Positions 1 to 64,000 are shown, counted from the stretch's first letter. The stretch is 64,000 nt of DNA from Deltaproteobacteria bacterium (GCA_021737785.1 JAIPDI010000032.1:1-64000), one strand, 5' to 3'. Notes: a model not told the origin generated them from the letters alone. A program made the numbers and translations.

Positions 1-376
1 ATCATGCTTTTCACCTACAATGGGTTAACAACTGGTCTATTTCTATACCAAAATGTAGGGCAAAAAGCAAGCTAAAAATGAGTCTATTTACAATTATTTC
101 AATCGTTTAATTAACTTTTACTTTTTACGAGACCATCAAGCTTGATATTAAAAAAAATCTCTCACAGAGCCCACTGAGGCACAGAGTTTTTTGATCAGAA
201 TCCTTGAGAGGAGGATTCTGATCAAACCCTGACATGCCATGGCAAAGAAAAATTCAATCTCTGTGATCTCTGTGCGCTCAAGCGAAGCGGGTGTGAGACA
301 TAAAAATATGACCATCTACACGCATGGTCCCGTTGTACCTGCAACCATCGATTCAGCCGATAACTTATTGGCCGAC
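1..376. other. non-coding flank, AT-rich, with repeat fragments
   Basis: No convincing gene is seen. Short reading frames here have no ribosome site and no recognisable protein. The stretch contains cacagag-type repeat words (about 160-190 and 260-275) that recur at about 1610, 2050-2130, 2235-2310, 4150, 16775, 17475, 27744 and 27805, and a perfect inverted repeat described separately. Confidence 0.6.
191..225. repeat. perfect 13-bp inverted repeat
   Basis: Arms 191-203 and 213-225 (TTGATCAGAATCC and its exact complement) are separated by a 9-nt loop. Neither strand has a T-run after the stem, so it does not look like an intrinsic terminator. It lies downstream of the SEC-C gene. A protein-binding site or a repeat-element core are both possible. 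Confidence 0.6.
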
Positions 377-1141
377 TCAATCTTTTTTCACTCTGGAGCC
401 GATATACCCCGGCCGTTCGCAGATGAGGGCGTCGATCTCGGCGCTGCGTTCGCTTAGAAACCGCATGATCCGGTCGGATTTGGACTTCACGATCACCGGG
501 TCCTGTCGCTCGATGTCCGAACCCTTAATGAGCATCTCGTTCGCATAGAGATAAGAGACGATCGTATCATCGGCATCCAGCTCCACATCGAATTTTTGCT
601 GAAGATAGTCCAGCCAGTAGCCGAATTCATGGGGATGCTCGATATGTTCCACCGGAACCCCCATGTCGAAACTGATGGGCTTGGCCAGGCCGGGCATCAG
701 CTTTGAGCCCCCCAAATAGTCGAGGAGGTGGGCCAGTTGATGCACCAGAGCGCTGTCGCTGATCTCCGGGGATATGGCAATATAGAGGTTTTCGGGGTCG
801 GTCGGCTGTGTTTTCAGGATATTGACAAAGACCCCGCCGGTCCCCCCCTCTTCTTTTCCCTCGGTCTTGTGATGAAACAGGTCCAGGGCCTTATACGCAT
901 CCAGATCAATAAATTTCACGCCTGCAGTCACCCCGGTCAGCTGCCGGATATCCAGTTCTTCCAGCATCTCCTGGGACCGGCCATACCGGACATTCGGCAG
1001 TTCCGTAATCCGGGCGCTCATTTCAGGAGAAAACTCCCCCATCCCGTCCAGGGTAAGTTCGTCTTCCCTGCCCAGATGGCAGTTTTTGAATTTCTTCCCG
1101 CTGCCGCAGGGGCAGGGATCATTTCTTCCGATTTTTTTCAT
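377..1141 (-). CDS. SEC-C zinc-motif protein
   Basis: A 254-residue protein that opens with a SEC-C metal-binding motif (GRNDPCPCGSGKKFKNCH, residues about 5-22), the zinc-binding tail also found on SecA and many accessory proteins. The rest is an acidic globular domain with no family I recognise. A longer reading frame extends upstream to 1255, but the start at 1141 places the motif at the N-terminus, as in many SEC-C proteins, and the extension looks like translated intergenic repeat. The gene stands alone, with repeats on both sides. In other families the motif is used for zinc or partner binding. The function of this protein is unknown. Confidence 0.75.
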   Translation of the reverse strand: MKKIGRNDPCPCGSGKKFKNCHLGREDELTLDGMGEFSPEMSARITELPNVRYGRSQEMLEELDIRQLTGVTAGVKFIDLDAYKALDLFHHKTEGKEEGGTGGVFVNILKTQPTDPENLYIAISPEISDSALVHQLAHLLDYLGGSKLMPGLAKPISFDMGVPVEHIEHPHEFGYWLDYLQQKFDVELDADDTIVSYLYANEMLIKGSDIERQDPVIVKSKSDRIMRFLSERSAEIDALICERPGYIGSRVKKD

Positions 1142-1315
1142 GGGATTAAGGGACCCCAAAAGGACTGAAGTGACAAAAGGGACAAAAAGAAGCGGAGGGG
1201 ACCCGAGGAAATGCTGCTGAGGCCCCCACCCGGGAGTGAACTCTACACGCCACATCTAATTGACAAACTTCGTTAACTTTAAACACTTTAGCTCACTTTA
1301 GGCACTGTCTTTTTG

Positions 1316-1585
1316 TCAATCCTCAATAATCCGGTCTTTGAGCGCATCATAGGACCAGCACGGCAAGGGACCGGCGGCCCCTGTCCTCGGGTTGAGGCTG
1401 TGCCGGTACGAGGCCTTGGCCTCCTGTGTTTCCATCATATGCTCCCATCCCCGCTTGAAATAGGGGCATTCATCATTAAAGCAGACCCACAAAAAGGTAT
1501 CGGCCCACGTGGAATCGGCCGGGGGCTGCCACCTTTTCATCTCGACGTTGCAGTGCTTACACTTGGGGTTTTCCTGATCGTTCAT
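1316..1585 (-). CDS. small zinc-ribbon-like conserved protein
   Basis: An 89-residue protein with a CxxC pair near residues 9-12 (CKHC) and a second pair near residues 35-40 (CFNDEC), spaced as in a treble-clef or zinc-ribbon fold. The middle is rich in Trp and Phe. There are no signal or membrane segments. It precedes the SEC-C gene on the same strand but is separated from it by about 170 bases containing TAAAGTG-type repeat words, so a shared transcript is uncertain. I do not recognise a named family beyond a zinc-binding small protein. Confidence 0.6.
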   Translation of the reverse strand: MNDQENPKCKHCNVEMKRWQPPADSTWADTFLWVCFNDECPYFKRGWEHMMETQEAKASYRHSLNPRTGAAGPLPCWSYDALKDRIIED

Positions 1586-1627
1586 ATTTTCTCCAATCGA
1601 ATTTCATATCACACAGAGAACACAGGG

Positions 1628-2011
1628 TCACAGAGGTTTATTTATTATTCTTGAGATACCATCCTTAAGAAGAACTTCATTGAAATTAATCAGCAGGCCG
1701 ATTTCCTTTTCAGCCAGTCGCAGATACGTCAACAACTGTTTCTTGTGAACAGGTTTGACTGTCTCGACAGATTTCAGTTCAACAATTATCACGGATTCAA
1801 CAAGCAAATCAATACGAAATCCAAGATCCGTGATTTTCTGATCGCGATAAAAAATAGGGAGTTCAACTTCTGATTCGACCCTTATTCCCATACGATCCAA
1901 CTCTATCACCATACACTTCTGATAGACGGATTCGAGGAGTCCAGGGCCTAAAGCTTTGTGTACTGCAATTGCAGCCTGGATAATTTGCGATGTAATGAAA
2001 TTCAGATCCAT
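1628..2011 (-). CDS. GxxExxY family protein
   Basis: A 127-residue protein with the family's signature GLLESVY near residue 30. It is followed by a conserved core ending in DLLV...IIVELKSVE, which resembles the D-(E/D)xK arrangement of PD-(D/E)XK nuclease folds. Start chosen at 2011 (MDLNF) because upstream residues are low-complexity and derive from flanking repeat DNA. The family is known to be multicopy in some genomes and its cellular role is undefined. A damaged partial copy lies just upstream (2147-2205). Surrounding cacagag repeats on both sides suggest that the gene belongs to a mobile or expandable repeat unit; this is inference. Confidence 0.8.
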   Translation of the reverse strand: MDLNFITSQIIQAAIAVHKALGPGLLESVYQKCMVIELDRMGIRVESEVELPIFYRDQKITDLGFRIDLLVESVIIVELKSVETVKPVHKKQLLTYLRLAEKEIGLLINFNEVLLKDGISRIINKPL

Positions 2012-2020
2012 CGCATCCCA

Positions 2021-2330
2021 TCTCGCACAAAACCAAAAAAAAAGAAACATCACACAGAGAACACAGGGTCACAGAGAAAAATCCTTGATTCTTTTCTGCT
2101 AATACTCTGTGCCTCTGTGGGCTCTGTATGAGAACAGGTTGTTCATTCTGATTGGACCTTTAGCCCCATACGGTCCAACTCTATCACCATACACTTCTGA
2201 TAGACATCTCGCACAAAACCAAAAAAAAAGAAATATCACACGGAGAACACAGGGTCACAGATAAAATTCCTTGATTCTTTTCTGCTAATACTCTGTGCCT
2301 CTGTGGGCTCTGTGTGAGAACAGGTTTTTC
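2021..2330. repeat. tandem pair of ~125-bp repeats
   Basis: The segment about 2021-2144 and the segment about 2206-2330 are nearly identical. Both contain a run of A, cacagag words, and the phrase ccttgattcttttctgct followed by ctctgtgcctctgtggg. Between them lies a short piece of the neighbouring GxxExxY gene. The arrangement is best explained by tandem duplication of a unit containing the gene's 5' part, with a 93-bp deletion in the outer copy. Confidence 0.8.
2147..2205 (-). pseudogene. remnant of a duplicated GxxExxY gene
   Basis: These 59 bases match 1869-1927 inside the intact GxxExxY gene with a handful of substitutions. The copy then jumps to sequence equivalent to 2021, skipping 93 bases (31 codons) that include the gene start. 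It cannot make a protein. Confidence 0.7.
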
Positions 2331-2334
2331 ATTC

Positions 2335-2384
2335 AAAAAAAAACCAAATCCCTTCCGCCCCGGGACAGGGATCTGGTTTTTTTT
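2335..2384 (-). terminator. intrinsic terminator after hdrB
   Basis: On the minus strand, stem AAACCAGATCCCT (2379-2367) pairs with AGGGATTTGGTTT (2353-2341) with one mismatch and is followed by a run of T. It lies about 20 bases after the hdrB stop and closes the qmoA-qmoB-hdrC-hdrB unit. Confidence 0.9.
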
Positions 2385-2403
2385 AATCCATACGCATGGC
2401 AGT

Positions 2404-3282
2404 TCACCCGATGGCGGCCTGTAATATGCCTTCGGGGGGGATGATATTGTAATTGAGGGCCGCATCCTTTTTAAGATCCATACCGAATGCCACGGCCATC
2501 AACTGGGTCAGGTAGACGATCGGGATATCAAAATCGGTCCCGTATGCGTCGTTGATCCGGCCCTGATACATCTCTAAATTCATGGCGCACATGGGACAGA
2601 CCGTAGAGATCAGTTGTGCGCCGTGCTTGCGGGCGTCTTCCAGGATATTTTTCACCAGCTTCATGCAGTAGTCGATCTCGGGGAGAAAAATGCCCGACCC
2701 GCAACACTGGATCTTCTTTGGAAACGGCACCGCCTCTGCACCCAGGGCCTCAAGGAGGCGATCCTCCACCACCGGTTTGTTGACGCTGTCGTATTCCCCG
2801 TAGGGCCTCACCGACTGGCATCCCACATATCCGGCCACCTTAAGTCCATTGAGCGGCTTGACCACCCTTTCCCGGATCCGGTCGACCCCGATATCATTAT
2901 ACAGCACATCCTGGATATGCCGCACCTTGATGGTCCCTTTATACTTCAGGCCCCCCTCGGCAAGACACTCATTCACCTGCTTCAGAAGTTCCGGATCTTC
3001 CTGAATCTCATGATTCACCTTGACCATCTGTATGTAGCAGGAACTGCAGGGCGCAACAATGTCGTAACCGGCATGGGCCTCTGCCAGGGCCAGATTTCGG
3101 GCGTTCAATACCTTGATGGCCAGGTCATTGGCCCCGGCATAGGAGACGCTCGCCCCGCAGCAGTTCCAGTCCTCGATCTCCTCGAATTCCATGCCCAGGG
3201 CCGCGCAGGCGGGTTTCAGCGAGACGAGAAAATTGGCCCCGGTACCCTCTAAACTGCATCCCCAGTATAAGAAATATTTCAT
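2404..3282 (-). CDS. hdrB: HdrB-like heterodisulfide reductase subunit B
   Basis: A 292-residue soluble protein with two CCG domains, seen as CxnCCGASV (residues about 41-46) with PCSSC (about 78-82), and CVGCQS...CCGSG...CPMC in the second half. In HdrB these cysteines hold noncubane 4Fe-4S clusters that perform disulfide-type chemistry. Its start codon overlaps the hdrC stop by 4 bases, so the two are translationally coupled. The pair follows qmoA and qmoB at the position usually taken by qmoC. The likely role is to accept or deliver electrons for the Qmo-type flavoprotein complex that serves adenylylsulfate reductase. Function inside this complex is inferred from context. Confidence 0.9.
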   Translation of the reverse strand: MKYFLYWGCSLEGTGANFLVSLKPACAALGMEFEEIEDWNCCGASVSYAGANDLAIKVLNARNLALAEAHAGYDIVAPCSSCYIQMVKVNHEIQEDPELLKQVNECLAEGGLKYKGTIKVRHIQDVLYNDIGVDRIRERVVKPLNGLKVAGYVGCQSVRPYGEYDSVNKPVVEDRLLEALGAEAVPFPKKIQCCGSGIFLPEIDYCMKLVKNILEDARKHGAQLISTVCPMCAMNLEMYQGRINDAYGTDFDIPIVYLTQLMAVAFGMDLKKDAALNYNIIPPEGILQAAIG

Positions 3283-3869
3283 GCGATGGCCCCTCCTTTT
3301 CCTAACCGTTCCGCCTTGTCCAGCATCTTCCGGAGGGACTGAATCCCTTTGATCTTTGGTTCCGGGAGGAGTTTCATCCTCCGGTGAAGCATCAATTTGA
3401 TGCCGATATCCATAAAATTGAGCATCCCCTTGACGCCCTCGATGAGCCCTCCGGAAAAAAAGACCCGTCTGGGCAGGTCCTTTTCGTCAATGCGGCCCAG
3501 CCTGTAGACCTGTTTCCAGAATTCCCCTCCAAAGGCGGCCGTGTCTTTCCTGGGGACATACCCCTGCTTGAGGGCATAATGGGCCAACCCGTGCATGACA
3601 TCCATGACCGGGATCGCTCGCGGACACTTCACCACGCAGGTGTAACAGGAAGTACAGAGCATAATGGACTGGCTGTTTAAGACCTCTTCCCTCTTGCCCG
3701 CCCGGATGAGCCCGAAGATCTGCCTCGGGGGATAATCCATATGCTCCCTCAGGGGGCACGACCCCGCACAGACGCCGCAGTTCATGCACATCTTGATCTC
3801 ATCTCCGGCATCCACATTCCGGAAGACCTCCTCGGCAAACGAGGGATCGTAGTTGACCTTGTTTTCCAT
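3279..3869 (-). CDS. hdrC: HdrC-like iron-sulfur subunit
   Basis: A 196-residue ferredoxin-type protein with two 4Fe-4S motifs, CMNCGVCAGSCP (residues about 28-39) and CTSCYTCVVKCP (about 72-83). It has no membrane segments, so it lacks the HdrE-like (cytochrome b-type) half that is fused to HdrC in QmoC. The ATG at 3869 is preferred to the TTG six bases upstream because AGGGG lies 6 nt before it. It overlaps hdrB by 4 bases. About 650 repeat-containing bases separate it from qmoB, but no terminator is seen there, so co-transcription with qmoAB is plausible. Confidence 0.9.
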   Translation of the reverse strand: MENKVNYDPSFAEEVFRNVDAGDEIKMCMNCGVCAGSCPLREHMDYPPRQIFGLIRAGKREEVLNSQSIMLCTSCYTCVVKCPRAIPVMDVMHGLAHYALKQGYVPRKDTAAFGGEFWKQVYRLGRIDEKDLPRRVFFSGGLIEGVKGMLNFMDIGIKLMLHRRMKLLPEPKIKGIQSLRKMLDKAERLGKGGAIA

Positions 3870-4000
3870 AAGCAACCCCTTTTAATTGAATATTGATGAT
3901 TGCTGATTGACGATTGAGGGTTCTCGGTGCAGGATGTCCCCTTTCTTACCTACACGGATCAACATAAACCTAACGCAGCACAACCACAACCAAAAAATAT

Positions 4001-4080
4001 CTCACACCCCGGTACCATTTTCCGAAGCTACCCCAGAGCAATCGGTCCTCCGGAATTGCACAGGGCATGCGGGGTAAACA
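4001..4080 (-). repeat. 80-bp interspersed element, copy 1
   Basis: This stretch is the reverse complement of 17494-17573 with one substitution over about 79 bases. It has no coding potential. The other copy sits exactly where two otherwise matching leaders differ, which suggests a small mobile or copied element. Confidence 0.85.
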
Positions 4081-4264
4081 GAGACACCCCGGTGAAACAA
4101 GAGTGAAAAACGGTTTCACAGGGCACCGCTTAGCGGCATCTTCGACAGGCAGAGACACAAAGAAACATATACTCTTTTGCTTACATTCTGTTGGCGTATA
4201 GAACTCCCGTCCGCCAGGACCTGGCCTGTTTTGATCATGGGATCCTTCTTCCAGGATCAAAACA

Positions 4265-4347
4265 AAACAATACCCCTCTTTGCGGCCTTCGCGTACTTGG
4301 CGGTTCAATTCCTGAATTCCTGAATCCCTGCTACCATCCCTTATAAG
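4265..4347. repeat. direct repeat duplicating the qmoB 3' end
   Basis: Bases about 4265-4347 match about 4457-4540 (shared words include caatacccctctttgcggcc and tggcggttca). The second copy runs into the last codons of qmoB, so the first carries a diverged duplicate of those codons (about 4330-4346). The copies are offset by 192 bases. Confidence 0.75.
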
Positions 4348-4523
4348 GATTTTCTTGCTTTTTGTAATAGAAACCCAGGAAATAAGGCACTGCTAATGGG
4401 GCGTAGCCGCAACCAATCCCGCCAAGGCCGGACCTACACAAAGCCGTAAGGGCTTTAAAACAATACCCCTCTTTGCGGCCTTCGCGCACCTGGCGGTTCA
4501 ACCCCATAATTCCTAAATTCCTG

Positions 4524-6755
4524 CTACCACCCCTTATACGGGTTGGGTCCGACCTCCTCGAGTTTGGTCATGAATTCATCGATAATGCCGGGAATCCTAT
4601 GATAATCGGTGATCCCCACCTCCTCAAACCTCACCCGGTCCGACTCCAGGGCCAACCGGTCCAGGGTCTCGGACACCTTGCCCAGTCTCGTATTGGCCAG
4701 TTCGCTCCCCTTGACAAAGTGGCACTGGTAATCGTCTCCGTGGCGGCACCCGAACAGGAGGATGCCGTCAATGCCCCTGGAGAGCGAATCTGCAATCCAG
4801 ACCAGGTTCATGGAACCGAGGCACCTCATGGGAATGAACCGGATATAGGGGCTCCATTTCATTCGCTTGATGCCGGCCATATCCAGGGCAGGGAGGGCGT
4901 CGTTTTCACAGACCAGGCAGAGCACCCTAGGCTTTTCTTCGTCCTCTTCAGGGACATGCACCGTCTTGATCATGTTTCCGATCATCCCCACCGAGTAGTT
5001 CTTGAACGAGATGATCCGCTCGGGGCAGGCCCCCATACAGACGCCGCACCGCCGGCAACGGGTGGGATTGGGAAGAGGGTTGCCCTTTTCGTCTTCGTTG
5101 ATGGCCCCGAAGGGACATTCCTCCGTGCATCGCTTGCACTGGGTGCACCGCTGCATGTTGAACTCGGGAAAGGTCATATCCCCGGCCCTGGGATGGACCG
5201 CCTTCCCCTCGGCCGTGGCCTCGGTACACTGGATCGCCTTCATGGCCGCGCCCGCGGCATCTTCGATGGCCTTGATCGTCTCCATCGGCCGCCGAATACA
5301 ACCGGCCGCATAAATGCCGGTCCGCCGGGTTTCATAGGGGAAACAGATAAAGTGGGAATCCGGGAACCCATATTTCAGGGTGGGGAGTTCAGGACCCTGG
5401 CGATAGGCCAGGTGAAGGGCGCTGTTGGCAAAAAACCCGGTGTCGGGCGCCACTTCGATCATCCCGTTTTCATCGGCCCCTTCGGTATCGGAGGGCGCCT
5501 TGATCCTGGGGGTGGTCACGGGCCTGGAGGCCGGGACCATGCCGACCGCCAGTACAACCATGTCCAGGTCTTCGATCTTGACCTTATCGCCCAACAGCTC
5601 ATCATCGGCCTCCACAAAGAGCTTGCCCCCGGCCTCGCCCACCTCTGTGGCCGCGCCTCGAATAAATACATTCCCGTCGTTCTGGGCCTTTCGATAAAAA
5701 TCCTCGGACTGCCCCACCGTGCGGATATCCTTATACAGGATATAGTTCACTGCCTCGGGATTCTGCTCCTTCAAATAGGTCGCCTGCTTCATGGAGACCA
5801 GACAGCAGACCGATGAGCAGTAGGGGAGGTGGTCGGGATCCCTGGATCCGGCGCACTGGATAAAGAGGACGTTTTTGACGTCGCCGCCGTCCGACGGCCG
5901 CGTAATCTTTCCTGCCGCGGCCATCTCTTCCATCTCCACATTGGTGACCACATCCTTGAACTTGCCGTACCCCAGATGCCCCAATTTGTTGGCGTCATAG
6001 GGGACCCAGCCCGTGGCCTGAACAACGGCCCCGACCCTTTCCGTGGCGCTGTTTCCGTTGGCCTTGATATCAACTGAAAAGAGGCCCGGGCCGCCGCTTA
6101 TTTTTTCCACCGTCGCAGAGGTATAGACCTTGATCTTGGGCTCGTCTTCCACCGACTGGATCAACGCTGCCGCGTTGTTGTCTGAAAGCGCTTTATAGGG
6201 AGAGGTAATGGTGCTTTTCATCCTGCCCAGAAAGCCCCCCAGCTTGTCCTCTCTTTCCACCAGGATGGCCTGGTATCCCGCACTGGCCGTTTCCAGGGCC
6301 GCGGTCATTCCGGCCAGACCCCCGCCCACCACCAGGATGTCTTTGGAATATTCCTCCTCGGCCTTATACGGCTGAACCCACTGGGTGTCTTTGGCCTGAG
6401 AACAGCCCATCCGGAGATTGTCTTCAGCCAGCATCTGGGTGTCTTCCTCTCCCGGGGCCTGGCTCCAGGCCACCTGTTCCCTCAGATTGACCCGCTGAAC
6501 AATCACATCGTGACCGAAATTAAACACATCATAGTTGACCCTGTAAGAACATGCGGCGATAACGACGGTGTTGACCCCCTCGTCCTGAATATCTTTTTTG
6601 ATAAGGTCGACACCTTCCTGGCCGCACAGAAAAGGGTGGTCCCTGATGATATCGATACCGGAGTCCGCGGTACCCTCTTCCTTGAGCTGCTCTATATTCA
6701 GGGCATCTCCGATGCCGCAGCCGGTGCAAATATAAACTGCCGTCTTTTTGTCCAT
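4524..6755 (-). CDS. qmoB: QmoB, HdrA/MvhD-like flavoprotein
   Basis: A 743-residue protein. An N-terminal CTGCGIG motif precedes an HdrA-type FAD domain with VVGGGLAGMTAALE near residue 140. Next come two 4Fe-4S motifs, CTQCKRCTEECP and CRRCGVCMGACP (about residues 530-580), and a C-terminal MvhD-like domain with LVCEN and GCRHGDDYQC. This order is the hallmark of QmoB, a soluble subunit of the quinone-interacting oxidoreductase that supplies electrons to AprAB. It follows qmoA after 4 bases. The MvhD-like part keeps cysteine, in contrast to the selenocysteine seen in the separate mvhD gene at 26338. The family assignment is firm. The identity of the membrane partner here is unclear, because hdrCB rather than qmoC lies downstream. 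Confidence 0.95.
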   Translation of the reverse strand: MDKKTAVYICTGCGIGDALNIEQLKEEGTADSGIDIIRDHPFLCGQEGVDLIKKDIQDEGVNTVVIAACSYRVNYDVFNFGHDVIVQRVNLREQVAWSQAPGEEDTQMLAEDNLRMGCSQAKDTQWVQPYKAEEEYSKDILVVGGGLAGMTAALETASAGYQAILVEREDKLGGFLGRMKSTITSPYKALSDNNAAALIQSVEDEPKIKVYTSATVEKISGGPGLFSVDIKANGNSATERVGAVVQATGWVPYDANKLGHLGYGKFKDVVTNVEMEEMAAAGKITRPSDGGDVKNVLFIQCAGSRDPDHLPYCSSVCCLVSMKQATYLKEQNPEAVNYILYKDIRTVGQSEDFYRKAQNDGNVFIRGAATEVGEAGGKLFVEADDELLGDKVKIEDLDMVVLAVGMVPASRPVTTPRIKAPSDTEGADENGMIEVAPDTGFFANSALHLAYRQGPELPTLKYGFPDSHFICFPYETRRTGIYAAGCIRRPMETIKAIEDAAGAAMKAIQCTEATAEGKAVHPRAGDMTFPEFNMQRCTQCKRCTEECPFGAINEDEKGNPLPNPTRCRRCGVCMGACPERIISFKNYSVGMIGNMIKTVHVPEEDEEKPRVLCLVCENDALPALDMAGIKRMKWSPYIRFIPMRCLGSMNLVWIADSLSRGIDGILLFGCRHGDDYQCHFVKGSELANTRLGKVSETLDRLALESDRVRFEEVGITDYHRIPGIIDEFMTKLEEVGPNPYKGW

Positions 6756-6759
6756 CGAG

Positions 6760-8028
6760 TTACCTCCTCGCGATTGATTGGATAGCCTTTAAGGCCCCTG
6801 CTGTGGCGTCCTGTACGGACGAAGCGACATCGGTGGGTCTTCTGACGCACCCCGCGCCGTAAATACCGGGCTGCTCCGGATTGTTGATAAGGAATCCGTA
6901 CTCATCGTAGGAAACATCGGGAGCCGGTTCAATTTCGATCCGGTTGGGCACCATGCCGGTGGCCAATACCACCATATCGAAGTTCATGAGGATCTGCTCC
7001 CCGGTCCGGGTGTTTTCGCCTTCCAGGATCAGATTTCCGGTCTCCTCGTCCTCGGTGATATTGGCGATCTTACTCTTGATAAAGGCCACCTTTTCATCCG
7101 CCTGGACCTTGACATAGAAATCCTCCAGCCTGTCCAGGGCCCTGATGTCTATGAAGAAGATCGTGACCTCGCAGTCGGGCTGCTGTTCCCTGAGATAGGT
7201 GGTGTGCTTAAGCGACGCCAGACAGCAAATGCCCGAGCAATAGGGGAGATAGTTTTCGTCCCGGGACCCGGCGCACTGGACAAAGGCGATGGTCTTGGGT
7301 TCTTTCTTGTCGGAGGGCCGCAATATCTTCCCCTCTGTAGGTCCGTTCGGGGCCGCCATCCGCTCCATCATCACATTGGTAATCACGTTTGGGTACTCGC
7401 CGAAACCGTAATAATCGACCTTTGCGGCATCATAGGGGTTCCATCCCGCGGCCCAGACAATGGCGCCGATCTTCAGATCAAAGGTGGTCTCCTTCATATC
7501 CAGATCGATAGCGCCGTATTCACAGGCATCGAGGCATTTCTTGCCTTGGTCGGTCCCCACGATGGAGGGATCCAGGATATATCTCATGGGAAATGCAAAT
7601 TCATGGGGAAGGTAGGCGGCCTTGATCTTGTCCATACCGTAATTAAACGGGTTGTCTATTTCGGCCTCGCATACCTCGGCGCATTTGCCGCAGCAGGTGC
7701 ACTTCTCATTCACATACCGGGGGGCGAGTTTGACAGTGACATCGTAATCCCCTTCGCTCCCGGTAATGCCCGCGACCTCGGCCATGGTAAAAAAACGGAC
7801 CTTGGGATTCTGTCTCATGCGCCGGAAATTGATCTCCAGTCCGCAGTTGGGCGGACACAGCTTTGGAAAATACTGGTATAGCTGGGTCACCCGGCCACCC
7901 AGATAGGGATTCCGCTCGACCAACACCACGTCATGACCGGCCTCAGCCGCTTCCAGTGCCGCCGTAATCCCGCTCATGCCTCCGCCGACCACCAAGATGG
8001 TCTGGCTTGTCGTTTGTACATCTGCCAT
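6760..8028 (-). CDS. qmoA: QmoA, HdrA-like flavoprotein
   Basis: A 422-residue HdrA-like protein. The FAD motif VVGGGMSGITAALE is near residue 13. A cysteine pair follows in KLCPPNCGLE, then a CTCCGKCAEVC iron-sulfur motif (about residue 110), and the HdrA-type QCAGSRDENYLPYCSGICC segment. It is shorter than full HdrA, as expected for QmoA. The start at 8028 has GGAGG six bases upstream; the longer frame to 8091 overlaps the promoter. It is the first gene of the qmoA-qmoB-hdrC-hdrB unit, with its own promoter and palindrome, and lies 530 bases after aprA. Confidence 0.95.
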   Translation of the reverse strand: MADVQTTSQTILVVGGGMSGITAALEAAEAGHDVVLVERNPYLGGRVTQLYQYFPKLCPPNCGLEINFRRMRQNPKVRFFTMAEVAGITGSEGDYDVTVKLAPRYVNEKCTCCGKCAEVCEAEIDNPFNYGMDKIKAAYLPHEFAFPMRYILDPSIVGTDQGKKCLDACEYGAIDLDMKETTFDLKIGAIVWAAGWNPYDAAKVDYYGFGEYPNVITNVMMERMAAPNGPTEGKILRPSDKKEPKTIAFVQCAGSRDENYLPYCSGICCLASLKHTTYLREQQPDCEVTIFFIDIRALDRLEDFYVKVQADEKVAFIKSKIANITEDEETGNLILEGENTRTGEQILMNFDMVVLATGMVPNRIEIEPAPDVSYDEYGFLINNPEQPGIYGAGCVRRPTDVASSVQDATAGALKAIQSIARR

Positions 8029-8062
8029 TGTATCCTCCAGGGTTGTAGTTTTTTGTAAAGGT

Positions 8063-8091
8063 CTATTAATACAAAAAGCGTATTTCGTCAA
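8063..8091 (-). promoter_or_regulatory. sigma70-type promoter of qmoA
   Basis: On the minus strand, -35 TTGACG (8091-8086) and -10 TAATAG (8068-8063) are separated by 17 bases. Transcription would begin near 8056, giving a leader of under 30 nt. The -35 box lies within the long palindrome at 8077-8143. Confidence 0.55.
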
Positions 8092-8143
8092 TATTCATTT
8101 TCACACCACGGCGACGCGAAAATGAACATCGACCAAATACGCT
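8077..8143. promoter_or_regulatory. 26-bp palindrome, putative qmo operator
   Basis: Arms 8077-8102 and 8118-8143 match as inverted repeats at 23 of 26 positions around a 15-base centre. Each arm starts AGCGTATTT and ends TTCATTTTC. There is no T tail in the direction of qmo transcription. Overlap with the -35 box suggests a regulator-binding site, but an attenuating RNA stem is possible only if transcription starts further upstream. Confidence 0.6.
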
Positions 8144-8210
8144 CAATGAATAACTGTCTCATGAGAGTCTCGACTTATCGAACTTTAGGCGGCATCTAAA
8201 AAAGCCTGTT

Positions 8211-8275
8211 TTCCGGCTCCCGGTCGAAGATCCCGCACTTGCGGGGATCGGAGTCCGGGACAAGCTTCGCCGGAA
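8211..8275. repeat. REP/MITE-like palindromic element
   Basis: Ends TTCCGGC (8211-8217) and GCCGGAA (8269-8275) are inverted, with an inner GATCCCGC...GCGGGGATC hairpin at about 8230-8250. This form (GCCGGAATGACGG edge) is common among short palindromic repeats of proteobacteria. It sits between the aprA terminator and the qmoA promoter. Confidence 0.65.
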
Positions 8276-8489
8276 TGACGGGAGTCTAAATAATTTTGAG
8301 ACGGTAAATGTAAGTGTCTAAAGTGCGAAAACCCTAAAGTATACTTAAGGTACAGGATATATCAGCTCAATATTCAGCGGATAAACCCCTTGCGGGCATT
8401 CTCAGGCGGGGCGACTACGGACTGGGCCTGTCATTCAGCCACAGGATATTGAGCAATTGCATCTTAGATCACTTAAAACGCTTGCTGAC

Positions 8490-8539
8490 GATAATTAAAG
8501 AAATACTCCAGACGCCCGTGGAAACGGCGCCTGGAGTAT
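8490..8539 (-). terminator. intrinsic terminator after aprA
   Basis: On the minus strand, ATACTCCAGGCGCC (8539-8526) pairs with GGCGTCTGGAGTAT (8516-8503) with one mismatch and is followed by TTCTTTAATTAT. It lies 20 bases past the aprA stop, so aprBA ends here and qmoA needs its own promoter. Confidence 0.85.
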
Positions 8540-8559
8540 GTTCAGCTCAGGTTAGAGGG

Positions 8560-10443
8560 TTATACACCGGGGATGTTCCAGATATCCTTCTTGCTCATCT
8601 CCCATTCCCCGCTGGCAGGATCCCACCGGCAGTTGGCAAAGCAGTGCCAGTTTTCCTCGTCCATCTTGGGGGTGTCGGCCCTGAAGTAGTATCCGGGCCA
8701 CCGGGTCTCTTCACGGAAGAGCATGGTCCTGACATGGGCCTCGCCCTGCCACATCCTCTGGACATTCTCCCAAACCCTTTCCAGGGAGTAGATATCCGAG
8801 GCAGCCAGCTTCTCGGCGTCCTCTCTCAGGTACACGAACAGCTCCATGGCCCTTTCAAGATTGGCCTTGCTGGTCTTGAAGGCCGCGGTCACGCCGCCGG
8901 CATACTCGTCCATGATCTTCTGGAGGCGGTCCATGAACTGGCGCCACAGAAGGTAGTTGGGGTTGATATCAGGAGCAGTGGTCAGTTTGCAGAATTCCTG
9001 ATAGCGATCCAGAGGCGCCAAAAGTCTGGCCTTGATCGCATCCACCGTTGCGGCATCCACATTGGGTTCGGTATTATGATCCACAATGTATTTGATGGCC
9101 GCCTTACCCGCGATCCGGCCTTCCGCATGGGAACCGGAAGAAAACTTATGGCTGGATGCGCCCGAGGCGTCGCCGGCTGCAAAAAGTGCTTCTGTGGTGC
9201 ACATATTGGGATAACCCCATTTGTAGGGGGTATCCATATCTTCGGGACCGCTCACCCAGGCGCCGGAGGCACCGGAGTGGGAGCCGATGAAGTAGGGCTC
9301 ACAGGCCGCGATCTCGGAATGCTTCTCTTCGGGTTTGACATTCAGACCCGCCCAGAGATGGGCCTGGGAGATGGTCATATCCAGGAAGTCTTCCCATGCC
9401 TCGGCCTCCAGTTCCTTCATCTTCTTCTTGAATGCCTTTGGATCATCCTTGAACTGATCGGCAATCTTGTTAATGGCCTCGGAAGTCTCCATATACAGAG
9501 GCCCTAAACCGGCATCCACGTCCAGCATACCGAGATAGTTTCTCAGGTTGGCGGGAATCGGCTTGGCCAGACCGTAGGGAGCCCAGTTATTGAGTTCTTC
9601 CTTCCGGACTGCCATGTATTCGCCGCCTTCCGCGCTGATGGCCCTCGATTTGAAGAGGAGGAACCATGCACCCACCGGACCATAGGCATCCTTAAACCTT
9701 ACCGGGATAAACCTGACTTCCTGACAGGTCATCTCCGCGCCGGCCTTGATGGTGAAATAGGCGCTGGAACCGGTATTAAACGGCGGATACCAGGAACGCC
9801 CAAACCCTTCACCGACCGACCTGGGCCGGAATACGTGGACCGCACCGCCCATGGTGGCAACGGTGGCCTTGGCCTTGAACACATAGATTTTTTCTTCACG
9901 GGTGCTGAATCCCACCGCGCCCACACACTTGTTGCCATCCAGGAGGGGCTCTACGATGAAGACCCTCTCAAAGATCTCGCCGCCCGCATCGGCAATGGCG
10001 TTTTTGGCTGCCTCGGCCACGATGATCTTGTAAGACTCACCGTTGATCATGAGCTGCCAGCGGCCTTCATGGACATACTTGCCCGCTTCGTCCGTCCAGA
10101 TCTTGAGACCCCATTTTTCAAAGAGGTGCACCGTTGAATCCACGTGACGGGCGATGTTGTAGACCAGGTCTTCCCGCGAAACACCCATCAGGTCCTGACG
10201 CACGTAACGGACGTAATCCTCAACGGTGTTCTCCCCGTCTTTTACGCCGACATACTGATTGATGGCCGAAAGGCCCATGGCCACGGCGCCGCTTCGATCC
10301 AGGGCGGCCTTATCCACCAGGGTCACCTTCAGGCCGTTTTTCTTGGCCCAGTAAGCTGCCTCTGTGGCCACACCACATGCCGAGAATCCTCCACCGAGAA
10401 TCAGGAGGTCGGTCTTTACTTCTACTGTTTCAAAATTTGCCAT
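8560..10443 (-). CDS. aprA: adenylylsulfate reductase subunit alpha
   Basis: A 627-residue flavoprotein that reduces adenosine 5'-phosphosulfate to sulfite and AMP in the cytoplasm. The FAD motif LLILGGGFSACGVATEA lies at residues about 12-28. The substrate-site arginine and histidine segments RFIPVRFKD and YFIGSHSGASGAW are present. The C-terminal part is typical of AprA (FRADTPKMDEENWHCF...). The start at 10443 has AAAGGAGGT upstream; the frame to 10482 runs into aprB. It is preceded by aprB after 19 bases and followed by a terminator. AprB and Qmo would be its electron donors. Confidence 0.97.
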   Translation of the reverse strand: MANFETVEVKTDLLILGGGFSACGVATEAAYWAKKNGLKVTLVDKAALDRSGAVAMGLSAINQYVGVKDGENTVEDYVRYVRQDLMGVSREDLVYNIARHVDSTVHLFEKWGLKIWTDEAGKYVHEGRWQLMINGESYKIIVAEAAKNAIADAGGEIFERVFIVEPLLDGNKCVGAVGFSTREEKIYVFKAKATVATMGGAVHVFRPRSVGEGFGRSWYPPFNTGSSAYFTIKAGAEMTCQEVRFIPVRFKDAYGPVGAWFLLFKSRAISAEGGEYMAVRKEELNNWAPYGLAKPIPANLRNYLGMLDVDAGLGPLYMETSEAINKIADQFKDDPKAFKKKMKELEAEAWEDFLDMTISQAHLWAGLNVKPEEKHSEIAACEPYFIGSHSGASGAWVSGPEDMDTPYKWGYPNMCTTEALFAAGDASGASSHKFSSGSHAEGRIAGKAAIKYIVDHNTEPNVDAATVDAIKARLLAPLDRYQEFCKLTTAPDINPNYLLWRQFMDRLQKIMDEYAGGVTAAFKTSKANLERAMELFVYLREDAEKLAASDIYSLERVWENVQRMWQGEAHVRTMLFREETRWPGYYFRADTPKMDEENWHCFANCRWDPASGEWEMSKKDIWNIPGV

Positions 10444-10462
10444 ATCTACATACCTCCTTTCT

Positions 10463-10897
10463 TTATAGTGAGGGAACCGCATCGAGTCCTAAAGAAGCAG
10501 GCTCGGTGGCTAAGGCCGGGCTGTTCAGGTCGTCATGGGTGGGATATCCGCCCGACGGATCGGCGGTACCCTCTTCCGTGGTCCGGATGGGGAACTTGAA
10601 CCGCTTGATGCTCCCATCACGGAACTTGATGGTCCACATGATGTCCTGAGAACCCCGCAAAGGAGTACAGCTGGCGCCCAGGGGAATGAAGTCTGCATAG
10701 CCGCGGACATCCATGGCCTGCTGGGGGCAAATCTTGACACAACACTGGCATTCCCAGCACATGGAGGGATCCCGGTTGTATGCCTTCATCTTTTCTTTAT
10801 CCAGCACCATCAGGTCGTTGGGGCAAATGTACATACACGCTGTTTTGTCCTGCCCTTTACAACCATCGCACTTTTCTGTAAATACGAAACTTGGCAT
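10463..10897 (-). CDS. aprB: adenylylsulfate reductase subunit beta
   Basis: A 144-residue iron-sulfur subunit with two 4Fe-4S motifs, CDGCKGQDKTACMYICP (residues about 10-26) and CWECQCCVKICP (about 47-58). A C-terminal arm (IKFRDGSIKRFKFPIRTT) wraps AprA in known structures. The start at 10897 has GGAGG seven bases upstream. aprB precedes aprA, as is usual. It lies about 180 bases after the sat stop, beyond the sat terminator, so aprBA is likely a separate unit. A second AAAGGAGGT sequence near 10977 has no gene attached. No strong promoter was identified for aprBA. Confidence 0.97.
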   Translation of the reverse strand: MPSFVFTEKCDGCKGQDKTACMYICPNDLMVLDKEKMKAYNRDPSMCWECQCCVKICPQQAMDVRGYADFIPLGASCTPLRGSQDIMWTIKFRDGSIKRFKFPIRTTEEGTADPSGGYPTHDDLNSPALATEPASLGLDAVPSL

Positions 10898-11040
10898 TAT
10901 TACACCTCCTACAACAATTAACGGTTTTAAGGCTTTGAACGATTGCACCAATCAATGGAAACTCTGCGCTCTTGCACCTCCTTTCTCTATGATACTCTTT
11001 ATACTCTGTGCTATCCAATAATCCAGCGACATTAGAACTG

Positions 11041-11078
11041 AAAAGGCCACCTTCCCGGGTGGAGAAGGTGGCCTTCCG
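11041..11078 (-). terminator. intrinsic terminator after sat
   Basis: A perfect 12-bp stem (AAGGCCACCTTC at 11043-11054 with its complement at 11064-11075) sits immediately after the sat stop. On the minus strand it is followed by TTCAGTTC. Confidence 0.85.
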
Positions 11079-11079
11079 T

Positions 11080-12297
11080 TTATTTCTTCACATCACCTGT
11101 GGCCGCGCCGTGCAGCTTGATCTCGACCTTTTCCTCCAGATTCTGATAGTAATCCTGAAGTATGGCCGCAACCTCCGGCCGGGAGAATCTCGGATCCAGC
11201 TCTCCACCCTCGGAGAGGGTCTTTCGGACCACCGTACCGGAGAGAAGGATTCTGTCTTCCTTGCCGTGGGGGCATGTCTTCATGGAGGCCATTCCACCGC
11301 ACTTGTTACAAAAGAATGTCCAGTCAATATTGAGATTCTGGCACTTGAGCGCGCCTTCCGGAATCTGCTCAAAGATCTTCTGCGCATCAAAAGGACCGTA
11401 GTAGTCACCTACGCCCGCATGGTCACGCCCGATGATCATGTGGCTGCACCCGTAATTCTGGCGAAAGACGGCATGGAGCAATCCTTCCCTGGGCCCTGCA
11501 TACCGCATCTCCATGGGATATCCGCCCTGGACCACGGTGCCTTTGACAAAGTAGTTGTCCACCAGGGCCTGGATGGCCTTGACGCGGACCTCTGCAGGAA
11601 TATCGCCGGCCTTCAGTTTGCCCACCAGCTGATGAATATAAACGCCGTCCATGACCTCGACAGCGATCTTGGCCAGAAATTCATGGGAACGGTGCATGGG
11701 ATTGCGGAGCTGCAGGGCCGCGACCTTGCTCCATCCCAGGTCCTCAAAAATCTTCCTGGATTCGGCCGGCCGCTGATAAAGGCCCTTAAAGTGCTCGGGA
11801 TAATAGCTTTCGCTCAGGACCTTAACCGGTCCCGCAAGGTTGTATTTGCCCTGGGCCATGACCTTTGCCACCCCGGGATGTTCCATATCCGTCGTGGTAA
11901 ACACGGCCTTGCACTCATACTCCTTATCAATAGTATATTTTTCGGTGACCTTCATGGTGGCAATGGTGGTGCCGGTTTCTACGTCCACCAGGGCCAGTTC
12001 ATCCCCTTCTTTTACATCCTCGTCATTAGTTGAAACGGTTATGGGGATAGGCCAGAAGGTCCCATCCGCCATGAGGAAGTTGTCACATACGCCCTTCCAA
12101 TCGGCCTTGGTCATAAAACCGGTTAAGGGCGTAAAGGCGCCGATCCCCAACATGATAAGGTCGGAGGTCTCTCTTGAGGTGATTGGAATCTGCTTAAGTG
12201 TCTTGGCCCTTTCGGTCTCGGCCTGGAGTTCGCTTCCCTCCAATAATAGCGGAATCAACTTTTCTTCTTTGCCATGCGGTGCGATGAGATTTGACAT
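11080..12297 (-). CDS. sat: sulfate adenylyltransferase (ATP sulfurylase)
   Basis: A 405-residue dissimilatory-type ATP sulfurylase that makes adenosine 5'-phosphosulfate from sulfate and ATP. The catalytic segments are visible: [11 protein letters not shown] (HxxH-type nucleotide site, residues about 200-210), [12 protein letters not shown] (about 290) and the zinc cysteines in [15 protein letters not shown] (about 330-345). The start at 12297 has GAGGAGG upstream. It is the first gene of the sulfate-reduction block, followed by a terminator and then aprBA. Confidence 0.97.
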
Positions 12298-12401
12298 ACA
12301 ACATCCTCCTCTTCTTGGGATATGGTTCTGGCCCGGGATGGGCGGAACTTTCACCTAAATTCTTCTCGCGGACAAGCCTTGTGCATTTTGTAACAAGGTC
12401 C

Positions 12402-12429
12402 TTTATATATGATTTTTGGGGGGTGTCAA
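12402..12429 (-). promoter_or_regulatory. sigma70-type promoter of sat
   Basis: On the minus strand, -35 TTGACA (12429-12424) and -10 TATAAA (12407-12402) are separated by 16 bases, about 105 bases before the sat start. Confidence 0.75.
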
Positions 12430-12929
12430 GAAAAAATCAACATTAAATTCCGAACGTCTTTTAAAAAGCCTTCCGGGTCGCTGCGATCCTTTGCCCCAAA
12501 TATCGCTCTTGTGTATAACATGTTGCCATTATTAGTGAATTCCTAAAACATCCAATTCTCCTGTCGGGGTCTTTTGGTTGCACCCGTACATTTGGCGTAT
12601 AGGGTGGCATACCGGACCGCTGCATTTTTGGACGGGACACCGACAGTTGAACACGAAATACAGAACACGCATGCCACGGGCTGTTCTTGACCGTGCGCGC
12701 CCACTTCTCGCTTATCCGGGTTTGTGTGGACCTCAGAGGGACAGAAATCCAAGCTGGTTTTTGCAACGGCTATGCCAGTCGCGCGACATGCATTATGTCC
12801 CTTAAACACCTCTGGGACACAAGAGAATAGGGGTTCTTCGGGGTACAAAACCTTGAGGGCGGAGCATGTACCTGTCCATATTTTTTACACAGTGTAAAAG
12901 GGCGCCGTCGGCCGCAGGCATACACAATA
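12430..12929. other. non-coding spacer between sat and phosphofructokinase
   Basis: Several short frames occur on both strands but none has a ribosome site or a recognisable protein. A near-perfect palindrome TTTTACAC-A-GTGTAAAA lies at 12893-12909, just after the phosphofructokinase stop. No terminator with a T tail is clear. Confidence 0.6.
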
Positions 12930-14219
12930 TCAGGCCATCTCCCTCTGTTGTCCCGTGGATTCCAATACACTGCTCCACAACCGGCCCTCCGGATTCACGT
13001 GCTTTCGCTTTGAAACGGCCAGAGGTATGGGCACGTGAACAAATTCGCCGTTCCAGTAACTCACGACCATATTGGTCCGGCCGCTCATCCCCGCATGCAC
13101 CGCGCAGTGGCCTAAAAGGAGGCAGAATACCGAATCATGAGGATTGGCCGGCCTGCTCCGGATGGTGTAACTGGGATCGATGTATTTCAGGGTGATCTTA
13201 ACCCCTTTCTCTTTGAAATAGGTCCTGATCCGATCTCTCAAAAAGATCCCGATATCCGTGAGGCGGACATTGCCGGATGCATCCCGCTCGCCGGTCTTCT
13301 CCAGGAGGCCCTGCCCCGCACCTTCGGCCACCACAATGACGGCATGGCGCCTCTTTTCAAGTCTCTCACTAAGAGCGGATAAAAATGCGTCCAGTCCGAA
13401 AGGAACCTCCGGCACCAGGCAGAAGTTGACGTCGCTGTTGGCCAGTGTGGCATGGGCCGCGATAAACCCGGACTCTCTCCCCATGAGTTTCACCAGTCCG
13501 ATGCCGTTCCGGGCGCCTTCGGCCTCCACATGGGCCGAGTAGATGGAAGTCCGCGTCTCGGCGACTGCGGTCTCGAACCCGAATGATTTTTCCACATAGG
13601 AGATATCATTATCAATGGTCTTGGGGATGCCGATCACGCTGATCTTGAGGCCGCGTCGATAGATCTCCTCGGAAATGGCCTCCCCTCCCCGCAGGGTGCC
13701 GTCCCCCCCGATGGTGAACAGAATGCCGATGTTCATCCGTTCGAGGGTGTCCACCATGTCCACCACATCCTGAGGCCCCCGGGATGAACCCAGGATCGTC
13801 CCCCCTTTCAAGTGGATATCGTACACCTTCTCGATATCCAGTTCCATAGGGGGATGCCGATATGACGGCGAGAGGCCTTCGTATCCGTACCGGAAACCGA
13901 ATGCCGATGGAACGCCGTAATGATGATAAAGACTCAGTACAATGGCGCGGATCACGTCGTTCAACCCCGGACAGATGCCCCCGCACGTGACGATGCCGCA
14001 CTTGAGCTTCGAGGGATCGAAATAGATCTTCTTTCTGGGTCCGGCCATTTCAAACGAAAGAAGGGATTTGCCCGCCTTGAGGATGGCCTCCGCTTCCGTG
14101 AGGGTGGAGTGAAACGGGACCCGTTCCTCATCGTTGAGGAAATCGGGCGAACCCATGGGAGATGCAATCCGGCATTCCCCGAGGTTCGACACTTCCATGT
14201 CCAGTTCATTCAGTTCCAT
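12930..14219 (-). CDS. ATP-type 6-phosphofructokinase
   Basis: A 429-residue protein of the PfkA superfamily, longer than the bacterial 320-residue form, with an N-terminal extension of about 70 residues. The phosphate-binding motif IGGDGTLRGG carries Gly where PPi-dependent enzymes carry Asp, which favours ATP. GIPKTIDNDI carries the Lys typical of PPi-type and trypanosomal enzymes. This combination is known in the long ATP-dependent group. MGRESGF and an EGAGQG segment complete the active site. It would phosphorylate fructose 6-phosphate in glycolysis. The gene is alone and divergent from the sulfur-trafficking cluster. Confidence 0.88.
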   Translation of the reverse strand: MELNELDMEVSNLGECRIASPMGSPDFLNDEERVPFHSTLTEAEAILKAGKSLLSFEMAGPRKKIYFDPSKLKCGIVTCGGICPGLNDVIRAIVLSLYHHYGVPSAFGFRYGYEGLSPSYRHPPMELDIEKVYDIHLKGGTILGSSRGPQDVVDMVDTLERMNIGILFTIGGDGTLRGGEAISEEIYRRGLKISVIGIPKTIDNDISYVEKSFGFETAVAETRTSIYSAHVEAEGARNGIGLVKLMGRESGFIAAHATLANSDVNFCLVPEVPFGLDAFLSALSERLEKRRHAVIVVAEGAGQGLLEKTGERDASGNVRLTDIGIFLRDRIRTYFKEKGVKITLKYIDPSYTIRSRPANPHDSVFCLLLGHCAVHAGMSGRTNMVVSYWNGEFVHVPIPLAVSKRKHVNPEGRLWSSVLESTGQQREMA

Positions 14220-14390
14220 TTAATCTCTCTTTTCGCGGGTGGCGACGGCGTTAAGATTTCAAACGCCGGGGACCCCATCTCGGTTGGGTGGTGCTGCAAG
14301 CGTGAAGATACGTAAAAGAGGAATGGGTGTCAACAACATAAACTGCATCCCCTATCCATGCAAGGAGTCCACATTTTGTGGTAAAACCTC

Positions 14391-14418
14391 TTGACATGCG
14401 GGACCGGTGCGCTATATT
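14391..14418 (+). promoter_or_regulatory. sigma70-type promoter of the sulfur-trafficking cluster
   Basis: -35 TTGACA (14391-14396) and -10 TATATT (14413-14418) are separated by 16 bases. The first start codon (14684) is about 265 bases downstream, so the transcript would have a long leader. The remainder of 14220-14683 shows no gene. Confidence 0.75.
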
Positions 14419-14683
14419 ATCTCCCCTCAAGTTCATAAAAAAGCAAGCAATTCCGGCTCAACATGAATGTAATTTCTCCATTCAGTCAGCCGGCAGCGGT
14501 TGTTTACGGCAAATGAATCGGGGAGGTTCGGTTGCGTCATACCTGAGACGTTTTGCTGCACGTATCCTTTACGTTTCTCAGAAAACCCTTAGACTTATTT
14601 GTATTCGTTTTCAGCCGGTCCCGGCGTTTATTGACCCGGGGAAGGCTGTCGACAAACAGCAACCCCAAGCAAGAGGAGTGGCT

Positions 14684-15112
14684 ATGAAGTTCCCGTTCAT
14701 ATCCCGTCAATTCCATTTCTTTCTCTTATTTGCCGTTGCCCTCTGCTTTCCTTCGCCATACGTCTCAGCCGAATCACAGATACCGCCGGCGCCTGACAAG
14801 GCCCTTTCCGTCAAGATGCTCCGCTTTGGTCAACAGTCCTATGAGAGGGGAAAATACCTGGATGCCAAGGAGTATTTTCGAAAGGCCATCCAGGCGGATC
14901 CTACCTTCACGATCGCGTGGAGATATTATGACCTGGCGACACTGTTCGCCCTGGCCGGCAAGGTGGAAAAAAATGCCGATCTGATCGCGCCCGATGTCTC
15001 ACCGAGGCAGGAAGCGGGCCGAGGCAAGAGCGCGCCACCCACTCCTTCGCCTCCCCGGGCGGCTCCTGCCAAGAAGAAGACATTTGTGATTGAACAAGAC
15101 GAAGGCTGTTAA
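14684..15112 (+). CDS. exported TPR-repeat protein
   Basis: A 142-residue protein that starts with a signal peptide (residues about 1-28, hydrophobic FFLLFAVALCF, likely cleaved near VSA-ES). One or two TPR helices follow (YERGKYLDAKEYFRKAIQADP, read here as motif positions about 48-68), then a Pro/Ala/Lys-rich linker and a tail ending EGC. Start chosen at 14684 because AGAGGAG lies upstream; the open frame extends to 14378 but runs through the promoter. It precedes the YeeE/YedE transporter by 20 bases and is probably a periplasmic partner of it. The precise role is unknown. Confidence 0.75.
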   Translation: MKFPFISRQFHFFLLFAVALCFPSPYVSAESQIPPAPDKALSVKMLRFGQQSYERGKYLDAKEYFRKAIQADPTFTIAWRYYDLATLFALAGKVEKNADLIAPDVSPRQEAGRGKSAPPTPSPPRAAPAKKKTFVIEQDEGC

Positions 15113-15132
15113 CCCCATCAGGAATAATTATC

Positions 15133-16332
15133 ATGAATGATGAACGTAACGACAGTGTAATGGCCGGTCTTTTGAGGCAGGCCTATCAGAAAATCTTTTT
15201 TGAAAACTGGCCCATATGGTTCGGCGGTGTCCTGATCGGCATCATGAGTGTGATCACCTTTGCCTGGGCCAGACCATGGGGCGTGGCCGGCGGGCTCAGG
15301 AACTGGGGGGACTGGTTCTTCAGCCTGGTGGGGATTTACCAGGTTCCGCCGCTTTCCCCGCTCATTTCCACCAATTCAATCCTGACCCTGGGACTTCTCT
15401 GGGGCGCCTTTGGCGCAGCGCTGATGTCCAAACAATTTGCCATTCGAATGGCGCCCCCCCTGGAACTCCTCAAGGGCGTCGTGGGCGGAACCCTGATGGG
15501 CATCGGGGCGGCCATGGCCGGCGGCTGCAATGTGGGTGGTTTTTATACGGCCTTCAGCGCCCTCTCTCTTGGCGGGCTTGCCATGATGGTGGGGCTATTC
15601 GTCGGCGCTTATCTGGGGCTCCGATATATATACTGGGAGCTGGAGCACCTGCCGTCAGGGGCCTCCGGCGCGGGTCAGTCCAAGAAAAGGGAAAACGCCT
15701 TTAATTGGCTTCGCATTGAGCCTTATATGGGTGCGGCCGTATTTATCTTTGCCGTATTTTGCGCCTGGCTTTATACCCGCCAGGCCCTTACCCGGGTTGG
15801 GGGACTCCTCCTGTGCGGCATTGCCTTCGGAGTGATCATTCAAAGATGCCGGTTCTGTTTTGTCCGGGGGTTCAGGGATCCCTTCATGACCGGCGAGGGG
15901 GAGGTGCCCAGGGGTATCGCCATCAGCCTCATGATAAGCGTCCTGGGCTTTGCGGTCCTGAAATGGACCGGCCTCAGGGGGGAAGCGGTCTACGTGACCC
16001 AGACCTTCTGGTTCGGGAGCCTGGTGGGCGGCATTGTCTTCGGCTTCGGCATGGTAGTGGCAGGAGGCTGTGGAAGCGGTTCGGTCTGGAGGGCCGGGGA
16101 AGGTCAGATCAAGCTCATCATCGCCGTGATCTGTTTTTCCCTGTCCACATCCCTTTTCAAGACCCTGATCAATTCCTCCGAAGGATTCACGGCCCTGATC
16201 GGCACCAGGGCGTTTATGCCGCATTATTTCACTTACATGTGGACCCTGGTGATCCTGTTCCTGATCCTTTGCGCCTATTATCTCCTTGCCACGTGGAATG
16301 AGGAAACCGACAAGTTCACTGTTGAAATGTAA
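15133..16332 (+). CDS. YeeE/YedE (TsuA-type) sulfur transporter
   Basis: A 399-residue inner-membrane protein with about ten hydrophobic segments. The conserved cysteine motifs of the thiosulfate-transport family are all present: GGCNVGG (about residues 131-137), QRCRFCFVRGFRDP (about 237-250) and GGCGSGSVWRAGEG (about 312-325). In TsuA these cysteines pass thiosulfate through the membrane. The following gene is tusA, a pairing known from other bacteria. It likely imports thiosulfate or a related sulfur compound for the downstream sulfur-carrier proteins. The substrate is inferred. Confidence 0.88.
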   Translation: MNDERNDSVMAGLLRQAYQKIFFENWPIWFGGVLIGIMSVITFAWARPWGVAGGLRNWGDWFFSLVGIYQVPPLSPLISTNSILTLGLLWGAFGAALMSKQFAIRMAPPLELLKGVVGGTLMGIGAAMAGGCNVGGFYTAFSALSLGGLAMMVGLFVGAYLGLRYIYWELEHLPSGASGAGQSKKRENAFNWLRIEPYMGAAVFIFAVFCAWLYTRQALTRVGGLLLCGIAFGVIIQRCRFCFVRGFRDPFMTGEGEVPRGIAISLMISVLGFAVLKWTGLRGEAVYVTQTFWFGSLVGGIVFGFGMVVAGGCGSGSVWRAGEGQIKLIIAVICFSLSTSLFKTLINSSEGFTALIGTRAFMPHYFTYMWTLVILFLILCAYYLLATWNEETDKFTVEM

Positions 16333-16455
16333 CCGCGTTAAAAGGCAAACCAGGCGGATATTCCGCTGATGGATCCATCCGAATAATAGATGAGGGTGCC
16401 ATCTTATATCTTGAAGTGTTTGCAATAAAATAACTCATATGAGGAGGGGGGTATC

Positions 16456-16695
16456 ATGACCACCGACATTACACCGGATGAAACCTTGGACTGCAGAGGG
16501 CTGAGCTGCCCCATGCCGCTGCTTAAGACAAAAAAAACCGTGGGCAAGATGAAGTCGGGTCAAGTCCTTGAGATATTGGGCACGGACCCCGGCACGAAAA
16601 ACGACCTTCCCGGCTTTGCCAAAAAGGCCGGGCACGAATACCTCGGCGAAAAGGATGATGATGGATTCACCCACTTTTATCTCAAGGTGAAATAG
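16456..16695 (+). CDS. tusA: TusA-family sulfur carrier protein
   Basis: A 79-residue protein with the diagnostic DCRGLSCPMPLLKTKK motif at residues about 11-26. The second Cys, in the CPxP element, is the persulfide-carrying residue in the family. It lies 123 bases after the transporter gene and has GGAGG upstream. TusA proteins hand sulfane sulfur between partners in the cytoplasm. Its position between a thiosulfate-type transporter and DsrE-like genes supports a role in sulfur trafficking. Confidence 0.92.
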   Translation: MTTDITPDETLDCRGLSCPMPLLKTKKTVGKMKSGQVLEILGTDPGTKNDLPGFAKKAGHEYLGEKDDDGFTHFYLKVK

Positions 16696-16795
16696 ATCCT
16701 TGGATTAACTTCTCTGCATGATGCGGAGAAGTCTTGAGGGGCCATTATCCGGTCATAGCCTTTAGACAAATAAATCTCTGTGTCTTAGCGGCTTT

Positions 16796-16847
16796 GTGTG
16801 AGTCCCGCATGGCGGGATTGGTTGCGGCCGTCAGGCCGCCTTAGGAG
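16796..16847 (+). repeat. hairpin-plus-Shine-Dalgarno leader element, copy 1
   Basis: A 52-base block identical to 17567-17618. It contains two hairpins, TCCCGC-atg-GCGGGA and GCGGCC-gtca-GGCCGC, followed directly by TTAGGAG, which serves as ribosome site for the gene at 16854. Structurally similar pieces precede the genes at 18160 and 29117. Confidence 0.8.
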
Positions 16848-16853
16848 TAGGAT

Positions 16854-17162
16854 ATGTCCAAAAAACTGGGAATTCTTGTCAGTTCCAATAAACACCTGGA
16901 TAAGTTGATTGCGCTATGCGGGGCGGCAAAAAATATGGGGGACGTGGAAGTCATCCTGTTTTTTACCCATCTGGGGACCTTGTTGACCCAGGACCCCCGT
17001 TTCGGAGAACTGGAAGGTCTGGCCAAGATGTCCCTCTGCAATGTGGGGTTTGAAAGTCATAATCTCAAACCGCCGGTGGTGGGAATCGGTGAAAAGGATT
17101 ATGGGACCCAGGCCAGGCATGGCGAATTGATTGAAGAGTGTGACCGGTACGTGGCATTTTAG
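16854..17162 (+). CDS. DsrE-like small sulfur-relay protein
   Basis: A 102-residue soluble protein of the DsrE/DsrF-like fold. It has an N-terminal strand KLGILVSS, a cysteine at about 22, LCNVGF near residue 62 and a C-terminal IEECDRYVAF. It is shorter than typical DsrE (about 130 residues). In related families a conserved Cys carries sulfur from TusA. It follows tusA, with a duplicated leader element supplying its ribosome site. Functional assignment is by family and neighbourhood; the acceptor protein is unknown. Confidence 0.72.
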   Translation: MSKKLGILVSSNKHLDKLIALCGAAKNMGDVEVILFFTHLGTLLTQDPRFGELEGLAKMSLCNVGFESHNLKPPVVGIGEKDYGTQARHGELIEECDRYVAF

Positions 17163-17308
17163 CTTCTTTGTTTGCAATCCCGCCCTGCGGGACACCATGC
17201 GGAGAAGTTCTGTTGAACCGCCCCGGTTAACTACGCTATCGCTGTCACTCCGGTCCCAGTTAAACGAGACATGGTTTGACGGGATAAAAAGTTAACGGGG
17301 CCAAGGCG

Positions 17309-17356
17309 CCCCAGTGAAATCCTCCTTCGGAGGCTGCATAGCAGCATTTCACGGGG
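17309..17356. repeat. 48-nt three-way-junction palindrome
   Basis: The outer stem is CCCC-a-GTGAAAT (17309-17320) pairing with ATTTCAC-GGGG (17346-17356), with A17313 bulged. Inside it are two hairpins, CCTCC-TTC-GGAGG (17321-17333) and CTGC-ATA-GCAG (17334-17344). No T run follows. A simpler relative (GTGAAAC...GTTTCAC) occurs at 4092-4119. Confidence 0.75.
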
Positions 17357-17493
17357 TAAACAAAGGACCCCAGTACCATCTGCCAGACTCACGGCGGATA
17401 AATCTGCCGGAGCTACGGGGCGGGCGCGAAGAGGTTTTGCTCCTTATTCTTTAATAGCCTTTAGACAAAAAAATCTCTGTGTCTTGGTGGCTT

Positions 17494-17573
17494 TGTTTAC
17501 CCCGCATGCCCTGTGCAATTCCGGAGGACCGATTGCTCTGGGGTAGCTTCGGAAAATGGTACTGGGGTGTGAG
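17494..17573 (+). repeat. 80-bp interspersed element, copy 2
   Basis: Inverted copy of 4001-4080 with one substitution. It splits a leader that is continuous upstream of the gene at 16854, so it appears as an insertion of about 73 bases. Confidence 0.85.
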
Positions 17574-17618
17574 TCCCGCATGGCGGGATTGGTTGCGGCC
17601 GTCAGGCCGCCTTAGGAG
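17567..17618 (+). repeat. hairpin-plus-Shine-Dalgarno leader element, copy 2
   Basis: Identical over 52 bases to 16796-16847. Its TTAGGAG lies about 12 bases before the start codon at 17630. Confidence 0.8.
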
Positions 17619-17629
17619 GAGTCATACAG

Positions 17630-17923
17630 ATGGAAGACGTCAAACATGTGGCCTTTTTGGTGCGAAGGAAAGAAGATCTTTGGGAAGGATCCCGCTCCAC
17701 CCTCGGCCTGGCGGTTGAGAATTTCTACGCATATATGTTCGTCATCGACGTGGAAGTGGATATGACCGAGGAGTACAAGGAAAACCTGGAATGGCTGGAG
17801 GATATGGAATGTGAGTACTTCTCCAACAACAGGATAAACGCGGACGAGCACGGCTTTCAGTACCTGAGTCTGGAAGAAATCGGGCGGAAGCTGAAAGAAA
17901 TGGATCTCATCATACCCTTTTAG
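17630..17923 (+). CDS. DsrF/TusC-like small protein
   Basis: A 97-residue acidic protein with no membrane segment. It has a VAFLVRR strand at residues about 7-13, a central [19 protein letters not shown] block and a C-terminal [17 protein letters not shown] helix and strand, consistent with a DsrEF-like fold. One Cys lies at about residue 61. It sits between the DsrE-like and DsrH-like genes, the usual order of a TusDCB/DsrEFH set. I assign it mainly on size, order and fold-like pattern, so the family call is tentative. Confidence 0.6.
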
Positions 17924-18159
17924 GCCCTTATTCCGAGGTTTTCTGTAACAAAAAACAAGCAGATGATTGTGGGAGGGTGACGTCTTGAATTTGGAATAAT
18001 GGAAGTATGGAATGATGGAATAATGGGTTTAAGGAAAAAAACCTTTCCTGGGTGATCCAGGTTCCTTTCCCAACCTTCCATTATTCCAACATTCCAGATG
18101 TCTGGAGACAATCACTCGAGAGCCACTTTGGTTGCGGTTACCCGCTTTAGGAGCCTGAT
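17924..18159. other. spacer with inverted GGAAT-type repeat
   Basis: No gene is seen. A tract of TGGAAT words (about 17989-18025) is mirrored by ATTCCA words (about 18080-18100), with an AGGAAA...TTTCCT stem and a CCTGGGTGATCCAGG stem between. It ends in a degenerate leader element, GGTTGCGG-tta-CCCGC-TTTAGGAG (18130-18153). Confidence 0.6.
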
Positions 18160-18333
18160 ATGAAACTGCTGCACATATTGAAGTCAGAGCCGGATGACAC
18201 CACCAAGACCCTGATGGCCATCCTGTCGGAAGGAAACGAGGCCTCCGAGTTTCCGCTTTATGACGGCCCGGTGGATTATGAGAGGCTTATCAATACGATC
18301 TTTGCCAATGATAAGGTCGTCTCCTGGTGGTAG
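18160..18333 (+). CDS. DsrH/TusB-like mini protein
   Basis: A 57-residue gene, short enough to be missed by common length cut-offs. The start at 18160 has TTAGGAG six bases upstream within a leader-type hairpin. The product begins MKLLHILKSEPDDTT and ends DKVVSWW; the start and the Trp-ending tail are reminiscent of TusB/DsrH, which are usually about 95-100 residues. It completes a possible DsrE-F-H trio after tusA. The cysteine typical of DsrH is absent. The gene call is good because of start, ribosome site and codon use; the family assignment is tentative. Confidence 0.62.
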   Translation: MKLLHILKSEPDDTTKTLMAILSEGNEASEFPLYDGPVDYERLINTIFANDKVVSWW

Positions 18334-18537
18334 CCGCGGAAAAAGACCTCATAGGATTTATGCGTGTCGATTTCTGATTGTCGATTGGATAGCGGCTTGC
18401 ATCCAAGGTGGTCCACAAGCGGAACCGTAAAGCCTTTTGGTGAAGGCTGTAAGACTTGAAAATATCATCTGAAGCTTCGTGAAAAACGGCTGGGAGGATG
18501 GGTCGAAGGCAGGTGATGAGGCTCAGGCAGAGCGCCT

Positions 18538-19881
18538 TTAGTCCGCCCTCTCTATGCCGTAGCGCCGGATCTTGTTATACAGGGTGGTCCGGTCAATGCC
18601 CAGGATCTCTGCGCTTTTGGAGATGTTCCATCCGTTCTTTTTGAGTACATGGGCGATATGCTCCCGCTCCACTGATTTCAGGGATTGATCCTCGACAGAC
18701 TCAATATATTCCTGGCGGAAGATGGGGAGGTCCTCGGGCATAATCTTTCTTTCCTTGCCGATAACCACCGCCCTCTCAATGGCGTTTTCCAGCTCCCGCA
18801 CGTTCCCCGGCCATTCATACAGCATCATTTCGTCCATGGCCTCACGGCTGATCTGGTCGATATCCTTGTTGGTCTCCTGGGCAAAACGCCTGAGAAAATG
18901 TTCCGCCAGGAGAGGGATATCCTCTTTCCGTTCCCTCAGCGGCGGCATGGCAAAAGCGATCACATTCAACCGATAATAGAGATCTTCCCGAAAGGTTCGT
19001 TCCTTGATCGCCTCCTCCAGGTTCTTGTTGGTGGCGGCGATGACCCGAAAGTCCGCCTCTATCGGCTGTGTGCCCCCCACCCGGTAAAACACCCTGTCCT
19101 CCAGGACTCGCAAGAGGTCGATCTGCATCCGCATGCTGATCTCGCCGATCTCATCCAGGAAGAGGGTCCCCTGGTGGGCCAGTTCCAGCCGGCCCTTCTT
19201 GGTGGTCTTGGCATCGGTAAAGGCCCCTTTCTGATATCCGAATAACTCGCTTTCCAGAAGATGCTCTGGAAAGGCGCCGCAGTTGACCACCACAAAAGGT
19301 CCCTCTGAACGGGGGCTCTGGGTATGGATCGCCCTCGCCGCAAGACCCTTGCCCGTTCCGGTCTCGCCCAGGATCAACACCGTCGCATCGTTGGGGGCCA
19401 CGTCCTGCACCAAATCAAATACCTTCTGCATAGAAGGAGCCTGCCCGATCATATTTTCGAACCGGGTCCTCTCCCTGTACTCCTCTTTAAGAAAGAGGGT
19501 TTCCCGCTCCCTGGCCTGACGCTGCACGATTTTCTCAATGAGCATCCCCAGTTCATTGGGATCAAAGGGTTTCAGAAGATAGTCATAGGCCCCCTGTTTC
19601 ATGGCATCGATGGCCGTGGAGATGGAACCGAACGCCGTAATGATCACCACGGCCACGTCCGGATCGCTCTCCCGGACACTCCGCAGTACGTCCAGGCCGC
19701 TCATCCCTTCCATCTTCATGTCCACCAGGAGGATGTCGAACTTGACGCCCTTCAGCATTTCCAGGGCTTCTTCTCCACTGGCCGCCTTCTCCACATGGTA
19801 CCCGTCCCGTTGAAGCCATCCGGCCAGGGATTCCCGCATGATCAATTCATCATCCACAATAAGGATCTTGGTATGCTCCAT
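18538..19881 (-). CDS. NtrC-family sigma54-dependent response regulator
   Basis: A 447-residue regulator. The receiver domain (residues about 5-120) has VDDE and the phospho-acceptor in LLVDMKM. The AAA+ domain follows (Walker A GETGTGKG near 170, GAFTDA for sigma54 contact, Walker B LFLDEIGEI). The C-terminal Fis-type helix-turn-helix includes ISKSAEILGIDRTTLYNKI. The start at 19881 was chosen because the receiver begins there; the frame continues upstream into the kinase gene. It begins 20 bases after the Rossmann-domain kinase, its probable partner. It would activate sigma54 promoters; a candidate lies at 21495. Confidence 0.92.
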   Translation of the reverse strand: MEHTKILIVDDELIMRESLAGWLQRDGYHVEKAASGEEALEMLKGVKFDILLVDMKMEGMSGLDVLRSVRESDPDVAVVIITAFGSISTAIDAMKQGAYDYLLKPFDPNELGMLIEKIVQRQARERETLFLKEEYRERTRFENMIGQAPSMQKVFDLVQDVAPNDATVLILGETGTGKGLAARAIHTQSPRSEGPFVVVNCGAFPEHLLESELFGYQKGAFTDAKTTKKGRLELAHQGTLFLDEIGEISMRMQIDLLRVLEDRVFYRVGGTQPIEADFRVIAATNKNLEEAIKERTFREDLYYRLNVIAFAMPPLRERKEDIPLLAEHFLRRFAQETNKDIDQISREAMDEMMLYEWPGNVRELENAIERAVVIGKERKIMPEDLPIFRQEYIESVEDQSLKSVEREHIAHVLKKNGWNISKSAEILGIDRTTLYNKIRRYGIERAD

Positions 19882-19900
19882 CGGCAGGTGTCTTCTCCTT

Positions 19901-21457
19901 TTATGATCCCTCTTTGTCCCTGTCCCCGGTTTGACCCAGAGGAATTTCCACCCTAAAGGTGGTTCCCCTGCCCACCTCGGAGGACACGGCGATGCTGCCC
20001 CCATACTCCTCGATGATTCCATAAACCACGGAAAGCCCCAGGCCCACCCCTTTCCCTTTTTTCTTGGTGGTGAAAAAGGGCTCAAAAAGGCGCTTCTGGT
20101 TTTCCCTGGAAATGCCCACCCCGCTGTCCTGAATGCAGACCACCACGCTGTTATGTCTCAGGGAATGCACGGTGGCGATGTTCAGGATGCCGCCGTCAGT
20201 TTCCATGGCCTCGGCGGCATTGGATATCAGGTTCATCATAATCTGCTGAAACTGATCTTCCGATCCCAATACATCCGGGAGATTCTGATCCAGATTGGTG
20301 GTGACCTTGATGCGGTTTATCTTCAGGAGATTGGCGTTCAGAAAGAGGGTCTTTTCAATGATCCGGTTGATACTGACCTCCCCGACAGTCAATTTTGACT
20401 GTCTGGAAAAGGCCAGCAGATTGGAGACGATCCGGCTGATCCGCCGGGTTTCGGTCTCCATGAGATGGACATATTCCCTGAACTGCCCGATCTCCTTCTC
20501 TCCCACAGATCCCTCATCAATGATGCGCTGGATCAGTACGAGGAGATTGAGCATCCCGGCAATGGGATTGTTGATTTCATGGACCACCGACGCAGACAGT
20601 TTTCCCAAAGACGCCATCTTGTCCTGATGAAGGAGTTTTTCGTGGGTCTCTTCCAGTTGTCGCGTCCGTTCTTCAACCATCTGTTCGAGTCGCTGGGTAA
20701 TCTCCTCTTCTTCCCGCTTCCGGTCGGTGATGTCCCGGCTGATTTCGACAAACCGTGAGATCTTTCCATCGCTCTCCCATATGGGGAAGAGGGTCACTTC
20801 GATATACCGGAGTTCACCGTTATGGCCCACCCGGGTCAGGACCTGCTGATCCGGCCGTCTGTTCCGGATCACCTCGTTCAGCGGACACACAATATCTCCC
20901 TGGGCACAGGGCTCGCTGGTATTCTGAAAGATCTCGTGACATGTCCGGCCGATGACCTCATCCCGGGAATACCCCATATGGTCCAGGAAGGCCCGGTTCG
21001 CCTCGACGATCTTTCTCTCCGGTGTGATCACTACGATAAAATCCTGGATCCCATCCAGGATGGTCATGAGTTCTTTGGTGCGGTCTCTCAGCTCCTTTTC
21101 CTGCCAGGTTACCGTGTTCCACAGCAATCTGAACACGCGGTTGGAAAGGAGACGGATATGGATCGGCTTGGTGGCCAGAATATCGCTGAAAACCGCCTCT
21201 TCGGGCACCAGGTCGATGATGAGATCGATCCGATGCTCCGGGCTGTAGAATTCATGATAGTCGGAAACGGCGATCAGCCCCATTTCGCGGGCCAGGACGA
21301 TTCCCGGGGCCTTTGGATCCGGGTCGGCCACCGCAACGATCCGGGCCCCGTTAACAAAGTTCTTGCCGTATATCATCGTCTTTTCGATGAATTCCCTGCA
21401 AAACCCGCCACCGCCGACAATGCCGATTCTGGTGGTGGGCATCTCTTTTTCAGACAT
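19901..21457 (-). CDS. Rossmann-domain/PAS sensor histidine kinase
   Basis: A 518-residue protein without membrane segments. Residues about 8-115 form a dinucleotide-binding-like domain, with IGIVGGGGFCREF and, at the end of a second strand, VAVADPDPKAPG. A PAS domain follows (about 128-250), then a coiled coil, the H-box VVHEINNPIAGM (about 300) and ATPase boxes MMNLISNAAEAM, DSGVGI and GVGLGLSV. A paralog with the same N-terminal domain lies at 30212. The kinase is upstream of and probably co-transcribed with the NtrC-type regulator, and divergent from hdrA. Sensing of a nucleotide cofactor is inference; the ligand is unknown. Confidence 0.88.
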   Translation of the reverse strand: MSEKEMPTTRIGIVGGGGFCREFIEKTMIYGKNFVNGARIVAVADPDPKAPGIVLAREMGLIAVSDYHEFYSPEHRIDLIIDLVPEEAVFSDILATKPIHIRLLSNRVFRLLWNTVTWQEKELRDRTKELMTILDGIQDFIVVITPERKIVEANRAFLDHMGYSRDEVIGRTCHEIFQNTSEPCAQGDIVCPLNEVIRNRRPDQQVLTRVGHNGELRYIEVTLFPIWESDGKISRFVEISRDITDRKREEEEITQRLEQMVEERTRQLEETHEKLLHQDKMASLGKLSASVVHEINNPIAGMLNLLVLIQRIIDEGSVGEKEIGQFREYVHLMETETRRISRIVSNLLAFSRQSKLTVGEVSINRIIEKTLFLNANLLKINRIKVTTNLDQNLPDVLGSEDQFQQIMMNLISNAAEAMETDGGILNIATVHSLRHNSVVVCIQDSGVGISRENQKRLFEPFFTTKKKGKGVGLGLSVVYGIIEEYGGSIAVSSEVGRGTTFRVEIPLGQTGDRDKEGS

Positions 21458-21778
21458 GGACGACGCTCCGATTCAGGCATGATATCCCCTCGCCGGGCAA
21501 AACCCTTGCGTTTTTGCAGCCGAGGCAGGGTCTACACGCATTCGCGATGGTATTGATCAACCGCAGGGATGGATGGGATCTATTTGGCGACAATGTATCA
21601 TGGCCATGCCCCCGCTTCAAGGGGTTATTTTTCCAATTTCAATCAGGGGGTCCCCTTGCGGCCGCTTGGAAAACCCTGGGAGTTTTTTTATTGACAGCCT
21701 TCAGGAATCATGAGAAAAAGACTGAACCCCAAATTCCGGCCAAGCGCCGTTTCAAGAAAATCCCATAAGGAGTACTTC
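21458..21778. other. divergent intergenic region, sensor kinase / hdrA
   Basis: These 321 bases separate the kinase (minus) from hdrA (plus). They contain the sigma54-like element at 21495-21510 and a TTGACA without a good partner at about 21691. No gene is seen. The hdrA start has AAGGAGT upstream. Confidence 0.7.
21495..21510 (+). promoter_or_regulatory. sigma54-like -24/-12 element upstream of hdrA
   Basis: GG at 21496-21497 and GC at 21508-21509 are exactly 10 bases apart, within GGGCAAAACCCTTGC, close to the consensus TGGCAC-N5-TTGC. It points toward hdrA, about 270 bases upstream of its start codon. The neighbouring NtrC-type gene makes it plausible. Confidence 0.4.
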
Positions 21779-24700
21779 ATGCCCGGAAAAACCGTTGGAT
21801 CCGTCATGGTGGTAGGTGGTGGAATTGCAGGAATGCAGGCCGCTCTGGATCTGGCCGATTCAGGATATCTGGTTCACCTGGTGGAGAAATCGCCCGCCAT
21901 TGGCGGGGTCATGAGCGAGTTGGACAAGACCTTTCCCACCAATGACTGCGCCATGTGAATTATCTCACCCAAACTGGTCGAGGTCGGCCGGCATCTGAAC
22001 ATCAATCTGATCACATGTGCGGAAGTGGCGGAGGTTGAGGGGACCCAGGGGAACTTTCAGGTGACCTTGCACAAAACCCCCCGTTTTATCGATGAGAACA
22101 AGTGTACGGCCTGCGGCGATTGCGCCGAGGCATGCCCCGTGAGTCTTCCCAATGAATATGACCAGGGCCTGAACCAACGTAAGGCCGCATTCAAGAAATA
22201 TGCTCAGGCCATTCCCGGGGCGTTTTCCATCCAGAAAACAGACAAGGCCCCCTGCCGGCTGGCCTGCCCGGCCGGGCTGAACGTGCAGGGGTATGTACAG
22301 ATGGTACGCCAGGGCAAATATAAGGAAGCCCTCAAGATCATCATGGAAGACCTTCCCCTGCCCGGTGTCCTGGGCCGCATCTGCCCCCACGGCTGCGAAG
22401 ACGCGTGCCGGCGGTGCGAGGTGGATGACCCGGTGGCCATACGGGACCTTAAGCGGCTGGCCGCGGATCAGTTTGATCCCAGAGACATCGAAATCGCGTG
22501 TGCCCCCCCCAGGACGGAAAAGGTGGCCATTATCGGCTCGGGTCCTGCCGGGCTTTCGGCAGCCTATCACCTGGCGCGGAAAGGCATCCTCTCCACCATT
22601 TTTGAGGCCCTGCCGGAACCCGGGGGCATGCTGCGGGTGGGGATCCCGGATCATCGTCTTCCGAGGGAGATCCTGGACAACGAGATCGAGGTGATCACCA
22701 ACCTGGGTGTTGAGATCAAGACCGACACGCCGTTGGGCCGGGATCTGACCGTGGATCATCTCTTGGACAACGGATACAGCGCCGTATACCTGGCCCTCGG
22801 CGCCCATAAGGGGATCGAGCTGGGAATCCCCGGGGAAAAGGCCCGGGGGGTCCGCCAGGGGGTGGACTTTTTGAGAGAGATGAACCTCAAGGGAACCGCG
22901 GCGGTCGGAAAGAGAGTGGCCATCGTCGGCGGGGGCAATGTGGCCATAGACGTCTCCCGCTCCGCTATCCGTCTTGGGGCGGAAGAGGTCACCATCCTTT
23001 ACCGTCGGACCCGTGCCGAGATGCCTGCCTGGGAAGAAGAGATCCGGGCCGCGGAGGCGGAAGGGGTTCAAATCAGCTACCTGTCGGCCCCCCAGGAGGC
23101 CCTGGTCGAAGATGGAAAAATTGTGGGACTCCGGTGTATCCGAATGGAACTGGGCGATGCCGATTCCTCAGGCAGAAGACGTCCTGTTCCGATCCCGGGA
23201 AGCGAGTACGATATCAAGATCGATCACCTCATTCCGGCCATCGGGCAGCGTCCCGATCTGTCGGCATTAGAGGACATTTCAGATATCGGATTCTCCAAGT
23301 GGGGGACTACAGAAGCAGACCCGGTGACCTACGAGACCGGACGCAAAGGCGTCTTTGCCGGGGGCGATCTTCAAACCGGGCCCTGGGTGGCCATCGGCGC
23401 CATTGCGGCAGGACGGGAGGCGGCCGAATCCATTGTCCGTTATCTGGACGGCCGTGACATGGCCGAAGGCCGGACTCCCCTTGCCGTTGAAAACCCGGCA
23501 TACCGTCCAATCCCCGAGAACCAGCCCATACAGTCCCGGGCCCGAATGCCGGAGAGGCCTCTTGATCAGCGGGCAGGCAACTTTTTTGAAGTTGAACTGG
23601 GATATGACGAGGAGACCGGAAAAGGGGAGGCCGGCCGGTGTCTCAACTGCGGATACTGCTGCGAATGCTATCAATGTGTGGAGGCCTGCGGGGCCGGAGC
23701 AGTCACCCTGGAATCCCATGCCCAGAAGCCCGAGGCCCTTGCCCTTGATGTGGGATCCATCATACTGGCCCCGGGTTTCCAGCCGTTTGATCCATCACGA
23801 TTTGAGACCTACAATTACGCGGCGCATCCGAATATCATCACTTCCATGGAATTTGAAAGAATCCTGTCCGCGTCCGGACCCACCATGGGGCACCTGGCCA
23901 GGATATCCGATCACAAGGAACCCAAAAAGATTGCATGGCTCCAATGCATCGGCTCAAGGGACATCAACCGGTGCGACAACGGCTTCTGTTCTTCCGCCTG
24001 CTGCATGTATGCCATCAAGGAAGCGGTCATCGCCAAAGAACACGCGGGCGGTGCCCTGGATTGCGCCATCTTCTACATGGATATGCGGACCCATGGAAAA
24101 GACTTTGAACGCTATTACGACACTGCCAGGGAAAAACACGGCGTTCGCTTTATCCGTTCCAGGGTCCACACCATCGATCCTGTCGATGGAAGCGATGATG
24201 TCCTGCTGAAATACGCTACCGAAGCCGGAGAGATCGTTGAAGAGCACTTCGATATGGTGGTCCTTTCGGTGGGGCTTGAAACCTCGCCCGAGACCGTCAC
24301 CCTGGCCCAGGAACTGCGAATCGATCTGACCGAAGGCCGGTTCTGCCGGACCCCTTCATTTCATCCTGTGGCCACATCCAGGGAGGGGATTTATGTGTGC
24401 GGGGCCTTTGCCGGACCCAAAGACATCCCTCAGTCCGTGATCGAGGCCAGCTCTGCAGCCGCCGAGGCAGGGGCCCTTCTGCGGGACGCGCGAAATACCC
24501 TGACCCGGACCCGTGAGGTCCCCCAAGAGCGGAACATTATGGGTGAACGCCCCCGTATCGGCGTTTTTGTATGCCAGTGCGGCATCAATATCGGTTCGGT
24601 CGTGGATGTGCCGGCAGTGCGGGATTATGCCGCATCCCTCCCCTTTGTGGAATATGTGACGGACAATCTCTACACCTGCTCGCAGGATACCCAGGAGGCC

Positions 24701-26215
24701 ATGACCCGGGTGATCACGGAGAATGATCTCAACCGTATCGTGGTGGCCGCCTGTACCCCCAAGACCCATGAGCCCCTGTTCCAGGAAACGCTCATCAACG
24801 CAGGTCTGAACAAATATCTCTTTGAGATGACCAACATCCGGAACCAGGACTCCTGGGTCCACAAGGACGATCCGATCATGGCCACGGAAAAGGCCAAGGA
24901 TCTCGTTCGCATGGCCGTGGCCAAGGCGGCCATGGTGGAGCCTCTCCTGGAAGTCGAAGTGGATGTGGATCAGAAGGCCCTGGTGGTGGGGGGGGGGATC
25001 TCGGGGATGTCCGCGGCAAAGAGCCTCTCCGATCAAGGCTATGAGGTGTGCCTGGTAGAGCGGTCATCCGCACTGGGCGGGCAGGCCCTCAACCTCTTCA
25101 GGACCTGGAAGGCCGAGGATATTCAGCAGAATCTCTCCCAGCTGATCGCGTCAATAACCTCCGACAGCAACATCCATGTGCGTCTGGGGACGGAACTGAC
25201 GAACGTTGACGGATTTGTCGGGAGCTTTAAGACGACCCTGGGCGCTGACGGAAAGGAAGACCTCTTTGAACATGGTGTGGCCGTCATCGCAACCGGGGCC
25301 TCTGAATTCAAACCGGATGAATATCTTTACGGCCAAGATCCCAGGGTGGTCACCCATCTGGAACTGGACCGTAAATTGATGGATCCGGACCCCTCTCTGA
25401 AATCCCTCGGAACCGCCGTGTTTATTCAATGCGTCGGGTCGCGCGAGCCTCAAAGGCCCTACTGCTCGAGGGTATGCTGTACCCACTCCATGGAGAGCGC
25501 CATTCATCTCAAGGAGATGAATCCGGATATGAATGTATACATCCTGTATCGTGATATCCGGACATACGGGGAGCGGGAATATCTCTATCGCAAGGCAAGG
25601 GCTGCCGGCATCCTCTTTTTCCGGTTTTCATTAGATCAGAAGCCCCGGGTCACCGCCGGTCAGGAGACCCTGGAGGTGGAGGTCATGGATCAAATCCTCG
25701 GAAGGCCCGTCCTCATAAAGGCCGACCTGGTTTCCCTGGCCACGGCCATCGTCCCCTACAGGGATGAAAAACTGGCCCAGTTTTTCAAGGTGCCGATAAA
25801 TGAAGACGGGTTTTTTGTCGAGGCCCACGCCAAGTTGGGACCCTCCCAGTTTGCCACGGATGGGGTCTTTCTCTGCGGCATGGCCCACTATCCCAAGCCG
25901 ATCGATGAATCGGTGGCCCAGGCACAGGCCGCGGCATCCAGGGCCGTCACCCTCCTGGCCAGGAAGAAGATCCAGGTCAGCGGCACCATCGCCCATGTCA
26001 ATCCGCTGCTTTGCAGTAGTTGCGGCGTATGTGTGGACGTCTGCCCCTATTCCGCGCCCTCCTTTGTCTTGGAAGGCCGTTTTGCAGGGAAGGCGGAGAT
26101 CAATCCGGTACTGTGCAAGGGATGCGGCCTGTGCGTGGCATCGTGCCGGTCCGGGGCCCTGAATCTCAGGGGATTCGGGGAAGACCAGATCATGGCCATG
26201 ATCAATGAGATATAG
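21779..26215 (+). CDS. hdrA: HdrA-GltD-HdrA fusion flavoprotein, selenocysteine-containing
   Basis: A 1478-residue protein if UGA at 21956-21958 is read as selenocysteine (residue 60), in [14 protein letters not shown], where HdrA proteins carry Cys or Sec. The two open stretches are in the same frame. Domain order: FAD motif [13 protein letters not shown] (about 9-22); 4Fe-4[13 protein letters not shown] (109-119); inserted GltD/NfnB-like NADPH-FAD domain (about 155-510) with [13 protein letters not shown] and [10 protein letters not shown]...[10 protein letters not shown]; Cys-rich segment near 621; rest of the first HdrA; and a second complete HdrA (about 925-1478) with [10 protein letters not shown] near 1067 and two C-terminal 4Fe-4S motifs (about 1412 and 1446). 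It probably bifurcates electrons among NADPH, ferredoxin and an Hdr partner. mvhD follows. Without readthrough it would be a 59-residue stub. Confidence 0.9.
21974..21991 (+). promoter_or_regulatory. bacterial SECIS-like hairpin in hdrA
   Basis: CTGGTC (21974-21979) pairs with GGCCGG (21986-21991), including two G-U pairs, around the loop GAGGTC. The stem starts 15 bases after the in-frame UGA. A GGU-bearing apical loop at this distance is what SelB recognises in known bacterial SECIS elements. Confidence 0.7.
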
Positions 26216-26220
26216 GGGTG

Positions 26221-26335
26221 AATTGAGGAATTGAGGAATGAGGGATTGAGTGATTCGGGATTCCGTCTCCACTATCCGGTAACCAGTATCCAGTATCCAG
26301 TATCCAGTAACCAGCAATCAGCAACCAGGAGAAGA
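26221..26335. repeat. 7-nt-period repeat tract before mvhD
   Basis: GATTGAGG/GGAATTG-type words (26221-26265) are followed by a run of CCAGTAT heptads (about 26278-26335). The tract ends in CCAGGAG, which provides the ribosome site of mvhD. Confidence 0.75.
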
Positions 26336-26337
26336 TC

Positions 26338-26769
26338 ATGAGTGACTGGGAAGCAAAAATAACAACATTTCTCTGCAACTGGTGCAGCTACGGGGCGGCC
26401 GATCTGGCGGGGGTAAGCCGGTTTCAGTATCCCCCCGACTTCCGGATTATCCGGGTCCCCTGCTCGGCCAGGGTCAGTCCCAAGTTTGTGCTGGCCGCCT
26501 TTCGACACGGGGCCGACGGCGTCTGGGTGTCCGGGTGACACCCCGGAGACTGCCATTACCTGGAAGGTAATTACTATGCGAGAAGAAAATTTGCGCTCTT
26601 AAAAGGCCTGTTGGAACATGTGGGCATTGAACCGGGGAGGCTCCATTTTTCGTGGATATCTTCGGCCGAGGCCACCAAATTCGTGGATGTGGCCAATACC
26701 GTGGCAAAGGAAGTGAAGGACCTGGGCCCGGCCCGGTATTTTATCAAAAAGAGAGCTGAGGTGGCATAA
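26338..26769 (+). CDS. mvhD: MvhD/FlxD electron-transfer subunit, selenocysteine-containing
   Basis: A 143-residue protein if UGA at 26536-26538 encodes selenocysteine 67. It has the MvhD pattern: [12 protein letters not shown] (C13, C16), RVPCSARV, then GVWVSG-U-HPGDCHY, where homologues have Cys, or Sec in some methanogens. The frame continues to a TAA overlapping the next start codon by one base. MvhD holds a 2Fe-2S cluster and links a hydrogenase or Flx module to HdrA. It lies between hdrA and the Flx-type subunits. Without readthrough the conserved PGDCHY half would be lost, yet that half has no frameshift or other stop. Confidence 0.92.
26555..26571 (+). promoter_or_regulatory. bacterial SECIS-like hairpin in mvhD
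   Basis: ATTACC (26555-26560) pairs perfectly with GGTAAT (26566-26571) around loop TGGAA. The stem starts 16 bases after the UGA, practically the same distance as in hdrA. The loop carries GG. Confidence 0.65.
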
Positions 26770-27719
26770 TGCTCAAGTATACTGAAAAAATCCAGGAGAT
26801 CGCCAAGCGGCTGCTTCAGGAGAAAAAAATAGACGTATTCATCGGGTACAAGAAAGGATCCGTCCCCATGATGAACGAACCCCTCCTGATCACCGATCCG
26901 GATAAGGCGGACCGGCTTTACTGGGACAACTTCTGCGGTCTGAACCTGTGCAATTATCTGACCCGGCGAACCGACAAAATCGGAATCGTGGCCAACGGGT
27001 GCAATTCCCGGAACATCGTCACCCACATCATCGAAAACCAGATCCAGCGGGATCAGCTCTATATCGTGGGGATTCCGTGCGAGGGGATGATCGATCACCG
27101 GGCCGTCATGCGAGCGGTAAAGCAGAAAGAGATATCGGATATAGAACAGCATGGCAACACCTTTACCGTAAAGGGCGCCGACTTTGAAGAGACCTTTGAA
27201 AAGGAGAAATTTCTGCAAACCAACTGCGCCGTCTGCATTCACCGCAATCCGGTGATCTACGATGAGCTCTTAGGCGATCTGGTGGAAGAGCAGACCGATG
27301 TGTCGCCGTATCAGGATGTGGAAAAGGTGGAGGAGATGGACCCGGAAAAGAAACAGGGGTTCTTCACCCGGCTGATCTCCCGGTGCATCCGCTGTTATGC
27401 CTGCCGCAACGCCTGTCCCTTGTGTTACTGTCCCACCTGTTTTGTGGATGAATCAAAACCCCAGTGGGTGGGGAAGAGCAGCGATCCGACCGACACCATG
27501 ACCTTCCATCTTCTGAGGGCGTATCACTGCGCAGGGAGGTGCACGGACTGCGGGGCGTGCGAACGGGTCTGTCCCATGGGGATCTCCATGCGGCAGTTTA
27601 CCAAGAAACTCAACAAAGACTGCCAGGACCTCTTCTCGTGGGAGGCGGGGCTGACCGTTGACCAGCGACCGCCCCTGGATGTATACCGGCCGGACGACTA
27701 TAACGAGTTTATAAAATAG
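26769..27719 (+). CDS. FrhB/FdhB-like iron-sulfur flavoprotein subunit (Flx-type)
   Basis: A 316-residue protein with an FrhB/FdhB-type N-terminal half: a GIVANGCNSRN stretch near 78-88 and NCAVCIHRNP near 154-163. Two 4Fe-4S motifs follow in the C-terminal half, CIRCYACRNACPLCYCPTC (about 200-218) and CTDCGACERVCP (about 259-270). Its ATG overlaps the mvhD stop (TAATG). In related clusters such a protein relays electrons between a pyridine-nucleotide flavoprotein and MvhD-HdrA. It corresponds to one of the two iron-sulfur Flx subunits; which letter it should take is not certain from sequence. Confidence 0.8.
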   Translation: MLKYTEKIQEIAKRLLQEKKIDVFIGYKKGSVPMMNEPLLITDPDKADRLYWDNFCGLNLCNYLTRRTDKIGIVANGCNSRNIVTHIIENQIQRDQLYIVGIPCEGMIDHRAVMRAVKQKEISDIEQHGNTFTVKGADFEETFEKEKFLQTNCAVCIHRNPVIYDELLGDLVEEQTDVSPYQDVEKVEEMDPEKKQGFFTRLISRCIRCYACRNACPLCYCPTCFVDESKPQWVGKSSDPTDTMTFHLLRAYHCAGRCTDCGACERVCPMGISMRQFTKKLNKDCQDLFSWEAGLTVDQRPPLDVYRPDDYNEFIK

Positions 27720-27861
27720 GTGACTAAAGTGAACTAAAATGGTCTCACACAAAGCCACAGAGAGATACGATATTGGTTTAACATGTCCCGGCTTTTATTT
27801 TTCTTTGTGCCTTTGTGTCTCCGTGTGAGCCATCTACCGAAATGTTTCATAGAGGTCAATC

Positions 27862-28899
27862 ATGACAGATAAGATATTCACCAAGGAAGAATGGATAAAG
27901 GCGCTGGAAGGGCTGAAGGATGCCTACACCCTTTTGGTGCCTGTGAAGGACGGGGATTTTCACACCTTCATGCCCCTGAGTGAGGGGAAGACCGCTGATT
28001 TTGATTTTCAAAACAGCAGGCTTTCCCCTAAATCGGTGATCTATCCCCAATCGGAACGGCTGTTTGAATACACCCTGGACAGCGCTGACCCTGAGGCCAA
28101 CATCCTGAAGGAATCTCCAAAAGACTATTCCCCGAGAGCCGTTGTGGGAATACGGCCCTGTGACGCCCATGCATTCCAGATTGTGAAGCGCAACTTTGAT
28201 AATCCCGAGTACCGCGATCCCTGGTGGGTGCGGCATTTTGAATCGACCACCCTGATCGGCCTGGGCTGCAGCGATCCCTGTTCGACCTGCTTCTGTACCG
28301 CAGTGGGCGGGGGCCCGTTTCATGAAGAGGGCCTGGATGCCGTTATCTTCGATCTGGGGGATCGTTACCTGATCAAGGGCATTACCGACAAAGGAGAGGC
28401 GTTTCTGGCCAAGATGACCGGGGGAAGGGCCGCGGACCAGGACGATTTGAAAGCCGCGGAAGGACTGGCCGCCTCCGCCTCTAAAAAGATCACCGCATCC
28501 GTTCCCACGGACAAATTGAAGGCAAAGAAAACCAACGATCTCTTCAATGCCCCCTTCTGGGAAGAGGTCGCCTTTGGGTGTCTCAATTGCGGGACCTGCA
28601 CCTATCTCTGTCCCACCTGCTGGTGTTTTGACATCCAGGACGAGGTCTCGGGAAAAGAGGGCGACAGGATGAGGAACTGGGATTCCTGCATGTTCCCCCT
28701 CTTTACCCTTCACGGCTCCGGGCACAACCCGAGAGACGTCAAAGTCCAACGCGTTCGCCAGCGGTTCATGCACAAGCTGAAGTACTATGTGGACAAATAT
28801 GACAACGGCGTTCAATGTTCCGGCTGCGGTCGCTGCGTCCGCTACTGCCCGGTCAACATCGATATACGGGATGTCTGCGAGCGGATGAACACCTATTAG
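27862..28899 (+). CDS. 4Fe-4S dicluster subunit, AsrA/sulfhydrogenase-beta-like (Flx-type)
   Basis: A 345-residue protein resembling subunit A of anaerobic sulfite reductase and the beta subunit of sulfhydrogenases. It has CSDPCSTCFC near residue 135, then CLNCGTCTYLCPTCWC (about 240-255) and CSGCGRCVRYCP (about 318-329). It lies 142 bases after the previous gene, across a spacer with two opposed cacagag-type words (27744-27765 and 27805-27828). Together with FlxA and MvhD it would form the Flx module, passing electrons from NAD(P)H to HdrA. No siroheme or catalytic nickel ligands are seen, so an electron-transfer role is preferred. Confidence 0.85.
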   Translation: MTDKIFTKEEWIKALEGLKDAYTLLVPVKDGDFHTFMPLSEGKTADFDFQNSRLSPKSVIYPQSERLFEYTLDSADPEANILKESPKDYSPRAVVGIRPCDAHAFQIVKRNFDNPEYRDPWWVRHFESTTLIGLGCSDPCSTCFCTAVGGGPFHEEGLDAVIFDLGDRYLIKGITDKGEAFLAKMTGGRAADQDDLKAAEGLAASASKKITASVPTDKLKAKKTNDLFNAPFWEEVAFGCLNCGTCTYLCPTCWCFDIQDEVSGKEGDRMRNWDSCMFPLFTLHGSGHNPRDVKVQRVRQRFMHKLKYYVDKYDNGVQCSGCGRCVRYCPVNIDIRDVCERMNTY

Positions 28900-29116
28900 G
28901 CCCTTAGGGCGTCTATATTTATAGATCGTCTCAGAGCTTCTGTGGTCAGACGCATCTAAAGCGAATTGAGGAATTGCGAATTAAGGAATTGACGAATTGG
29001 CACGATGGAAGAACATTTGTCAAAATTCCTGAATTCCTGAATCCTGAATTCCTGAATTTCAAATATCTTTGGTTGCGGCCGTTAGGCCGCCTTGGATGTT
29101 TAAGGAGGTCACCCCC
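28900..29116. other. spacer with GAATTG repeats and leader-type hairpin before flxA
   Basis: GGAATTG words (28967-29000) are mirrored by AATTCCTGAATTCC words (29025-29060). A third clear copy of the leader hairpin follows, GGTTGCGGCC-gtta-GGCCGCC (29071-29091), then TAAGGAGG. No gene is seen. Confidence 0.7.
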
Positions 29117-29959
29117 TTGGAAAATCCGTATTTGCCCTATCCGGTCCGAATCGATCGGATCACCACCGAAACCGAGGACAGGAATCTGAAGACCTTCAGA
29201 TTTGTTTTTCTGAATCCCGAACATGAGGAGAAATTTGCCTATACGCCGGGGCAGTTTGCGGAATTATCCGTGGCGGGTAAGGGTGAAATCCCCATCGGTA
29301 TCGCATCCTCGCCCACGGAAAAGGGATTTGTCGCTTTTACGGTCAACAAGGTCGGGCTCGTCACCACCCATCTCCACAATATGAAAGAGGGGGATGTAAT
29401 GGGACTCCGGGGGCCGATGGGCAACTGGTATCCGTGGGACGAGATGGAGGGAAAAAATGTGGTCATCGTCGGCGGCGGGTTTGCCTTCACCACCCTGAGA
29501 TCCAGCATCGTCTATATGCTGCACCCCGAAAACCGACCCAGATTCAAGGACATCACCGTGGTGTACGGGGCCAGAAGCCCGGGCATGCTGCTGTACAAGG
29601 ATGAACTGGCGGCATGGGAGCAGCGGGATGACATCCATATGCATATCACGGTGGATGGTACCGATGACCCTGACTGGAAATACAATGTCGGGTTTGTCCC
29701 CACCATCACCGAACAAAAGATCAAGAGTGCGGACAACGCCATTGCCATCGTGTGCGGCCCGCCCATCATGATCCGGTTCACCCAGCCGGTCCTGGAAAAG
29801 CTGGGATTCCCGCCGGAACGGATTATCCTCTCTCTGGAAATGCGGATGAAATGCGGCATCGGGATCTGCGGCCGGTGCAATATCGGGGACAAATACGTGT
29901 GCAAGGACGGTCCTGTCTTCTCGCTCGCTCAACTCAAGGAAATGCCCCCGGAATATTAG
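29117..29959 (+). CDS. flxA: FlxA, FAD/NAD(P)H-binding oxidoreductase
   Basis: A 280-residue ferredoxin-NADP-reductase-type protein, like AsrB and the gamma subunit of sulfhydrogenase. The FAD-binding barrel includes YTPGQFAELSV and PIGIASSP (residues about 40-60). The NAD(P) domain begins VVIVGGGFAFTTLRS (about 115) and includes VYGARSPGMLLYKDEL. The C-terminal 2Fe-2S site is MKCGIGICGRCNIGDKYVCKDGP. The TTG start at 29117 is preferred because AAGGAGG lies 8 bases upstream; the ATG at 29096 would overlap that ribosome site. It would oxidise NADH or NADPH and feed MvhD-HdrA. Confidence 0.88.
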   Translation: MENPYLPYPVRIDRITTETEDRNLKTFRFVFLNPEHEEKFAYTPGQFAELSVAGKGEIPIGIASSPTEKGFVAFTVNKVGLVTTHLHNMKEGDVMGLRGPMGNWYPWDEMEGKNVVIVGGGFAFTTLRSSIVYMLHPENRPRFKDITVVYGARSPGMLLYKDELAAWEQRDDIHMHITVDGTDDPDWKYNVGFVPTITEQKIKSADNAIAIVCGPPIMIRFTQPVLEKLGFPPERIILSLEMRMKCGIGICGRCNIGDKYVCKDGPVFSLAQLKEMPPEY

Positions 29960-30211
29960 CCACACACACCGGTTCCTCTTCCTAAATCCTTCTTTCCGGG
30001 CCTGGCCTGATGTCTCCTGCACTCCCTGAAGGGTCGGGCTCGGTCTTTTTCGAGTTACCACCAAAGCGTCTAATTCCGACAATCATTGGGGGGATGTGTC
30101 TCTCCGCTTCCGGGTGAGATATTTTCGGTTGCGGTTATGCCGGCCGAGGACTATCCTCTTGTGGAGTGACACTGGAACCATCTGATCAATCTCGAATACG
30201 GGGAGAGGGAG
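29960..30211. other. spacer between flxA and second Rossmann kinase
   Basis: No gene or clear terminator is seen. A degenerate GGTTGCGG word occurs at about 30128-30135. The kinase start at 30212 has GGGAGAGGGAG upstream. Confidence 0.5.
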
Positions 30212-32521
30212 ATGAATGGAAACCATCAGTTGATCAAGAGGGGCGCGCAATCACGGATAACGCTGAAGGCCGCCATCATCGGAGGAGGAAATGCCTGCCA
30301 TAACCTCCTGATGCTCCTTAGCGACGAACGTCTGACACGGTTAAGACTGGAAATCGTGGGCGTAGCAGATCCTGATCCGGAGGCCCCCGGTATGGTCCGG
30401 GCCATGGAGATGGGAATCTTCACCACCTCTGATTTCACCGATCTTTATCCCCTTCCGGGTCTGAATCTTCTCATTGAATTGACCGGTTCCATGGATATCA
30501 GGGAACGAATGATCCGCACCAAGCCCCTTCACATCAGTTCTATCGACCATCGGGGGGCCCGTCTATTCTGGGACCTGATCCAGATAGAAGTGGAAACGCA
30601 GCAACTTCAACAGGCCTCGAAAGAGGCCATCCGAAAGGAACGGGACTGGTCCCAGAAGTTTATTGATTCCCTTGCCGACAAGATCATGGTGCTGAACAGG
30701 GACCGCACCATCCATCGGGTCAACAGGACCTTTCTGAGGGAAAGCGGGGTCACCGAAGAGACCGTACTGGGGAAACCCTGTTATGAGATCACCCGCCACT
30801 CCTCCGAAGTATGCAGCGGCGATGCCTTTGTCTGTCCGTTTGACAAGGTCTTGGAAACCGGTACCAGCTATTCTGCCATCCATGAGCATATGACAGGCGA
30901 CGGAAACAGGATCTTTGAAGAGATCATGGCCACCCCTATCCTGAATGATGGGGCCGAGATCGTCCAGGTCATCGAAGGGATCCGGGATGTGACCCGGCGG
31001 GTCGGCCTGCAGGAAGAGGTGCGCCGGAACAAGGAATACCTGGAAAACATCATCGTCAATTCCTCGGACATGATCATCACCACCAACCTCCAGGGGAAGG
31101 TGGTTACCTTTAATCCGGGGGCCGAACATATGCTGGGCTATACGCAGGAAGAGGTCCTGGGAACGGATATCGAAGCCCTGTGGAAGGCGCCGGAAGAGCG
31201 GCGCCGGCTCATGGCCGAGGTAAAGGCAAGAGGATTTGTGAATAATTACCCGACTACCCTCATCGGCAAAGACGATCAGGAGGTGGAGATCAGCCTCTCT
31301 TTGGCCGAACTGCGCGACAGCGAGGGGCATGTCCTGGGCACGGTGGGGATCAGCAAGGATGTCACTGAAGAGAACCGCCTTCGCCGAAAGCTCATCGAGC
31401 GGGAAATGGAGTTGCGTAAGGCCAATGATTTCATGAACAAGATCATTCAGAGTTCGCCCGATGCCATCATGGCCACAGATATGAAAGGAAACATCATCAT
31501 CTGGAATCAGGCCGCAGAGGAAACCCTCGGTTACCGGGCGACGGACGTCATCGGCAAGATGAATATTGACAGGATCTATCCCCAGGGAACAGCCAAAAGG
31601 GTCATGCAGATGATGCGAAGCCCTGAGCACGGCCCGGTCGGCAAACTGAGATCCTACCCGATGGTCTATGTCCGTCAGGACGGCGAGGTGGTGGAAGGAA
31701 ACCTCTCCTCCGCTATTATTTATGACGCCGACGGCGCTGAAACGGCCTCTGTGGGCATTTTTGTGGACCTGGAAGAACGCTTGAACATGGAACGGAAGCT
31801 CCGGCAGACCCAGGAACAGCTATTGCAATCCGAAAAGCTGGCTGCCATGGGACGATTGACCTCTCAGATCGCCCACGAGCTGAACAACCCCCTTTACGGC
31901 ATCATGAATACCCTGGAACTGCTGAAAACCGAGATCTCCCCCCAGAACAAGCGTCGAAAGATCCTGGAGATGGCCCTGTCGGAAACGGAAAGGCTCTCTG
32001 AAATGCTCCGGAAAATGTTGTCGTTCTCCAAACCCGATGAAGAAACCAAACAGCCTTCAGACATCAACAATATCCTGGACGAAATCCTCCTCCTCCACGA
32101 AAAACAGCTCCGGGAACACAGCATTACCCTGTCAATATCCCTGGGGAAAAATCTCGGAGCGGTGTATGCTTCTAAGAATCAGCTCAGGCAGGTCTTTCTC
32201 AATATGATCGCCAACGCCAGGGATGCCATGCCGGACGGGGGGACCTTGACGGTGGCCACCAGGGTGGTGGAGGATATGCTCCATATAGAATTCTCGGATA
32301 CCGGGACCGGCATCAGAAAAGAGGACCTCAGCAAAATCTTCGATGCATTTTTTACGACCAAAGACAGCATCAAGGGCGTAGGTCTCGGCCTGTCTGTCTG
32401 CTACGGGTTCATCAAAGATCACGGCGGCGATATCCGGGTGGAAAGCCATCCCGATTCCGGCACCACCTTTACCATTACCCTTCCAGTACACAAAGAAACT
32501 GCGGATCCGCCGGAGTCCTGA
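30212..32521 (+). CDS. Rossmann-domain multi-PAS sensor histidine kinase
   Basis: A 769-residue soluble kinase. Residues about 17-125 match the N-terminal domain of the kinase at 19901: AAIIGGGNACHNLLMLL and VGVADPDPEAPGMVRAMEMG, then a DLY loop. Three PAS domains follow (about 145-265, 270-395, 405-530). The H-box is QIAHELNNPLYGIMN (about 560), and the ATPase boxes are MIANARDAM, DTGTGI and GVGLGLSVCYG. It ends the hdrA-flx locus. The nearest candidate partner is the HTH-receiver protein 335 bases downstream. The Rossmann part may bind a dinucleotide, but this is not shown. Confidence 0.88.
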   Translation: MNGNHQLIKRGAQSRITLKAAIIGGGNACHNLLMLLSDERLTRLRLEIVGVADPDPEAPGMVRAMEMGIFTTSDFTDLYPLPGLNLLIELTGSMDIRERMIRTKPLHISSIDHRGARLFWDLIQIEVETQQLQQASKEAIRKERDWSQKFIDSLADKIMVLNRDRTIHRVNRTFLRESGVTEETVLGKPCYEITRHSSEVCSGDAFVCPFDKVLETGTSYSAIHEHMTGDGNRIFEEIMATPILNDGAEIVQVIEGIRDVTRRVGLQEEVRRNKEYLENIIVNSSDMIITTNLQGKVVTFNPGAEHMLGYTQEEVLGTDIEALWKAPEERRRLMAEVKARGFVNNYPTTLIGKDDQEVEISLSLAELRDSEGHVLGTVGISKDVTEENRLRRKLIEREMELRKANDFMNKIIQSSPDAIMATDMKGNIIIWNQAAEETLGYRATDVIGKMNIDRIYPQGTAKRVMQMMRSPEHGPVGKLRSYPMVYVRQDGEVVEGNLSSAIIYDADGAETASVGIFVDLEERLNMERKLRQTQEQLLQSEKLAAMGRLTSQIAHELNNPLYGIMNTLELLKTEISPQNKRRKILEMALSETERLSEMLRKMLSFSKPDEETKQPSDINNILDEILLLHEKQLREHSITLSISLGKNLGAVYASKNQLRQVFLNMIANARDAMPDGGTLTVATRVVEDMLHIEFSDTGTGIRKEDLSKIFDAFFTTKDSIKGVGLGLSVCYGFIKDHGGDIRVESHPDSGTTFTITLPVHKETADPPES

Positions 32522-32855
32522 TCGTCCTCCTTGGGCACCGACCGGATAGCATCTGCTTACCCGATGCCCATCCCCCCATTCTGAAGTATCCTCGCTGCAA
32601 TCCGAAAACATCGCCAAGGCCCAATCGACGCTTCGCCCTGTACAGACGGCACGGGGAAATCCCGAAACCGTCCGAGAATCGCAGGTTACCTTCGAGCAAA
32701 AGAAAACAATGCCATGATACTGATACAGTTATTATAGACTTTATTGTTTTTATCGTAATTTTTTTTCATAAAAACTCGTTTTTTTTCTTGACATACTATA
32801 AATTCTATAATAAGTGTAAAATCAACTCAACCCGCACACGGAGGATCCTTGCGTC
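32522..32855. other. AT-rich intergenic region before the HTH-receiver gene
   Basis: No gene is seen. The last 130 bases are strikingly AT-rich relative to the window and hold poly-T tracts and the promoter candidate at 32788-32811. The gene at 32856 has ACGGAGGATCC upstream. Confidence 0.6.
32788..32811 (+). promoter_or_regulatory. possible promoter of the HTH-receiver gene
   Basis: TTGACA (32788-32793) and TATAAT (32806-32811) are both perfect hexamers but only 12 bases apart, too close for standard sigma70 use. This spacing recalls MerR-type promoters distorted by their activator, but those have longer, not shorter, spacers. Confidence 0.35.
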
Positions 32856-33449
32856 ATGGAAGGCATATTGACAGTTTATAAGGCGAGCGAATACTGCAAC
32901 GTCTCGCCCAAGACCATTATCAACTGGATAGAGTCGGGGCACATCCAGGCCTATAAGACCGTCGGGGGGCACCGCCGGATCAAACAGACGGATCTTATCG
33001 CATTCATGAATCGACAGGGGATTCCTGTCCCCGAGGGGGATTCGCCGGTTGACGAACGGAAGCGGGTTCTGGTGGTGGACGACGATCCCATTATTGTGGA
33101 GACCATTGTCCAGGCCCTGGAAGAAGACGAACACGATTATGAGGTGGTCTCTGCGTCGGACGGCTTTGAGGCGGGACTGCAGGTCAACCACTTCAAGCCC
33201 CACCTGATGATCCTGGATATCATGATGCCGGATATCAAAGGGTATGAGGTGTGCCGCAAGATCAAGAGCGATGAAGCAACAAAAGAAACCCAGATTATTG
33301 TCCTGTCCGCCTATCTGGATGATGAGAAATTCAAGAAGATGAAAGAATACGGGGCCGACGTCTGCTTCTCAAAACCCTTCCCCCTGCCCCAATTAAAAAA
33401 AGAGGTGGCCAGGCTGTTGGGATTGACCACGGACGGTGAGCTGCCGTAA
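32856..33449 (+). CDS. HTH-receiver fusion regulator
   Basis: A 197-residue protein. Residues about 5-52 form an excisionase/MerR-type winged helix (YKASEYCNVSPKTIINWIES and GGHRRIKQTDLIAFM). A receiver domain follows (about 70-190) with VLVVDDDP, phospho-acceptor in LMILDIMMPD, and KPF. The DNA-binding domain lies before the receiver, the reverse of most response regulators. It stands after the multi-PAS Rossmann kinase and before the C1 genes, and could regulate either. The partner kinase is inferred from proximity only. Confidence 0.85.
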   Translation: MEGILTVYKASEYCNVSPKTIINWIESGHIQAYKTVGGHRRIKQTDLIAFMNRQGIPVPEGDSPVDERKRVLVVDDDPIIVETIVQALEEDEHDYEVVSASDGFEAGLQVNHFKPHLMILDIMMPDIKGYEVCRKIKSDEATKETQIIVLSAYLDDEKFKKMKEYGADVCFSKPFPLPQLKKEVARLLGLTTDGELP

Positions 33450-33509
33450 CAAGACATTGTGGCCTGAACAACCCACAATTCCTATCTGGCTGCCATAAGG
33501 AGAAAGCGG

Positions 33510-34385
33510 ATGAAGCTAAAGGACTCCCTCGATAAAAAACGATTTGTCGTGACCTCGGAAATCCAGTCCCCTGTCGATGGGGGCCCGGAGGCGCTCATCA
33601 AGAGCCTGGAACTGGTCAGGGGCCGCGTTGACGGCGTGGCTGTTCCGGAGTTGGATATAGAGGGGGTGGTGGGAGACAGCGTCAGGACCTGCCATCTTCT
33701 GAATCAGAACCGGTTCGAGTCCATTTATCAGACCACCACCCGGGACAAGAGCCGGCCCCAATTACAGAAGGACCTCCTGCTGGCCCATGACGCAGGGGTT
33801 GAAAATCTCCTTGTCTTTACCGAAGACTACCGGATCACCGGAGACAGCCTCCAGGAGATGATGTTTTTCCATGTGGATGCCGGGAAACTGGCCTCTGTGT
33901 TGGACCATATGCGCCAAGGGAGCACTGTGGATGGGAAGGAACTTCCGTCCAAGGCCGATTTTGTATTGGGTTCGGGGGTCGAATCTGCGTGGGGAAAGAA
34001 CGTTCCCGATCTGGAGATGAAGGAGTTGGAAGAGATGACACGGATCGGGACGGGATATTTTCTGACCACCCCGGTATTCGACCTGGGCCGGTTTGAAAAA
34101 TTCATGAAACAGGTCAAGACGTTCGGGATACCGGTCATTGCGGAGGTAATGATCCTGAGGACCGCCGGCATGGCGCAGTTTTTGAACCGCCATTTCAAAT
34201 CGGGGTTGATCCCTGACTGGATGATCAAGCGGTTGGCCAGGGCCCCGGATCGACAGAAGGCCAGTATCGACATCTTTGCGGAGACGGTCCAGGGCCTCAA
34301 AGACCTCTGCCAGGGGATCCACATCATCACCATCGGGGGTGAAGAAAAGCTGAGGCACTATCTGGATGCGGCCAAATTAAGGTAG
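33510..34385 (+). CDS. divergent MetF-family protein
   Basis: A 291-residue TIM-barrel protein of the methylenetetrahydrofolate reductase family, weakly similar to the MetF at 41745. It starts FVVTSEIQSP where MetF has FVVTSEVAPP. It has FTEDYRITGD at the flavin/folate site where canonical MetF has LTGD. ATG at 33510 has AAGGAGA upstream. The change in the LTGD element raises doubt that it is a standard MTHF reductase. It may be a subunit specialised for the Nuo/GltD-like complex encoded directly downstream, or a reductase for another pterin. Confidence 0.78.
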   Translation: MKLKDSLDKKRFVVTSEIQSPVDGGPEALIKSLELVRGRVDGVAVPELDIEGVVGDSVRTCHLLNQNRFESIYQTTTRDKSRPQLQKDLLLAHDAGVENLLVFTEDYRITGDSLQEMMFFHVDAGKLASVLDHMRQGSTVDGKELPSKADFVLGSGVESAWGKNVPDLEMKELEEMTRIGTGYFLTTPVFDLGRFEKFMKQVKTFGIPVIAEVMILRTAGMAQFLNRHFKSGLIPDWMIKRLARAPDRQKASIDIFAETVQGLKDLCQGIHIITIGGEEKLRHYLDAAKLR

Positions 34386-34389
34386 GCCC

Positions 34390-34508
34390 AGCAGTATGCA
34401 GTAGGGAGTAGCAGTATGCAGTAGGGAGTAAGGAGCAGGCAGTAAGCAAGAACGAGCATCCAGTATCCAGCATCCAGTATCCAGTGACCAGTATCCAGGA
34501 CCAGGAGA
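34390..34508. repeat. 7-nt-period repeat tract before the NuoG-like gene
   Basis: Two copies of GCAGTATGCAGTAGGGAGTA are followed by CCAGTAT/CCAGCAT heptads (about 34457-34500). It ends in CCAGGAGAA, which acts as ribosome site for the GTG start at 34516, as in the mvhD case. Confidence 0.75.
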
Positions 34509-34515
34509 AACGCTC

Positions 34516-37158
34516 GTGGAAGAGATCTCCCTCACCATCAATGGGACGCGGATGAGCTGCCCGCCCGGGACCACCGTCCTGGAGGCGGCAGAGGAGCACG
34601 GGATTCCAATACCCAAACTCTGTCACCATCCCGACCTCAAGCCGGTCGGGGCCTGTCGCCTATGCCTGGTGGAGGATGAAAAGAGCGGCCGGATCATGGC
34701 ATCCTGCGTCACTCCGGTGGCCCCGGACATGGAGATCCGGACAGACTCCTCCCGTGTGATGCGACACCGGAGAAACATCCTTCGTCTGATGATGGCCGAA
34801 CATCCCGAGTCGTGCCTGGTCTGCAGCAAGGGAAACCGATGTCAGTTGCGCGAGCTTGCCGGTCAGATGGGACTGGGGGAGACCGGGCTTTATCCCACCC
34901 CCAATTACAAGGCGATCGAGCTGGCCAACCCGTTCATCATTCGGGACCTGAGCAAGTGTATCCTGTGCGGAAGATGTATCCGTGCAGACCATGAACTGGT
35001 GGTGGCCGGGGCCATCGACTATCATATGAGGGGCTTTGCTTCGCGACCGGCCACCCTCTACGATCTTCCCCTGGAATCCTCTTCCTGCACGTTCTGCGGA
35101 ACCTGTGTATCCATCTGTCCCACCGGGGCACTGACGCCCAGGATGGGCGGCCATGTGGGGACGCCCGAGCGAGAGGCGTTGACCACCTGCGGTTTCTGTG
35201 GGGTGGGCTGTTCCATCCGCATCGGGGTGGCCGGGCAAAAGGCCGTAGAAATAAATCCCTCCGGTCTTCCCGGTTCCGTAAACGCCGCCACCCTTTGTGT
35301 TCGAGGGCATTTTGCACACGACTTCCTCAACAGCCGCGAGCGGTTGACGCAGCCCCTGATCCGCAGGGACAACGACCTCACCCCGGTATCCTGGGATGAG
35401 GCCCTCGATTATGTTGCCGGCCGCCTCCTGGATATCAAGAAAGAGGACGGCCCTCAAAGTATCGGCTTTTTCGGGTCTTCAAAATGCACCAATGAGGAAA
35501 ACTACCTCTTCCAGAAGCTGGCCAGGGTCCTGGTGGGTACAAATAACGTGGACAATGGCGGATTCATGGCCGGAAGGGAGGCCCTCCAGGTGGTGGAAGA
35601 GAAGACAGGCGGCAGGCGGCGCCCCACCCGGCTCGCGCATCTCGAGAAGGCCGAAATTATTGTCGTGTTGGGGGCCGACCCGGGGCACTCCGCCCCGGTA
35701 GTCGCCTATCACCTCAAAAGGGCCGCCCAAAAAGGTATTCCCATTATAGGGGTGGACCCTCGAAAAACAGACCTCTTCCCCTTCTCTGCACTCTGGTTGA
35801 CCGTTGTCCCGGATAAGGACGCCGAACTGATCACCTGCCTCGCCGCCCTCATGTGGAAGACATTTGCCCATGATCCCGGATTTATTGAACGATCTACAGA
35901 AGGCTTCGGTCCATACAGCGAGGCCCTTTCCTCCTTCAATCCTGAACGGCTCTGCATGGCGAGCGGATCGGAGATGGGAGCTCTGACAAAGGCGGCAGAC
36001 CTCTTGAAGGGGAAAAAGATCAGCTTTGTGGTAGGTCATGGGATCACCCAGCACCGCCATGGGGTCCAGGCAATGGAGGCCGTTTTAAATCTGGCCATGA
36101 TGACGGGGAGTCTGGCCCGTGAACCGGCGGGGCTCTATCTGTTGGCAAGGGAAAACAATCAGGTGGGGGCATGGGATATGGGGACCGTGCCCGATACCCT
36201 TCCGGGCCGTACGCCCCTTCACGAGGACTCGCGGAGAAGGGAGTGGGAACGGGCATGGGGGGTGCGGATCTCGCCGGATCAGGGATTAAATGGGGTGCGG
36301 ATGATAGAGGCGACTGAAAAGGGAATTCTCAGGGCCATGGTGATCATGGGAGAAAATCCGGTGCGAGGCCTCCCTCAACAGGAACGGGTAGCGGCGGCAT
36401 TGAAGGGCCTGGATCTCCTGGTGGTGCAGGATATCCTCCACACCGAAACCAGCCGGTTGGCGGATGTGGTTCTCCCGGGCGCCCCCTTTTCCGAGAAGGG
36501 GGGCTCCTTTACCAATATGGAGGGCAGAATCTCCTGCTTCACTCCGGTGGTACCTCCGCCCGGAGACGCCAGACCCGATTGGGAGATCCTGGACCGTTTA
36601 GGGGTGAAGATGGGATATCCCAAGGCCTATGGCTCCCTTGATGCCATACGGGCTGAAATCGCACGCCTGATTCCGATGTACGCCGGTCTCAGGGAAGACT
36701 CCGGAAAGGCCTGGACCTGGATCCGTGAAACCCAAACCAGGAGACCTTTTCGGTTTTCTCCCCTCCCGGCCGGCGATCGGGAGGAGATGGACGACGACTA
36801 TCCCCTGACCGCCATTCTGGGATCACAACGCCTTCACCTGGGAAGCGGGACCCGTACCGGCCGTTCCAAACGGATCGCCGATTTTGGGCTGAACAACGAG
36901 GTGGTCTTATCGCCGGCTGACGGGGACCGGCTGAACCTCCATACCGGGGACCGGGCTCGTGTGCAATCCCGCTTGGGCGCCCTGATCCGGGAAGTCCGCA
37001 TAGACGACACCTTACAAGCCGGACAGGTCTTCATCCCCACGGGCTTTCATGAAAACGATGCCATGAATCTGATTGAATTGACAGCACCGGGGACCGGGTC
37101 ATGGCAAGGATTCAAGACCTGTCAGGTCCGGCTTGAGACACCGGGGGTGGGAACATGA
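34516..37158 (+). CDS. NuoG/FdhA-like iron-sulfur molybdopterin-fold subunit lacking the metal-ligand Cys/Sec
   Basis: An 880-residue protein with a GTG start. The N-terminal half carries a 2Fe-2S domain (CHHPDLKPVGACRLC), a His-Cys 4Fe-4S motif (HPESCLVCSKGNRC), two 4Fe-4S motifs (CILCGRC, CTFCGTCVSICP) and the MopB cluster (CGFCGVGC, CVRGHF). The molybdopterin-like body follows formate dehydrogenase closely (KCTNEENYLFQKLARVLVGT), but where the enzyme has the Cys/Sec-His catalytic motif it reads NVDNGGFMAGREAL. A working formate dehydrogenase is therefore unlikely. It is translationally coupled to the NuoE-like gene and probably acts as the iron-sulfur core of an NADH/NADPH-linked bifurcating complex. 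Confidence 0.85.
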   Translation: MEEISLTINGTRMSCPPGTTVLEAAEEHGIPIPKLCHHPDLKPVGACRLCLVEDEKSGRIMASCVTPVAPDMEIRTDSSRVMRHRRNILRLMMAEHPESCLVCSKGNRCQLRELAGQMGLGETGLYPTPNYKAIELANPFIIRDLSKCILCGRCIRADHELVVAGAIDYHMRGFASRPATLYDLPLESSSCTFCGTCVSICPTGALTPRMGGHVGTPEREALTTCGFCGVGCSIRIGVAGQKAVEINPSGLPGSVNAATLCVRGHFAHDFLNSRERLTQPLIRRDNDLTPVSWDEALDYVAGRLLDIKKEDGPQSIGFFGSSKCTNEENYLFQKLARVLVGTNNVDNGGFMAGREALQVVEEKTGGRRRPTRLAHLEKAEIIVVLGADPGHSAPVVAYHLKRAAQKGIPIIGVDPRKTDLFPFSALWLTVVPDKDAELITCLAALMWKTFAHDPGFIERSTEGFGPYSEALSSFNPERLCMASGSEMGALTKAADLLKGKKISFVVGHGITQHRHGVQAMEAVLNLAMMTGSLAREPAGLYLLARENNQVGAWDMGTVPDTLPGRTPLHEDSRRREWERAWGVRISPDQGLNGVRMIEATEKGILRAMVIMGENPVRGLPQQERVAAALKGLDLLVVQDILHTETSRLADVVLPGAPFSEKGGSFTNMEGRISCFTPVVPPPGDARPDWEILDRLGVKMGYPKAYGSLDAIRAEIARLIPMYAGLREDSGKAWTWIRETQTRRPFRFSPLPAGDREEMDDDYPLTAILGSQRLHLGSGTRTGRSKRIADFGLNNEVVLSPADGDRLNLHTGDRARVQSRLGALIREVRIDDTLQAGQVFIPTGFHENDAMNLIELTAPGTGSWQGFKTCQVRLETPGVGT

Positions 37159-37643
37159 TGCCGCAAGAGATCGACTGGACCCGGATTTCATCCATCATCG
37201 AAAAACACAAGGGCGAGCCATGGGGCCTTATCCCCCTCCTGCAGGATATCCAGGAGGCCATCGGATACATCCCGCCCAAAGCCATAGAACCGATCAGTGA
37301 GGCCCTTCATCTTTTTCCCGCCCAGGTCCAGGGCGTGGTCACCTTTTATGCCGGGTTCAGCACCACGCCCAAAGGGAAATACGTGGTCAGGGTCTGCCGG
37401 GGAACCGCCTGCCATGTAAAGGGCGGAAAGAGCATCCTGCGGGTCATGAAAAAGGAGTTGGGCCTCGAGGAAGGGGAGACCAGTCCCGATTATCAGTTCA
37501 CCCTGGAGACCGTCGCCTGCCTGGGCGCCTGCTTTCTGGCCCCCACCATGATGGTCAATCGGACCTATTACGGAAGGCTTTCCCCTCCCAAGGTGAGCAC
37601 CATATTGGCCCAGTTCCGCAAACAGGAAAGAGAGTCGGAATAA
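37155..37643 (+). CDS. NuoE-like 2Fe-2S subunit
   Basis: A 162-residue thioredoxin-fold ferredoxin of the NuoE/HndA type. It has CRGTACHVKG (residues about 78-87) and CLGACFLAP (about 119-127), which bind a 2Fe-2S cluster. Its start overlaps the preceding stop (ATGA), and the NuoF-like gene follows after 3 bases. It would pass electrons from the FMN subunit. The set NuoG-NuoE-NuoF in this order is typical of soluble formate dehydrogenase, hydrogenase and Stn-type complexes. Confidence 0.92.
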   Translation: MMPQEIDWTRISSIIEKHKGEPWGLIPLLQDIQEAIGYIPPKAIEPISEALHLFPAQVQGVVTFYAGFSTTPKGKYVVRVCRGTACHVKGGKSILRVMKKELGLEEGETSPDYQFTLETVACLGACFLAPTMMVNRTYYGRLSPPKVSTILAQFRKQERESE

Positions 37644-37646
37644 GGC

Positions 37647-40600
37647 ATGGAAAAGCTATCATCCGTTGGACAACTGGAATGGCTCCGCAACCGGATCCTG
37701 GCTCAGATGGACGATCGGAAGACCGTGGTCCAGGTCTGCATGACCGGGTGCCGGGCCTACGGGTCTGCAGATGTCAAATCCTCGCTGGAAGCCGAGGTCG
37801 AGCGACAGGGCCTTTCAGACCGGGTGGAGATACGGGCCACCGGGTGTCATGGATTCTGCGCCAAGGCCCCGGTGATCGCCATTGAGCCGATGGGGATTCA
37901 GTATCAGGAGGTGGGGCCTGAAGATGCGGCGGAGATCATCGACCGGACGGTGAAACAGCGTGGTTTGATCGACCGTCTCGCCTATCACGATCCGAAGACG
38001 GGAAATCCCATCTTCTACAGGAATCAGATTCCCTTTTACAGCAAACAGGAGAGACGGATTTTGGCCAACTGCGGCCGCATCGACCCCACCCGGATCGAGG
38101 ATTATATCGCGGCGGGCGGCTACCAGGCCATTATCAAGGCATTGACCCGAATGACCCCTGAAGAGGTGATCCAGGAGGTGATCACCGCGCAATTGAGAGG
38201 GAGGGGCGGCGCCGGCTTTTCCACCGGACTCAAATGGCGGTTTGCACGCCAGGCCCCGGGCCGGCCCAAGTACATCATCTGCAACGCGGACGAAGGCGAT
38301 CCAGGGGCGTTCATGGACAGGGCCATCCTGGAAGGGGATCCTCACGCCGTCCTGGAAGGGATGCTCATCGGGGCCTACGCCATCGGCGCCGAACACGGGT
38401 ATGTATATGTGCGTGAGGAATATCCGATTGCAGTGGAACATCTGACCATCGCCCTCGAGCAGATGACCGAACTTGGGCTCCTGGGCCGGAATATCCTGGG
38501 AACCGGATTCCATTTCGATCTCAGATTAAAGATGGGGGCCGGGGCCTTTGTCTGCGGCGAGGAGACCGCCCTCATGGCCTCTATTGAAGGAAAACGGGGA
38601 ATGCCCCGGGCCAGGCCGCCCTTTCCCGCCCAGGCAGGGTTAGGGGGAAAGCCCACCAACATCAATAATGTGGAGACCTGGGCCAATATCCCCCCGCTCA
38701 TCCGGAGGGGGGCCGGATGGTACAGCGAGGTGGGAACCGAGAAAAGCAAGGGGACCAAGATCTTCTCCCTGGCCGGAAAGGTCAACAACACGGGCCTGGT
38801 GGAGGTGCCCATCGGCGTGACGGTGAGAGAGGTGGTCTTCGACATCGGGGGCGGCATCCCCAAGGGGAGACAGTTCAAGGCCGTGCAGATGGGGGGCCCC
38901 TCGGGCGGGTGCGTGCCGCCTCAGCATCTCAATCTCCCGATCGACTACGACACCCTGCAACGTATCGGCGCCATCATGGGTTCCGGCGGCATGGTGGTCA
39001 TGGACGAAAACAACTGCATGGTGGAGATCGCCCGGTTTTTCCTGAGCTTCACCCAGTCGGAATCGTGCGGCAAGTGTGCGCCCTGCCGGCTGGGCACCAC
39101 CCAGCTCCTGGAGATCCTGACCCGGATTACCCAGGGCCGGGGGAAGATCACGGATATCCAGACCATCCGGGACCTGGGGGAGACCATCACCGAGACGGCC
39201 CTCTGCGGCCTGGGCCAGACCTGCGCCAAGCCGGCCCTTTCCACGCTCAGGTACTTTTCAAAGGAGTATGAAGACCATATCCTGGAACAGCGCTGCGCAG
39301 GGGCCGCCTGTGACGCCATGGTCATCTCGGCGTGCCAGCATGCCTGCCCTGCCGGGATCGATGTCCCCAATTACGTTGCGGCCATTGCCAGGGGAAACAA
39401 TGAAAAGGCGGTCGAGATTATTCGGGAACGGAACCCTTTCCCGGCCGTGTGCGGACGCATCTGCATTCACCCCTGTGAATTCAAATGCCGGCGCGGCGAA
39501 CTGGATGATCCCGTTGCCATCCGGTCCCTCAAGCGCTTTGCCTCGGACTGGTACTTTCGGAACATCGGGAGGCGGGAGGCCCCGTTTCCCGTGACCAGGT
39601 CCGGGAAGGTCGCCGTGGTCGGGGCGGGTCCCGCCGGTCTGACCTGCGCCTATTTCCTGGCCGAGATGGGGTATCGGGTCATCGTGTATGAAGCCCAGCC
39701 CGTTGCCGGCGGCATGCTGGGCCTGGCGATCCCTGAATTCCGGCTTCCCCGGGACGTTATTCAGGAGGAGATCGCCTATATCGAAAGCTGCGGGGTAGAG
39801 ATCCGCTACAACTCGCCCATAGATGCCAAACACACGGTCAACGACCTCATGAACGAAGGCCACGACGCCGTGTTTATCGCGGCCGGGGCCCAGGCCAGCA
39901 GACGGATCGGGATACCCGGCGAGGAAGAGGGCCTGGAAGGATTGGCCTACGGTCTGGCGTTCCTCACGGATGTGAGAATGGGAAGGCCGATGGAACTGAA
40001 AGGAAAAACCGTGGTGGTGGGAGGGGGGAATGTGGCCATCGATGTGGCCAGGACCGCCCTCCGGACAGGGGCCGGGGACGTACAGATATTCTGCCTCGAA
40101 TCCCGCCAGGAAATGCCGGCATGGGAAAAAGAGATCGAAGAGGCCCTCGAGGAAGGAATCGTCATTAACGCGTCGTGGGGGCCTCGCCGCATCCTCAGCG
40201 CGGAGGGTCGCGTAACCGGCATTGAATTTGTCCGATGCATCTCGGTGTTCGATGAAGAGGGAAAATTCAATCCCCGTTTCGATGAGTCCGCCACCCAGAT
40301 CGTTGAGGCCGATCACGTGTTCATCTCCATCGGCCAGGCCCCGGATCCTTCCTTCCTCTCGGAAGACGGGCAGTTGGAAAGGGCCCTGTGGGGAACCCTG
40401 GCGGTAAATGAGAACACCCTTTCCACCAACATCAAGGGGGTCTTTGCCGGCGGCGATTTTACCACCGGACCCACGTACCTCATCAGGGCCATTGCCTCGG
40501 GGAGAAGGGCGGCCTTGGCCATCCATCAGTATCTGGAAGGGGATACCGGGAGGATCCGGATCCCGGATGAAAAGACGGCCCTGGCCGAGGACGCGGGCCT

Positions 40601-40778
40601 GGCCCTTGAACAGGAAACCGTTGAAGATCGGCCCAGGATTCAGGTGGCGCTCGAAACCCCGGACGACAGGGTGAAGGACTTCAGGGAAATAGAGAGGGGA
40701 TTCACGGCAGAACAGGCCATCTGGGAAGCCGGTCGGTGTCTCAGGTGCGATCTGGAAAAGGAGAGGAGTCGCTCATGA
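37647..40778 (+). CDS. NuoF-GltD/NfnB fusion, NADH/NADPH flavoprotein
   Basis: A 1043-residue fusion. The N-terminal 2Fe-2S domain has CMTGC...TGCHGFC (residues about 32-72). The NuoF core (about 130-540) has the NADH/FMN motifs GRGGAGFSTGLKW and NADEGDPGAF and the cluster SCGKCAPCRLGTT. A GltD/NfnB-like half follows (about 555-1030), with CxxxCPAGIDVPNY and CGRICIHPCEFKCRRG cluster ligands, FAD motif GAGPAGLTCAYFL and nucleotide motif [14 protein letters not shown]. The segment after that motif reads CLESRQEMPA, without the Arg pair of NADPH-specific NfnB. The arrangement matches the StnB-type subunit of Sporomusa transhydrogenase. It overlaps metV by 4 bases. Confidence 0.9.
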   Translation: MEKLSSVGQLEWLRNRILAQMDDRKTVVQVCMTGCRAYGSADVKSSLEAEVERQGLSDRVEIRATGCHGFCAKAPVIAIEPMGIQYQEVGPEDAAEIIDRTVKQRGLIDRLAYHDPKTGNPIFYRNQIPFYSKQERRILANCGRIDPTRIEDYIAAGGYQAIIKALTRMTPEEVIQEVITAQLRGRGGAGFSTGLKWRFARQAPGRPKYIICNADEGDPGAFMDRAILEGDPHAVLEGMLIGAYAIGAEHGYVYVREEYPIAVEHLTIALEQMTELGLLGRNILGTGFHFDLRLKMGAGAFVCGEETALMASIEGKRGMPRARPPFPAQAGLGGKPTNINNVETWANIPPLIRRGAGWYSEVGTEKSKGTKIFSLAGKVNNTGLVEVPIGVTVREVVFDIGGGIPKGRQFKAVQMGGPSGGCVPPQHLNLPIDYDTLQRIGAIMGSGGMVVMDENNCMVEIARFFLSFTQSESCGKCAPCRLGTTQLLEILTRITQGRGKITDIQTIRDLGETITETALCGLGQTCAKPALSTLRYFSKEYEDHILEQRCAGAACDAMVISACQHACPAGIDVPNYVAAIARGNNEKAVEIIRERNPFPAVCGRICIHPCEFKCRRGELDDPVAIRSLKRFASDWYFRNIGRREAPFPVTRSGKVAVVGAGPAGLTCAYFLAEMGYRVIVYEAQPVAGGMLGLAIPEFRLPRDVIQEEIAYIESCGVEIRYNSPIDAKHTVNDLMNEGHDAVFIAAGAQASRRIGIPGEEEGLEGLAYGLAFLTDVRMGRPMELKGKTVVVGGGNVAIDVARTALRTGAGDVQIFCLESRQEMPAWEKEIEEALEEGIVINASWGPRRILSAEGRVTGIEFVRCISVFDEEGKFNPRFDESATQIVEADHVFISIGQAPDPSFLSEDGQLERALWGTLAVNENTLSTNIKGVFAGGDFTTGPTYLIRAIASGRRAALAIHQYLEGDTGRIRIPDEKTALAEDAGLALEQETVEDRPRIQVALETPDDRVKDFREIERGFTAEQAIWEAGRCLRCDLEKERSRS

Positions 40779-41425
40779 TCAGATCCATTACCCAGCAAAA
40801 AACCGAAGCGGAGCTGGATCAACTCCTGGACGGCCTGGCAAGGGTCTTTATCATCGGATGCGGGACCTGCCCCACCATGACCCATACGGGGGGCCTTCAA
40901 GAGGTGGAGGCCATGAGGAAACAGCTCTCGGAAAAAGGGAAGATGGTGACCGGAGACACGGTCCTGGCCGTGGCCTGCGACAACCTGACGCAGGAGGCCC
41001 TCGACCAGTACGGCACCCGCATAGACCAGGCGGATGTTCTCCTGATCATGGCCTGCGCCTTCGGCGTTCAGAATATCGCCAGGCAGTCCAAAAAAATGGT
41101 CGTCCCTGCCCTGGATACCCTCTTCATCGGAAAGGAGACCCAATCAGGACAATTTGACGAGGTCTGTACCCAGTGCGGGGACTGCATCCTGGGCGAGACC
41201 GGCGGGATCTGCCCGGTCACCTCCTGTCACAAGGGCCTGGTAAACGGGCCGTGCGGAGGCACCAACAACGGGAAGTGCGAGATCGACAGCGACAAGGACT
41301 GCGCCTGGACCCTCATCTATAACCGGCTGAAGGACCTGAACCGGCTCGACGCCATGCGGAGGCTTCAGAAACCCCGAAATCATCAGGCAGCGCTGCGGCC
41401 GGGGAAGTGGAGGCTGGATACTTGA
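40775..41425 (+). CDS. metV: MetV, zinc/iron-sulfur partner of methylene-THF reductase
   Basis: A 216-residue protein of the MTHFR C-terminal/MetV family. It has IGCGTCPTMTHTGG (residues about 27-40) and a cysteine-rich C-terminal region, CTQCGDCILGETGGICPVTSC (described here by positions about 129-149) with NGPCGGTNNGKCE. The start at 40775 overlaps the NuoF-GltD stop (ATGA), so the proteins are coupled and probably in one complex. In acetogens MetV forms a complex with MetF and relays electrons to its flavin. The metF gene lies 320 bases downstream. Confidence 0.9.
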   Translation: MIRSITQQKTEAELDQLLDGLARVFIIGCGTCPTMTHTGGLQEVEAMRKQLSEKGKMVTGDTVLAVACDNLTQEALDQYGTRIDQADVLLIMACAFGVQNIARQSKKMVVPALDTLFIGKETQSGQFDEVCTQCGDCILGETGGICPVTSCHKGLVNGPCGGTNNGKCEIDSDKDCAWTLIYNRLKDLNRLDAMRRLQKPRNHQAALRPGKWRLDT

Positions 41426-41744
41426 TACTTGATACTTGATACTTGATACTGGATACTGGATGCCGGATACTGGATGCCGGTCGTAGCGAAGCGGAGATCC
41501 CGCTGAAAAGCGGGACTGGATGCTCGTTTCCGGGTACTGCCTACTGCCTACTCCCTACTGCATACTGCTACCGGCCTTTCCGTCCGCTGGTTTCAGATAC
41601 TTGGGTCCGGCGAACAGCTGATGGGTCATAGCTGATAGCTGATGGCTAACGGCTTAACAGCTTAGCGGCTCAACCGCTTCATCACCCTGCGCCTGGCGCC
41701 TGACGCCTTGCGCCTTAACCTTTACCTGCCACACGAGGTCTGTC
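41426..41744. repeat. composite heptad-repeat element between metV and metF
   Basis: Tandem GATACTT/GATACTG heptads (41418-41478) are followed by a 68-base block (41466-41533) identical to 61935-62002. The block contains CCCGCT-GAAA-AGCGGG, a hairpin with a GNRA-type loop. Then come TACTGCC-type heptads and AGCTGATAGCTGATGG words. No gene is seen. Confidence 0.85.
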
Positions 41745-42632
41745 ATGGTTTCCGCATTTAAGAAGGCCCTCGACTCGGGGAAATTCGTTGTCACCTCCGA
41801 GGTAGCGCCCCCAAAGGGAACGAACCTGGACAAGATGGCCCACCACATTGAACTCCTCAAAGACCGGGTGGATGCCATGAATGTGACCGATCATCAGAGT
41901 TCGGTCATGCGATTTCCTTCGCTGGGGGGGGCGCTCCTGGTGAGGGAAATGGGCGGGGAACCCATCTTGCAGATGACGTGCCGGGACCGCAACCGGCTGG
42001 CCCTCCAGGCCGACCTCCTTTTTGCGCATCAGCGGGGTATCCATAATGTCCTCTGCCTGACCGGGGATGCGGTCATCTTCGGCGACCACAAGGAGGCCAA
42101 AGGGGTCTTTGACCTCGATTCCAGCCAACTGCTCGCCGCCATTCGAAGGCTGGAGAAGGGAGAGGACCTTGGCGGAAATAAGCTGGAGGGGGACCTCTCC
42201 TTCTGTGCCGGGGCCATTGTCACCCCCGAGGCCAACCCCCTGGAACCCCAGCTCGTCAAGTTTGAAAAAAAGATCGAGGCAGGGGCCGAGTACATACAGA
42301 CCCAGGCGGTCTACGATCTGGACCACTTCAAGGGGTTCATGGACTATGCCCGGCAATTCCCGGTCAAGGTCCTGGCAGGCATCATCCTACTTACCTCCGC
42401 CCCCATGGCCCGCTTCATGAACAAGAACGTGGCCGGGGTGAACGTTCCCCAGGCCCTCATCGACGAGATGGCCGCAGCGCCCAAGGGGAGGGCACTGGAC
42501 AAGGGAATCGAGATCGCCGGCCGTATGATCAAACGGGTCAAAGACGAAAAGATGTGCCACGGCGTGCACATCATGGCCATCGGCAAGGAAGAGCTGGTCC
42601 CCGACATCATGTCCGCTGCAGGCCTGGGCTAG
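41745..42632 (+). CDS. metF: MetF, methylenetetrahydrofolate reductase
   Basis: A 295-residue TIM-barrel flavoprotein reducing methylene-THF to methyl-THF, or the reverse during acetate oxidation. The N-terminus FVVTSEVAPPKGT carries the catalytic Glu. NVTDHQSS and NVLCLTGDAVIFGDH are typical of the family, and YIQTQAVYDLDHF is the MetF substrate-site strand. ATG at 41745 follows a weak ribosome site. It belongs with metV and the Nuo/GltD-like genes, forming the C1 branch of the Wood-Ljungdahl pathway. Confidence 0.93.
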   Translation: MVSAFKKALDSGKFVVTSEVAPPKGTNLDKMAHHIELLKDRVDAMNVTDHQSSVMRFPSLGGALLVREMGGEPILQMTCRDRNRLALQADLLFAHQRGIHNVLCLTGDAVIFGDHKEAKGVFDLDSSQLLAAIRRLEKGEDLGGNKLEGDLSFCAGAIVTPEANPLEPQLVKFEKKIEAGAEYIQTQAVYDLDHFKGFMDYARQFPVKVLAGIILLTSAPMARFMNKNVAGVNVPQALIDEMAAAPKGRALDKGIEIAGRMIKRVKDEKMCHGVHIMAIGKEELVPDIMSAAGLG

Positions 42633-42637
42633 GCGGG

Positions 42638-45430
42638 TCAGAGGATATACACCGGTTCGCGTAAGATGAGATCGATCGCCTCGCCGGCCACGGATGCCAG
42701 TCGGGGGTGGGTCTCACGGAGATCCGCCACCTGCCTGAGATGGTCTGCGGTCCTCATGATGAGCGATGCCATGTCGCCTTCGTCCGCGGACACGAAGCAA
42801 AGGAGTTCCTCCCACGCCATCCCCCTTGCCCACATGAAGAGGGCGGCCGCGGGCCAGAACATGATGGGAGGGTTTTGGAAGCCCCGCGACGCCTTCAAGA
42901 CCCGTATCTCTTCGATATGGTCCAGCAACCGATTGAAAATTGTCTCGATCTTGCTCAGATCCACCACGCCTTTTATCTTCAGTTCCATTTCCTGACCCCG
43001 GTCCCATACAAACGGCGCCAGCCCGCCGGCCAATTCCGCGGGCGAGATCTCATTATACGCCCCTTTTCGTATGGCTTCGGCAATCAGGAGCGGCTGATCC
43101 AGCCTGAGGTTGGAGGCCCACTGACCGTCAGGGGTCAGCCGGTCCGTCTCATCCACAAAGCCGGTCTCCTTCAGGAATCGGAGCTGGCGCTTGAAACTGA
43201 GCCACAACCCGCCCCAGGCCGTCTCCGGACGCTCCGTTGAGGCACGAAATTCAGCCAGGAGTTTCTGAAGCCGCCCACCCCTTATCCGGTGGCAGAGCCT
43301 GGAATGGGGGCATCCCTGACATGGCAGCGATTCCAGCTTTTCCCGCGCCTTCCGGATGGATTCACTCTCCCGCCCTTCCCTCCCGTCAGGAACCTCTATC
43401 GCGGTCAATCTGTCCCTCGGAACCGCGTCCAACAGGAGGTCCAGCTTTTCCCGGGAATAGTCTTCGGGCAGATCCACCCGATAATCGTACACCGCCTCGA
43501 TCTGACTCAGATCGACCCGCCGCAGTTTGAGCTGTCGTTTTCCCTTTGGATCCTGGCGTCTGATATTATGAGAGGCGCAGATAAATCTTCCCTCGTCGGA
43601 ATAGGTCTTGAACACCACGTAGATATTCCCGTTTTTGTGGAGAAACAGCCTCCCCGGCGTCAGCAGATCCTTGTAGGCCTGGACAGACCTGTCATGGGGC
43701 CGGGTCCGGGTCGACTTCCTGAGAGTCCTCTGCAGATCGGACTGCGTCCGGATATATTCCATGATCCCGAACGGGTCGGTAATGTCGCATTTGGCCTCCG
43801 GAAGGATCCTGGCCAATTCCGACACCATCTCCGCCTGCCGTCTTTTCTGGGCGTCTCCGGACTGATTCTCCTGATACGCGGCAAAGGAACGATCCAGGAG
43901 GTCCTTGACTTCAAGCGGGGTATGGGAGAGGAGGAGGTTGAGGGTCATGGAAAAGTTGATCCGAATCTGGCTCTGGAGGGGATCGGGTGAAGAATCCAGC
44001 AATTCATGGATGAGTTGCGGGTCCTGATAGGGGCCGGGAATGATCAGGGCAAATCCGATATTGTCCTTCCCTCTCCGACCTGCCCGTCCGATCATCTGAT
44101 GGAGATCCGTTGGGGTCAGATCAGCAAATTCCCGCCCGTTATAACGGTCACTCTGAAGGATAACAACGGTTCTGGCAGGGAAATTAACACCGGCCGCCAC
44201 CGTGGAGGTGGAAAAAATGGCCTCCAGCAGACCCTTGTTCATCATCCCCTCGATCACCATCTTCCAGTATGGGAGCTGTCCGCCGTGATGTGATCCCACC
44301 ATGGCACCCAGAAGCGGTTTTATCTGGCGGTGGTTTTTCAGGTGAGGATAGTCTTTTAGAAATCCTTTCAGTATCCCTTTCATCCGCCGCGCCACGGCAT
44401 CCGGTTTATCCACGGCCGGGCAGGTCAGGAGGGCATGGTCGCAATCGGCCCTCGACTTGAGAAAAAAGATGGCCGGCAGGAGGTCTATCTCCCTCAGATA
44501 ACGGACAATCTTTCCGAAATCAATCCTCTCATGCCGTCCCCGCCCGAATTTTTTCTTTGACCCCAAAAACCCTTTCACCTTTGGGTTCAATCCTTTGCGG
44601 GTGCCTAAAGGGGTGATCAGCCCGTCAGGAAAGAGAAACAACGTCTCCAGCGGAACCGGGCGCTCCTCTGCCCGCACCACCCGGTTAGGGGCCTTTCGAA
44701 TGGTCCGCAACCAATCGCAGACCTCTTCCGGGTTGGATACGGTGGCGGACAGGAGGAGGAGCCTGACCCTCGACGGGAGATAGATAAGCACCTCTTCCCA
44801 CACCACCCCCCGATCCGGATCGCTCAGATAGTGGGCCTCATCCAGGATCACCAGATCCGACTGGATGCTGAATCCCTTGTGCATGGCATCGTAGAGCTGG
44901 TTCCGGAGAATCTCCGTGGTCCCCACCACGATGGGGGCGTCGGCATTCTCTTTTCGATCTCCGGTAAGGATACCGCAGTAAGGGGGCCCGAACCCCTGGC
45001 AGAACTGCTGGTAAATGGAGTTGGAGAGGGCCTTCAGGGGGGAGGCATACCAGACCCTCCGGTCTTCTGAGAGAAACGAACGGATGACTTCTGAGGCAAT
45101 CCAGGTCTTTCCTGAACCGGTAGGCGCGCTGACCAGGACATCGTACTCCCTGACCAGTTCAATGGCCTCCACCTGAAAGGGATCGGGTGAGAACGGTTCC
45201 TCCTTAGGGATCCCGATCTTCTGAAACGATGCCTTCAGGGCGGGGTCTATCTTGGGCTTTGAATAATCGGCCTCGTCCTTCTCCCGATGTCTCTTGCCTG
45301 AAACCGGGCGTTTGGGTCTGTAATAATGTTTTTTTAATGCCACAAGGCCACACGGGTCAGCTGGGGGTTTATCGGGCTTATTGAGTTCATCAGGTTTGTT
45401 GAGTTCATCGGTTTTTTTACGGAGGCGCAA
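42638..45430 (-). CDS. Ski2-like DEAD/DEAH-box helicase
   Basis: An approximately 930-residue ATP-dependent helicase of superfamily 2. Motif I is APTGSGKTW (about 110), motif Ia YASPLKALSN, motif II DEAHYL, motif III LLLSATVSNPEE; the second RecA domain has GVNFPARTVV and QMIGRAGRRGKD. It resembles the Ski2/Mtr4 group, which unwind RNA. A Cys cluster CQGCPHSRLC is near residue 710. The start is uncertain: the frame opens with TTG at 45430 and no ATG occurs before motif I. The first residues (TDELNKPDELNKPDKP) are translated intergenic repeat, so the true start may be a later GTG or TTG. Confidence 0.85.
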   Translation of the reverse strand: MRLRKKTDELNKPDELNKPDKPPADPCGLVALKKHYYRPKRPVSGKRHREKDEADYSKPKIDPALKASFQKIGIPKEEPFSPDPFQVEAIELVREYDVLVSAPTGSGKTWIASEVIRSFLSEDRRVWYASPLKALSNSIYQQFCQGFGPPYCGILTGDRKENADAPIVVGTTEILRNQLYDAMHKGFSIQSDLVILDEAHYLSDPDRGVVWEEVLIYLPSRVRLLLLSATVSNPEEVCDWLRTIRKAPNRVVRAEERPVPLETLFLFPDGLITPLGTRKGLNPKVKGFLGSKKKFGRGRHERIDFGKIVRYLREIDLLPAIFFLKSRADCDHALLTCPAVDKPDAVARRMKGILKGFLKDYPHLKNHRQIKPLLGAMVGSHHGGQLPYWKMVIEGMMNKGLLEAIFSTSTVAAGVNFPARTVVILQSDRYNGREFADLTPTDLHQMIGRAGRRGKDNIGFALIIPGPYQDPQLIHELLDSSPDPLQSQIRINFSMTLNLLLSHTPLEVKDLLDRSFAAYQENQSGDAQKRRQAEMVSELARILPEAKCDITDPFGIMEYIRTQSDLQRTLRKSTRTRPHDRSVQAYKDLLTPGRLFLHKNGNIYVVFKTYSDEGRFICASHNIRRQDPKGKRQLKLRRVDLSQIEAVYDYRVDLPEDYSREKLDLLLDAVPRDRLTAIEVPDGREGRESESIRKAREKLESLPCQGCPHSRLCHRIRGGRLQKLLAEFRASTERPETAWGGLWLSFKRQLRFLKETGFVDETDRLTPDGQWASNLRLDQPLLIAEAIRKGAYNEISPAELAGGLAPFVWDRGQEMELKIKGVVDLSKIETIFNRLLDHIEEIRVLKASRGFQNPPIMFWPAAALFMWARGMAWEELLCFVSADEGDMASLIMRTADHLRQVADLRETHPRLASVAGEAIDLILREPVYIL

Positions 45431-45580
45431 GGCCTGTTAGCTGTTGGGCTCATTAGCTGCTGAGCTGATAAGGAGAGAGACTTCGCGCCAGAACTAAAGG
45501 CTTAACAGCTTATCAGCTATCAGCCATGAACCAGTATCCAGAATCCAGCATCCAGTATCCAGTATCCAGCATCCAGTCCC
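45431..45580. repeat. heptad-repeat spacer, helicase / acyl-CoA dehydrogenase
   Basis: AGCTGTTGGGCTCATTAGCTG-type words are followed by CCAGTATCCAG heptads (about 45532-45572). They match the families at 26278, 34457, 41430, 48290 and 61900. No gene is seen. Confidence 0.7.
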
Positions 45581-47200
45581 TCACGCCACCAGCTCGGCAG
45601 CAAGCATGTCCATGTCTTTGAGGTTCCCTTTCATGGCCTCCCCCGCCTGAACGGACTCCAGCACCTCCGTCATCCCCTCAACCATGGGCTCACAGCCCCG
45701 GGTGATCCGGAGGCTGTTGATATAGACCTTCTCCATTGCTTCCCTGGCAAAGATTCTTGCCGCGGCCTTGATGAACGCCGGGGTGCAGGTCCGGCCCCCT
45801 TCATAGACCGCAGCCTTGCGGCAGAGGGCGTTCCCGACCTCGGTCCAGGTCATCATATCGGCCAGGAGGAACATCACAAATTGGGATTTGGTGAGCTTCT
45901 CTTTCCTGGCGGCCAGGACTACCGCATTCATGGCATCTATTGCCCTGGCCAGGATGGGGCCCCCGGTCTCTTCGGGCAATCCTGCCAGCCGTTCGGCCAT
46001 CTCCCGGTAAAACCCGCCCTTGGAGCGCACCGTGCTTCGGAGACGAAACATGGAGATAATATTGCGCTGGATCTCGCTGGTCCCTTCATAGATGGGGAGT
46101 ATTTTGACGTCCCGCTTGATCTTTTCCACCTCATACTCCCGCATGTACCCGTACCCGCCAAAGGCCTGAATCCCGTCATTGGCCATGGCGTCGCCCGCCT
46201 CGGTGGCGAAATATTTGGCAATGGATCCCTCCACCTGAAGGTCTTCCTCGTCCGTATCCAGCCTGCGGGCCACCTCCTCGATGTATGCCCGGGCCGCCTC
46301 CAGCTGGACCGCATGGGGGACCAGGAGCCGGTGGGTGTATCCCTGCTTGGAGGCGAGGGGGGTGCCGAACTGGATGCGCTCCTTGGAATACCGTACCGTC
46401 CTTTCCAGGGAGGCCATGCCCCCGCCCAGGCCGAATGTGGCCACCATGAGCCGGGTATATCCGAAGACCTTGTTGGCCTCTTTCAGACCCTGGCCTTCCA
46501 CGCCCCCGATCAGGTCCTCCACGGGCAAATACAGGTCTTCCAGGGTCAGGGCGCAGGTGTCCGAGGCCCTGATGCCGTGTTTGTCCTCGTGTTTTCCGGG
46601 GATGAGACCTTGGGCCCCGGCCTCCACAATAAAAAAGGACGGACCGTCCGGGGTATCCGCAAGGATGGTGTAGAGCTGGGCCACGCCGCCGTTGGTGATG
46701 AACTGCTTCTGGCCGTTGATCCGGTATCCCTTGATCCGGCCCTGGTCGTCCAGGACCCGGTCGGCCCGGGTCTTGAGGGACTGGACATTGGAACCGGCCT
46801 CGGGTTCGGTGACGCCGTAGGCCACAATAAGGCCCTTCTCGGCAATCTTTGTGATATATTTTTCCTTCTGGGCGGTGGTTCCGCCCACCCGGATAGGGTC
46901 CATTCCCAGGCATATGGCCAAAAACGACGTGGCGATGGCGAGATCCATCTTGGCCATCCGTTCAGATACCAGGGCGATCTCCGTGGCGCCGGCGCCCAGG
47001 CCGCCATAGGCCTCCGGAATAAAGATCAGATGCAGGGCGATATCCGGGCCCAGCATGAACCGGATCAACTCAGTGGGAAACTCCCCTGCCCGGTCCATCT
47101 CCAGCTTTGTCTCCAACGGGAGTCTCTCTCTCTCGAGTTTGTCAATGGTATCAAAGACCATGGATAACACATCCGGATCCATTTTCGTCGCTTGCGTCAT
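45581..47200 (-). CDS. acyl-CoA dehydrogenase
   Basis: A 539-residue flavoprotein of the acyl-CoA dehydrogenase family. YGVTEPEAGSN (about 120) and KQFITNG form the FAD/substrate site. The IYEGTSEIQRN segment marks the end of the catalytic core (about 385), and a C-terminal extension of about 130 residues follows, as in the long ETF-linked forms. The start at 47200 has GGAGGAG upstream. It oxidises acyl-CoA in the cytoplasm, passing electrons to ETF. No ETF or ligase gene is adjacent, so the substrate cannot be named. Confidence 0.9.
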   Translation of the reverse strand: MTQATKMDPDVLSMVFDTIDKLERERLPLETKLEMDRAGEFPTELIRFMLGPDIALHLIFIPEAYGGLGAGATEIALVSERMAKMDLAIATSFLAICLGMDPIRVGGTTAQKEKYITKIAEKGLIVAYGVTEPEAGSNVQSLKTRADRVLDDQGRIKGYRINGQKQFITNGGVAQLYTILADTPDGPSFFIVEAGAQGLIPGKHEDKHGIRASDTCALTLEDLYLPVEDLIGGVEGQGLKEANKVFGYTRLMVATFGLGGGMASLERTVRYSKERIQFGTPLASKQGYTHRLLVPHAVQLEAARAYIEEVARRLDTDEEDLQVEGSIAKYFATEAGDAMANDGIQAFGGYGYMREYEVEKIKRDVKILPIYEGTSEIQRNIISMFRLRSTVRSKGGFYREMAERLAGLPEETGGPILARAIDAMNAVVLAARKEKLTKSQFVMFLLADMMTWTEVGNALCRKAAVYEGGRTCTPAFIKAAARIFAREAMEKVYINSLRITRGCEPMVEGMTEVLESVQAGEAMKGNLKDMDMLAAELVA

Positions 47201-47504
47201 GAACACTCCTCCAGCCAATGATTTTATGCACCATGTGCGTCGGCCGGACTGGGGACCGGCCTCATGTGAAAGGATTTCCATGTATTATTGAACTAAATAG
47301 GGCGATCGTCAAGGTCAAAAAGGATCGTTGCGCTGTAACCGCCGCATCCATTGTTATTCCGGAACCCGTGCAGAGATCTCTTAATTGATTGACAAGGGAC
47401 CCAGGATCTGGAATTCTTGTCCGGTCCTTACAGGAACGCCGTTGTTCCTGCCCGCCCGGAGATGCGGGCACCCTCCCCTTGGACGCTTTTTAAGAGAGCA
47501 GGCC
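47201..47504. other. divergent intergenic region, acyl-CoA dehydrogenase / glycosyltransferase
   Basis: No gene is seen. A TTGACA at about 47389 points toward the glycosyltransferase but lacks a good -10 box. Confidence 0.5.
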
Positions 47505-48194
47505 ATGAAGTTATCCATCATTATACCGTGCTACAATGAAAAACCGCATCTTCCCGAGTTGATCTCCCTTGTCAAATCCTCCCCTGTACCTGAAAAGGAA
47601 ATCATCCTGGTGGATGACTGTTCCACGGATGGGACCACGGAGCTCATCAGGACCCGGATAGAGGCGACTGTGGACAGGGTCGTCTTTCATCCCGAGAACA
47701 GGGGAAAAGGGGCGGCCATACGGTCCGGGCTCGATTGCGTGACGGGCGATATCGTCATTATCCAGGATGCCGACCTGGAATACGACCCCATGGAATATCC
47801 CAAGCTGATGGGGCCCATTGTCGAAGGGAGGGCCGATGTGGTCTATGGATCCCGCTTTATGGGCGGCGATCCCCACCGGGTCCATCTCTTCTGGCATTAT
47901 GTGGGGAACAGAATCCTCACCCTCCTCTCCAATATGTTCACCAACCTGAATCTCACCGACATGGAGACCTGCTACAAGGTCTTCAGAACAGAGGTTATCA
48001 AGGCACTGACCATCCAACAGGACCGATTCGGCATCGAGCCGGAGATCACGGCCAAGGTCGCCAGGGCCAGGTGCCGCATCTATGAAGTGGGGATCTCTTA
48101 TTACGGGAGGTCATACGGGGAAGGGAAAAAGATCGGATGGAAAGACGGGGTAAAGGCCGTCTATGTCATCCTGAGATACGGCCTCTTCAGGTAA
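47505..48194 (+). CDS. family 2 glycosyltransferase (dolichyl/polyprenyl-phosphate type)
   Basis: A 229-residue GT-A enzyme without membrane helices. It starts LSIIIPCYNEKPHLPEL, with IILVDDCSTDGT (about 34-45) as nucleotide-sugar site and QDADLEYDP (about 90-98) as the DxD-like metal site. DMETCYKVFR and YGEGKKIGWKDG are typical of the DPM1/DPG-like subgroup. Start chosen at 47505 because family members begin here. It probably transfers a sugar to a lipid phosphate carrier for envelope glycans. The gene stands alone between repeats. Confidence 0.88.
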   Translation: MKLSIIIPCYNEKPHLPELISLVKSSPVPEKEIILVDDCSTDGTTELIRTRIEATVDRVVFHPENRGKGAAIRSGLDCVTGDIVIIQDADLEYDPMEYPKLMGPIVEGRADVVYGSRFMGGDPHRVHLFWHYVGNRILTLLSNMFTNLNLTDMETCYKVFRTEVIKALTIQQDRFGIEPEITAKVARARCRIYEVGISYYGRSYGEGKKIGWKDGVKAVYVILRYGLFR

Positions 48195-48337
48195 GGCCGA
48201 AGGGAGCAGGGAGCAAGGGGTAAGGGGCGGAGAGCTCGACCATCCGGTATCAAGTAGGCAGAGACTGTACACAGTAGGCAGTGGGCAATAACCGGAAACG
48301 AGCATCCAGTCCCGCTTTTCAGCGGGGCTCATCGCGA
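48195..48337. repeat. heptad and composite repeat, inverted partial copy
   Basis: About 48292-48330 is the reverse complement of part of the block at 41466-41533, including the CCCGCT/AGCGGG hairpin. It is preceded by GTAGGCAG-type words. Confidence 0.75.
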
Positions 48338-49339
48338 TCACTCCGGAAACGGCAATTCGCCAAGGGCCATCCGGACGAGCTGGGTGATGAAGATCGGTTT
48401 CAGATTCTGCGCGTCGGCCCCTTTCGCCAGGGTCGCCATGCAGAGGGGGCAAAGAAAGACCATGGCCTCTGCCTGGTGTTCGGTCGCGTCCTTGAGATTT
48501 CCCGCCATCAGGGGCTTGATCCGATCCGGATAGATCCGCGAGAACAACCCTCCGCAGCACAGGGCGGATTCTCGATCATACGTCCTTTCCACCCGTTCCA
48601 CGCCGATACGCTCAAACAGGTCGTCCAAGACCGGCTCTATCTCGGGGGAATACCGCGACGCGCACGGCCGCTGATAGGCGATCCTTCGATTCAAGGGCGA
48701 CACCTGATCCGGGTGGGCCTTAACATAGTCCCTCATATATTCGATGAGATGCGTGGCCTTGAAAGGAACGTCGATGCCGTATTCCGGCACCTTGTTGAGC
48801 ATGGCATGGCAGTCTGCATGGAGAAACACGATCTCCCGGGCCCCGAGGCCGGCCAGCCGATCGATGAATTCTTGTGCATGCGCCTTTAGAGGGCTGTCCA
48901 TGCCGATATGGACATACCCTAAATAGCAGAAATATTCACCTCCCTTGGCAACGGTCATACCGTCGAACATCCGGCCTTCCACGGATCCGGGAGGGAGGGC
49001 AGGGTCCATGACGCAGAGGGACAGCACAGGTTTGGATGCATCGCCCCCGATCACCGCGGAAGGCATGGTTCCGCCGGCATCCATAAACTTCCGCATCTTT
49101 TCGGGTATGGGGAGGGATTGATGCACCTCCTGGAGTCTGTTGATCAGATCGAACGGATTGGCGCCCGTGGGGCAGTATTCGTTACAGGCACAGCAGGTCA
49201 CGCATTCCTTCAGAATCTCGGCCGGTCTTCCGGCCATCAGTTCCCGGATCTCTGAAACGGCCCTGTCCTGATCAAAGTCCACATATTGACACCGAACCAG
49301 ACACTCCCCGCAAAGATTGCATTTTTCCGCTTCCCACAT
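48338..49339 (-). CDS. HdrD-like CCG-domain iron-sulfur protein
   Basis: A 333-residue soluble protein with two N-terminal 4Fe-4S motifs, CNLCGECLVRC (residues about 7-17) and CVTCCACNEYCP (about 46-57). A CCG domain follows, with HADCH, PCASRYSPEIE, ALCCGG and FLCPLC. This is the HdrD layout (HdrC plus HdrB fused), used to reduce disulfides or to shuttle electrons. The start at 49339 has AAGGAGAT upstream. It is divergent from the molybdoenzyme gene, separated by about 215 bases, and could be its electron partner. The partner is inferred. Confidence 0.85.
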   Translation of the reverse strand: MWEAEKCNLCGECLVRCQYVDFDQDRAVSEIRELMAGRPAEILKECVTCCACNEYCPTGANPFDLINRLQEVHQSLPIPEKMRKFMDAGGTMPSAVIGGDASKPVLSLCVMDPALPPGSVEGRMFDGMTVAKGGEYFCYLGYVHIGMDSPLKAHAQEFIDRLAGLGAREIVFLHADCHAMLNKVPEYGIDVPFKATHLIEYMRDYVKAHPDQVSPLNRRIAYQRPCASRYSPEIEPVLDDLFERIGVERVERTYDRESALCCGGLFSRIYPDRIKPLMAGNLKDATEHQAEAMVFLCPLCMATLAKGADAQNLKPIFITQLVRMALGELPFPE

Positions 49340-49554
49340 CTTAAGATCTCCTTTTTTAGAGCCGTTTGCCCGTTGGTCAGAGCGCCATCTCTGACAGTTC
49401 CTTTTACTTCTCTGATGTGCTATGTTCCCCGGGTACTCATTCAATCGCCGGAAAACAGGGCATCATGGACATATCAGAAGCCCGCGGGCTTGTCAAACAG
49501 ATAACCGGTCCGGGGTTGCCCTGCCATCCGGCCGGACAAGAGGAGGAAAAGAGG

Positions 49555-51717
49555 ATGGCCCGATGGGCGCACGCCGATATGGCAAAAGAGATGGAGACCT
49601 ATGGATACGATGCCGTGGTCAAGAGCCACTGCCGCATGTGTCACGGCGGCTGCGGGGTCCTGGTCTATACCAAGAATAACAGGGTAGCCAAGATCGCCGG
49701 AGACCCCGACTGCCCCATCAACCACGGGACCCTCTGCAGCAAAGGGCTTGCATCCGCCCAGTTGGCCTACCACCCGGATCGACTGACCCACCCGGTCAGG
49801 AGAGTGGGCCCCAAGGGGAGCGGCAAATGGGAACGGATCTCCTGGGATGAGGCCCTGGATGCCATTGCCGAACGGATGCTCTCTTATAAGAAAGATTTCG
49901 GGGCTGAATCCATCGTCATGGGATATGGCACCGGCAGGGAAAACGAGGCGGTGATCTATCGGTTCGCCAACCTGTTAGGCTCGCCCAATGTCCTCACGGC
50001 CGGTCATTTCTGCTACGGCCCCCGCATCGCCACGAGCATCATTACCTGCGGCACCAATCCGATTGCGGACTATGAGAACCATCCCCACTGCATCATGGTG
50101 TGGGGCAACAATCTGGTGATCAGCAATCCGGATTGCTACAAGGGCGAACCCTTCTCCGTCAGTCTCAACAAGGGGGCCAGGCTCATTGCCGTGGACCCGA
50201 GACTTACCCGTATTGCGGCCCGGGCGGATATCTGGCTTCAACTGAGGCCCGGGACCGATACGGCCCTGGCCCTCGGGATGCTCCATGTGATCGTCCATGA
50301 AGGGCTCTACGACAAGGCGTTTGTTGAAAACCATGTGTATGGGTGGGAGCCCTTTGTCCGGAGGGTTGATGAATATCCCCCCCACAAGGTGGCGGAGATC
50401 ACATGGGTCCCAGAAGACAAGATCCGGGAGGCCGCGAGGCTGTTCGCCACCACCAAGCCCGCGGTCATCCAGTGGGGCGTGGCCATCGAGCAGCAGATCA
50501 ACTGCGCGGACAATAACCGGGCCCTGATGGCCCTCATGGGCATCACCGGCAACATCGACGTCCCCGGCGGACAGATGCTGTTCCAGCAGCCGCGGATCCG
50601 AAACGTGGGGCACTTCGGGGCCCATAGGTCGCTTCCCGATACGCAGCGAGAAAAGCGGCTGGGAGGCGACCGGTTCCGTCTGGGCGGCAACTTCGCCATC
50701 ATCAACCCCAAGTGCGTGTGGGACGCCATCCTTACGGAGACGCCCTACCCCGTCAAGATGCTGTTTTTTATCAGTTCCAATCCGGTCATGACCCGGGCCA
50801 ATGCCCGGGAGGTCTACCGGGCCCTTGAACAGGTGGAGTTCATGGCGGTGTCCGACTTTTTCATGACGCCGACCGCGGCCCTGGCCGATATCGTCCTGCC
50901 GGCCGCCACCTGGCTGGAGATGGATTATATCGGGGACTTCTGGAAACGGCACGGCTACCTCCTCCCCCGCCGAAAGGTCATCCAGGTGGGGGAATGCCGA
51001 TCGGATCACGAGATGCTCAATGACCTGGCCCATCGCGTGGGCCAGGGCGAGCACTGGTGGGACAGCTTTGAACAGGCCCTCGACTGGATCCTGGAGCCGA
51101 TGGGAATGACCTGGCAGGAGTTCAAGAAGATGGACTACCTCAGGGGGGAGGTGCAATATCAAAAATACAGGACCCGGGGATTCTCAACCCCCACGCGGAA
51201 ATTCGAGCTCTATTCCACCCTTCTCGAAAGCTGGGGGTACGACCCCCTCCCCCGGTTTAGGGAGCCCCCCGAGAGTCCTTACAGCACCCCGGAACTCTAT
51301 ACCGCCTATCCCTACATCCTCATTACCGGGGCCAGATCCCCGGGCTTTTTCCACTCGGAAAACCGTCAGGTCCCCTGGCTCAGGGAGCTTCATCCCGATC
51401 CGGTGGTGGAGATCCATCCCGATACCGCGGCAAAGGAAGGGATTGAAGAAGGAGACTGGGTGATCATCGAATCCCCCCGGGGGAGAGTGAGACAGCGGGC
51501 AAAACTCTTTGCCGGCATGGATCCGAGGGTGGTATCGGCCCAGCACGCCTGGTGGTTCCCGGAAAAAGAAGGCCCCGGGTACGGCTGGGATGAATCCAAC
51601 ATCAATATATTGACGGACAACGCCTATGCATCCTGCGATCCTGCCATGGGCGCCACCCACGTGCGGACCCTTTTGTGCAGGATAACCCCTGAAAAAGACA
51701 GCGGAGGCCCTCTATGA
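49555..51717 (+). CDS. molybdenum/tungsten bis-MGD oxidoreductase
   Basis: A 720-residue CISM-family catalytic subunit. The 4Fe-4S motif CRMCHGGCG...C is at residues about 27-60. The metal-ligand position reads AGHFCYGPR, a Cys ligand. Cofactor-binding strands include MVWGNN, FFISSNPVM and HAWWFPEKEGPG. Start at 49555 is preferred (AGGAGG nine bases upstream); ATG at 49465 would add 30 residues. There is no Tat signal with this start, so the enzyme is probably cytoplasmic. It resembles the Phs/Psr and acetylene-hydratase branches; the substrate is unknown. A ferredoxin partner overlaps downstream. Confidence 0.85.
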   Translation: MARWAHADMAKEMETYGYDAVVKSHCRMCHGGCGVLVYTKNNRVAKIAGDPDCPINHGTLCSKGLASAQLAYHPDRLTHPVRRVGPKGSGKWERISWDEALDAIAERMLSYKKDFGAESIVMGYGTGRENEAVIYRFANLLGSPNVLTAGHFCYGPRIATSIITCGTNPIADYENHPHCIMVWGNNLVISNPDCYKGEPFSVSLNKGARLIAVDPRLTRIAARADIWLQLRPGTDTALALGMLHVIVHEGLYDKAFVENHVYGWEPFVRRVDEYPPHKVAEITWVPEDKIREAARLFATTKPAVIQWGVAIEQQINCADNNRALMALMGITGNIDVPGGQMLFQQPRIRNVGHFGAHRSLPDTQREKRLGGDRFRLGGNFAIINPKCVWDAILTETPYPVKMLFFISSNPVMTRANAREVYRALEQVEFMAVSDFFMTPTAALADIVLPAATWLEMDYIGDFWKRHGYLLPRRKVIQVGECRSDHEMLNDLAHRVGQGEHWWDSFEQALDWILEPMGMTWQEFKKMDYLRGEVQYQKYRTRGFSTPTRKFELYSTLLESWGYDPLPRFREPPESPYSTPELYTAYPYILITGARSPGFFHSENRQVPWLRELHPDPVVEIHPDTAAKEGIEEGDWVIIESPRGRVRQRAKLFAGMDPRVVSAQHAWWFPEKEGPGYGWDESNINILTDNAYASCDPAMGATHVRTLLCRITPEKDSGGPL

Positions 51718-52187
51718 AACCCTATGCCCTCATCATCAATCATGACCTCTGCTGGGGATGCCGGACCTGCGAGGTGGCCTGCAAGCAGGAAAACAGGGCC
51801 CCGGACGGCATCCGGCTCATCTCCGTATGGGAGGACGGCCCCACAATGGCGGACGGCAGAATGGATATGACCTTCAGGGTCTCGATCTGCCGGCACTGCG
51901 ACGATCCCCCCTGTGCGGATGCCTGCCCCGAGGAGGCCCTCATCCGGAGGGAAGACGGCATTGTGGTCCTGGATGATCATTGCTGTTCGGGATGCGGCGC
52001 GTGTGTCGAGGCCTGCCCGTATGACGCCATCACCTTTGACGACGTCGATGGCGTGGCCCGGAAGTGCAACCTCTGTCATCACCGGGTGGACCGGGGGCTG
52101 GTGCCTGCCTGCGCGGACAACGTCTGCCCGGCCCACTGCATCTACTTCGGGGACCCCAAGGAATCCCCATGGGGCCTTCCTCGATAG
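51714..52187 (+). CDS. four-cluster ferredoxin subunit (PsrB/HycB-like)
   Basis: A 157-residue protein with four 4Fe-4S motifs in the DMSO-reductase beta-subunit pattern: CWGCRTCEVACK (about 14-25), CRHCDDPPCADACP (about 61-74), CSGCGACVEACP (about 94-105) and CNLCHHRV...CADNVCP. It overlaps the catalytic gene by 4 bases. It would transfer electrons to or from the molybdoenzyme. No NrfD/PsrC-like membrane subunit follows; the next gene is on the opposite strand. The pair may therefore work in the cytoplasm with the HdrD-like protein or another donor. Confidence 0.93.
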   Translation: MKPYALIINHDLCWGCRTCEVACKQENRAPDGIRLISVWEDGPTMADGRMDMTFRVSICRHCDDPPCADACPEEALIRREDGIVVLDDHCCSGCGACVEACPYDAITFDDVDGVARKCNLCHHRVDRGLVPACADNVCPAHCIYFGDPKESPWGLPR

Positions 52188-52194
52188 ACCGGAT

Positions 52195-52224
52195 CTGGGC
52201 AAGGCGTCTTCTGCTTTTGCCCAG
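52195..52224. terminator. possible terminator hairpin after the ferredoxin gene
   Basis: CTGGGCAA (52195-52202) pairs perfectly with TTGCCCAG (52217-52224), 8 bases past the stop. No T run follows on the plus strand, so termination efficiency is doubtful. Confidence 0.4.
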
Positions 52225-52342
52225 CCGATCCTCAACCCACAGGACCCATGCCCCCACGGGCACACTACAAACATGAGGTACAAATCCTCTCCGGATGCTT
52301 TTTGTCGGTAGTGACGTGTAAGGCGTTTGGCGGCATGGGGTA

Positions 52343-53788
52343 TTACTGGATCGGGGCCAGCAGCCGCGCTACGCGTACCGCCAGCCGAAACCAGAGGCGC
52401 CGTCCGGTCAGTTCCCCCGGATCGATCTGACGGGACTGTGCCAGGTCGTCCCGGAACATGGCCTCCACCTCCCCGGCAAAATCCGTGTCGTTTACCACAA
52501 TGGTAATCTCAAAACTGAGCCGGAAAGAACGGTTGTCGAGATTGGCCGTCCCCACTGCGGCCAGTTCATCATCCACCAGCAACACCTTGTGATGGAGAAA
52601 CCCGGGCTGATAACGATAGATCTTCACACCGGCCTTTTCAGCCTCCTCGATATAGGAAAAGGACGACAGATAGACAAGGAGATGGTCGGCCTTTTCCGGG
52701 AGCATCAATCGAACATCCACTCCCCGCAGGGCGGCCAGCTGAAGGGCGCTCACAATCGGAGCGTCGGGCACAAAATAGGGGCTCGCAATCCAGAGCCGTT
52801 CCCGCGCCCCGTTGATGGCTTCGAGGAAAAAAAGGCCGCACGTTTCCAGCTCGTCTGCCGGTCCGGTGGGGAGGACCAGGATGTTCTGGTTTTTTTCCGG
52901 GGCAGGCTTCGGTTCCCAGTCGAGGTCCGGGACCTCATGAACCGCCCAGTACCAGTCCTCCACAAACACCAGTTGGATGCCCTGGACGCAGGGGCCGAAA
53001 AGTTCCAGGTGCGTATCCCGCCACAACCCCAGCTTGGGGGTCCCCTCGATGTATTCGTCCCCCACATTCAAGCCGCCTACGAATGCCGTCCGGCCGTCGA
53101 TGACCACGATCTTCCGGTGATTTCTGAAATTGAGCTGAAACCGGTTGGCCTTGCCCTTTGTGGAATGAAACGGGCTGACCTTGACGCCGCCATTGCGGAG
53201 CGTTTCGATATAGGTCCTCGGCAGGGCAAAGCTGCCGATTTCATCGTAGAGAAGGTAGACACGGACCCCGCTCCGGGCCTTCTTGATGAGCCGGGACTGT
53301 AATTCCCGGCCGGCAATGTCGTCTTCCAGGATGTAGAACTGGACCAGGATGTAGGACCTGGCCGAGTCGATGCCCCTGAAAATGGCCTCGAAGGTCCGTG
53401 GTCCGTTGATGAGAAGCGTGGCCCGGTTGGAGTGGGTAAAGGGCATCAGGGCCAGCATCTCAAGGGCCCGCCAGCTCTCGCGACCCGATGCCATGGACGC
53501 CTGGAAAGTGGGGCCGAATACGGCCATCCGGTCCACGATCAGTTTCAGATCGCGGTTGTTGCTCCGGCGGGCCGCCACATATCCGTTGAACCGGCTTCTC
53601 CCGAAGACGATATAAAGCGGAAGGGCCACCAGAGGGAGGGTGATCAGGGCTACGGCCCAGGCAATGGCCCCCTGGGCCGTGCGGTTCCTCATGACCGCAT
53701 CGAGTGCCATGACCACGGCCGCTATATAAACCGCCCCGGCCAGAAGTCCGAGTTCGGCCGCCAAATGTTCCGCCAGAAAGGATGTCAT
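52343..53788 (-). CDS. cls: cardiolipin synthase (phospholipase D family)
   Basis: A 481-residue membrane protein. Two N-terminal helices (about residues 10-30 and 38-62) are followed by two phospholipase D motifs, NHRKIVVIDGRTAFVGG (about 220) and LHHKVLLVDDELAAVGTAN (about 400). This is the ClsA layout, joining phosphatidylglycerol molecules to cardiolipin at the inner membrane. It stands alone. The start at 53788 is followed directly by the first hydrophobic segment; an AAAGAGGGG sequence lies upstream. Confidence 0.93.
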   Translation of the reverse strand: MTSFLAEHLAAELGLLAGAVYIAAVVMALDAVMRNRTAQGAIAWAVALITLPLVALPLYIVFGRSRFNGYVAARRSNNRDLKLIVDRMAVFGPTFQASMASGRESWRALEMLALMPFTHSNRATLLINGPRTFEAIFRGIDSARSYILVQFYILEDDIAGRELQSRLIKKARSGVRVYLLYDEIGSFALPRTYIETLRNGGVKVSPFHSTKGKANRFQLNFRNHRKIVVIDGRTAFVGGLNVGDEYIEGTPKLGLWRDTHLELFGPCVQGIQLVFVEDWYWAVHEVPDLDWEPKPAPEKNQNILVLPTGPADELETCGLFFLEAINGARERLWIASPYFVPDAPIVSALQLAALRGVDVRLMLPEKADHLLVYLSSFSYIEEAEKAGVKIYRYQPGFLHHKVLLVDDELAAVGTANLDNRSFRLSFEITIVVNDTDFAGEVEAMFRDDLAQSRQIDPGELTGRRLWFRLAVRVARLLAPIQ

Positions 53789-54045
53789 CGGTGTAACCCC
53801 TCTTTTTCAGATAAGAACTCTACCGGCATGCCACGTGAGGGTCAAGACAAAAGAAAGCCGAGAAGCATATCCAATGCCCGCTCATCCGGACCGCCGTTCA
53901 GAACTGCAGGCCGAAAAATTCAACTTTCCTTTTGAACCGATACATACTATAAACAAAAGGGACCATGCGACGGCAACGCCATGGGCGGCGCCTCGGCGAT
54001 GGGCGACTAAGCCCATTGATTCAAGGAGCGGCAGAAGAACGGATA
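53789..54045. other. divergent spacer, cls / Nudix gene
   Basis: No gene is seen apart from short frames without ribosome sites. No promoter with both boxes is clear. Confidence 0.4.
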
Positions 54046-54528
54046 ATGAAAGATCACCTTGTCTGCCCCAACTGCGGGAAAATCGTGGAGAGATACCGGA
54101 ATCCCTTTCCCACGGTGGACATTATTATCGAGATGGACCCGGGCCGTTCAGCAACCCGGGCCCCCGGTTCAGGACCTTTCATTGTCCTGATACTGCGCAA
54201 AAATCCGCCTCCGGGCTGGGCCATTCCGGGCGGCTTTGTGGATTACGGAGAAAGTCTCGAGTCAGCGGCCATAAGAGAAGCAGCGGAAGAGACATCCCTT
54301 GAGGTGGAGCTGTTGTATCAATTGGGGGCCTACTCTGACCCGTCACGGGACCCGCGGCATCATACCATTTCAGTGGTCTTTGTCGCCAGGGCCACCGGGA
54401 CCCCCAGATCGGCTGACGATGCAGCGGATATCGGCATCTTTGATCGGGAATCACTTCCTGAATCTCTTGCCTTTGATCACAAAAAGATTTTGAGCGATTA
54501 TTTCAAGCAATGGCATTCAGACGGCTGA
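54046..54528 (+). CDS. Nudix hydrolase with N-terminal zinc-ribbon remnant
   Basis: A 160-residue protein. A CPNCGK motif (residues about 7-12) precedes the Nudix fold. The Nudix box is [27 protein letters not shown] (read by positions about 66-92), with the REAAEE metal-binding core intact. Such proteins hydrolyse nucleoside diphosphate derivatives; the substrate cannot be predicted here. The last 19 bases overlap the AsmA-like gene, suggesting coupling. The start at 54046 is set by the CPNC motif; the upstream frame has no ATG with a better ribosome site. Confidence 0.88.
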
Positions 54529-57500
54529 GATCCTTCCTTTTCCTGACATTACTCCTCTTCCTATTGTTCGCCGGATCAGTACTTCTTGCCCATTCCCTCA
54601 TCCAGAGACCGTCGGTTCAGGAGTATCTGCTGAATCAACTCTCGAAGGCCGTGGGATACGACATCCGGGCGAATCGGATGCAACTCCTCTTGTGGAAAGG
54701 GGTGGGGATCCGGGCCCATGATGTTGAGATAGGGCCGCCCGAAGGCCCCAAAATATTCGCCGCATCCAGGGTCATCATCACCCTTTCCCTCCAAAAGCTG
54801 GTCAGGGGTCGGATTGTGCCCACCGGGCTCACCCTTGAGGGGCCTCAGATAGATCTGGCCATGCCTGGTAGCTGGGAGTTTACGCCATCCGGCGACAGTG
54901 CGTTTCCGGGGGACGCACTCCTGGAGGCATGGGTCGCATTTCCCTATGTTACCCTGGAACAGGCGCGTGTTACGATAAAAGGGATGCCCTTACAGACCAA
55001 GGCCCTCTTCATCCGTCTATCCCGGAAATCCAAGAGTCCCGTTGCATTCGATGTGAAGCTGAACGGCATTATTGAGTACGACGGGGAGCCGGTTTCCCTC
55101 GTTGCGAAAGGGACCATTACTGCCGACAACACCGTTGGAATGTCAGCCCGGATAACGCTGAAAGCGACCGGAATCCCCCTGTCACCGATCCGGTTGCCTG
55201 ATCTCCCGGTGAAGAGAGGGACAGCGGACATAGAGGCAACCGCGGCAGGGTCCCTTAAGGGTGCATCCTGGGCAAAAGGAAAAATCACCTTCAATGATCT
55301 CGACTTCATGATTATTGACGACGGAGACAAAAAGGCCTTTTCTTTTGACAGACTCCTTCTCCCTTTTGAGGCCTCCTATGCAGACGGCACCCTGCAAATC
55401 CCATCCTTCCGTGTAGAAGGTTTCGGCTTCACCCTGGATGCCGGCTCCAGACTCGATCTCACGGACCGATCGAATCCTCATCTGGACCTCAGCGTCCAAA
55501 GCCGGAGCATGCCGGTTGAGACGTTTCAAAGGATCTTCCCCTCATCGCTCCTTCCCCAGTGGGTGGATGTCCGGCTTTTCCCCATATTTTCAGGCGGCCA
55601 GGTCCGGGTGGACCGCTTTTCCCTCAATGGAGATCTTCATCAGATCGCGGATCTCGATCTTCCGAAAAACGCCGGGGCCCTCCTGTTGCGGCTTGCCTGC
55701 AGCGACCTCACCGCATTCAAGGATGCAGGGGGCATACCGGTGGAGGGGGTCTCGGGAAATCTGGAAATAAAAAATGGCGCGATCCGCGCATCCGGCATCA
55801 AGGGCCGCTTCGGAAATTCGCACATACAGAAAGGCGCCCTGAACGTGGACAGCCTTTATGACGATGCCCCCAGCATCCACGTGTCCGCGGCCGGATCGGT
55901 TGATATTGTTGACCTATTGCAGCAAAAGGACCTGCCCCTTATTCCCGATGAGGTGCGCCGGCATCTTGAGGGATTCTCCTCCACCACCGGAAAAATCGCC
56001 GGAAATATCGAGGTAGGCTATGAGAAAGGCTGGCCGTATCCCAAGATGCTGAATGGGCACCTCTCATTCAGAGAGTGTGCCGTGGCCAGCAGTGCCGGAG
56101 TCATTTTTCCGGTGTTCCTGAAAGAGGGGGAACTGATCGTTGAAGGAACAGAGAAAAGGCGATTTTCGGTAAGGGGTCGGTGGGGCAGATCTGCCGTAGA
56201 CGCCTCCGGCCGGATCGGGGGGTCCTGGGAGACCGGAAACGCCGACATCGTTGCACAGGCAGACCTGGTGGAGTTGATCGGGCATTTTCACCCGGATCTT
56301 CATTCGACGATCTTTTTCAGAAGACCGGTACCGTGCCGATTGACCCTTGTCAAAGAGGAGAAGGACTGGCGCTTCAATGGAAGCCTCGACCTGAAAGACA
56401 TCTCCCTTGAAACAGATTCGATGATTATCCAACCTTTCGGGGTCGAGGGGGACCTGGGGTTCAGCGGAAGTCTTGATCCGGGGAAGACCTTCCGTATCTC
56501 GAATCTGACATGCACGGCAGGGGAATCGTCTTTTGGATTGAGCGGCACCTATGACCTGGCGCAAGAAGGCCGGTTCGATCTCAATCTATCCACCGAGACA
56601 CTCCGATTGGAGGACCTGGGCGTTCATTTCAAGAAGGGAAACCTGCGGGGAAAGGGGACGCTCGCCTTTGATGCGGCCATCAAGGGAACCCGGTCCCAAC
56701 CGAGGATGGCAATCGTAACCGGAGAGGCAAGGGCAAACGACCTTTCTTTTGCCGCCAAAGATTTCCCCCACCCGGTGGAAGAGTGCAATTTTGTCTTGAA
56801 ATTTCATGAAAAGGGCCTTGCCATTGAATCGCTTGATCTGAAATTGGGGAAAACCCCGTTCCACGTCGAGGGGGAGCTCCAGGGGTGGGACGGGATGAGG
56901 GGCGATCTGACGATCCGATCTCATTTTCTGGATTTCTCCGATCTGATTTCCCCTGAGGTGATCGCCCATTTTAAGCAAAAACCCGAGGCGACTCGAGATG
57001 GCATGGTCTCCGGCCAGGGTCCGGCCCCCTCTGCGTGGCGGAAAGGCGCGGGTCGGTTCATGGAAAAGTCGGACATCCATCTGGATATTACGGCATCCAA
57101 CGGACAATGGGAGGGATTTCCCTGCGGTCCGCTCAGGATGGAGTGCGCCCTCCGGTCGGGGGATCTCTATCTCAGCCGATCCAACGCGGAATGGGAGCAT
57201 GGAAAACTCCTCCTGAGAGGACACGTAAAAAGAGGAATATCGCCTGAAATGCTCTTTTCCGGATACATCGATATGATCCGGCAGCCCTTGGGAGAACTCC
57301 CCCGGTCCCTTGATTTCATTGCCTCCCGTGCCGATGGCCTGTTGAGCGTGGAGGCACTCCTGTTCGCAAAAGGGAGCACCATAAAAGACCTCCGTTCACA
57401 ACTCAGCGGCAGTGTCAATGTCCTGGTCGATCAGGGCGTGTTGAAGAAATCCCATATCTTTATCAAGATCCTGGATTTTCTGAGCCTGCAGCGGATATTT

Positions 57501-57986
57501 GAGGTAAGGCCGGCCGACCTGTCAAAGGGAGGAATCTATTTCGAGAGCATCGGCGCGCACATCGATCTGGTTAAAGGGATTGCAAAGTCAGAGGACGTTG
57601 TTATGCGGAGTCCGGTGTTTAACGCGGTGGTTACGGGGGAAGCCGACCTGCGTACGGCCAGGGTAAATGCGGAGATAGGGATCCAGCCCCTCGGGACGAT
57701 TGATTTTCTGGTGAGCAAGGTCCCGGTGGCTGGATATCTCCTGACCGGGGACAAAAAATCCCTTTACGTGGAGTACTTTAAGGTCCAAGGGCCGTTTTCC
57801 GATCCGGACGTGCGGTATATCCCCTTGAAAAGCCTTGGGAACGGCACATTCGGCGTTCTGAGGCGCCTCCTCCTGACCCCGAAACGGATATACGAGAGCA
57901 TATCAGACGCGGCGCGCGACTTCGAGGGGGACGGCTACCCTATCCCCGATGAACACCTCGACCCTAAAAAAGATATGGGAGGCTGA
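54510..57986 (+). CDS. AsmA/TamB-like envelope protein
   Basis: An 1158-residue protein with a single N-terminal membrane anchor (residues about 8-28, [18 protein letters not shown]), a short helix ([19 protein letters not shown]), and then long repetitive beta-rich sequence. The C-terminal part (about 940-1110: [46 protein letters not shown]) matches the AsmA-like C-terminal domain. Proteins of this group bridge the periplasm and are implicated in phospholipid transport to the outer membrane. It overlaps the Nudix gene by 19 bases. Exact subfamily is uncertain. Confidence 0.85.
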
Positions 57987-58050
57987 GAGAGATTGAACTT
58001 TGAGGGATCCGGGGATTGGGGAATCGGGGGACGGTATGTGGCTTTTTTGA

Positions 58051-58335
58051 CTATCCTCGCCCCTCTTCTTCCCCTATCTCCCCTTCCAGGAGATCGCGAA
58101 TGCCCGGCTTGAGATAGATCTGACCCAGATCAAGACGCCTCAAGGCCTTTACAAAGGTCCCGACCTGGTCCCCGGGCGGCGCCTTTGAGTTGACGATAAT
58201 GACCTGTTTGCCCCTGATCCGGCACAAGCCCCCCGGGGAAAGGGCCGTTTCGCCCTCCATCGGCTCATACCGGATCTCAACACCGAGCTGATCGGCTACG
58301 ACCTCAAGATGACCCAGAATTGTCCTGGCGTCCAC
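58051..58335 (-). CDS. small conserved protein downstream of mdh
   Basis: A 94-residue protein with no motif I recognise. It has a short basic GGLCRIRGKQVIIVNSKAPPGDQ segment (positions about 34-56) and an acidic end. It begins 24 bases after the malate dehydrogenase gene on the same strand, so it is probably co-transcribed. Codon use matches its neighbours. Function unknown. Confidence 0.65.
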   Translation of the reverse strand: MDARTILGHLEVVADQLGVEIRYEPMEGETALSPGGLCRIRGKQVIIVNSKAPPGDQVGTFVKALRRLDLGQIYLKPGIRDLLEGEIGEEEGRG

Positions 58336-58359
58336 CCTGACTCCTCTGCTGTCCGACGC

Positions 58360-59819
<1,460 letters not shown>

Positions 59820-59959
59820 AATGAAAAGACATTTACTCCTTGACCAATCCGGGACGGATCATGTATTTCCAAGCTGTTCAAGATTCGCTGCAATCATAAT
59901 CCCGCATGCTGCGGGATCTACGCTTCGCTGCAATTTACTTAAGGGCTCAAGGACCATCC

Positions 59960-60847
59960 ATGAAAATATTGATCTGTGGTGGAAAGGGTCAGTTGGGAAC
60001 GGATTGTCATATTGTCCTCGGCCGTCGCCATGAGGTGAGGTCAGTGGACCTGGACGAACTGGACATTGCCGACCCTTCTCGGGTGGAGAATGAGACAGCC
60101 GCCTTTGGTCCGGATGTCATGGTGAACTGCGCCGCATATACCGCCGTAGACGCCTGCGAAACCCAATACGACCTGGCCCGGCAGATAAATGCGGAAGGCC
60201 CCGGGAACCTGGCCATGGCCGCCGAGAGACATGGGGCCCGATTGGTCCATGTCTCCACAGACTATGTGTTTGACGGGAGTAAGATGCCGCCGGAACCCTA
60301 TGTGGAGACCGATGACCCCCATCCGGTGTCCTGTTACGGAAAGACCAAGCTGGCGGGAGAAGAGGCTGTCAAAGAAGCCACGGATGACTATATGATCGTA
60401 CGGACCGCATGGCTGTACGGCGTGGGGGGACCCAATTTTCTCAAGACCATGCTCAGGCTGGCCCTGAAAGGGCCGACCCGGAAAATCAGCGTGGTGAACG
60501 ACCAGTTCGGGTCCCCGACCTGGAGCTACCGCCTCGCCCTCCAGATTGAGACGCTGATCCAGGCAAGGGGGGAGGGCGTGTATCACGCAACCTCGGAAGG
60601 ATACGGCACCTGGTATGAACTGGCCGTCGAATTCCTTGACAGGATGGGGGTGCCCCATTGCGTGGTCCCCTGCACCACGGTGCAATATCCCACGCCGGCC
60701 GCAAGACCGATGAACTCCATTCTGGAGAACCGCCGTCTCAAAGAGGCGGGCATCAACCTGATGCAGGACTGGAGGCGTGATGTGGCGGCATTTGTGGCGG
60801 CATTCAAGGACCGTCTGATCATTGAGGCAAAAGAGGGTGGCATATGA
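59960..60847 (+). CDS. rmlD: dTDP-4-dehydrorhamnose reductase
   Basis: A 295-residue short-chain reductase. GGKGQLGTDC (about 7-16) is the NADPH site. VNCAAYTAVDACE, STDYVFDG and YGKTKLAGE hold the catalytic Thr/Tyr-Lys triad. RTAWLYG is typical of RmlD. It carries out the last step of dTDP-L-rhamnose synthesis. ATG at 59960 was chosen because the NAD fold begins there. It overlaps rmlB by 4 bases. Confidence 0.93.
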   Translation: MKILICGGKGQLGTDCHIVLGRRHEVRSVDLDELDIADPSRVENETAAFGPDVMVNCAAYTAVDACETQYDLARQINAEGPGNLAMAAERHGARLVHVSTDYVFDGSKMPPEPYVETDDPHPVSCYGKTKLAGEEAVKEATDDYMIVRTAWLYGVGGPNFLKTMLRLALKGPTRKISVVNDQFGSPTWSYRLALQIETLIQARGEGVYHATSEGYGTWYELAVEFLDRMGVPHCVVPCTTVQYPTPAARPMNSILENRRLKEAGINLMQDWRRDVAAFVAAFKDRLIIEAKEGGI

Positions 60848-61896
60848 AACAACTGCTGGTGACAGGGGGATGCGGCTTTATCGGGACCAATTTTATCCGA
60901 TATCTCCTGGAAGAATCCGACTTTGAAGGCCGTGTGGTGAACGTGGACGCCCTCACCTATGCCGGTAATCCGGAGAACCTGAAAGACACGGCAGAGCGCT
61001 TTGCAGGGCGTTATGCCTTTGTCAAGGCCGACATCTGCGACAGGGAACGGATGGCGGGTATCTTTGACGACTATGCAATAGACGCCATCTGCCACTTTGC
61101 CGCCGAATCCCATGTGGACCGGTCCATCGTGGGACCGGATGCCTTCATCCAGACCAATATCATCGGCACGTTCAATCTCCTGGAACTGGCAAGAGCGCAT
61201 CAGGAGCGCTTGGCCCTGTTTCACCACATCAGCACCGATGAGGTATACGGGAGCCTGGGAAAAGACGGGTATTTCACTGAGGAAACAGCCTACAGACCCA
61301 ACAGCCCCTATTCCGCCTCAAAGGCCGGCTCCGATCATCTGGTGAGGGCCTATCATCAAACCTATGGCCTCCCCGTCACCATCTCCAACTGCTCCAACAA
61401 TTACGGGCCTTACCAATTCCCTGAAAAGCTCATCCCCCTCATGATCCAGAACGCCCTGGAGGGAAAATCCCTCCCGGTGTACGGGGACGGTCTCAATGTC
61501 AGGGACTGGCTTTATGTGAGGGACCACTGCACGGCCATCTGGCGCATCATGAAGCAGGGGGAGAGGGGCGAAACCTACACCGTGGGCGGCAATACGGAAA
61601 TGGAAAATATCCGGATCGTGGAGATGATCTGCGACCTTTTGGACGAACTCATTCCATCCGGGAATGCCCCGTCACGCAGGGAACTGATCACCTTTGTCAA
61701 GGACCGGCCCGGGCATGACCGCCGGTATGCCATCGATTGCACCCGGTTGAGGAAGGCCTTAAGCTGGGCGCCTGAGGAGTCGTTTGAAACCGGAATCCGA
61801 AAGACCATCCGCTGGTATCTTGAAAACAAGGAGTGGGTGAACCGGGTGAGAAGCGGCGAGTACCAGACGTGGATCGACGCGCAATATGGGAAGTGA
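60844..61896 (+). CDS. rmlB: dTDP-glucose 4,6-dehydratase
   Basis: A 350-residue extended SDR enzyme. GGCGFIGTNFIRYL (about 8-21) is the NAD site, ISTDEVYGSL and YSASKAGSDHL hold the active Tyr-Lys pair, and NNYGPYQFPEKLIPL is diagnostic. It converts dTDP-glucose to dTDP-4-keto-6-deoxyglucose. It is coupled to rmlD by an ATGA overlap. A repeat block separates it from rmlA. Confidence 0.96.
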   Translation: MKQLLVTGGCGFIGTNFIRYLLEESDFEGRVVNVDALTYAGNPENLKDTAERFAGRYAFVKADICDRERMAGIFDDYAIDAICHFAAESHVDRSIVGPDAFIQTNIIGTFNLLELARAHQERLALFHHISTDEVYGSLGKDGYFTEETAYRPNSPYSASKAGSDHLVRAYHQTYGLPVTISNCSNNYGPYQFPEKLIPLMIQNALEGKSLPVYGDGLNVRDWLYVRDHCTAIWRIMKQGERGETYTVGGNTEMENIRIVEMICDLLDELIPSGNAPSRRELITFVKDRPGHDRRYAIDCTRLRKALSWAPEESFETGIRKTIRWYLENKEWVNRVRSGEYQTWIDAQYGK

Positions 61897-62160
61897 CTGG
61901 ATACTGGATACTGGATGCTTGATACTGGATGCTTGATACTGGATGCCGGTCGTAGCGAAGCGGAGATCCCGCTGAAAAGCGGGACTGGATGCTCGTTTCC
62001 GGTTACTCCCTACTGCATACTGCATACTGCATACTACTAACGGCTTTTCCGGCCGCTGGTTTTAAGCCGTTAGCGTGGTCCGCTTATCAGCTCAACAGCT
62101 TATGAGCTTATCAGCTCACTGGCCTAACGCCTCACTCCAAAACCTTGTAAGGGGAAAACG
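61897..62160. repeat. composite heptad-repeat element between rmlB and rmlA
   Basis: GGATACT/GGATGCTT heptads are followed by the 68-base block 61935-62002, identical to 41466-41533 and including the GAAA-loop hairpin. Then come TACTGCA heptads and CTTATCAGCTCAACAGC words. The tail TGTAAGGGGAA is near the rmlA start. No gene is seen. Confidence 0.85.
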
Positions 62161-62165
62161 AACCG

Positions 62166-63062
62166 ATGAAAGGAATCATTCTGGCAGGGGGGTCTGGAAC
62201 CCGCCTCTATCCCATTACCCGCGTGGTGAGCAAACAGCTGATGCCGGTATATGACAAGCCGATGATCTACTACCCCTTATCCGCCCTTATGCTGGCGGGG
62301 ATCCGGGAGATCCTCATCATTTCCACGCCTGAGGATCTCCCCAGGTTCCGGCAGCTGTTGAATGACGGGTCTCAACTCGGCCTTTCCCTCTCCTATGCGG
62401 AACAACCGAGGCCGGAAGGGCTGGCTCAGGCCTTTATCATTGGAAAGGAATTCATCGGTCAGGACCCTGTTGCCCTGGTCCTGGGAGACAACATCTTCCA
62501 TGGCCGCGGGCTGTCTCAGGTGCTGGAGAGATGCGCCAAGCTTGAGCAGGGGGGCATCATCTTCGGTTATCTGGTAGGGGACCCCGAGAGATACGGGGTG
62601 GTGATGTTTGACCCGAGCGGCAGGGTGACCGGCATCGAGGAAAAACCTGCAAGACCCAGATCACGGTATGCGGTGCCGGGGCTCTACTTTTATGACAGCG
62701 ATGTGGTCCCTATTGCCGAAAGTCTCAAACCGTCGGCCCGGGGCGAGCTGGAGATTACCGATATCAATCTGGAATACATGCGCCGCGGCCAGCTCCGGGT
62801 GGAGCTTCTGGGGAGGGGATTTGCATGGCTCGATACCGGGACCCATAAGTCGCTGCAGCAGGCGAGCAGTTTTGTCGAGGCCATACAGGAACGGCAGGGC
62901 CTCAAAATCGCGTGCATCGAAGAGATCGCCTATCGTAAGGGGTATATCCACCGCGGACAGATTCAGAAGCTCGCAGAAGAGATGCTCAAGAACGAATATG
63001 GTCAGTACCTGATGGAAATGATCTCGGAGAGAGGGGACGGCAATCATGACTTTGAAATTTAG
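62166..63062 (+). CDS. rmlA: glucose-1-phosphate thymidylyltransferase
   Basis: A 298-residue nucleotidyltransferase. [21 protein letters not shown] (read by positions about 3-23) is the signature P-loop. [22 protein letters not shown] and [13 protein letters not shown] form the sugar and dTTP site. It makes dTDP-glucose, the first step of the rhamnose pathway. It overlaps rmlC by 17 bases. Confidence 0.96.
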
Positions 63063-63609
63063 CGAGCAGTCTCTTCCGGGCGTTCTCCTGATCGAACCGG
63101 CGGTCTTTAAAGATGGGAGGGGGTTCTTCATGGAGACCTACCACATGGACAAATACCGCGAGGCCGGCCTCGACCGGCCCTTTGTCCAGGACAACCTCTC
63201 CCATTCCCGGCGATTCACCCTTCGCGGACTCCACTATCAGCTCAATCACCCTCAGGGGAAACTGATTTACGTCGTCTCCGGAGAAATTCTTGACGTTGCA
63301 GTGGATATCAGAAGGGGGTCCCCCACATTCGGAGAGTGGACAGGGATCCGCCTGTCAGGAGAAAACAGGCGCCAGCTCTATGTCCCCGAGGGATTCGCAC
63401 ACGGCTTCTGCGTCCTGAGCGAGTCTGCCGACGTAATGTATAAGTGCACGGATCTCTATGCCCCCGGAGACGAATACGGGATACTCTGGTCGGATCCGGC
63501 CCTGGCCATTGAATGGATTGTCGAGAACCCGATCCTTTCTGAAAAGGATGGAGGGAACCCGGCGCTCAAGCACATACCGGAAATATCACTGCCGGTCTAC
63601 CGGCCGTAG
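63046..63609 (+). CDS. rmlC: dTDP-4-dehydrorhamnose 3,5-epimerase
   Basis: A 187-residue cupin. [29 protein letters not shown] (catalytic His) and [15 protein letters not shown] are standard RmlC segments. It overlaps rmlA, completing the dTDP-rhamnose set. A perfect GC hairpin (63599-63615) spans its stop codon but has no T tail. Confidence 0.95.
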
Positions 63610-63659
63610 GCCGGTCTCCGGCGAATACTGTCACTTGTTTCAGGGTAGGCGTTAAAGAT

Positions 63660-64000
63660 ATGGGATTAGAAATGGAGACCCTCGTTATATCACTGGGCGG
63701 CTCGATCATTGTTCCGGGGGAGATCGATACGATCTTTCTCCAACGATTCAGGGAGATCATACTCACGCTGGAACAAAAGCGGTTTCTGATTATCTGCGGC
63801 GGTGGAACCATCTCCAGAAAATACCAGAATGTCGCCAAAGACATCACCACCGTCACCAAGGCGGATCTCGACTGGATCGGGATTCAGGCCACGCGGCTCA
63901 ATGCCGAGCTGGTCCGCGCCATGTTCGGGACAATGGCCCATGAGAAGGTGATCCATGACCCGAATCAACCGATCGACACGGACAAGAGGGTCATCATCGG
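63660..64000 (+). CDS. pyrH: uridylate kinase (archaeal-type PyrH-like), partial
   Basis: About 113 residues are seen before the window ends. VISLGGSIIVPGEID, LIICGGGTISRKYQ and the later DWIGIQATRLNAELV match the amino-acid-kinase fold as in uridylate kinase of the archaeal type, which phosphorylates UMP. An alternative start lies 4 codons further on (63672). The C-terminal half lies outside the window, so completeness cannot be judged. Confidence 0.8.
   Translation, partial: MGLEMETLVISLGGSIIVPGEIDTIFLQRFREIILTLEQKRFLIICGGGTISRKYQNVAKDITTVTKADLDWIGIQATRLNAELVRAMFGTMAHEKVIHDPNQPIDTDKRVII

Follow-up and report, generated by a model that had tools for sequence, protein, structure and literature searches.

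An 880-residue protein encoded in a Deltaproteobacteria bacterium (GCA_021737785.1 JAIPDI010000032.1:1-64000; the entire 64,000-nucleotide stretch is called the window) is a formate dehydrogenase (FDH) alpha subunit by descent that appears to have lost formate chemistry. The reading we favor, with a probability of roughly 0.6, is that the dead alpha subunit has been kept as an electron-transfer and docking subunit of a multisubunit methylene-THF reductase comprising MetF2, MetV, MetF1, the dead subunit, NuoE and NuoF-GltD. At the level of sequence, the evidence consists of catalytic-residue loss across a clade, FDH descent, an Fe-S chain retained except at Asp158, a conserved operon, a bifurcating-type NuoF core and an StnC-type GltD module. 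The genes concerned are as follows.

30212..32521, + strand: PAS histidine kinase, a conserved upstream neighbor at most loci whose flanks are long enough
32856..33449, + strand: response regulator (HTH_17 and receiver domains), a conserved neighbor directly upstream
33510..34385, + strand: MetF1, a conserved divergent MetF paralog that keeps Glu28 and Asp120 and has Thr for Gln183 in 34/34
34516..37158, + strand: FDH-derived, catalytically dead alpha subunit in the BfuA/"NuoG" position, 880 aa (sequence, tree, predicted fold)
37155..37643, + strand: NuoE/BfuC-like [2Fe-2S] subunit, the start of which overlaps the stop of the dead-subunit gene by 4 bp
37647..40778, + strand: NuoF-GltD, a bifurcating-type BfuB (HydB) core with a C-terminal StnC-type GltD (FAD, NAD(P)H), from domains and profile/structure matches
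40775..41425, + strand: MetV; the frame is open from 40736, and ATG 40775 is the favored start (ATGA overlap with the NuoF-GltD stop)
41745..42632, + strand: MetF2, methylene-THF reductase catalytic subunit, which keeps Glu28, Asp120 and Gln183

An FDH fold without its catalytic residues

The open reading frame at 34516-37158 on the plus strand begins with GTG, encodes 880 residues and has zero in-frame stop codons; therefore, no selenocysteine is encoded. Its Pfam domains are Fer2_4, NADH-G_4Fe-4S_3, Fer4, Molybdop_Fe4S4, Molybdopterin and Molydop_binding, and its closest solved structures are the alpha subunits of the NAD-dependent FDHs, FdsA/Fdh1. An AF2 model (pLDDT 89.4, pTM 0.91) predicted a complete FDH alpha fold that, consistent with the Pfam domains, extends through the C-terminal pterin-binding domain, and the model matched FDHs with TM 0.92-0.94 (0.93 to FdsA/Fdh1) and complex I NuoG/Nqo3 with TM 0.6-0.79. 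The protein scored 462.5 bits against the Fdh-alpha profile TIGR01591 and 353.9 bits against the NuoG profile TIGR01973, below the respective cut-offs of 666 (NCBIfam) and 470. Thus, the expectation of the first-pass annotation that an automatic pipeline would call the protein FDH does not hold for this protein by the NCBIfam criterion (462 < 666 bits) but does hold for two early-branching dead relatives, L087 (804 bits) and L211 (693 bits), both of which exceed 666 without having the catalytic pair.

Alignment with E. coli FdhF placed the former active site and its surroundings as follows.

35302..35304, + strand: Arg263, at FDH-invariant Lys44
35542..35595, + strand: former active-site loop TNNVDNGGFMAGREALQV, residues 343-360
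35569-35574, + strand: Ala352-Gly353, for Cys/Sec140-His141 of E. coli FdhF
36145..36153, + strand: Ala544-Arg545-Glu546, at the FDH motif R333-G334-Q335
36823..36825, + strand: Ser770, at FDH-invariant Arg581

The FDH-like segment KCTNEENYLFQK reported earlier is present at residues 323-334, and the earlier statement that the Cys/Sec-His motif is replaced by DNGGFMAGREAL, located at residues 346-357 of the 880, was borne out, as SeCys140-His141 of FdhF paired with Ala352-Gly353 in an alignment that was ungapped through the loop. Orthologs were sought in the order (85 genomes), the phylum (395), a named genome collection and the Chloroflexota (251), which yielded 76 orthologs, 75 of them distinct at 97% identity, and early-branching relatives in addition; most relatives were MAGs. 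When the orthologs were aligned with 28 active FDH relatives, His141 was kept in 0 of the 75-76 orthologs and was replaced by Gly in 71/75 (72/76), while position 140 varied (Ser, Asn, Phe, Ala, Gly) and was never a conserved Cys/Sec. Moreover, Arg333, Gln335 and Arg581 were each kept in 0/75 (Gln335 being Glu in 69), and Lys44 was kept in one, with Arg in the other 74. Every one of the 28 FDH relatives had [C/U]-H in the same alignment, and all or all but one kept Arg333, Gln335, Arg581 and Lys44. Because loss of the site is common to the orthologs while all FDH relatives keep the pair, the loss is not due to chance.

Constraint on the dead subunit was also shifted. Of the columns that are invariant in FDHs, the N-terminal Fe-S module kept 29/32 at a level of at least 90%, the active-site loop kept 11/29, and the C-terminal pterin-binding domain, the least conserved part of the protein (41% identity to the window), kept 4/28. 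Pairwise identity in the dead clade was 70% over residues 1-215 versus 47.5% over residues 221-880, and in FDHs it was 48% in the Fe-S module versus 59% in the FDH domain. Mean identity to the window was ~54% for the dead subunit and 68-74% for NuoE, NuoF-GltD, MetV and MetF2; the mean for MetF1 was lowered by wrong matches in truncated contigs. Such inverted conservation is, on alignment evidence, what a domain freed from catalytic duty shows beside an electron-transfer module that is still conserved. E613, N614, E660 and K661 are nonetheless conserved in the orthologs, and thus the FDH domain is still under some constraint.

One way in which the protein could remain a working FDH is if its catalytic Cys/Sec had moved, had been aligned wrongly or came from a different subunit, and Fdh-alpha is indeed its closest profile. 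The first-pass annotation had named a Cys or Sec elsewhere in the active-site loop as the observation that would speak against loss, and none was found: there was neither an in-frame TGA in the reading frame nor another Cys in the loop. The sole nearby Cys, C324, is invariant in the dead clade and is also found in 19/28 active FDHs, which have it in addition to a catalytic Cys/Sec of their own, and a displaced ligand was therefore rejected. The ungapped alignment, the absence of an FDH subunit among the operon genes, and the separate intact Cys- and Sec-FDHs in the genome likewise make a working FDH scarcely credible. A different activity could be preserved if Mo/W-bisPGD were bound without a protein ligand and catalyzed some other oxo- or hydride-transfer. 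Absence of Mo/W from the dead subunit is an inference, because arsenite oxidase shows that a metallopterin can be seated without a protein ligand. The full FDH fold, including the pterin-binding domain, and the nonrandom loop, with Gly353 in 71/75, are consistent with ligand-free binding, but none of Lys44, Arg333, Gln335, Arg581 and His141 remains, and in the poorly conserved pterin domain conservation falls below 90% in 24 of 28 FDH-invariant columns, such that we consider it improbable. We conclude that the alignments support loss of formate chemistry in the 880-residue protein.

Iron-sulfur ligands and descent of the dead clade

The dead subunit had been described as keeping all iron-sulfur motifs, which is correct for four clusters: the [2Fe-2S] cluster (C36, C47, C50, C64), the His-type [4Fe-4S] cluster (H96, C100, C103, C109), the first ferredoxin-type cluster (C148, C151, C154, C201) and the FDH-domain cluster (C225, C228, C232, C261). 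It is incorrect for the second ferredoxin-type cluster, in which C191, C194 and C197 are kept and the fourth ligand is not Cys.

34987..34989, + strand: Asp158, where a Cys would be the fourth ligand to the second ferredoxin-type [4Fe-4S] cluster (A4), by alignment

Asp158 was found in 70/73 distinct orthologs, and Cys158 was retained in the other three (L073, L080 and L082). We considered Asp158 as proof of a dead Mo-side cluster and rejected it, as these three orthologs keep Cys and one intact Sec-FDH (L091) has Asp at the same position; the occurrence in L091 means that Asp158 does not prove that the branch is out of use.

Trees of the dead proteins and FDHs, made as quick searches with 80 and 91 rows, placed the dead proteins in one clade inside the FDHs with SH-aLRT support of 100 and 99. 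Identity as complex I NuoG was rejected because of the fold, the profile score and the position within the FDHs; E. coli NuoG was part of the alignment and not of the trees. Because the clade is nested in FDHs and the model has TM 0.93 to FDHs versus at most 0.79 to NuoG/Nqo3, the protein is a decayed FDH alpha subunit by descent, and it occupies a NuoG-like (BfuA) position by function. The first-pass view of an electron-transfer core of the NuoG type is therefore kept for the electron-transfer role and replaced for the type, as tree, fold and profile scores point to FDH alpha. Complex I NuoG/Nqo3 resembles the dead subunit in standing beside NuoE-NuoF and in having lost pterin chemistry, but the dead subunit belongs to another branch of descent, still has a complete C-terminal FDH domain as well as the site of the second ferredoxin-type cluster, and lies in an operon without a membrane arm, no membrane-arm Nuo genes being present among the identified neighbors of 34516-37158. 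The alpha subunits of FdsA/Fdh1 (6tg9, 7vw6) and Fdh-Bfu share its domain order, fold and N-terminal Fe-S module; relative to FdsA/Fdh1, the dead subunit lacks the Mo ligand and the catalytic His/Arg, has Arg for Lys44, and has exchanged one cluster ligand from Cys to Asp.

Relatives near the base of the clade suggest how the decay proceeded. An intact Cys-FDH from a Dehalococcoidia MAG (L093/L209; Fdh-alpha 910 bits) adjoins the dead clade, although its status as strict sister was unsupported in the larger tree of 91 rows. The stop of its gene overlaps the metV start by 4 bp, metF is next, and neither NuoE nor NuoF was found around these FDH-MetV-MetF genes, which lie at L209:1390-5660. The first dead branch, L087 (UBA9088), has the gene set NuoG'-NuoE-NuoF-MetV-MetF (NuoG' being the dead subunit), the loop DNHARLSIS and Cys158, and its NuoF stops directly past the B2 ligands with neither a GltD nor a ferredoxin domain. 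Chloroflexota L211 and L206 both have the GltD fusion, with Cys158 in L211 and Asp158 in L206, and the Desulfobacterota lineages mostly add MetF1 and the two-component genes. Since the nearest active relative already overlaps metV-metF, the protein had probably joined MetVF before its catalytic site was lost. The quick tree suggests an order in which MetVF association was followed by loss of the Mo ligand and then by the Cys-to-Asp change in the cluster that formerly served the Mo site, with at least one retention or reversal of the last step in L073, L080 and L082.

The operon and the NuoF-GltD fusion

The first-pass annotation placed the dead subunit in one operon with NuoE, NuoF-GltD and MetV; these neighbors are as described, and two MetF genes belong to the operon as well. 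The order HisK-RR-MetF1-NuoG'-NuoE-NuoF/GltD-MetV-MetF2 was shared by most Desulfobacterota loci that had sufficient flanking sequence, the operon being conserved across about 45-50 loci of that phylum, and Chloroflexota keep NuoG'-NuoE-NuoFGltD-MetV-MetF2. Desulfoluna limicola is a cultured organism that carries these genes. The dead subunit was accompanied by MetV-MetF at almost all loci with sufficient flanking sequence. NuoE had near-invariant CRGTAC and CLGAC motifs in the orthologs. MetF1 carries Glu for Gly119, and because of this change and that of Gln183 to Thr, its activity as a working reductase is doubtful on sequence grounds; its status as a pseudoenzyme is not proven. MetV and MetF2 are separated by 320 bp, and gene order alone is no proof of a complex between the dead subunit and MetVF.

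Three features were placed within NuoF-GltD.

39276..39278, + strand: His544, equivalent to the His of the B2 cluster that marks bifurcating BfuB (present in 44/44 orthologs; criterion from PMC9304861)
39288..40778, + strand: GltD module (residue 548 onward), standing where BfuB has its B3/B4 ferredoxin-like domain; Lys629 corresponds to StnC Lys170
40092..40121, + strand: pyridine-nucleotide motif CLESRQEMPA of the GltD module

Residues 28-593 of NuoF best matched 7t2r_B, the B subunit of a bifurcating NiFe hydrogenase (NiFe-Bfu HydB), with 738 bits; other bifurcating HydB proteins came next, and nonbifurcating FdsB-type proteins scored 368-410 bits. The B2-cluster His occurs in virtually all BfuB and is absent from nonbifurcating homologs (PMC9304861). 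His544, C550 and C555 were found in 44/44 orthologs and the N-terminal [2Fe-2S] ligands C31, C35, C67 and C71 in 49/49, and the B1, B2 (with the diagnostic His) and B5 ligands of the Bfu family are all present together with a [2Fe-2S] BfuC. The B3/B4 ferredoxin-like C-terminal domain of BfuB is absent from NuoF-GltD, where a GltD Fer4_20 and FAD module is found instead. The module is closest to StnC and has the StnC-type Lys (K629) in 44/44 orthologs, whereas the FAD-bifurcating NfnB has Glu at that position (PMC10482914); the GltD FAD is therefore more likely to be a nonbifurcating NAD(P)H port. The nucleotide motif reads CLE/CME in 26 of 43 orthologs and YRR, as in NADPH-bound StnC, in 17. 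The CLE/YRR switch was considered as proof of NAD versus NADP use and demoted to a lead, as it implies nine changes on the NuoG tree and two on the NuoF-GltD tree, which thus conflict.

The first-pass annotation named StnA as the Sporomusa comparator; StnA is the NuoE-like subunit, and the right comparator is StnC. The inactive FdhF domain of StnC is needed for assembly, and its clusters lie outside the electron path (PMC10482914). Formate oxidation was not detected for Stn, which is encoded beside WLP genes and metVF and yet purifies without MetVF (PMC7483475). StnABC resembles the present system in having an inactive FdhF domain in the NuoG position (StnC), the GltD Lys170 and a HydBC-type bifurcating partner. 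It differs in that StnC fuses GltD to the NuoG-like chain and StnB keeps its ferredoxin domain, whereas here GltD sits on NuoF in that domain's place, no chain joins GltD to NuoG domains, and MetVF is part of the gene set.

The closest published arrangement is the X-type MetVF methylene-THF reductase of Dethiosulfatarculus sandiegensis, Desulfobacterales and Chloroflexi, described as unstudied, in which NuoEFG homologs lie upstream of metFV and for which bifurcation was already speculated (Yi 2021, PMC8515935). The operon analyzed here likewise has NuoEFG homologs directly upstream of metFV and shares its arrangement and taxonomic range. The description consulted contains no dead-FDH origin of "NuoG", GltD fusion, second MetF, conserved two-component system or FDH-MetV-MetF relative.

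A proposed role for the dead subunit in a methylene-THF reductase

In the Bfu scheme, BfuA moves electrons between a third substrate and the FMN core. By analogy, NAD(H) would exchange electrons with the FMN of NuoF, with NuoE alongside, and the N-terminal Fe-S chain of the dead subunit ([2Fe-2S], then [4Fe-4S]) would connect to MetV, docked on the dead subunit, and from there to the MetF2 flavin, where methylene-THF and methyl-THF would be interconverted. The GltD module, placed where ferredoxin normally docks, would provide a second pyridine-nucleotide port via its FAD, and the folded FDH domain with its cluster may serve as a scaffold, as in StnC. We infer both the physical complex with MetVF and the electron route. 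Bifurcation by this complex is more speculative and somewhat less likely than not: 2 NADH, methylene-THF and NAD(P)+ (or ferredoxin) would give methyl-THF and a reduced low-potential carrier, or the reverse during methyl-THF oxidation, with NADH as the middle-potential donor, methylene-THF as the high-potential acceptor and NAD(P)+/ferredoxin as the low-potential acceptor. Given an E0' of -200 mV for methylene-THF/methyl-THF (PMC5861303) and in vivo potentials of about -280 mV for NAD and about -370 mV for NADP, bifurcation is not forbidden energetically. L087 has neither a ferredoxin nor a GltD exit, and thus bifurcation cannot be universal in the clade.

A variant that overlaps in probability with the favored reading is a nonbifurcating NAD(P)H:methylene-THF reductase, in which NuoF and GltD would be alternative entries for NADH and NADPH and electrons would run downhill to MetF. 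Variation of the GltD motif between CLE and the YRR of NADPH-bound StnC, the absence of both GltD and ferredoxin domains from early L087, and the missing ferredoxin domain of NuoF-GltD are consistent with such an enzyme, but the bifurcation-diagnostic His in 44/44 and a NuoF core with much higher scores against bifurcating HydB than against nonbifurcating NuoF/FdsB leave it rather doubtful. Alternatively, the operon could encode two machines, a free-standing Stn-like transhydrogenase (NuoG'-NuoE-NuoF-GltD) feeding a pool used by a separate MetVF reductase, much as Stn purifies without the MetVF encoded beside it and has a similar GltD module. That the dead subunit tracks MetV-MetF at nearly every locus with enough flank, that the nearest active relative, L093, overlaps metV-metF by 4 bp without NuoEF, and that the Stn ferredoxin domain is missing from NuoF-GltD make two machines unlikely. 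A single multisubunit methylene-THF reductase thus remains our preferred reading. In a fuller history, the ancestor would be a formate-driven FDH-MetV-MetF enzyme of the kind still present in a Dehalococcoidia genome. Loss of formate chemistry would be followed by acquisition of a bifurcating NuoEF core and last by exchange of the ferredoxin port for GltD, giving a bifurcating methylene-THF reductase with NAD(P)H as the low-potential partner; this history is conjectural and, taken as a whole, rather unlikely.

The host genome contains dsrA, a CdhC-type acetyl-CoA synthase, five MetV genes, one intact Cys-FDH and two Sec-FDHs, a gene content indicative of a sulfate reducer with Wood-Ljungdahl genes that would not need the dead subunit as its FDH. 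In a published proteogenomic model of unFirm_1, a protein encoded next to nuoE, nuoF and metVF was named a "second formate dehydrogenase" and taken to connect the reduction of CO2 with that of methylene-THF (PMC5080403). The label "formate dehydrogenase" on dead members can suggest a false link and mislead metabolic models. No account of an inactive formate dehydrogenase in a MetVF-type setting turned up in the literature searched. Already known were the NuoEFG-metFV X-type arrangement (PMC8515935) and StnC as an inactive FDH-like subunit. As far as the literature consulted shows, what is new is the origin of the X-type "NuoG" by decay of an FDH through traceable intermediates, together with Asp158, the exchange of a ferredoxin port for GltD, the divergent second copy of MetF and, near the root, the FDH-MetV-MetF operon.

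The analysis identifies a subunit of the X-type set that cannot be catalytic, and the clade illustrates stepwise decay of a metalloenzyme in which the Mo ligand went first and a wire-cluster ligand later. For Moorella MetFV-HdrABC-MvhD, the second acceptor is still given as "?" (PMC5861303). The coupling of NADH to the interconversion of methylene- and methyl-THF has been an open question for many years, and the X-type now has an anatomy that can be tested. If the complex bifurcated with NAD(P)H rather than ferredoxin as its low-potential partner, the methyl branch would become reversible in sulfate reducers.

Genes and repeats around the MetF1-NuoG′-MetVF operon

Genes for a two-component pair lie upstream of the operon, and short repeats recur between genes.

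30212-32521: conserved PAS histidine kinase
32856-33449: response regulator, HTH_17 plus receiver
33510-34385: MetF1, a conserved second MetF-like protein
26268-26328, 34390-34498, 41414-41568, 45531-45577, 61896-62035: arrays between genes, built from the 7-base unit CCAGTAT or CCAGCAT

The N-terminal ~140 amino acids of the kinase were matched by no Pfam family and, from their sequence, appear to resemble a Rossmann nucleotide-binding fold (GGGNA). Kinase and response regulator are possibly a redox sensor for the operon. MetF1 has invariant residues of its own across orthologs; Thr replaces the folate-binding Gln at position 183 (34/34), and Glu replaces Gly at position 119. Some of the arrays flank genes of the operon, and their 18-base pattern gave 23 matches in the window versus 0.02 expected.

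Further electron-transfer genes

4524-10482 (-): HdrA/MvhD-like, HdrA-like and AprA-like genes
22025-29959 (+): GltD-HdrA fusion, then Fe-S and HydB/HydG-like flavoprotein genes
49366-52187 (+): a further molybdopterin oxidoreductase (PhsA/FDH-like), paired with a DmsB-like Fe-S subunit

The first set, which shows likeness to aprA-qmoAB, and the second set would encode additional electron-transfer complexes.

NuoF-GltD and formate dehydrogenase relatives

In the earliest dead branch, NuoF (L087:3432-5096) stops right past the ligands of the B2 cluster and lacks both a ferredoxin and a GltD domain. The GltD nucleotide motif of NuoF-GltD (40092-40121) reads CLE/CME in 26 of 43 orthologs and YRR in 17, and differs even among near relatives (CLE in the window, YRR in relative L075), possibly marking switches of NAD/NADP preference.

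G000:C61 (L221:5692-7881): FDH-like protein lacking active-site loop or catalytic pair
G464:C22 (L212:164-2737): likewise
L209:1390-5660 (= L093, Dehalococcoidia CG2_30_46_9): Cys-formate dehydrogenase, metV and metF

Catalytic loss in the first two was apparently independent of the X-type clade; the protein encoded in the window's own genome has its active-site loop deleted. In the Dehalococcoidia locus, the intact Cys-formate dehydrogenase gene overlaps metV by 4 bp, metF is next, and NuoE/NuoF are absent nearby. We note that this set is a candidate formate-linked methylene-THF reductase.
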